A model generated the notes under the pieces. That model was not told where the DNA came from. It made no database searches and worked only from the letters and a program-made list of their open reading frames with translations. A stretch of 38,044 nt of DNA. Origin: Geosiphon pyriformis (lineage: Eukaryota; Glomeromycota; Glomeromycetes; Archaeosporales; Geosiphonaceae). Within the stretch, counting starts at the first letter, position 1. Each line of letters starts with the position of its first letter. Positions 1-38,044 of this stretch are shown in pieces. The position numbers and the translations under genes were made by a program. The stretch is from assembly GCA_016748015.1 (NCBI GenBank), contig JAAOMT010000566.1, positions 358,912 through 396,955 of the forward strand, read 5' to 3'.

Positions 1-3000
1 ACTATATTATATTGATATTTTAAAAAAAAAATTACTTAAAAAAGACATTTTTTAAACAATTTTAAATAATATAGCACTATTACTAATCAATTTAATTAGT
101 TATTTAACAATTTTTAAAACATCAATCTTAATACTAACAGATTTACATTTTTAAAGTAACAATAAATTAAAAAATATATTATTATTAACAGCAAACAAAT
201 TTATATAGAGACCAATTATATTAATATTCTCAAAGCCATATTTAGTTTTCAATACAACTATTTTTATTTTAACTTACTAATAGCTTTATTAAAAAAACCT
301 ATATATATTAGAACTTTATTGATTTTAAAACTAAAAATACTGTTTAAAATAAAGTTTTTTTTTAATAAATTGTTTAAACATAATAACTAAAAAAACAACA
401 AATTTAATAATAGATTTAATTAATATAGTCAATTTAGTTAAATTAGCTTTTAAAAAAATTAATTATAAAGAAATCAAAAAATTATCAATAATTACAGAAG
501 AAAAAACAAGAATTATTAGAAATAATAATTTAGGAGAGCTTAAAAAAACAAAAGTTTTGGCATGAAATTTAGCATCTATAAAACATGATATAAATATTTT
601 AGAAATCTTGAAAAGAAAAAATAAGAATACTTTATAGTTTATAATTAAATAACCTATTTTTTAATATTTAAAACAACACTAATAATTAGAGATTTCTTAT
701 TAAATATAATACTTTCTTAATATACTAACCTTAATTATTATAACATTTAAATTAACTTGAGATCTAAATATAATTAAAACAAACTGAGAACAATGATTAA
801 AATTAAAAGAGCAAAGAATAAAACATATCTAATTATTAATCTGAAAAATTATATTATTAATCTTAAAAATAATACAACCAAAAAAAAGATTAATTAACTT
901 AGTTTTAAACTTATTATAAAACAAAATAGTCTTATTTTAATTTATTAAAAAAAAATCCTAATACTATTTTTACTCATCAGTACTGACTAATTATTTAAAA
1001 TAGACACAACAGTATCTAGTTTTTTAAAATGAACAATATTATATTGTTAAATATTAACAGACTTTAATACAAATAATTTTACTAAACTTATTAAGTGCTA
1101 TTTTAATATTAAAACAGATATACTTAAAAACACATTATATAGTACAACAGTAAGAGAAAAAAACCGGTCTTAAAACCTACCAAAAACTTGCTAATTTTAA
1201 GAGTAGTTAAACAAATAAAGCTTATAAGCTTAATCAGAAAAACAGCTTTTAAAAATTTTTAAGAAAAAAACTTCATACAGAAAAGTTTTATATTGTCTTT
1301 TAATCCTAATTTTACATTCAAAAAACCATATACAAATTGGAAAACAGTTTTAATATAAGCCAATTTAATTTTAAAAGTTGTATTAAACACCAAATAAAAG
1401 CCACTTACTTAGTAAATCTTTGATAATCAATAATAATTTTTTAAGTATCATTAATAACAGTATTAAAAACCAGAAAAAATAATAATAAATCAGTTTTTAT
1501 TTAATTAGTCCAGTTTTTAAGAACAAATAATCCAAAAAAACTGTTGTTTTGCTTTTAAAACCAGTAAAAATTTGTCAGAAAATATTATATTTAACAATAT
1601 AACCAGTAGTTAATTTTGGTTTATCTTAAATAATATCTTAAATAATATAATAGAAATTTCATATAAGATTACATTTAGAATCACAAAAAAGTTTGGTGTA
1701 ATAATAACAGAAGTAAATAACTGTTTTTACTTTTTAAAATCCTTGGCTTTTTTGTCATTTTTAAAAAATAGTACTAATAGCACCAAATATAACAGCAATA
1801 ATTAAAAAAATTAGTTTGTTAATTAATTTACTATTAAAAAATTTTAGACTTTTAATAAAAGTAAAAGCAATTTTAAAATTAATCTAAGTATATCTTTTTA
1901 AAAGAATCTTGACTAATAAAAAACCAGCTAAAAATAAGAAAGATGTTTCAATAGCCACCAAAAGCAGTCTTTTATTACTATTATTTAAGAAAAAAGCTTT
2001 TAAAACATTCTGCTTAACTATTTTTACAATAGAAAAAACTTCTTTGGTTAAAATTTTATTAGATATTTTAAAAAAAATATTAGATACAACTTTTTTATTT
2101 TTTGTTTTGATTGTAATCATAAAATTAAGAAAACAAAAAGTTTTTATAAATTTTTATAATTTATTAAACATAAATATATATAACTAAATAGTAATTAATA
2201 TTATAAGTTTTTTTATTAATTAAAACAAGATAATTTTATGAATTATATATTATTGTATTTATTTATTTTTTTATTATCAAGTTTAATAAGTACAGCCCAG
2301 TTGCTATCTAGTATACAGAATCAAGCAATATGATCTTAACTACATACAACTTACGTACTTGCTACATATAACTAGCTATTCAAGCCAGTCAAGACAATAC
2401 TATATACTTATATAAACTACAGAGTTTCTATCAACACTAGAGAAAAAAACACAAAGCAAATACTGATCAAAACTTACCCTCAAAGATTCAGAAATACCAA
2501 GCATATAGACGACCCTCAAAAACAAATCTGCTTTGGCCAGGTCTGACAAGAAAGAAACCATATTATTATTAACTACCAAACCAGCTTTCTTCAATTCTGT
2601 TCTATGTTTTACTCTGATATATTATATAGATTGGCAGTGAGACTCAACCAAACAGTGAAAAAAATTCACCAAAACTAAAATAGCTTGAATCTTATCATCA
2701 AACAAATACAAAGCTTTCTCAGTCCAATTCTTGAAAACAAACTCTTTATAGAAAACCATATATAACCTTACATCTAACAGACAATATTTATTAATAAAAT
2801 ATAAAACAAAGTTTTTTAGTATTTTATAATATTTTATTAATATTAATTTTAACTATTTATATAGTATTTTTACCAATTAAAATTACTTATTTAATTACAA
2901 GTTATTTAATCTAATTTTAATTAATAAATTCTATTAATACTTTTTATTATAGTTTATTAATTATATTTTAATTAACTTAATATTTTTAAATTTAAATAAT

Positions 3001-4080
3001 ATAATTAAATCTGTTGTTTTTATTAAATCAAACTTAAATATAATTATTATTATATAAATAATCTTATTAAATTTTGAAAAAATAAAAACTTTTCTAAAAC
3101 TATTTATACTTAAAAATAGTTTTTTAATTTTTTTAATTTTTCTTAAAACAAATTATTATTAATTATAAAAAGATTAATATTTAATACAAATAACTTTCTA
3201 ATAAAAATATTAATTTTGATTTTTTTAAAAAAAAGTATCTTAATTATTACCAATAATATTAAAATTAATAATTATTATATGTGTTTTAATTTTAAAAGTT
3301 ATAAAAACAATATTTATATAATTTATATTTATATTATTAATGTTATTAGTATTAAAACTAATTTTTTTTATTAAATAATTTTTATTTATGTTAAAACTTT
3401 TTGTTTCTAATGTATTATTAATATTAATATTACCTAAATTATTTTTTAAAACAATCATTAAATAAGAAAAAAAGCCAATTTTATTGTCATTAAACTCCAA
3501 AAAAAAAGATTTTTATCTTTTTTTAAAAAAAATATTATTAAAAAAATTAAAATTTAAGCTTTTTATATTTTTATATATATTATTATTAAAATTATTAACA
3601 GTTTTATAATTGAACATAAAACGTATAAAAATATTAAATAAAATATAAAAAATTAAAGTAAAAAAACAAACTTTTTAAAAATTTAAAATATACAAAAAAA
3701 AGAAGTTTTTTTATTTTTTATTATAAATATAATTAAAAATAAGAAAAAAAAAGTTTATATTATTTTAGTTAAAAATATAATTAAAAATACTTGTTTAAAA
3801 AAAATAAAATTTTAAATAATATATATATTTAAATATAATAAAAAATAATTATAAATTTAAATTTATTTTTAATATGTAATCAGCTATTTATATTAAATTT
3901 AATATAATTAATATTTATGTTATTGTTATTATTAAAATATGGTATAAAATTTTAAAATTTTAAAATTACAAATAATATACAATATTTAATAATTATTAAA
4001 AAAAATTTGTATAATAAACATTTTACTTGCAATGAATAAAAAGTTTTTTTTAAAAATCATAATTTTTGTATTATTAAATT
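1..4080. mobile_element. AT-rich block of decayed transposon sequence
   Basis: No intact gene is visible. The + strand is strongly A-rich up to about 1,900, as expected if an old element was coded on this strand. One stretch (431-637, + frame) stays open for 69 codons apart from a single TGA at 563-565 that could be a mutated TGG, and it ends at TAG. Its product is Lys/Ile/Asn-rich and I do not recognise it. The piece from about 2,300 to 2,780 is less AT-rich and is listed separately. From 2,800 to 4,080 there is only very AT-rich sequence with A/T runs. The overlapping frames at 1,884-2,187 and the frame at 3,240-3,500 are low-complexity and look like chance. The transposon reading is inference from composition and from the repeat shared with the gypsy block. 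Confidence 0.5.
2306..2405. repeat. Diverged direct repeat, copy 1 (LTR-like, less mutated)
   Basis: About 100 bp here align in the same orientation with 8,039-8,138. In the best 44 bp (2,362-2,405 against 8,095-8,138) there are 8 differences and all are transitions. Seven of the eight positions have C or G in one copy and T or A in the other in the direction expected of deamination, most often with this copy keeping C or G. The flank to about 2,780 is also richer in GC than the rest of the block, so this may be part of a younger LTR or solo LTR. I could not define LTR ends or a target-site duplication. Confidence 0.5.
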
Positions 4081-4469
4081 TGAAAACAAAGCAATAATAA
4101 TTTAAGATTGAAACAAAAACTAATGTCTAAAATAAAAATAATGCTTCTGTTTTCAAAGATTTTTTTTAAAACCCTTTAAGATAACTAAAAAATTGCAAAA
4201 ATAAATCATTGGTGTCATAATTTCTAAGCATGGAGTTACTATTATAAACTCTGTGTCCCAAAGAAAGTTTAAAAGAATTTATTTTGCCAGCATCGAGGCA
4301 TACTAGCTGATGCTTTAAAAGCATAAGTTTTAAAAGCCATGAAATGCCACAATTAGATAAGCAACGAGGCTGATAAAAAGTCTTCTGGGAATAATTAGCC
4401 ACACTGATAGCCAATTGTATTCAACGTTTCTGATGCGGAATTTAACAAAAATTTTCAGGAAGCCCTAGA

Positions 4470-7279
4470 ATGGTATGCAATATTTTATGAAGTCGAGGTG
4501 TTTTGTCTTCAAAGCTTTAAGATCATTATTTTGAGATCCGGTTTTGTTTTAGGTGAACTACGTTCTATTCGAAACTGCTTCAGGTTATGCCTTGTTCGAA
4601 ATTCTTCAGGTGGAAGAAATTGGAGCCAAGCTGGAATCGGTACAAGAGGCTGTAAAAGATTTGACTAAGTTTGGCAAAGGTGTCAAATTGAAATCTTTTG
4701 CACCTTTTAAAAATGCCGCTCATGCTCTCGAAAACGCGAACGACATTTCCGAAGGTATAGATAACTACCTTACACGATACTGATCAGATTTTTAAATCTC
4801 TATTTCTCACTCTTTTTGACCGCGATTGCAATTTGGTATTTTCCAGGCGTCATTAATGATTATCTGAGAGAGTTTCTTGAGCTGAACCTTCCGGCTCCCG
4901 CGAAATCCAAAAAGAAGAATCCTGTGATATTGGGTATTATTGACAAAAACCTAGCTAGTTCCATTGTTTCCCAACTTAAATATGAATGTGAAACCAGTGA
5001 ATTGGTCTTAGAGATCATCCGGGGAATCCGGTTACATGCCGATAAGCTTTTAGGACAGATGAAGGAGGGGGACTTGGAAAGAGCTCAGCTTGGTTTGGGG
5101 CATAGTTTTTCAAGGGCTAAGGTTAAATTCAACATCAATCGTTCTGATAATATGATCATACAAGCTATTTCCTTATTAGATCAATTAGACAAGGATGTTA
5201 ATACATTTGCTATGCGCGTCAGGTATTATTATCAACATCTTGACAAAATTTTGTGTCCGAATCTTCATTAAATCAACCCATTATGACTCTAACAAATTAA
5301 CTAATTCATAGGGAGTGGTATTCTTGGCACTTTCCAGAATTGGTGAAAATTGTTAACGATAATCATCAATACGCAAAGCTTGCAAAGTTCATTAAGAATA
5401 AGGCTGATCTTACTGAGGACAATCTTCAGGGCTTAGAAGACATCACAGAGGATGAAACAAAGGCGCAGCAAATATTGGAAGCAGCGCGTTCGTCCATGGG
5501 GACAGATATTTCTGACGTTGATATGCTTAACATTGAACATTTTGCTAATTGCGTTATAAATCTTGCTAATTATCGCAAGAGTTTGCTTGATTACTTACGC
5601 TCTAAAATGAGTGTTGTGGCCCCAAATTTATCTGCGCTTATTGGTGAAGTGATCGGTGCCAGGTTGATTTCACACGCGGGAAGCTTGACTAATTTATCAA
5701 AATACCCCGCCTCTACTGTTCAGATCCTTGGTGCTGAGAAAGCATTGTTCAGGTTGGTCATAACTACGAGTCTTGTATAGTTCTTAAAACGCACAATTAT
5801 AGGCTAAAACATTATTTGTTACTGAGTCATATGCATGATCTATGATTGACAGTTTACGACGAATTTGTGGCTCGAGGGATTGTTTATGTTGAACAGAAAA
5901 TCATGATTCGTCAAACTAGATAATTGCTTATGATCTAGTACAATTGCTATTTTATGCCTTGAAATTATATGTTGTTCATGATATATTTTCTCAAAACCTT
6001 AGAGCCCTAAAAACCAAAGGGAATACACCTAAATATGGATTATTATACCATTCTACTTACATTGGCCGCGCCGGAGCAAAAAATAAGGGCAGGATATCAC
6101 GGTTTCTCGCAAATAAATGTACAATTGCTTCACGTATTGACTGTTTTACAGGTGAGAAAAGGTTTCATTTTTGTATATAAATTTATATTAACACGATTCA
6201 TTTAAAGAAATATTATAATTTTCCGAGAAATTTGATTGTTTTATCATTTCCCTGATTGGTTTCTTTAATGGCACAGATTTCTCTAAATCTTTCATATGCT
6301 TATTATAGAAAAGCCGACTTCAAAATTTGGGGAAGCTCTTAAAGAGCAAGTAGAACGCCGGTTGATGTTTTTTGAAACTGGTGCCAAACCTCTCAAAAAT
6401 ATCGACGCCATGAAGAAGGTTCTAGATTCCATCGCCTCTGAAGATAAAATGGAATTAGACTCCAAACCCGTTCTACCACATATCGATCAAGATGATGAAA
6501 GCGATGAAAGCGATGAGAGTGAAGATAATGAGGATATTCAGGAAAAGGAGCCTCAAAAAGGTTTGATCATAACTAAAAAGAAAGTTTTCTGACTTTTATA
6601 AAGGCTCACCTACGATCAATTTAATTTAATTAAAAATTTGCCTGATCTGTATATATTTGGAATGGACTCAAAGCACCCTCTTCAAAAGCTTCCGAATCAT
6701 CATCAAAGAAGCGTAAAGCAACAACAAAAAAAATCGATGGAGAACCTGGTCCTAACAAAGCGCCAAAGATATTAGAATCAGAGGATATTAGCTCTAAGAA
6801 GATCACCAAATCCAAAGATTCAAGTGATAGCTCAACAGAATCTTCCGAAAGTGAAGCCTTATCAAATGTGGTAAAAACCACCAAAAAGATTCTTGATTTT
6901 CCTAAGGATAATAAAGTAAAAACCCCGAAGAAAAAAAGCACTTCAGCCCATTCAGCCAAGCAGGAAACCCCTAAAGTAATTTCCAAGAGCAAGAAAAATA
7001 AAAAGAATGGGGATGGTTTGAAAAATGAAAAATCGCAATTTGGCGAAGTCGCAGTCAAAAAGGTTAGGGGATCATAAGAATTATTCGAAGGTACCGAGAA
7101 AAACTCGCTAACTTTGATCATTTCATTAACAGATAAAAAGTGAGGAAAAACAAAAAACTATCGATGATAATGGAACCACTGAACAAACTAAGGCTTCCAA
7201 GAAAAACGCTACCAAGACTGTCGACAAAAAATTGAAAAAAGCAAAAAAATCCAAAGGCAAAGACAAAGATGATGCATAG
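4470..7279 (+). CDS. NOP56: Nucleolar protein 56 (box C/D snoRNP core), eight exons
   Basis: Core protein of box C/D snoRNPs, which pairs with Nop58, fibrillarin and Snu13 to guide rRNA 2'-O-methylation in the nucleolus. Proposed exons: 4470-4472 (ATG only), 4553-4754, 4847-5222, 5312-5752, 6003-6151, 6309-6560, 6674-7062, 7133-7279. All introns are GT...AG, phases agree, and the 1,959 nt give 652 residues. Residues about 3-67 are NOP5NT ([13 protein letters not shown], ending [15 protein letters not shown]). The NOSIC region follows at about 165-217 ([28 protein letters not shown]). The Nop snoRNA-binding domain is at about 255-405 ([40 protein letters not shown]). Residues about 430-652 are a Lys/Ser/Asp/Glu-rich tail typical of eukaryotic Nop56, longer here than in yeast. 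Least certain are the one-codon first exon and the intron 6,561-6,673 (GTTTGA donor). No breaks are seen in the conserved core, so the gene looks functional. Confidence 0.93.
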
Positions 7280-7394
7280 TAGGAAAACCGAAAGAGCAAT
7301 TGAGATACCGGCTGGTATTTTCGTACAATTATTTTCATGATACAAGAATTTTTCGCGTTTTTTAAATGGAGCGACAGGTGGCTAAACCTCACCA

Positions 7395-7400
7395 AATAAA
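7395..7400 (+). terminator. Candidate poly(A) signal of NOP56
   Basis: An AATAAA hexamer lies 116 nt after the NOP56 stop, at the edge where the island passes into AT-rich DNA. In such AT-rich sequence the hexamer could occur by chance. Confidence 0.35.
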
Positions 7401-8038
7401 CAACTTATCGAACCAAATGGTGTTTCATTATTTGTAATTGCAATTCAAAACTTAAATAATTTTATGATTTAGAAAATCTAATTATAAGAACATATTTAGT
7501 TGTGCCAATTACTTTAAATTATGAAATTAGGTTTTGAATAACGAACAAAATAAATTACAAAAATTATTGTTTAATACATTATAACTTGTTATTAAATATT
7601 AAATACATGTATTGTTTAAAAATATATTACCAATAATATTTTTGCTTAAATAAATAAATTAACACAAAAAAAATCAATTTTTTTAATAATTTATTATTAT
7701 TTTTTAACAGTTGCATAAATAGCTTTTAAAATTTAAAATTTATTTTATAAACAGTTTTAATAGTAATAATAATAATAATAATTTATTATATAAAAATATT
7801 TTATATATAATTATAAGTAAAACAAAAGTAAAAAAATTGATTATTTAAAAAACTTTTTTAGTAGTAAAAACAAATAAACAAATATTATAAATGTATTTTT
7901 TTAAATATTACAAATATAAAACAATTAATATTGTTTTTTTTAATTAAAGTTTTATTTAATTAATACACCAAAAGCAGTTTTAATAATAATAATATTATTA
8001 TTTTTTATTTATTTATTTAATAAACAAAACTCAAATAC

Positions 8039-8138
8039 TATTTAGTATAATACATCAAACTAAGTAATTTAAACTAAGTATAACTCATGTACCTTCTATA
8101 TATAACCAGTTATTTGAGCCAATTAAGACAATATTATA
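8039..8138. repeat. Diverged direct repeat, copy 2 (LTR-like, more mutated)
   Basis: This is the partner of 2,306-2,405 in direct orientation. This copy usually has T or A where the other has C or G. It lies on the low-coordinate side of the gypsy element, where the 3' LTR of a minus-strand element would be. A 73-codon frame (8,087-8,308) runs through it and has no recognisable product. Confidence 0.5.
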
Positions 8139-8570
8139 TTAAAACTATAAAAAAAAATCTATTCCAAGAAAACATCTTATTTTTAATAACAATTAACATA
8201 CTACTATTCTTAACAAAACTACTTGATTATATTTACATTAGATTTAATAAAATTAGATTGATGTTTTCAAAGAATAATCAACTTAGTATAAAGTTTATTA
8301 TCAAATGAATTAATATTATATTGTTATTAAAGATTTTTTACTTTTTTCTTAATGTTGTTAATACTGTTTTGCTGTTAATTCTGCTGTTAATAAAAGTTGG
8401 TAAACTTTTGATAAATTAATTTTTTTTTCAAAGTATCTTTTTATATTTTAAACTGTATATGTTATTGAATTTATAATAAAATAGCCAATTTTGTGTCAAT
8501 TATTTGTATATTTACTTTGCAGTAAAAGTTAATTCTTTTACAAAAAATCTTGATTGTAAACTACTTAATA

Positions 8571-8645
8571 ATATAAAAAAAAAAAGAAAAAAAAAGAAAT
8601 AAACAAAAAAAAAAGAAATAAATTAAAGAAAAAAAAATAAAAAAT
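8571..8645. repeat. Low-complexity A-rich (A)n-GAAAT tract
   Basis: A runs are broken by G, GAAAT and TAAA on the + strand. This could be a polypurine or slippage tract and shows no other structure. Confidence 0.7.
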
Positions 8646-8938
8646 GTGTTAAAAAAGCTATTTTAGATTCAAGCCTAAAAGTTATTAATAATTACTAAAA
8701 TTGATAACCAATTAATTTCAAAATATTAATATAAAAAAGTTAATTTTAAAATAACAATAATTAAAAAATTTATGTTTTTTAATATAAGTTTTATTTGAAT
8801 TAATATATATAAAAAATATATCTCAAATTATAATAAAAATTAATTCTAACTAAGATACATTTTTTCAAAAAAAGAAGTTCTTTTTTTATACAACTTATTA
8901 TAATATTATTTTATAATTTAGTACTTTTTTTTTCTAAT

Positions 8939-9058
8939 ATTTTGACAAATTAAAGATATATTTTATCGAACTACAAGTTATTTATACAAACTATAAATTA
9001 TTTTAATAAACTGTTGAATATTTTATTGAATTATTAAATATTTTAACAAATTCTGAAT
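8939..9058. repeat. Degenerate 20-bp tandem repeat, about six units
   Basis: Units of the form ATTTTAwCrAAyTAyrAAT start at about 8,939, 8,960, 8,980, 9,000, 9,020 and 9,040, the last being 19 bp. Two weaker, shorter units follow to about 9,092. Spacing holds although the units differ at several positions. The array lies downstream of the integrase region in the gypsy block, where a 3' untranslated region or LTR would be. Confidence 0.65.
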
Positions 9059-10799
9059 ATTATATAATTCAACATATTATATAGTTTGATCATTATAATT
9101 TGGTTATATTTGTGTTTTATACAAATAAAATAAAAATTTAAATAATTTGATAAGATAATAAGTAATAAATTAAAACAATAATATATGCTAGTTAATTATA
9201 GGAATTATAGAAATAATTTATGCTCAAATTTTGGCTAATAATATAATCTTTTTTTTAAAACTAAGCTACATTAAAATTCAAGTATTATCTGTAATTTCCA
9301 GATAATAGTCCAAAATTATTGAAGAAATTTGGTCTAAAAATTGTTAAAATTTCAGTTCTGTAAGTTTTTTAATATATTAAATCTTTAAAAGTTGTAAAAT
9401 TGAATTTTATTGAATATTTTTACAAGTATAAATAAGTTATAAAGTCTAAAAACTGTTTTAAGTTTGTAATAAATATTTATTAGTTTAACTGTTGTCTTAA
9501 ATTAATTGTGTAGTTGTTTTTGAATAGTTTTAAGTATGAGGTTTACTGTTTTAAGTTTCAGGTTTTTTTTATAAAGTGTTTTTTTAATCTAAAAATATTT
9601 ATAAATTGAAGAGTATTTGTTGTTTTGTTTGTTGAGATACTGTTAAAGTTTTTGTTAAATTGTAGTATTTGCTAAAATGTTAATAAAAGTAAAGATTTAA
9701 TTCTTTTTTAAAGCTTATTTTAAAAGTTTTGGTAAATAAATTTTAAAATAACTTCTTGTATTTCTTTTATAAAAATAGTAATTTTATGAATTTGTAATTA
9801 AAGTTATAACAAATTCTGTTTGAATATAATTAATATGTTTTTTGGTAATATTTATGAATAATTTAAGTAGTATTTTTAAGGTTAACAAAAATTTTTAAGA
9901 TAATTGTTGAATATTTTGAAGAATAATCATAATAACTAACTAAAAAATAAAAAATAATAGATTATTTTTGATATGTAAATTTTTATATTATTTTTGGTTT
10001 TGTTTTTTTGTGTATTTTTTAATTATTTTTGTAAACTTGATTTTATTAATATAAAGATAAAATAAAATAATTTTAATGTTAAAATTTAGAAATTGTTTAA
10101 TAACAACTATTAATTCTAAGTTTTAAAGAATATTTTCAGAGTTAACCAAAAAAAATTGTGTACTAATTTGTGAAATAAAAAGTTTGGAATTGGTTTTAAA
10201 ATAGTAATACTTAAGTTTATTACTATATGCAACTTTTTTTAAAATTTTATTATCAAGTTTTAACTTATATGATCTATTTCTTAGAATTTTGTGTATATAA
10301 AATAGTTTGTTTTATTTATAATTGAATTTTTTACTTTATTATTTTTTAACTTTAGTTCTATAGAAAAAAAAATTATTTTTAATTTTAAATTTATTGGTAA
10401 CTAGTAGTAGTTTGTTATTATGTTATTCTTTTTGTTAAGCTTAGAAATATTTTATATAAATGGCTATAATTATTATTTTTCTTCTAATTTACTAAAAAAT
10501 ATATAAACTTTTTTTGTAGTCTTTCTTAAAAATTGTTTTTTGTAATTGGCTAAATTAAATAGAGTTCTACTGTAAAATTAATTAGTAATGTTATTATTCT
10601 GTTATAAAATCAAATTATAGTGTGTATTTTATTGTATTTTGTTTTAGTATTTTATATACTAATAACATTAATAGAATAAAAAAATCTTATTCTTGCTTAA
10701 AATTTATAAAAACTTTGGCTAAAAATTTACAAAGTATTTTGTTAAAACATTCTATAAATTCATTTGTTTGTAAATAATAGAGCAAAAATAAAAATCTTT

Positions 10800-11170
10800 T
10801 AACATTGAATTGTTTACAAAATATGTTTTTTGATTGAATAAAAGTTTAATTGGGCATTCATATTTATAAATAATGTTTTTATAGATAAAATTTGTGACTG
10901 ATTTTACATCTGCTTATTAAATTGCTCTTGCTTTAAACTATTTTGTTAAATAATCTACTGTAATTACAATATATTGGTTTCTTTGAGTTGTAATAAGTAG
11001 TGGTCCGATTAAATTGATATTAATTCAATCAAAAAATTGTTTAATTTTGATTGGATTTAAGAGTTTTATGAAATGTGTTTCTCTTCTTTTTTGACAACTA
11101 GCATATAATTCAACATATTATAAATATCTCTTTTTATTTAAGGCCAAAAATAGTGTTCTAATGTTCTTTG
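10800..11170 (-). pseudogene. Gypsy integrase remnant, catalytic Asp codons lost
   Basis: On the minus strand one frame reads a Cys-x2-Cys zinc-binding end (CASCQKRRETHF), then FFD*ININLIGPLL, then YIVITVDYLTK*FKARAI and FNQKTYFVNNSMLK. These match the integrase core patterns D-W-I-x-I-D-L-I-G-P, V-D-Y-L-T-K-W and S-D-x-G-x-x-F. The Trp after the first Asp is TGA and the later Trp is TAG. The expected first catalytic Asp (DLIGP) and second (SDxGT) are both Asn. All of these are single G-to-A changes from the expected codon. This copy cannot be active. The family assignment is firm, and the ends are approximate. Confidence 0.85.
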
Positions 11171-11619
11171 AATTGTATTATTTTTTTTAAAGTATGTTGT
11201 TAAAAGATTTGAATACATGTTATATATGAATATTTTTTTTATTTTTCTGAATTACTTTAAGTAGATTGTCTAAATTTTTGTAATTTTAGTATAAATAAGA
11301 TTATTGTATAAAAAATATTGTTTTGCTTAGTATTATAATCGATGTTTTTTACTAAAAGACCAAGTTTTTGATGTTGTAAGTGTTTTCAAATATTTTTTAA
11401 GATTATTATAGTTTTCAAAATCCATTAGTGATTGTTTTTTGTTGTTTAATTGAGTTGAATAGTGTTTATAGTTTCTAATCTTGCCTTATTTTAAAGAAAT
11501 AATCAATGTTTATATGTAATTTTTCTTGTTTGTAGTATATAATATATTTGTAATTTGCAAAGAATCTATTCTAACAGATTTGTTTGATATTTAATTTAGA
11601 ACTCTTGTTTTGTAGTTAT

Positions 11620-11937
11620 TTATAATCCAATATTATCAGTGATAATATCGAATTTTTTGAACTTAAAATACAGGTTAAAGTAATATAAAACCCAAATTAT
11701 TGTTGCTGTTTCTAATTCAATAGCAAAGTAATTTTTCTTTGTTGGCTTTAGTGTTCTACTGACATAAGTAATTACTTGTTTATTGTCATTGTTATTTAGC
11801 TGAGATAAAATGACATCAAAAGTTATGTATAAAACATCTGTAGCTAATTGAAATCTTTTGTTAAAATCAAGATAAGTAAGAATTAAAGCTGTTGTTGGCT
11901 TTTTTTTAAGAATGTTAAAGGCTTTCTGCTGTTTCAA
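11620..11937 (-). pseudogene. Gypsy RNase H fragment
   Basis: This is the one part of the element still open for about 100 codons. It shows the RT-RNase H junction of Ty3/gypsy: a hydrophobic PTTALILTYLDFNKRF segment, then ATDVLYITFDVILSQ, ITYVSRTLKPTKKNYFAIE, a Trp-rich stretch and a final ITDNIGL. In the family the first motif is T-D-A-S-x-x-x-x-G-A-V-L-S-Q. Here Ala is Val, Ser is Leu and Gly is Asp, each explained by a C-to-T or G-to-A change. It is a passenger in a dead element, not an independent gene. Confidence 0.88.
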
Positions 11938-12089
11938 AGTCCATTTGTATTTAACGTTTTTATTGGTCAGATAATTAAGAAATTTGGCAATTTTAGAAAT
12001 TTTTTGATAAATTTTCGATAGTAGAATGTTAATTTTGTAAATTCTCTTAATTCAGTAGTGTTTTAAAAGATTTTTAAGTTTTTAACCAC

Positions 12090-12590
12090 ACTAATTTTTT
12101 TTGAATCAAGTTTAATTCTTTTTCTATTAAAAATATGACCAAAAAAAGCCAAGCTTGTTTTTCCAAAATAGAATTTTTTAATGTTTAATTTTAATTCTGC
12201 TTTTTGTAATTATTGGAAAACTTTTTTCAGATGAATTAAATAAGCTTTGAATAATAATAAATAAACATTAATATTATTAGGATAGATTACTATTAATTTC
12301 CAAAAAAGTCTAGCATAAACAACATCCATGAATTGTTAAAATGTTGTTGGTGCATTGCATAATTTGAAAAACATTACATTGAATTCATAATTTTTTTTTG
12401 AGTAATAAAAGTTATCTTGAGGTAATTTTTGGGATTTATGATAACTTGTTAATATTCACTTTCTAAATCTAATATTAAGAAGTATTTTAATTTTCCAAAA
12501 GTATCTAGCATGTTATAAATTTGTGATAAAAAGTAAGCATTTTCGATTGTAATACTATTTAATTAGTAATAATTAACACAAAAATGGATT
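12090..12590 (-). pseudogene. Gypsy reverse transcriptase remnant (YLDD became YPNN)
   Basis: The minus strand reads FCVNYY*LNSITIENAYFL, then YFLILDLESEY*QVIINP, FKLCNAPTTF*QFMD and LIVIYPNNINVYL. It continues with LKKVFQ*LQKAELKLNIKKF and a GHIFNRKRIKLD end. The family equivalents are FCVDYRxLN, LDLxSGYWQ, FGLCNAPATFQ and LVYLDDI. The first catalytic Asp (LDL) survives. The YLDD pair at 12,273-12,284 is Asn-Asn through two GAT-to-AAT changes. Gln is TAA, Trp is TAA, and Gly codons are Lys or Glu, all C-to-T or G-to-A. A small frame shift separates the first and second parts. Confidence 0.88.
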
Positions 12591-15500
12591 TTTTTATTTT
12601 TTTTTTTATAAAAATTATTAATAAGATTTATAAATTTATTAATAATTAAAAGAGTCTATTGTTAAGTATCTGTTGTACTTTTTTTTGAATAAATTGATGG
12701 CTTTTTGGTAAGACTTAGTCTTGTTGTTATTTGAATTTTGTATTTATAGTATAAATTTGGTGTTGAACTAGATCAGTTTTTTCCAAATTATTGTTGCTTT
12801 TTGCAAATATGTTTGTATGTTCTGCAATTAATTTTTTGAATTGTTTTTGCTGTTATGATTTTAATTGTCCTATATTAATTCGAGATAACTTCTTAACAAC
12901 AATATGATAGTTTTTGGTAATAGAAGTTGAATTAAATTTCGAAAAAGAATATCCAATTATTTTTGTAAAATTTAAAACTTTCTGTGATAACTCTTGCTGA
13001 ATAATAATATTATAAATAATTTCAATTTCTAAATAGTTATCTAATATAATAAGGTAGTTGTTGAAATTAAAAATATAACATTGAATTTCTTGATTTCTTT
13101 AGACAAATAGATATTTGAAATTGAAATTCCGTATTCTTTGCAAATTTGTTCATTGGATTCAAAAATTTGTTAAGTGGTAATAAATATTAGACAGATATAT
13201 GCTTTACAAATTTCTTTAAAAAATAGAATGGTAATTGTTTTTGGTAATCTAAGAATCTGATAAAATTTATTTTGTATGTTGAAAGCTATATTTATTGGAA
13301 CTGTAAATTGTTCAGTTGATCAAAAATTTCGAGTTTTTTTTTTGCCAAGTTTTTCTTAATTCCTAACTAATTGCAAATCCGAAATTTTAATTAAAGGCAA
13401 ATAGATAGCTTAAACAATTTTTTTAGCATGTTTAATTTTGAATGGCTTTTTGGTTTCATTTTAAAGCATTACTGTAATGTTTTCAATATATTCTGCATCT
13501 ATAATTTTTTTTTAATATTGATTTTTTGCTTGCTAATAATGATTAAGAAGCAATTTGTACTATTATTTCTGATAAAATTTTCAAAGCAATTTTTAGATTG
13601 ATTTTTGTGAGTAATTTTGGTTTTAAAGTAAAATTTTTTTTTCCTGGATATTGAAGATTATATTTTACATTAATTTCGTGGGCTTTTTCTGGCTTGATTT
13701 TTTGTCTATTGTTAAAATATTTCAATTGTAAATTAGGCTGATTTTTGGTAAGATAGATAAAAGTGATTAAAATTTCTGTTTGTGCTTTTTGTGGTCCAAA
13801 TTCAATTTCATCTTGGTTGTTTTCAATGAATAATAGTATATTAATTACATAATATTCAAAACACTATTGGTTATTACAAAAAATAATATATTTTTTGCAA
13901 AGCTAAATGTTTATTTGTTCTAATTATTGAATTTGGATTTTTTTTGAAGAGTAGACATAACTGAAGATAAAATGGTAAATTTCAATTTTGTTTTCATAGT
14001 TAAATTTAGCTAATTTTATAATGTATTTAATATATTATGCTTTTTTTATTTAAAAAACATTTTTTTTAGTTCTTTTATTAATTAGAACTATTGTAAATTT
14101 ATAGATTATTTCAGTATTATATAGATAATAATATAGTTTATTAAAAACACTGTTATATACTGCTGTAAAAAAATGTTCTTTTTTTTACTTTTTCAGAAAT
14201 AAAAAGAGCATATTAACAGATTTGTTTCTCTTTTTATTATAATATTAATCCAATTATATTCTTTAAGTAATAATTTTTTACATATAAAACAAAGTATATT
14301 GTCTTATTTTTTATTTTATTTAGAGCTGCTAAATTGTTCTTTAAAACAAATTTTATATTTTTCTTTAAGTAAAATACAAGCTTCTATGGATAAAAATCTT
14401 TTGTTATAATCTTTGTATTTAAGTAAAATGTATATTAGTTGTTTTTTTGGTTGTAGTTTCAAATAGAGAACATACTAATTATCAGTTTGTTTATTTATTA
14501 TTGTTGATTAAAATTTTTAATTATAATATTAATTGTGATTTAAGTTAATTAAATAATTTTTGTTCTGTTTTTTCAGTCTAATTAAACCAAAAGTTGAGTG
14601 TTATATACGTTTTAATAATCTGTTTTTTTCTTCTTTTAATTCAAAAACTGGAACTTTTTTAAATTGTTTATTGAAAGTATTATAAGTAATAAGTACTTTG
14701 GTATATTGTTTTTAATATAAAATCTTTAATTCTTAGATTTTCAATATAAATTTGCATTAGTCTAAAGAAGTTAATTATTTTTAACAAGAACTTAATATTA
14801 AAATATATTTATTATAAAAACTTTGATTGGAATAATAATTTCATTAATTATGAAAAAAATTTATTAATTTTTTTTATAGAAATCTTTTTTATATTATTGA
14901 CAGTATTAATTGCTTTTTGTTTTAAAGCTGTTGTATTGCTGAATAAGAAAAATGATTTATTGGCTTCGAATTTAAATAGAAAAATGTTCGAGATATTGGC
15001 ATTGTTAGCTATTTTTGCTGATAGAATTATAGTGTTGTTGGAAAAAAAATTTTGTCATTATACTATAATTCTATTTTTTAAAAATACAGTATGATAAAAA
15101 TCCTGGTCTTTAAATATTATAAAATAGCTGGATTGTATATAAAAGTGTTTAAATAACTGTTAATTATTATTGTAAAGTACCAATTAATTATTAAAATCAA
15201 ATCTGTTATTGCTAATAAGAAAGCAATTATGTAATATAAATTAGTTAAGTTGAACCAATTTTTTTGCTAATAGTTAATAATTTTAAGTTAAAAGTAATTA
15301 AGAATACTATTGTTATGATAAGACAAATTAATAATAACTAAGTTAAGATTTTGGTAAATAGTAAGTAGATAGTAATAAATTATATAATTATTGTTGTAAT
15401 AAAGAATAATATTGACTATTCTGTCTTTGCTAATTTCTTTGCATTTTTTGTAATCATATTTTTAATGTTTGAAAATTTTATAATAATAACAATTTAATTG

Positions 15501-15667
15501 TTAAAATTGGTTATTATTGAATAATAATAAGTTTTTTTGGTTTTATTATTAAAATAATTAGTATTTTTATTGTTAATTAGCAAAGTATGTTTTAACTTTT
15601 TTGGTAAGTTGATTAATTTTTTCTTTTGTTGTTAAACTGGTTTTTTTAATTACAAAATTAACATGGT

Positions 15668-15898
15668 TGGTTTGCTTTTTCTATAGTTATTTCATAGTTC
15701 TTAGCATGTTAAATAATAGTGGCTAAATCTGTTGAAGCATATAATTAAACTTTTTTTAATAAGTTTGTCTTTGAATCTAATATAAATTAATCTAATATTT
15801 AAATATCAGAGTAGTAAACATTTGTTTTTAATTGTTGAATTCTTCTAAAAAATTTGTTAAACTTCTTAATATAAGTTATAACAGATTTAAATAGTTTT
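15668..15898 (-). pseudogene. Gypsy Gag (capsid) remnant
   Basis: One minus-strand frame of about 75 codons reads SVITYIKKFNKFFRRIQQLK, then a Gln/Asp-rich middle and LYASTDLATII*HAKNYEI. This has the character of the retrotransposon Gag domain (YIxxF...L...LYxxxDLxxAIxxA). Every stop in the frame is TAA where Gln is expected, so each is explained by CAA-to-TAA. More Gag-like sequence continues upstream to about 16,050 (ENLANFFVNWQTF). A CCHC zinc knuckle should follow near 15,400-15,500, but I could not read one with confidence. Confidence 0.7.
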
Positions 15899-18199
15899 TG
15901 TTTGATATTTTGGAAATAATTTTGAAGAGTAATTAAAATATTGTTTTTAATAAACTGTTAAAAAAAACAGTGTTAAAAGTTTGCCAATTAACAAAAAAGT
16001 TGGCTAAGTTTTCAAACTATTTGTCTGTAGTTCTTTTGAAGAAATAAAAAATTGTTTGTAATATTTTTATTGTATTCTATCTATTTGTATCTTCTGTTTT
16101 GATAATTTAATCAAGCCATTCTTAAAAATTAGTCTCAAAAAAACCGGAAATTTTTGCAATATAAGCAATAATCATTTTTATTATTATTTGTGGTCTTTTT
16201 TTTTCTTTATTTTTTTTTTTAATATATTCAGAAATATTTTTTTTATTGGCTAATATTTCTGAATGTTTATTCTAGTTTTTTGCTAAATAATCAAAAAAAT
16301 TAATGTTAATATGAATTAGTTTTGGCTAGTCAATAGAACTTTTGGTAAAGTTTTCTGGTTTTAAAAATTGATTAAAAAGTCAATTAAGTAGTTATACTTA
16401 AGCAAATAAAGCTAGAAAAAATGTGATTAAAAATGACAATTTAGTACTTGTTTTTTATTCAGGTGTTTACAAGTATTTGAATATTGTTTTTGGTATGTTA
16501 GAAGTTATGTAAACTGGTCTGTTGTTTTTCTGTTTGCTTTTGTTGCTGATTTTAAATTCAGACTCAAGTTTAAGAATAAATTGTAAATTAGCAAAGTATT
16601 TTTCTTTACAAAACTTAAAAATATTGTAGTTAAGTTCTTTAAAATAAGTAATATAAGCATCTGCACTAATATTTTCTGAATTTCTATTTGAATAATAAAA
16701 AAAGTTTTAATTGTAATAGTATTATTTAATATAATTATTTTTAAGAAATTATTTTCAATTGTAAAAACAAAACATATTGTGTTTTAATATATTTTATTTA
16801 ATTACATTATAATATAAAGTTAAATTAATAATATAAAATATAATTTTTATATTTTAATAATATCTAAAAAATTATTAACTAAAAAAAATTTGTATCTTAT
16901 AATTAAACATGTTTTATTTTTTAATTATTTAATTTTAACTGTTATTAAAAACAGAATATTGTTTTTTTAAAATTAATATTTTTTTAATATTATGTTATTA
17001 AAACTGGTATTTTTTAAATATTGGGATTGTTATAAATATTAAAATTTAATTTAATTGGCTTTAAATTGTAAAACTGTTTTTTTAGTTTAAATAAAACACT
17101 TTTAAGTTAGCTGTTATGTTTAAAGTTACAAATTAATTTGTAAATTTAATTTGTTGTACTTAGATTATTATTCAGTTTGTTGTGTTTTATTTTGTAGTAT
17201 TTAACATTAAATTTGAAATTTGAATTAAATTTTTGTAATTACGAATATAAATCTTTATTTGATTAAATTAATAATACAATCTATTAGTATTTTAATAGCA
17301 CAAATTTTAAATCTAATATATATATAAAATTTAATAAAAAATATCACACTTTAAATAAGTGAGTTTTTTGAAATAATATAATTTAAATTACTTAGAAATA
17401 AAATAGATACAAAAAAATTATTTTTAAATACTTAACTCACTGTAGTTTTAATATAAATTTGATTTTAAACAATTGTAATATATATTATAAATTAATCAAT
17501 TAATAATTAATTGGTAATTTCTATTGAAGTTTATAAGAAAATAACTTATTTTTTTAATATTATTTTGTATATTTTAATAATTTATACAGTCTATTTTATA
17601 ATTTTAATTTGAATTAATTAAGTATATAACTAGCAAACTTTTAATTTCAAAAATTTATTAAAATAAATAAACCAAAATTAATTATATTAAATTTTTGTTT
17701 TATATCAAATAATTTAAATATAATAATAAATTATTAAATTATATTAAGCATTTTTGTTAATTTAAAGATTTATATTAGTACATTTAAATATTTAAAGATA
17801 TTTTGTTTCAAAAAGTTACTAGTTTTGTTTAATTTATAATTTCAAAAGTATTTAAGAATGTTTGTTTGTTATTATTTATTTATGAATACAAGAATTCAAA
17901 ATATATAAAAAATTTGATAAAATTATTTTATTTGTATATTATAAATTAAATAATAATATCTTAAGTTTTTTTTATTTCCGTTATAAATTTAACAATCATA
18001 TAAAAGATGCTAAAGAATACAACTTTATATATACTTAAAAAGAAGGTTCTTTTCATTAATATAACTTTCATTATTATTATTATTATTTAAATATTTACAG
18101 TTATATGATATTAAAATTAATTAATTATTTTTAAAAACTTATAGCCTAATTTTTTATATTTTAAAATATAAATATAAATGTTTGATTAGCATAAATCAG

Positions 18200-19004
18200 G
18201 TGAATGTTTATAACAAAGCTATTATAAATAAAAAATCCATGACTTTTCTCAATTATCTTTACTGTACAAACTTGAAATTATATTAAATATATGCAACTTG
18301 GACAAAACCAAAGAATTTTATTCCATCACCGTATGATGAGATTGTAAAAAGATGAATTCATCTGATTCAAGTTTTTTTGAGTAAATTGGTAAAACTAGCG
18401 TTAATTAGAAATCATGCATTTAACTTTTGCGCTCATTATCACATTAATTAAAAACTTTATAAACCAAAGATTCCATTATCCGAAGCATTCAACTTCGGAT
18501 TAACGATAGTCACCATATACATCATTTGAATATTCTTTTAGCTTAAATTATCTTACTTATTAAATTTCAAAACTTTTCTTAATTCACCTAAACAAGAACT
18601 CTTTTACTAATTTTATTTTCTCAGTAAGAAAAAAAACATTTAATTGCTCAGGAATGGTTAGATCCTTAAAAAATTTATGTTCGAAAGTATTTTCTTTAAT
18701 TTCAAATCAGCATTTATTCTTATTTTACTGATTTCATTTGGGGGGGAGATTATTTTAGAACGAAAAAGCCTAAACATTTTAGATCTGCTATTCAATACCC
18801 TAAAAGAGTTTTGTGAATCTTCTAGAACAACATATGAGAAAAACAGGTTAATTTAGCAGATATCTCAGGTGATTTATAAATTACCTTGGCCTATTGGCTT
18901 AAATACATGTACTCAAGATCACCACAAATTACTCGTAAATTGTTAATAAAAACAAAAAATTGTGTCCTACTATCTACTTAACACTAAATCTTGACTGCAA
19001 AATA
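18200..19004. other. Intergenic region upstream of the zinc-finger gene
   Basis: Composition changes to moderate GC at about 18,200. I see no coding frame with family-like features and no RNA gene. It contains a short G run (GGGGGGG near 18,740) and probably the promoter of the zinc-finger gene, but no clear TATA box was located. Confidence 0.4.
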
Positions 19005-19702
19005 ATGTCATCCAATACTCCAATCCAAAATCAAACATTTCCACAAAAACCAATAATTCCTGTTCTTCTTTGCGCAAATCTCAAATGTACATGGGGTGAT
19101 TGCGATTTCGAATCAAAATATTTTGAAATGATGCGTCAACACATCATCGAACATCATTTGCCCACTTTTCAACCTGTGAACGTATACCCGTGTCAATGGG
19201 CTGATTGCAAACAGTATTTTGGAACGATTGTTGAAATGGCTAAACATGTTGATGAGGTACATTTGGCACCTCCCGTTGAAAAAGATGAATTTGATCGTAA
19301 ATTTGAAGGAATATCTGTTAGAGAGGTGGGAAGAACAATTTTTTTATTTTTAGAGGAAAACATGTTTGATATTCGAATGATGAAAGATTGAAATAAAGAT
19401 ATTCTCGAAACGATTAACAGAAAGTCAAGATTTTGGATGAGGAGAATAAAAAACTTCACGACGAAATTCAAAAACTACAACGACAAAACATTGATCTCGC
19501 CACTGATCATAAAATTGCAAAAGTCAACTTTCAGCAAACCCAAGATGAGATAAATTTTGTTTGGGATATTGGTAAGATTCATCAACAGCAGAACAGAGAA
19601 ACTGATAATGCCGCTACGTTAAAGTTATTAGATAAAAGGTTCGGTGGCTCTAGATCTTTTGAAAAAATGACAAGCGGGAAACGTAATTTGCAGAATTCTT
19701 AA
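19005..19702 (+). CDS. C2H2 zinc-finger protein with coiled coil
   Basis: Exons 19005-19325 and 19421-19702 join in phase 0 over a 95-nt GT...CAG intron to give 200 residues. Residues 28-50 are a finger with C28, C33, H46, H50 (C-x4-C-x12-H-x3-H). Residues 63-86 are a second with C63, C68, H81, H86 (C-x4-C-x12-H-x4-H). Both have C-x-W-x-D-C at the first knuckle, as in GLI/ZIC-like and some chromatin-complex fingers. After the intron comes a charged Leu-heptad coiled coil (ILDEENKKLHDEIQKLQRQN). The start is the first in-frame ATG. The role is probably nucleic-acid binding, with no specific function recognised. The 3' end is uncertain: an alternative 55-nt intron (19,639-19,693, GTTCGG...TTGCAG) would keep the frame and replace the last 21 residues with ILNLELLKSGQEDFYVKFEI and more. 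Confidence 0.72.
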
Positions 19703-20501
19703 TCTTGAATTGTTGAAATCGGGGCAAGAAGATTTTTACGTAAAATTTGAAATACCTTCAAGTGGCGCCATAACGTTTAGCCTCCCTCTAATATACTAAT
19801 CAGTCTGGGAGAATAGCGCATTTTTGGCCAATTCTGAGAATATTCAGGTTGATTTGAATGTAAATCGGTTTGTATAATTTTCAATATTTATATTACAAAT
19901 CAGGTACTTAGTTGATAATGGAGATTGAAAAAATTCTTTGGCCCTCTTAAATGGTTTCTTCTTTCATATTTGCAGGGATGTGAAAAATACAGAGGTCCCA
20001 GATTTATTCTATAAATCAATCTCAAACTATCGCATCCAAAATGGAAACATAAATTAACCTCTTATTATGTAGCTGCAGAGAAAGTTGTCATAATGAGGAA
20101 AGAAGCAATCCCTTCCGAATTTAGGTAGTTGACAACTTAATCAGTTTCCCACTCACTTGATTTTACAAAAATATTAATGCAGGTGATTTGAAGATTGGTT
20201 TCTTTTTTGTTGATTATAAGCTCCCTTTTTAATCATGCTCTAAATAATCTTGTCAAGAATAAAAAAACTGAGGGCGATGAAAAAAAACCCATACGACTAA
20301 TAAAGTGGTCAATTAATCTATGAATTTATTTCAAGGTTACAGAACTAAACTGTCGATAATTTTTACTCATTGTGCACGTATAGACGCTTGGATTTTGAAA
20401 ACCAGACATTAGAAGGAAAAATATTGTTGAAATCTTCATTTTTATCTAATGAAGGTACCAGACGAGACAAAAAATTTACAACTCTTGAAATTTTGAAATG
20501 A
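19694..20501 (+). pseudogene. Possible extra exons of the zinc-finger gene, or a broken neighbour
   Basis: Several coding-like pieces follow on the same strand. The frame from 19,695 gives ILNLELLKSGQEDFYVKFEI, then a TAA that a 42-nt intron (GTGGCG to TACTAATCAG) would remove in frame, then WENSAFLANSENIQ. A piece near 19,980 reads DVKNTEVPDLFYKSISNYRI. One near 20,070 reads YYVAAEKVVIMRKEAIPSEF and another near 20,185 DLKIGFFFVDYKLPF. The last (20,388-20,501) reads LDFENQTLEGKILLKSSFLS and ends at TGA. I could not join all of them with consistent phases. They are either real exons with splice sites I misplaced or a gene that is decaying. No family recognised. Confidence 0.4.
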
Positions 20502-20553
20502 AAATGTTACACGAGCCCTCAAAACTGAAAACCTCCAATTCTCTGAAAAATCT

Positions 20554-21885
20554 TTATTTTGGGCATTTTCCCATCAAGTGTCCAAAGTATGGACCAAAAT
20601 GAGCCCTTTCTCCCTCAGTGGTTGTTTTAGCATTACATTGCTGAAAAAGAAAATTAGGTATTCCTATTAAAAGTCTGCTTTTTTGAAGTTTTTGCAGATG
20701 CTTGCTTACCGAGCTTTCAGTAGGAACTCCAAGAATAAGTGGGCCTTCACAAAGATATACAATTTGTTCCATTTCACTACAATCACAGTCTCCATCAATC
20801 CAAATTTCATAGGGAGTCTGAACTGTAGGACCGGGAAGCTTTGGCACAAAATCATCTGAATGCGTGATACGCCAAGATTCAAGTTTCTGCAACTTAATTA
20901 GGCTACCAATTTTTCTTGAGAATTCTAGATTTCCAATTGGTGGTTGCCCATATGTGAAAACATGGACTTTAAGATCTTTCAGTAGATGCCGAAAGCTGAG
21001 AGCTGAAAATAGTGCAAATACTGTGTGTAGAAAAAAACCCAAACATTATTTAATGTAGCATGTCAAAGATTTCTTGTTTTAGAGGTAGAGTAATAATTTT
21101 ATGAAAAATATTACCGCCACCTAAACCATGACCTGTGAATGTGATGGTGTTAAAACGTTGATAAATTTTGAGATTATTGGAGGCTGCCGTGATTAAATTT
21201 CGTAGAGCAACAACGCCACTCAAAAAAATGGTGAAATATGACTCTTCAACTTGAGCATCTGGCGCACCGTCAAAGTATGTCATGCGGTACATCATGTTTT
21301 TCCATTGTTCACGAGTTGGGACAGAGTTTCTTGATACTGTTGTCCGGTTAAAAACAAAACTTGTGCCTCGGAAATATATAATCAAATCTTTGCGAAAATG
21401 GTTTCTTTTGAGTATCTTAGCTTTAGCTTTCGTAATATATGGGAAATTAAGTTAATAAAATCGATTTATCTTTAGAGTTAAAAAAAATCTTTTGATTTAC
21501 CTAAAAATCCTGGGGTCATTTCATCTTGTAGGGTTAAACAGTATGCTAAACTAGAATAAGAGGCAAAATTTTTAAATTTATTTAGCATAACATAATCAGC
21601 AGGACCAAAAGGAACTTTCTGTCCCCTCCAATTTTGATTATAATTAATACTGATTGAATTTCTTTCTAGTTGTTTTGTGTTAGTATATCTTTTAGAAAGC
21701 TGGGATGAATTAGATAAAAGTAATGGTTCCAATAAATCTCCTTGTAATATTTTTATAGAATTTAGATTATTTTTATAAAGTTCATAAATTAATGAAAATT
21801 TTATCATAATCGTCATCATTATAATAATAATAATAATAATAATAATCATAATAATAATAATAATCAAGGATAGAAGTCTTTTCAT
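20554..21885 (-). CDS. Secreted class 3 lipase-like protein with Ser-to-Gly at the nucleophile
   Basis: Lipase of the Rhizomucor/Rhizopus alpha/beta-hydrolase family. Exons on the minus strand: 21885-21501, 21426-21115, 21020-20710, 20640-20554, with GT...AG introns and consistent phases, giving 364 residues. The start of exon 2 could instead be 21,420. The N-terminus is a signal-peptide-like segment made of a long Ile run. The oxyanion-hole motif YFRGT lies near residue 147, THSDDFVPKLP with the expected catalytic Asp at about 289, and RAHFGPYFG with His at about 350. The nucleophile elbow, normally GHSLGG, reads GHGLGG: the codon at 21,125-21,127 is GGT (Gly229). Gene structure is otherwise intact and codons show no AT decay. 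It may be a recently inactivated gene, a non-catalytic lipase-like protein or a base error. With Ser it would hydrolyse ester bonds of lipids outside the cell. Confidence 0.85.
21806..21870. repeat. ATT/ATA/ATC microsatellite inside the lipase signal peptide
   Basis: Trinucleotide repeats with a few interruptions encode the Ile/Met run near residues 8-27 of the lipase. Because the unit is three bases, length changes keep the frame but alter the hydrophobic core of the signal peptide. Confidence 0.85.
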
Positions 21886-22081
21886 CGTAACAATCTAAAT
21901 CTTGGGGGAGCTTCGAGAGGTACATGATAATTTTCAGCTTCTTTAATATCTGAGTTGTAAGGGAAATTAGGCATTTTTGCATATAATAAATATTTTATCA
22001 AACAAAAACAAATAATATCTCTTGATCTCCATTTCGCAAAATTATTTTTCCATCCTTATGAGATAAAAATTAGGACATTTA

Positions 22082-22117
22082 TTTTATTACCATTATTATT
22101 ATCATTATTATTATTAG

Positions 22118-22150
<33 letters not shown>
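22082..22150. repeat. ATT/ATC/AGT trinucleotide microsatellite
   Basis: About 22 units of ATT with scattered ATC and AGT lie 200 bp upstream of the lipase start. It is the same repeat class as the one in the lipase signal-peptide region. Confidence 0.9.
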
Positions 22151-23300
22151 GGGAAAAATCAATCGAGTGCTGAACAAATCTGGATTATTAAGTAGGGCAT
22201 TAGGAATAATTAGATTTGCCTTGTTAAATATGATATCTACCATCCTAAAGTTAAGTTCATTTTAGGTGATTAGTAGGGTAATCTGTTCATCTTGAATATT
22301 TGCTAAACTTTCTGCCAAAAAGTAATTATAAAAAATATGTATTTATTAGGCTTTAATTCTTTTTTCATTGAGAAACTTGGAAAATAATGATTATAAAGCT
22401 CACTTAATTGATCATAGAAAATTTTCAAGAAACTTCTCGAGATCTAAATAATCTAACATTATCCTTTCTGTGTCAAAAAATTTGATCCTATTTTAGAATT
22501 CATTTAGAAAAAATTGGAATATATTACAATAACAAGTTTGACCATTTCCAAGTAAGGTATCCACTCCTCATTGACGATTTTTATTTTGTACCTCGTGCGC
22601 CATTTATTAATCAAGTATATTGTTATATCTCAAGAATGGCCACGATTTTCAAGTTTGAATTGTACATGTAAATGTATGAAATTATCAATAAAGTTGCCTA
22701 TCGATCGACCACAAGATTAAATCGGGAGGTTTCTAAATTGAAGTAAAAAATTTGCCTTTTTTAAAAAAAGTTTAATCTTGTTATTTTCTTGGTTTCAATT
22801 AAAATATGCCAAGAAATCAACAAATCGAAAAAATAACGCATTTTCTAGACTTTGCTTTTTATGGTTCAAAGTATTTTATCATATTCAGAAAATGAGCAGG
22901 ATGTTATGCAAAAATCATTGCTTATTAGAATCTGCTTAATTAAAAAAAATTTCAAATCCATTAAAAAGGATCAAAATTTTTTTTGACATATCCATAATTA
23001 AATTAGATGAAAGGTATTCTATTTTTTCCTATTTTAAGATTATATTTGTGTTTGAAGTTTTTTTTTGTTTTTTGCATAAAGTTATTCGTATTTTTAACAG
23101 CTATCCATATTTTTTAAAAAAAAACAGAAATGTGAATTATTTAAAGTGTCTATATTATTCATAGTTTTTAGATTGTATTTGAAGAATAATTCTAATTTCG
23201 AGAAATTTTCTTCTTTCCAATTAAATATAAAACAATTCATTTGTAAATTTTCACAACAGTTACACAACCTGTATCAAAATATTAAACTTATTGATTATGA
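22151..23300. other. Intergenic region without a recognised gene
   Basis: Moderate-to-low GC sequence with no frame of more than about 60 codons that looks real. The stretch 22,550-22,720 is noticeably richer in GC than its surroundings and could be an edge of the Tc1/mariner element, but I found no matching inverted copy near 24,150. Confidence 0.35.
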
Positions 23301-23379
23301 GCTTTGAATTTAATAGAAACAAGATACAACTTATATTATATGAGATTTTAAAAAGATATCAAACAACCATTGGGAAAAA

Positions 23380-24010
23380 CTTTTTCTGCTGTTTCAAATC
23401 AAATCTTATTTTATAAAAAATCAGGAAATTGGAATTTCTGATGTTTTATCTTTAAAAACAATTGTGCCAACAAAATTTTCGGGCAAAAGAGATTCCAAAG
23501 CTATAAAATTAGGTTAATATATTCATAAAAACTTTATTTTTCTGCAATAAATTGCTATTAAACTAGATACAGAGAGAGTAGAAATTTCATATCGCACAAT
23601 TGGCAGACATTTAAAATCACTTGGATATATGAAAAAACCTAAAAATTACTACGCCCTTGGTCATGCAAGTTCAAAAGTAGAAACGTGTTGCAAATTTCAT
23701 CTTAATTATAGCTAGAAAAAACCTTATCTTCGGATGAACATTGATAAAAGAGAAAATGGGCAATTCGTCCAAGATCCAAAAGATCTTACAATTTTTTTGC
23801 ATGGGACGGTTTTTGTATGAAGGGAAAACCCAATTTATTTTGTTTTTGGCATGTCATGGATGCTAGGTTTTATCTTGAAATTTTCCCTAACATGTTGGAA
23901 AAGTTAATGGAATACTTGGGAAGAAGTGGCGTTCCAACAGGATAACAATTCTGAGCATATAAGTTAAATAGCGAAGGCATTTTTTGAAGTAAAAGAAAAC
24001 AAATGCTGCA
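23380..24010 (+). pseudogene. Tc1/mariner transposase pseudogene
   Basis: Frames on the + strand give EISYRTIGRHLKSLGYMKKP (23,581-23,640), the helix-turn-helix end of a Tc1-type transposase. A TAG at about 23,713 follows. Next come a broken SDE motif (TCGGATGAA at 23,730-23,738, out of frame with the preceding LIF by a small deletion), MKGKPNLFCFWHVMDARFYL with the expected spacing, and FQQDNNSEHIS*IAKAFFEV at about 23,931-23,990. The latter is the D-N motif of the DDE/D triad. Stops and indels occur throughout. Unlike the gypsy block, decay is by indels and mixed substitutions with GC retained, so this copy escaped or predates the AT-driving process. Terminal inverted repeats were not found. 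Confidence 0.82.
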
Positions 24011-24159
24011 AAATATAAATGATTGAAAAATGGGTGCAAATCAATTTAGTAAATTTAATGTTACACCGATCGATTTACAAAGTTATGAACTTTTTTATCC
24101 AAGTAATATGTAAGCAATGATTTGAGCAATGGTCACCGAACCAACAACACGGCGAGTTT

Positions 24160-26450
24160 TTTTTGTTCTTTTACTAACTTAATATTTTTATTATAATAAT
24201 TTTATTTTATTTCTCTTTAATAAAATGTTTTTTTATTTTTTTAGTAAATTATTTTATAAGTGTTAACAAATATTGTAAAAATCAATTTAAAAGTTTATAA
24301 TTTAAATATAAAATTAACTGGTATTACAATTTACAAAAAAATATTATATTTAAGCATCTATAAAGTACTATTTTCTTATATTAGCTAAAAAATCATGATA
24401 AACAGACTTGTAGCTTATTTTTGCTGGCAAAAAATAATTAATAAGTTATAGAATTAACATTATTTGACTAAATTAAATTTGTAAACTTAAATATACTTAA
24501 AATTTTTACTGTAATAATCATATTTATATTAATATTTTTATTAGACATCTTTTTTTATTGCTGTAAACTTAAAAAAAAATTTTCATTAAATGTTTTTAAG
24601 ATAATTGTAACTGTTAATCAATAAGTTAAATAACCAATATTTAATTAAATTAAATAATTATTTGTAATTCTCATTTACATATTTAATGAAAAAAATTTAA
24701 GCATTGTAAACTAATAATTGAACTTATAAAGTAATAATAAAATAGATTAATTAATTGAAAAGTAAAATAATAATTGGTAAACTATTAAAAATAAGATATT
24801 TTAATTATAGTAATACAATAAGTTACATAAAAATAATCAAATATGGTATCCAAATAAGAGCTTTAAATAAATATAAATTTATATAATAAATCTTAATATT
24901 AACCAATTTATTAATTATCACTAAATAATTTTGATTTTTTTATATTATTTAGCTTTTTTTTGTTTTTTTAATTATAAAATAATTCATTAAAATCTGTAAA
25001 TATTTTTATTGCTAATTTTGTTATAACATAGTACAATTAATATGAAACATAAAAATATATTATTATTTTAAACAATAAATAATTTTTTATTGACTTAAGT
25101 TTATTTTAAAAACATTTTTATTAATTAAAATTTAATTTAAAAGTATTATAAAATTTGTAAAAATTCACTGAAATTCCCATTTATTTAAAAATTTATTAGT
25201 GTCTTAATAAAAAAAAGTATTAAAATACATAAAAACAAGTTATCTTTTTAAAAAATATTTTATAACAGAATAATAGTTTTAATATTTAAAAAAAATATAA
25301 TTTATTAAAACAAATTTCTTTTAACCAAACTATTATTAATAAAAAAAAATTCTTGTTAAAAATAAATAATTTTACTATTATTTAATTCTTAACTTTAAAT
25401 ATTAAGTTCAAAATAAGTAACTATTTTTATTAAAACTTTTTTTGTAAAGAAACATATATTTTTAAAAAAATATTTAAGCTAATAGCAGAAATCAAAAATA
25501 AAATTATTATTTATTATAATTTAAACTATTTATAAAAATAATACTTAAATACTAATACTTATAATTAACTTAAAATTTAGAGTTTTAATAATCTAGAAAA
25601 TAATCTTTGAACAAATTATTAATTTTTTTGCTATTTTTAAAGTTACCAAATTTTATGATTAAGAGAAAATACTGTTTATATAAAAAAACAAAAACACATT
25701 ATTAAACATCTCAAAATTTGCAATCTTTAAGAAAAACACAATTAAAAATATAAATTTTTGGAAATTTTCCTTAAAAATAATTAGCAATTCTAATAAAAAT
25801 AATTAAAAACATTATTTATTTTATTTAAAAACCTATAAAACCAATTTCCAAATCAACAATAATAAAAAACTATATAAACGAAAATTTAAAAATCTTTATA
25901 TATTCAAAATTATTCTAAAAAACTGTATATGTTTATTAAGTTTATTTTACTGTTAATCGTAAATATATAAATGTTTTTTATAATTTGATATTTGTTAACT
26001 TTTTTTTTCAAATTTCAATAAAATAAAATAAAATTAAGAAATAAATTATATTATAAATAATATATAAAATAACTATAATCTAACAATTTATTAATTGTTT
26101 AAATTATTATACAATAGCACTTTTTTCATTTTTAACAAACAGTAATTGCTATTTACAACAAAATTATCTGCAAAAATACTGGTTTGTAATCTTTTAACAT
26201 ATAAGCTAAACAAAATTTTTACTTTAAAACAATTATTTATAATAGGATTTGCTAATGTGTCTTGTGAAAATTTTTAATTTAATTACAAGCATACTATAAA
26301 TGTTATGTTTATGTATTTTTAATACTTTTTTTTAAGAACAAAGATGTTCTAATCAAAACATTTTCTTATTTTAATGGTTTTTAATTCCAATAAGCTCAAG
26401 AAAAAATGGTTGTATATATAATAAAAATTTTTCAAACAAGTTACTAATGA
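24160..26450. mobile_element. AT-rich block, no gene seen
   Basis: Composition is as extreme as in the gypsy block, with A/T runs and A-rich + strand in the second half. I recognised no protein domain in any frame. By analogy with the other blocks it is probably decayed transposon sequence, which is inference from composition only. It ends about where the motif described at 26,474 begins. Confidence 0.4.
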
Positions 26451-26473
26451 TGTCACATATTCACTTTGTCTGG

Positions 26474-26968
26474 TTTTGTTGCAGTAAATCCTAAATGAAA
26501 TTCTTTATAAAAAAACATAATGGTTTGCAGCATATTAAAATGCTTACAATTAAACCATTTTAGATTTTAGAACATTCTGAAAAAAAACTTGACTTTTTAG
26601 AAAGAACTTAATACCCAGATGAAGTAAATGTTCATTGTAATCATTTTTAATAAACCCCAAATTAAACCTATTTTTAAATTAAAAATAACTGACTCTTCTT
26701 AAATGTGTCAAGTTCAAACTCTAAAGTTTGGAACTTGTGTTTATCATTTTTCATAACAGTTAAATTAGAAATTCCATTACACACAAAGAAGGTTTATTTG
26801 TCATATTGCACTTCCGAAACAATCCTGAAAGTTCAAATATTAAAAAAAATTATTTTGTTATTTAACATTGTTAGATTTTCTCGAATCGATTGATTAGAAG
26901 TGAACTTGGTTAGCTCAGCTTTATGAATTATCTTAAAGTAAAATATCGAATATTTTACTGCAACAAAA
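26474..26968. repeat. Inverted 15-bp repeats flanking about 465 bp
   Basis: TTTTGTTGCAGTAAA (26,474-26,488) recurs exactly on the other strand at 26,954-26,968. The interior has no convincing protein; a 62-codon frame at 26,705-26,893 looks like chance. A closely related motif (TTTTGTTGCAGCAAA, with more similarity around it) sits at 36,004-36,018, also where an AT-rich block meets a gene island. This could be a small non-autonomous DNA element (MITE-like) or an element-end motif. I could not identify a target-site duplication. Confidence 0.4.
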
Positions 26969-27240
26969 AATTCGATTAAAAATTCATTGTATCTAATATT
27001 TTTGATATATTTAAAATCGACTCAATAACTAGTCTTGCCTACCCACTCAAAGAGTTCATGATTGAGTTTTGACTTTCTTTTTAAAAAGATTATTGGCTGG
27101 CCTATGCGTGAAGAAATATTTGTAAAGAGCTTCTCATTTGTCAAAGTTTTAAAAAAAGATAAATTCATTTTCTTTTGATTCAAAGGTTAATCATTGATGC
27201 GTGGGTTCTAAAATTTTAACTGGCCGTGAAAATTTCTCAA

Positions 27241-28064
27241 CTATAAAAAATCTTCTTTTAAAACTCTTTCAGCTTCTCGTATGTCTCGCTCGGCCCGATT
27301 TAGGTATCTTTGCAAAACTTTGATCATGGTCTCATAGTAACGTCTCCGATAATGAGAAAGAAAATCTGATCCAATACAATCCTGTAAATAATAGCGATAA
27401 GCATGAATCAGAGTCATTAGACTGTGGAGCTTTGCCCGATGTTTCCACATGATTTTTTCTTCTGGATTCTGAAGAAGGAAATATTCCGATTCTGCATTTT
27501 CAATGTGAGGTAACCAATACAAAAAGATACCAAGGGGCCTTTCGATAAATGGAAGAAATTCCGTGAAATCCTGTCTTACACTTGAAAGATTACACTTTCT
27601 GTGTGAAAGAAAATTTGTCATTTTTTTCCCCTCCTTGACTGCAAGTAAAAGTTTCATGATAGAAGTAAACTCTTTTCAAATTTTACTTCTTACCGTATAA
27701 CGCTTTTATAAAAGCAAAACTCACAACAGCGTACATAAAATTCCCAAAATACTTTAACTGAGTCGGGGTCTTGTACGCGACAGAATTGACATCCTCGTTG
27801 TGTCATTGAAAGTTCTATATATGATTTTTCATTGAGTCCAGGGGGAATATCAAATTGAAGCAGCGGTAAAAATTGAAATCTTGACATTCTCCATATATGC
27901 TGGGTTGTGATTGACTCTTGGGAGCATAAAAATTCTCGAAATCTTCGACAAACTTGAGAAAGGGAAACCAGATCATCCGGAGTCAGATCCTTGCAAATTT
28001 CGATAAATATTTCAGGAGGAATTGCATTGACCAAAGATTTATTTAATGTATTGAATTTCTTCAT
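27241..28064 (-). CDS. F-box protein with Cys-rich segment
   Basis: Predicted substrate adaptor of an SCF (Skp1-Cul1-F-box) ubiquitin ligase. Exons 28064-27694 and 27598-27241 join over a 95-nt GTAAGA...CACACAG intron in phase 2 to give 242 residues. The F-box spans about residues 13-60 (IPPEIFIEICKDLTPDDLVS, then LSQVCRRFREFL and a Trp). At about residues 90-120 follows CQFC...WEFYVRCCEFCFYK, a C-x2-C plus C-C-x2-C arrangement that may bind zinc. The second exon gives an aromatic and Arg-rich helical region with no known substrate-binding repeats. The Cys-rich segment after an F-box is a combination I associate with expanded F-box families of early-diverging fungi (from memory, unchecked). 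Conserved frame and clean splice sites suggest an active gene. The substrate is unknown. Confidence 0.82.
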
Positions 28065-29400
28065 GGAAATTGTTTAGCGACAGTGCGAATTTGAAGAGAT
28101 AGGGAGAAAATCTTAAAAAGGTGAAAACCCTATACGAAATGAAAGATGAATTTTTCAGCGATGGATAAGTGTCAGACGTAAGAAAGGGTTGAAAGTGGTT
28201 GAAAGAGTGAGAAATCGGGTGGTTTATGCTTTTCTGCTCATCATTCTTTTAAATAGTGAATTTCGAATCGCGCAGTGATCAGCCCAAGAGTATTCTTGAT
28301 TGGACTCAGATTTTTTGTTGTCAGCTATGATTCTGCGATAGGCAGTATTTATGAATTTAAAAAATTAATTAATGAGCCAAATGTGATTAAGAATTATCAA
28401 TTCATTTGTCATATTCTTAAAGTTTTATACATATGATTATACTCATTATATTCTGTATATAAGTCAATATATATATTAATCCTATTGAAACAGATCATAT
28501 CTCTTAAAGCATAAACATACTACATTGTCACAAGTCTCCCTATCTTGACCCTTATTTACCTTCGCTAGAATACAATGGAATAGCATAGAACTTTAAAAAA
28601 ATCTCTTGGAAGATAAAAAGGATGACGTATTGCATCTACCAGTATTTTAACCCAGGTTTCTTTTGTTTAACAGTCTGCTATTAGGTTCTTGTAGCTAGTA
28701 CCGGGGAATAGTAACATAAAACTTCATATTGTTGTGGATGCTTTTTATCATTTTCGTGTGTTTATAGAAAAATTAAAATGCTAATAATGAATTAAGATAT
28801 ATTAAAAAAAAATATAATCAAGTTAATTATTTATTAAAAAAATTTTTTTTTGTTACATAAAAACAAATTTATAACTATAAATAAATTCATCATCATAATC
28901 AAGATAATTGATTAATATATAGACAATATCAAAACTTTTGCTGTTGAAATTTTGGTTTAAAAACAGCTCTACTGTGATTGAAAAATAGCCAATTTCCATA
29001 ACACATAAAAAATTCAAGTAATGAAATTAAAATTTTTCTAAAATAATAGAACTTATTGTTTGGATTTTTACAAATGCAAAAGTAAGTAAATAATTAATTA
29101 AGTAAAATATAATACAGTTAATAGGTGAGCTTCAAGTCTGGAAGTCAACTTTTTGATTCAGATTCTTTACTGGGAGCACTTTAAGTTCATATTGCATGAA
29201 ATAAGAAAGTTTGCCAGCTTCAGTATTAAAACCTGAGATAAAAAGCTTATTGTACTGTATTTATAAAAATTTCTAACATATTAAGAATAAATTCCTGAGT
29301 ATCTTAGAGAGCAAATTTAATATCTGAGATCTTTTTTCTTTAAAAACAGTCACCCTTCTCGTTTTTGTGTGATTGATTGAAGCCTCTTGAAATCCAAAAT
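28065..29400. other. Intergenic region between F-box gene and broken gene
   Basis: The first 300 bp upstream of the F-box start are moderate in GC and probably contain its promoter. From about 28,780 to 29,130 the sequence is AT-rich. No open frame with coding character, tRNA or rRNA was recognised. Confidence 0.4.
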
Positions 29401-29419
29401 AAATTAAAATTTTCAAAAA

Positions 29420-30207
29420 GTTTCCCAGACGCCTGACGTTGCTGCTGAAGTATATCGACTGGAGAGGGCAAATCTTTATTAAACACTTTTTAAAAGTAAA
29501 GTTCGGCTCTTCAGTTGAGAAAAACTAAAAAAAAACTACCATAGATGTGTTAGATATTGGGTATGCATTTCTATCTTCGCTCTATGTAAATTTGATTCTA
29601 ATATTTAGTCAATCTCATTTTTTTGGAATACAAGATGTGGAACAGAACATTGGGTAATTGAGATGACAAAAATGTATCCAACTCGGATCTATATGTCACC
29701 GATTTTTTCAGGAAAATAAAGTGATTGAGCGTCTATGATTAACAGAACCTGGTGGCTTGAACAAATCTTAAAAAGGTTTGAAGGATATGACAATATTGAG
29801 CATTCTCAGCTCATTATTGTACTTGGAAAGCATGGTGACTTTTGGGAAAAGTGGTAAGAGGCAGACTGTTTTAGTTGCTATTCCCTAAATATAAAAAAAA
29901 CCTTTTCTTATTATAGGCGTTAGAATTTCTAATGGAAGCATGGAAAGGAGAGCATTTGTTGTTCCAGTAATGAATATAAGCATTTAATATTATCATGGAC
30001 TTATAGAAGAGATGAAACGAGTGGCTGGCATTAGATCATGTATGGTTTTTAAGTATAAAAATTTCTTTTGGCAAGGCTCAATTATGGAAAGGGGTCAGAA
30101 CAAAATATTATAACCAGTATTTAACTCGTGGTCCCAATTCTTTTCGTTCAACCCAAGGCTATTTTTATGATCAGCATGACCATAGTAAAATTGGGATTTG
30201 TCAGTGA
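29420..30207 (+). pseudogene. Broken or unmodelled multi-exon gene of unknown function
   Basis: Three + strand pieces look coding although none starts with a usable ATG. The first (29,729-29,855) reads NRTWWLEQILKRFEGYDNIE, then HSQLIIVLGKHGDFWEKW. The second (29,917-29,967, directly after TTATTATAG) reads ALEFLMEAWKGEHLLFQ. The third (30,016-30,207, 63 codons to TGA) reads WLALDHVWFLSIKISFGKAQ, then LWKGVRTKYYNQYLTRGPNS and a YFYDQHDHSKIGICQ end. Earlier pieces near 29,420-29,530 and 29,660-29,710 (VSNSDLYVTDFFR) may belong. The obvious donor (GTAAGA at 29,854) and acceptor (29,916) differ in phase from the frames they would join, so at least one frameshift is likely. Trp and aromatic density suggests an enzyme, but I do not recognise it. 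Confidence 0.5.
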
Positions 30208-30537
30208 GGGATCAAAATAGGTCTAAATTCGTTTTGTTAGCGGTCGATCGTTATTCACTTGTTTGAAGTATAATTAAACGTAAAGCCAATATCCAAAATT
30301 TTTGGCCGTCATTTCTATTTTAAATTTTATTCTAGTTTACCATTTTAAGATATAGAGGATCACTCCTGAATAATTAAGTGCTAAAAATTTAATTAGCCGC
30401 TTGCGGTAGGAAGCTAATATTACGTGCCAATCAGATGTTAAGCAAAAGGCCGAGCACTTTATCTTCTTTTCAACCGAATAGATTTCTAAAATTGATCAGT
30501 TCGAAAAAATTATTAAATGAGAATATCATGAATACTC

Positions 30538-30545
30538 TATAAAAA
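30538..30545 (+). promoter_or_regulatory. TATA box of the Cys-rich secreted gene
   Basis: TATAAAAA lies 108 bp upstream of the ATG, in sequence of moderate GC. That position would give a 5' leader of roughly 70-80 nt. Confidence 0.5.
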
Positions 30546-30645
30546 GACTCATTTTTCTCCAGCTTTTTATCCTTATTCAAAAGTTCACTTTATCAAGAAC
30601 CTTTTATTCCATCACACAGCTGAAAAACGCGTAAAAAATCACGAG

Positions 30646-31473
30646 ATGGCCAAAGGAAAATTAGTTTTCAAAATTCTTCTCATATCCACTTTTCTTGCTT
30701 ATGCTTTTCTATTCACTTGCGTAGATGCGTTCCCAAAGGAAAAAAGTATGAGTTGATGTATTACTATTTTTGACAAATTTAAAAAGTTTCGAAATTTTTA
30801 CTTTTCTGATTATGTGTAAGAAAATATGCTAATTATATTTGGCATATTGTAAACATCACTATTAGGGTGCGTGAGCTGTTCTCAAACCGTTCGAGAATGC
30901 CCAGAGTGTGGTCCAGGACAGTATTGTAAGGTTATTAAAGGGGATTGTAACCATTGTTCATCGGCAACTTGTGAACGTCTAGCTGGAGATCACCCGACGA
31001 ACGATTCAGACGGTTTAATTTGTATACAACAAATTCCTCAATGTCCTACCTGTTTCCATGGTGAAGAATGTGTCAAGTCCCCGAAAACCGCTAATACCTG
31101 TCCTACTGCCACATGTCAAAAAATAAGGGGGAAACCAGGATACGATAGACCAGTTAGATATAACCAGAAAAATGAGCTTGATACTCCTACACTTGAGAAA
31201 CGTTTGATTTGTCCAGCCGTTGTACCAAAGTGTCCACCATGTGATGAAGACCAAGAGTGCGTAATTTTAAGAAAACCAGATGCTTGTCCCAAAGGAATCT
31301 GTCAGAAAAAAAACATCAAACCACCACCAGAAACTGGACCTTGCAAAATTCCTTTGAACTGCTTCTGGGCACCTAAATGTCAAAAAAATACTTGCCCGGA
31401 AGGACAGATATGCCAAGAGTTGCCACAAACATGCAAACAATGTGCTTCTACTTATTGCTCAACTCTTGCTTAA
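30646..31473 (+). CDS. Secreted Cys-rich protein with four Opy2-like modules
   Basis: Exons 30646-30745 and 30866-31473 join in phase 1 over a 120-nt GTATGA...TTAG intron to give 235 residues. Residues 1-28 are a signal peptide (MAKGK basic end, hydrophobic core, cleavage near VDA-FP). The rest is four Cys modules of pattern C-x2-C-x6-C-x2-C-x5-C-x(6-10)-C-x(2)-C-x4-C, with variation. Module 1 has C35, C38, C45, C48, C54, C61, C64, C69. Others contain PQCPTCFHGEEC, PKCPPCDEDQEC and CPEGQICQELPQTCKQC. This resembles the extracellular domain of the yeast membrane anchor Opy2 (HOG pathway), normally single and followed by a membrane span. No membrane span or GPI signal is visible here. A dibasic site (EKR, K145-R146) lies between modules 2 and 3. 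It is probably a disulfide-rich secreted protein, a candidate effector or wall protein. The function is inferred. Confidence 0.82.
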
Positions 31474-33480
31474 TCTGTATTTGTGTATTGGATACCAATT
31501 ATCTTCTTAAATATATCAACGATAGCATGTTCCGTTTTCAAGATATTACAATTTAGACTTAACGGACTTTTATCTATTAACGTTTTATGAGCATCTTTAT
31601 CTTAGACTACAAGGAACTTTGTATTTTCTTAGAGATTATCTGCCGGAGCTTTCAATTTAGCGTTATTAAACAAAAAATCAAGGACTTTAACATATCAATG
31701 AAAAATCTGAATTTTATAATTGATTCAATTAGATCCAATGAGTTTCTAGAAATAAATAATTTTTCAGTGATCATTTTACTAATTGCCGATGAAAAGATTT
31801 TCCTGAGGTAACTTCTGAAAATGCTGCTACCAATACCGCCAATAAAGGGTCACCTCTACACCCGTGTCTCTAGTACGAAGCAAAAAAAGCTTTTCCTATG
31901 GAGCCTTAGTCCTACAGTGACCATGCAGGGGTTAATAACAAAGAGCACGTGTCTCAATATGCTTCTTTCAGATAATTGCATCGGGTATATTGAAAACCAT
32001 TAATGGATCTGCCTCTCATATTGATCACATGCTTTCCCAACCTAGTTTTTAACAAATATTTTTCAAGATTACAAGGCCTTAATACTAACCAAATAAGTAT
32101 TTAAAACTTTCCCGATTTCTCAAAAATAGGTTTTTCTACTATTATTATTAATTTTTTTATAGTTAGAAAGGTTAGCTCTCAAATTTCAGTCAGAATGGAA
32201 GCTTTTTTCCCTTATTATTGTTCCCAAAAATAAAAGCAAGTTTTAGGCCAGGAAAATTCAACAATTTTGAACTTACTCCAAACCGTTTAATTCTCTTTTA
32301 ATCCTCGTGAGAGCATAGATATTGAAGGAGTAAAACGTAAAAAATTTGTGCTATCTATTTTTCAATTATTAATTCACAAGTTTATAAATAATTTTGCTAG
32401 TATTAGATGATTCTTGATGAGAAGCACTAAATATGTATATACAGCGCTAGCAAAATAGCTCCCGGCAAATAAAAAAATGACTAGTTTAATGTTTGAGCGA
32501 AAAGCATCAATTTTTACTGAATTGAAGAGTTTCAGCAATTTTGCAAATTTACCAAGATTTCCAAAAAAAATTTCAATATTTAATTGGGGATATTCTGTGC
32601 GTATAGCAGGAAGAATTTTCTTGTCTTTCTTACCAAATTGGTGGGAATATATTTTCTCTATAAAATTATTGAAACAGAAAACGGTTGCCATGCAACTTCA
32701 GTTTATCGTTCAGGAGCTGGTTCTTTGCGTATTAAAAGATAGGTCAAGAAATCTTCATAACCATTTATGGCATAAATGCACACATAATATTTATCAATCT
32801 TACTTTAGAGCTAAGTTTTGCAATGAATTCAGAAATGGCTTATAAAGAGTGCGCGATTAGATATTTACCAGCTCAAAAAGTATTTTAAGGTTTGGGAAAT
32901 TTTACTGCATAATATATAAAAGTTCTTTGAAAGTATTTGACAATAATTTTTTAGTTTAGAGATCAAAACAAGGAAGGTGAAAGGAGTATGCTCAATTAGA
33001 TTTTGTAAAAATAATTTACATGTATATGGAGCTTAGAAAGATTTGAGAGCTTTCGATAAGATAATTAAAATTAAGGTTGAGAAATATTCACGTACTAGAA
33101 ATGCCAAAGGATAGAGCCAACTTTATTCTGTTTACAAGGTGTGTCACCTGCCTAACAAGACATAAGTTGAATCCAGATATTTTTCCAATATGATGTAAAG
33201 CACATAAAGAGATTCTGAATTAATAAAGAGATACAGTGTGACAAAAAAAAACTAAAAAGTCTGTGATAGACATTATTCAAAGCAATTCTACTTCTGGAGT
33301 GAAAGATATCAAAAGTTAGAAAAAAAGAAAATTACAGACATATATCAAAATATAGCTCTATAAGTTTTCAGAAATTGTTTGTCTTTTGTAAATAATTGCT
33401 TCTAAGCTAGATACAAAAGAAAAAGACGTTTAAAATTATTTAAGTATATGAAAATTAGACATTTCCATAAACAATTCATT
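31474..33480. other. Intergenic region with unconvincing open frames
   Basis: Frames of 60-122 codons occur (+ 31,587-31,811; + 31,821-32,003; + 32,477-32,845; - 32,374-32,691). The last two overlap on opposite strands and neither shows a domain, signal peptide or splice context that decides between them. The + frame is the longer (122 codons, Trp-containing and basic at the end). The piece 33,040-33,400 has scattered coding-like words on the + strand with stops and may be old transposon sequence. I assign no gene here. Confidence 0.35.
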
Positions 33481-36080
33481 TTAATGTTATTAACTGCAAT
33501 AATATATTAAAAAATTTGAACTTATTTAATTAAATTCACATTTTCTATTTTGTATAGTGTATTTGGTATTAATATTCTGATTTCTGTTGCTAAATATCAA
33601 ACTCATTGTGTTTTATAAGTAAAAAGCAAAAATAGCAAAGTAGCATTAATTCTGGGTTTGCTAATGCTAAAGGCTTAATAAAGTTATTGTTTGTACACAA
33701 AACATTAAACTTGCAAATAATAAAATAATTTTTAATCAAATTTTTAATAAAACCTATCAGATTGAAAACAAATTCCATAAACAATTTTCTTGCAAGTGTA
33801 ATAACTTTTTTTTGTTAAATGAGCATGTTAATAACAATACAGAAACACTATTTTTTAAATAAAACAGTTAATACATTATATTAAAAATACTAGAAAATGC
33901 CAATCTACCAAAAACATTAATATGTATAAATAACTAAAAATTTATCTAAATTTCTGAATATTAAACAAAAATTGGTGAAATGTAAAATATGCAAAATATT
34001 GACATACACTAATAAGTTTGTAAAAATTTAAATTGGATTAAATAACTAGAAAATTTTAATGTTATATGTTTTAAATAAAAAAGTTATAATTTAAAACTAC
34101 ACATTTATACCTACAGCCAATACAAAGTTAAAAATTAATATAACAAGTGAATGATAATAATTCCATAATTTTGTAATACTTAAAAATTTTGATATTTAAA
34201 TATGCTAATTTCTATATTAATAATAATAAATTTATGTATTTTTCTAAAAAAAATAGTATGTTAAATTTTAAAAAATTGCAAATTAACTAAATCAAAAAAA
34301 ATAAATTTGGTTTGAACGTTTTTGGTATATACTATAAAAAATTGATTATTAATAATTAAGTTAAAAGCAAAACATAAAAAAATTGGTTTGTGTAAAAACT
34401 AAAATAATTAAAAAATACAATATTTTGTTAAACCACTCAAAATTTATGAATTAAAAAACTAGTATTTATAATGTTAAATATTTAAATAAAATTAAATAAG
34501 ATTCTTAAACATGTTTTATAATATGTAATTTAGTTTTGTTGAATAAATGTAGTTTTAATTGGTTTTAATAGTTAGTTACATATAAAATCCTTTATTTTAA
34601 AATATGTATATGTTTTATGTATATAAATAATAATTAAACTAAGTTCAATAAAGCATAAAATATCAAAATGTTATAAATTAAGATAACATACTAAGATGTA
34701 GTAAAAAATAGATATTATATAATGCTAAATTCAATATGTAAAATCAGTTACATAAAAATCTCATTTGTTAATTTTTCAAAAATAAAGAAATATTTTATAT
34801 TATTGACAAAAGATAACACAACTAATATAATTATTGTTAATATTGTAAAAATAATATTTTTTATAGCTTTGAGAAATCTTGTTTATATATTTTTTAAAAG
34901 GAATAATTAATCAATTCAATAATCAAATTAATAATTCAGTCGATAATTAAGTTAATAATTAGATCAATAATTAATTTTAAAAATAGGGTTGATAATCTGT
35001 ATAATTAAATATAAATAAATAGTTACTAAAAATGAAAAGATTAAACTATAACAATATTTTCTTTTTATTAATGCTAATTTTTACATAGTTAAAGCCCAAA
35101 AGATTAAGGCTAAATTGAAAGTTTCTAAAATTATAAAAAAATTAAGACTTTGCTATTTTAATATTAGTGTGTTTTTATAGAATTAAAATTCCTAGAATAC
35201 GTTTATTATGATATTGACATATTTGTTAAAGGCATATTTAAAGATATTATTTATATAAGACCAATTCATATTGTTAATAAATAAAATATATTTATATTCT
35301 TTAAAAGTTTTAAAGACATAAATTTTCAAAGCAAAACCAATTTTTTTTACTGCTTTATTAAAAAGCAAGTTGAAATTGAAAATTGTAAAATAAAAATAAA
35401 ATTAGTATTTGCAAAATTTTCAAAACTTATAAATATAAATTATTAAACTTGCAACTAAGAATTTGTTTATATAGAAACTTTTTTTAGTAAAAATATCAAA
35501 ACAATTAAGATAAATTTAACAATAAAAATTAAAGATTTTTATGTAGAAGTTTTCTATTAAGTATTGTTTTGGCTTCTAAAAAAGACTTAAGTAACAAGTT
35601 ACTATTTGTTACTTATTATAAAAAACAGAATATTAAATTAATTTGAAAAACTTTAAAAAACTTTTGCTAAGTTTTTTTAATATAGTTTTTAACTAATTAA
35701 TAAAAGAAAAAAAGATCTTAAATATTATACTTATGTTAAAGATTTAATGGCTTGAAAATTTCAATATCAACTGATAGGCTTGATTACAGGCCTAATTATG
35801 ATACTACTGGATTTAATTAGTAATTTCAAAAATGACGACTTTGTTAAGACTGCTTAGAAACATAAGAAAGTACTTCAGTTTGCTTACTCAAATTAATTTA
35901 CATAGTAAATATTGAATCATTAAAAAGTTGTAAGCAAAAGAATAACAAAAATAAAATCTTTGAGCTAATGCGTTAAGTAATATCAAATGTTTAATTTGTT
36001 TGGTTTTGTTGCAGCAAATCTCATATGACATTTTTAAATTAAATTAATTAAAAATGCTATTTTTTAATAATAAAGTATAT
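33480..36080. mobile_element. AT-rich block with decayed repeat sequence
   Basis: The + strand is A-rich with no recognised domain. The block ends at TGGTTTTGTTGCAG (36,001-36,014), which also marks the end of the previous AT-rich block at 26,471-26,484. Frames at 33,590-33,784 (-) and 34,722-34,910 (+) are Ile/Asn/Lys-rich and look like chance. The transposon reading is inference from composition and the shared end motif. Confidence 0.45.
34918..34977. repeat. 12-bp tandem repeat, five units
   Basis: Five consecutive units of AATAATTmAGTT type begin at 34,918, 34,930, 34,942, 34,954 and 34,966 with no spacing change. An AATAATTAATCAATTC stretch just before may be a sixth, altered unit. It lies inside the AT-rich block, just past the end of a chance frame. 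Confidence 0.75.
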
Positions 36081-36112
36081 TCTATCTGAGCCAATTATTC
36101 TACAATAATGCC

Positions 36113-36364
36113 CTAATTCAGCATACATATCTGCTTTGTGGTTTCTAAGAGCTTTTTTCTTTTCAAATAATCTGTTGTTACGTCAAAATCAAAATTTTTG
36201 TTTTCTAAAAAACTATTAATCATTGTCGTTAAAACACCCACACCACTACCAAATTTTGCTATCATTGTTGAAATTTGGGCTATCGCATTTTCAAGAGCTT
36301 TGATGCAGTCAACAGGTAACTTACTCTTTGAATTTTCTGATAGGATTTCAATTATTTTTTTCAA
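36113..36364 (-). CDS. Small orphan frame, possible exon
   Basis: An 83-codon frame with better codon variety than the AT-rich block beside it. The product starts MKKIIEILSENSKSKLPVD, continues with an Ala/Ile helix (CIKALENAIAQISTMIAKFG) and ends in a Lys-rich stretch. It has no signal peptide and no family I recognise. It begins 100 bp after the TTTTGTTGCAG motif at 36,004, so it may belong to a mobile element or be the last exon of a gene extending to higher coordinates. Confidence 0.35.
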   Translation of the reverse strand: MKKIIEILSENSKSKLPVDCIKALENAIAQISTMIAKFGSGVGVLTTMINSFLENKNFDFDVTTDYLKRKKLLETTKQICMLN

Positions 36365-37261
36365 ATAAAATTTTTCATTTATTTATATTTGACTTATTAT
36401 TTTTGGCAAATTATTTTTATGTTTAATTTTTACAAAAACTTGACAAACTCTTAATATTTTGTAAAATTAACTAATTCATATTTAGAATAAATTAAACTAA
36501 ACGGTTGTAAATCAAAGGTTCGTGTGAATTAATTTTCAATTTCAGATTAATACAGATCTATTTAGAAATAAAAATGACATTGATCGAGGAAGATATCTTT
36601 GTCAAATGCTATCAAGGTATGGCTAGGATGCCACCTAAATGATTAAGAGATATTTCCACTCTGTTAACAGTTTCCGCTTTGTATAATCAGATTCAATTTT
36701 TTGGCTTATACCTCCCAGATTTTCTGTGTAAACACGCTGACTTTGAAATTCGGATGAAAAGACACAACTGAATCGACTTAACAACTCACCATTATTAAAG
36801 TTGATCTTTTGTTTGTTTGAATAGAAGCAATATTAACAATCGACTATTCTGGCCTTTTGATTTCACAGCAAGATAATTGCGAAAAGTTAAAACAAAGCTT
36901 AGTTTTAACGAATTGCTTTTACAAAAGATCTAATGCGGTTTATCTTCTCTTTATTGCGATTCAACTTAATTGATTTTGATAACTGATTTAAAACATTTTA
37001 TTATGAATTGATTGTAGGTTTCAACATGAACGTGAATTCGTATAATAATAAAATAGATGTTCTAATGCTAAGATTGATAATTCAAATTATTTACATTAAT
37101 ATGGGGAAATTCTAATATAGTGGCTTTTTAAGAGGGATTGAAAGACTAGTATATTTATCTCTGTAATTTTAATGACTCTTTAAAGTTAAATTTTCGGAAA
37201 TCAGACATTTTGTTGTTGACAACGAGATAAGTAAATGGATGCCTTGGAATATTACTCTTAC
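36365..37261. other. Intergenic region downstream of the repeat gene
   Basis: Moderate-to-low GC with no coding frame of note on either strand. It follows the stop of the minus-strand repeat gene at 37,262 and so should contain its 3' untranslated region. No RNA gene recognised. Confidence 0.4.
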
Positions 37262-38044
37262 TTAAGCATTGAAACCTCCATTAATTGTACCAGCGGAGTT
37301 TTGACCATTTTGTTGGTTACCAATTGCATTGGAATTATATCCATTTCTACCACTATTGTCGTTGAACCCTCCGTTAATAGTACCCAGGGACCACTGGCCA
37401 TTTTGTTGATTACCAATAGCTCTCTTTACATTGAAACCACCATTAATAGTACCAGCGGAGTTTTGACCATTTTGTTGGTTACCAATTGAATTGGAATTAT
37501 ATCCATATCTACCACTATTGTCGTTGAACCCTCCGTTAATAGACCATTGGACCACTGGCCATTTTGTTGATTACCAATAGCTCTCTTTGCATTGAAACCT
37601 CCATTAATAGTACCAGCGGAGTTTTGACCATTTTGTTGGTTACCAATTGAATTGGAATTATATCCATATCTACCACTATTGTCGTTGAACCCTCCGTTAA
37701 TAAGACCATTGGACCACTGGCCATTTTGTTGATTACCAATAGCTCTCTTTACATTGAAACCTCCATTAATAGTACCCTGGGACCACTGACCATTTTGTTG
37801 GTTACCAATTGAATTGGAATTATATCCATATCTACCACTATTGTCGTTGAACCCTCCGTTAATAAAACCATTGGACCACTGGCCATTTTGTTGATTACCA
37901 ATAGCTCTCTTTACATTGAAACCTCCATTAATAGTACCCTGGGACCACTGACCATTTTGTTGGTTACCAATTGCATTGGAATTATATCCATATCTACCAC
38001 TATTGTCGTTGAACCCTCCGTTAATAAAACCATTGGACCACTGG
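37262..38044 (-). CDS. Gly/Asn/Gln-rich tandem-repeat protein, 3' part, one frameshift
   Basis: The gene enters from beyond the window and ends at TAA (37,262-37,264). It is made of 54-residue units. Each has a 31-residue half (INGGFNDNSGRYGYNSN, then AIGNQQNGQWSQGT) and a 23-residue half (INGGFNVKRAIGNQQNGQWS plus three residues), the two sharing INGGFN and IGNQQNGQ. Nearly five units are visible. The sequence is hydrophilic, low in charge and resembles glycine-rich wall or adhesive proteins; no catalytic motif. In the unit near 37,541-37,546 one T is missing (GGTCTATTAAC against GGTCTTATTAAC), which shifts the frame and would give a stop about 30 codons later. It is either a real break or an assembly or read error in a repeat. 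The start, any signal peptide and the full number of units lie outside the window. Confidence 0.75.
37262..38044. repeat. 162-bp coding minisatellite
   Basis: The marker CCGTTAATA occurs at 37,371, 37,533, 37,694, 37,856 and 38,018: spacings 162, 161, 162, 162. Units are nearly identical, differing at a few sites (for example AACTCCGCTGG against TGGTCCCAGGG), so the array was homogenised recently. The array continues past the window. Confidence 0.95.

Follow-up and report, generated by a model that had tools for sequence, protein, structure and literature searches.

A decayed Ty3/gypsy element in the stretch of DNA analysed here (the window, 38,044 nucleotides, GC 0.24) raises the question of which process has turned its cytosines into thymines, and whether this process is RIP. 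The first-pass annotation claimed RIP-like hypermutation over 7430-18200. These limits were too broad. A young copy of the family, L118, is homologous to 8320 to 16649 on the minus strand, in blocks at 8320-8912, 8608-9951, 10063-14321 and 14907-16649, and the right border is projected to ~16950 (Table 1). The window element is an old member of a large Ty3/gypsy family, for which a mutation-insensitive pattern gave 1013 genome matches, and it has a GC of 0.182 and a CpG observed/expected ratio of 0.25. Young copy L118 carries gag, PR, RT, RNase H and integrase in this order between LTRs (PF03732, PF13650, PF00692, PF00078, PF17917/PF17919, PF17921 and PF00665), the second LTR being cut by the end of the fetched stretch. 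In the window copy, RNase H and dUTPase remain recognisable, the H2C2 match is sub-threshold, and PF00078 (reverse transcriptase) gave no Pfam match in the copy itself. Its right-hand LTR is no longer recognisable (the left-LTR side of L118 scores just 49 against 16601-18200), and the copy's own LTR pair could not be recovered. As far as the available text of PMC2864245 goes, the dUTPase is placed as in PosPlaTy3-5, after the protease and before RT. PosPlaTy3-5 is one of the Ty3/gypsy elements with a dUTPase known from Postia, Phanerochaete and Tuber; unlike those elements, ours sits in a Glomeromycota-like genome, and no chromodomain was found at E 0.001 in the window element or L118.

Table 1. 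Features of the window, with positions, strand and the basis of each assignment
Feature	Positions	Strand	Basis
NOP56/NOP58-type gene with introns, neighbouring control	4500..7200	+	PF01798, PF08156; introns GC 0.289, CpG o/e 0.91
Decayed Ty3/gypsy LTR retrotransposon copy	8320..16950	-	homology to young copy L118; right border projected
Left-hand (3') LTR remnant and adjoining sequence	8320..8912	-	local alignment to L118 left LTR side, score 419
Integrase H2C2 zinc-binding remnant (weak)	11111..11227	-	PF17921 E 0.01, 16.4 bits, cut-off 25.5; plus L118 DNA homology
Piece for collecting and aligning genomic copies	11600..13600	-	45 matches, with 40 of 1829 candidates scored
RNase H domain, stops read as X	11602..11943	-	PF17919 E 1.7e-20, PF17917 E 1.7e-16
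Reverse transcriptase remnant	12135..12610	-	limits projected from PF00078 of young copy L118 via DNA homology
RT active-site box, both aspartate codons altered by G>A	12270..12284	-	comparison with 38 young copies
dUTPase remnant	13323..13526	-	PF00692 E 7.7e-5, 22.9 bits, cut-off 22; L118 same domain E 7.6e-18

The claimed strong bias towards C>T and G>A was confirmed when genomic copies were aligned, and a balanced spectrum did not appear. Against six GC-richer copies (1411 columns), the window copy showed 146 C>T or G>A changes, 42 reverse transitions and 73 transversions, and across 27 AT-rich copies, the window copy included, C>T reached 0.53 per site and G>A 0.55, with all other classes at or below 0.056; columns with too few letters or without a clear shared state were dropped from these counts and from those of context, per-site share and clustering given below, and in one set of 40 genomic places 6 were left unfetched. 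The AT-rich copies fall into older subfamilies, which carry additional transversions. That nearly every difference is of this type was overstated, the share against one younger copy being 801/1283 in pol, 349/621 on the gag side and 252/483 at the 3' end. The origin of stops in CAA and TGG codons held: in the aligned pol piece, 14 of the 17 in-frame stops are explained by C>T/G>A alone (9 CAA>TAA, 3 TGG>TAA and 2 CGA>TAA), and on the gag side 28/34 window stops fall where a younger copy has CAA, CAG or TGG. The GAT-to-AAT change was seen in the RT box, which reads TAT CCT AAT AAT ATT in the window and TAT CTT GAT GAC/GAT ACT in the majority of 38 young copies, and some of these young copies likewise have AAT or AAC. 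Basecalling error seems an unlikely source of the bias, because hits vary among copies and indels are few. Shared descent from an AT-rich master element was rejected for the C>T part, since the mutated share at 367 conserved C/G sites forms one broad peak. RIP indices, which the first-pass annotation had proposed to compute, were uninformative: CRI was -0.007 over the element and +0.12 at 24001-26000, near or above zero in the element and in other AT-rich DNA alike.

Sequence context and the clustering of hits were assessed in 31 of 38 young copies, the 7 that fell in no group being omitted. Mutated cytosines numbered 295/959 at CpG (0.31), 543/9101 at CpA (0.060), 451/4927 at CpC (0.092) and 496/7341 at CpT (0.068), with 118/59768 transversions. 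CpG was mutated 4.4x as often as other cytosines and was about as hot after purine as after pyrimidine, and at non-CpG cytosines, which changed to T at ~35x (27-48) the transversion rate per site, a 5' pyrimidine raised the rate 2.2-fold. In old copies CpA stood at 0.44-0.51, CpC at 0.54-0.56 and CpT at 0.49-0.62. The CpA target proposed earlier therefore fails in the aligned pol piece, where neither young nor old copies prefer CpA. CpG observed/expected was 0.28 in young and 0.16 in old copies, 0.93 in four gene loci and 0.91 in the NOP56 introns. The C>T hits are strand-symmetric, per-copy counts are near-Poisson, and hits in young copies are not clustered, with same-strand hits within 10 bp slightly high (259 vs 240 expected, sd 16) and no excess of CC>TT (adjacent same-strand doubles 37 observed vs ~41 expected). 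Ages appear graded as well: among 40 copies fetched from 101 listed places of the 1013 pattern matches, GC lay at 0.335-0.385 in 29/40 and was spread over 0.186-0.299 in 11/40. A sharp two-class GC distribution, considered as proof of a burst, was hinted at by the first two samples and abandoned upon this mutation-insensitive sample.

A search of the genome with PF00145, which can miss genes, gave ten matches, located in L001-L008 and L117. We read these loci with what we take to be the RID motif, and no RID-type methyltransferase was recognised among the ten. L004 is DNMT1-like by sequence, and L002, with a BAH domain and methyltransferase pieces (nearest 9baq/9bap), appears DIM-2-like by the small margin of 4 bits over DNMT1 in one 64-residue piece.

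Methylation-linked cytosine deamination in silenced transposons is the best explanation of these data and more likely than not. After insertion, Ty3/gypsy copies would become silenced, and cytosines of the silenced copies would change to thymine on both strands and in every context, CpG foremost, with cytosine methylation as the likely cause. CpG methylation may be maintained by a DNMT1-type enzyme and other cytosines methylated by a DIM-2-type enzyme, upon which 5-methylcytosine would deaminate under poor repair. The CpG hotspot and the CpG depletion of the copies are as expected for deamination of 5-methylcytosine, and candidate enzymes of both types are present as judged from their sequences. 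Silencing and methylation of the copies, the enzymes at work and the mode of deamination, whether spontaneous or helped, are our inference. Some observations run counter to deamination of 5-methylcytosine: a non-CpG C>T rate ~35x that of transversions is more than spontaneous deamination should give, except under poor repair, and LTR pairs, unlike the pol piece, place CpA (0.13) over CpC (0.11) and CpT (0.075), with CpG at 0.41 (unpolarised, with rough denominators). We also know of no report of a 5' pyrimidine preference as a mark of spontaneous 5-methylcytosine deamination. The milder TpC excess and the partial CpG depletion of AT-rich low-copy flanks, given below, weigh on the same side.

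A close known pattern, in the portion of PMC4352252 available, is the C>T decay of CpG type that affects transposons of Basidiomycota and Tuber, which in basidiomycetes is linked to Masc2/DNMT1 enzymes, occurs without RID and was interpreted as 5-methylcytosine deamination. The present genome resembles it in the CpG hotspot, the DNMT1-type enzyme and, compared with Basidiomycota, the lack of a recognised RID; it differs in that every non-CpG context is mutated, in the 5' pyrimidine effect at non-CpG cytosines and in phylum, and Tuber has a RID-type gene.

The claim of a RIP-like process survives as C>T hypermutation linked to transposons, in a fungus that resembles Glomeromycota, and finds no support as RIP in the defining sense. 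The decay shares with Neurospora RIP the dominance of C:G>T:A transitions in repeats, stops at CAA/CAG/TGG codons and AT-rich relics. It is not Neurospora-type RIP: the pol piece lacks a CpA preference, hits show neither clustering nor a sign of bursts, ages are graded, no RID was recognised, and young multicopy families persist. Whereas RIP is expected to mutate both copies of any ~1-kb duplication, the one case at hand, the gene duplicate L001/L005 (1100 aligned bp), is near-balanced and was spared, with 33 and 21 transitions by direction, 21 transversions and CpG 4/78.

An active RIP-like mutator, i.e. a homology- or heterochromatin-guided enzyme that converts C to T in repeats per sexual or mitotic cycle, at CpG and then at C after pyrimidine, and without RID, is possible but unlikely. 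It would account for a transition excess far over background with few transversions and indels, for the mutated non-CpG cytosines and for the slight same-strand excess within 10 bp. A Dim2-dependent mitotic process of similar kind is known in Zymoseptoria tritici, according to the accessible text of PMC8016269; there, too, C>T is confined to transposons, and a DIM-2-like candidate exists here. Against such a mutator stand the context of the pol piece, near-Poisson counts without clustering, the spared ~1.1 kb of L001/L005, the unrecognised RID, and a family of 1013 pattern matches in whose young copies the best frame of the 2-kb piece can be interrupted by just 3 stops. In Z. tritici, >98% of C>T falls at CpA and the more methylated CpG is not highly mutated (PMC8016269, in the text available), so that mutation may not follow methylation level, a point against methylation-linked deamination; here CpG is hottest and CpA unpreferred in the pol piece. 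A specific form, a RID-free, transposon-directed C>T mutator with its own code (CpG, then C after pyrimidine, no CpA preference) that acts steadily and not in premeiotic bursts, we regard as rather doubtful.

For methylation-linked deamination as for an active mutator, the decay has to be separated from a genome-wide AT drift on selection-free sequence, in which transposons would seem special merely from a GC-richer start. Intergenic GC as low as 0.08-0.16 would fit such a drift. We compared LTR pairs with low-copy DNA, the background consisting of a single low-copy pair and a single gene duplicate (L001/L005). Ten LTR pairs were fetched, of which 8 were alignable and 2 had no match; the 8 pairs diverge by ~5-11% and over 6129 bp hold 334 transitions against 19 transversions (ts:tv 17.6), with 5 gap runs, the pair of L118 having 24 transitions, 1 transversion and no gaps. 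Over 4683 bp, the AT-rich flanks of the low-copy pair C317/C202, at similar divergence, hold 76 transitions in one direction and 78 in the other, against 126 transversions, with 39 gap runs. Different aligners at first served for flanks and LTRs, and the flanks were then repeated with the LTR aligner, which gave an agreeing count (70 and 70 transitions, 130 transversions, 60 gap runs). Their ts:tv of ~1.1-1.2 differs from that of the LTR pairs with a Fisher p of 1.5e-33; the flanks show a TpC excess, milder than in the transposons, and are partly CpG-depleted (CpG o/e 0.46). The core of C317/C202, GC-richer in one copy, has 117 C>T against 13 in the opposite direction, which could favour drift; as copy-specific hypermutation it was dropped, one-sided release from selection accounting for much of it, and therefore the flanks alone serve as control. 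The introns of the neighbouring NOP56/NOP58-type gene (five, read by eye, with limits good to a few bases) keep their GC and CpG, which again speaks against drift. An allelic control for the window was sought and no second full copy was found. The same bias in low-copy DNA, which for single-copy intergenic DNA the first-pass annotation had named as the mark of drift, was seen in neither the flanks nor L001/L005; within the comparisons made, the C>T excess is specific to transposons, and because similarly diverged flanks are near-balanced, general AT drift fails as explanation and is improbable.

Mutation before insertion, through editing or copying errors at the reverse-transcription step (deamination of cDNA or incorporation of uracil), could be hinted at by the dUTPase of the element as a sign of uracil pressure in cDNA. 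The two LTRs of one element are identical at insertion, made from one template, so that their divergence places the C>T process after insertion; C>T about equals G>A, strand coordination is absent beyond the slight excess within 10 bp, and this origin is very improbable. UV-type damage at dipyrimidines would fit the 5' pyrimidine preference and is hardly credible, given adjacent doubles not in excess, CpG about as hot after purine as after pyrimidine, and a TpC excess that is milder in low-copy DNA.

Plant-symbiotic (mycorrhizal-type) fungi are often considered long-term clonal. For such fungi, methylation-linked decay would offer a testable link between DNMT1/DIM-2 repertoire, transposon methylation and mutation. 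Our alignment-based view of one Glomeromycota-like genome reveals disproportionately more C>T in transposons than in the background examined; a CpA-centred RIP index misses this pattern, and composite RIP indices are uninformative in genomes this AT-rich. In the parts available, PMC12543289 restricts RIP-like signatures to ascomycetes in a k-mer screen of 1,239 genomes, and work cited in PMC8647823 detected no RIP signatures in Gigaspora or Mucoromycotina. For Rhizophagus irregularis, CpG methylation read by nanopore is published (PMC8647823). If a RID-free mutator were true, it would be a second, independent way of mutating transposons, in a lineage with RIP reported absent. As for the host, the available text of PMC11134847 gives absence of FAS and a mean GC of 27% for Glomeromycota. 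The FAS-I helper domain PF08354 had no match in the genome while a control search was positive (a missed match is possible), and Sel1 gave 150 matches among those scored of 2002 candidates; together with the AT-rich window, these traits suggest a Glomeromycota host. For an anaerobic gut fungus as host, a CBM_10 search gave no match, but neither did its control, so that it carries no weight. Chitin synthase gave 2 matches in the genome.

The genome holding the window comprises 124.7 Mb in 406 contigs. The gypsy family was sampled regardless of mutation with a pattern reduced to two letters so that C>T goes unseen (at most one mismatch allowed), which gave 1013 matches, and none for the reversed control; among 40 fetched matches of these 1013, 29 had a GC content of 0.335–0.385 and 11 were spread over 0.186–0.299. 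The young copy L118 encodes gag, then protease, dUTPase, RT, RNase H and integrase, and has an LTR at both ends, the second truncated where the fetched sequence stops. Its dUTPase is matched by solved dUTPases, one of the top-ranking entries being labelled POL POLYPROTEIN, and excerpted text describes elements from Postia, Phanerochaete and Tuber that likewise carry a dUTPase (PMC2864245). A gypsy element had already been placed in the window, correctly, but its span of 7430–18200 was too wide (see the table).

Coordinates of the element, its domains and related loci
Feature	Position	Strand	Remarks
Decayed Ty3/gypsy element	~8320-16950	-	Limits from alignment to L118; right border projected
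Integrase zinc-finger match, sub-threshold	11111-11227	-	Window copy
RNase H, still recognisable	11602-11943	-	Window copy
RT box	12270-12284	-	Both aspartate codons altered by G>A in window copy
dUTPase remnant	13323-13526	-	Window copy
dUTPase of gypsy family	L118:5726-6109	-	PF00692, E 7.6e-18; between gag-protease and RT
Homologous pair, ~9 kb	G000:C317:1117526-1126686 and G000:C202:49749-58917		Segmental duplicate or divergent haplotype; 5.8S-like fragment inside
Best visible 5.8S/SSU copy (L009)	G000:C320:1042651-1045804		CpG>TpG/CpA changes at Rfam-model conserved SSU and 5.8S positions

With the piece 11600–13600 as query, 45 matches were obtained from 40 scored of 1829 candidates, including six copies with GC 0.336–0.362 and 27, the window copy among them, with GC 0.112–0.215. 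Changes were polarised only in columns where the six GC-richer copies agree, and the C>T/G>A bias noted in the first-pass annotation holds after trimming: per site, the 27 AT-rich copies showed C>T at 0.53 and G>A at 0.55, all other changes being at most 0.056. The mutated share at the 367 C/G sites where the six agree formed a single broad peak (∼0.4–0.8), while 869 of 1041 such A/T sites were altered in less than a tenth of the copies; thus, most C>T/G>A events arose independently in each copy, not by inheritance. Stops explicable by these changes alone amounted to 14/17 in the window copy and 635/770 in all 27.

A GC-rich query listed 40 copies of 2003–2011 bases (40 scored of 3207 candidates), and 32 more of these were fetched and aligned with the six GC-richer ones in 2012 columns, giving 38 young copies. 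For ten of them the sites of both LTRs were retrieved, and eight yielded a pair. Because the LTRs of one element are identical at insertion, changes between them are post-insertion, and the eight pairs (6129 bp) differed by 334 transitions, 19 transversions and 5 gap runs; for the L118 pair (471 bp) the counts were 24, 1 and 0.

Sequence context was counted in 31 young copies falling into three groups, the seven ungrouped of the 38 being omitted. The C>T rate was 0.31 at CpG (295/959), 0.092 at CpC, 0.068 at CpT and 0.060 at CpA, and old copies preferred TpC with no CpA preference seen; the CpA target proposed earlier is not supported by these copies. In the LTR pairs, which are unpolarised and have rough denominators, CpG was again highest (0.41), followed by CpA (0.13), CpC (0.11) and CpT (0.075), and TpC came first among 5′ neighbours. 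Non-CpG C>T in the 31 copies was 0.093 with a 5′ pyrimidine and 0.042 with a 5′ purine; it was 35 times the transversion rate of 0.0020 per site (27–48, bootstrap over copies).

Among 1787 C>T/G>A events in these 31 copies no clustering was seen: the same-strand share of neighbouring events was 0.541 within 30 bp (0.519 expected), with a slight excess within 10 bp (0.577 versus 0.533; 259 pairs versus 240, SD 16), the variance/mean of events per copy was 0.70–1.49, and there was no CC>TT excess (37 versus ∼41 expected). Transversions relative to the young state were 0–0.0064 in sampled young copies and 0.067–0.085 in an older subfamily, whose C>T share was 0.30 to 0.52. The process looks steady and faster than ordinary mutation, not like an all-or-none burst.

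The host is likely a member of the Glomeromycota, because the genome has two chitin synthase matches, at least 150 Sel1 matches, these being the scored ones among 2002 candidates, and no match to the FAS-I helper domain where a control matched (a missing match being no proof of absence), which fits the traits in an excerpt of PMC11134847 (mean GC 27%, without FAS). Ten matches to PF00145, the cytosine methyltransferase family, were found in the genome. L004 is DNMT1-like by sequence; L002 combines BAH and methyltransferase pieces, its nearest chains being 9baq/9bap (52.1 bits; DNMT1 47.9), which from their length would be Neurospora DIM-2; and L006 resembles L002 with a BAH match below cut-off. 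L007 and L117 contain PPCQPYT, which we take to be DNMT2-like. L001, ∼32 kb from its truncated duplicate L005 on G000:C318, is about equally near to DNMT1 (61.4 bits) and to the bacterial-type enzyme 3g7u (61.6 bits), and a horizontal origin is possible. Every gene with a readable motif has ENV, and the corresponding motif of RID, the methyltransferase of repeat-induced point mutation (RIP), differs from it; among the ten matches, the suggested search for RID/DIM-2/Masc1-type enzymes gave a DIM-2-like candidate, and no RID was recognised. The set resembles that of Phycomyces, with DNMT1 and Dim-2 and, as we read a table row, apparently two DNMT2 and no RID (PMC7862722).

In extracts of PMC4352252, CpG-type decay with Masc2-like enzymes and without RID is interpreted as 5mC deamination, and CpA/CpT decay with RID as RIP. 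Likewise in excerpts, mitotic C>T driven by Dim2 in Z. tritici lies nearly all at CpA (PMC8016269), repeat-directed signatures are confined to ascomycetes in a 1,239-genome screen (PMC12543289) and undetected in Gigaspora and Mucoromycotina (cited in PMC8647823), and some Entomophthorales have a RIP index >0 (PMC10515909); fungal DNA methylation is the subject of the review PMC13297926. No alignment-based description of C>T decay in Glomeromycota transposons was found among titles and abstract openings, mostly outside the subscription literature, which is weak evidence for novelty.

The label RIP does not stand, while the observation beneath it does once trimmed. The data are best read as deamination linked to methylation, acting on silenced transposons in a Glomeromycota-like fungus: transposons would be silenced, and their methylated cytosines would then deaminate, at CpG first but in every context. 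Ordinary deamination may be fast enough for this, or an enzyme other than RID may aid C>T.

General AT drift as the main cause is disfavoured by the contrast between LTR pairs and low-copy controls, although intergenic DNA does reach 8–16% GC. The AT-rich flanks of the homologous pair on C317 and C202 (4683 bp, GC 0.12–0.155) differed by 76 transitions one way and 78 the other, against 126 transversions, with 39 gap runs (70 and 70, 130 and 60 when realigned with the LTR aligner), a transition:transversion ratio unlike that of the LTR pairs (Fisher p 1.5e-33); the same bias in low-copy DNA, named beforehand as the sign of drift, was looked for in these flanks and not seen. These flanks also have a TpC excess, though milder. 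L001 and L005, 93.2% alike, differed by 33 and 21 transitions, 21 transversions and 6 gap runs (CpG 4/78), and the NOP56-type gene next to the element has introns of GC 0.289 that keep a CpG observed/expected ratio of 0.91. In the GC-richer core of the homologous pair one copy had 117 C>T/G>A against 13 opposite changes (CpG 29/110), much of which skew is accounted for by selection release.

L009 may represent decayed rDNA, and the rDNA next to it reads N, which would hide any intact copies; the remaining two 5.8S matches are weak and lie within the homologous pair. Positions 37266–38044 hold a tandem array (162-bp unit, ∼4.8 copies, 96% matches, GC ∼0.35), perhaps part of a repeat-bearing protein gene. 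Positions 1–4000 and 33500–36000 are AT-rich and strongly CpG-depleted (observed/expected 0.17 and 0.27; 0.70 at 24001–26000) and are perhaps older unrecognised transposon remains. Directly left of the element, adjoining the NOP56-type gene, 7001–8000 has a CpG excess (1.44).
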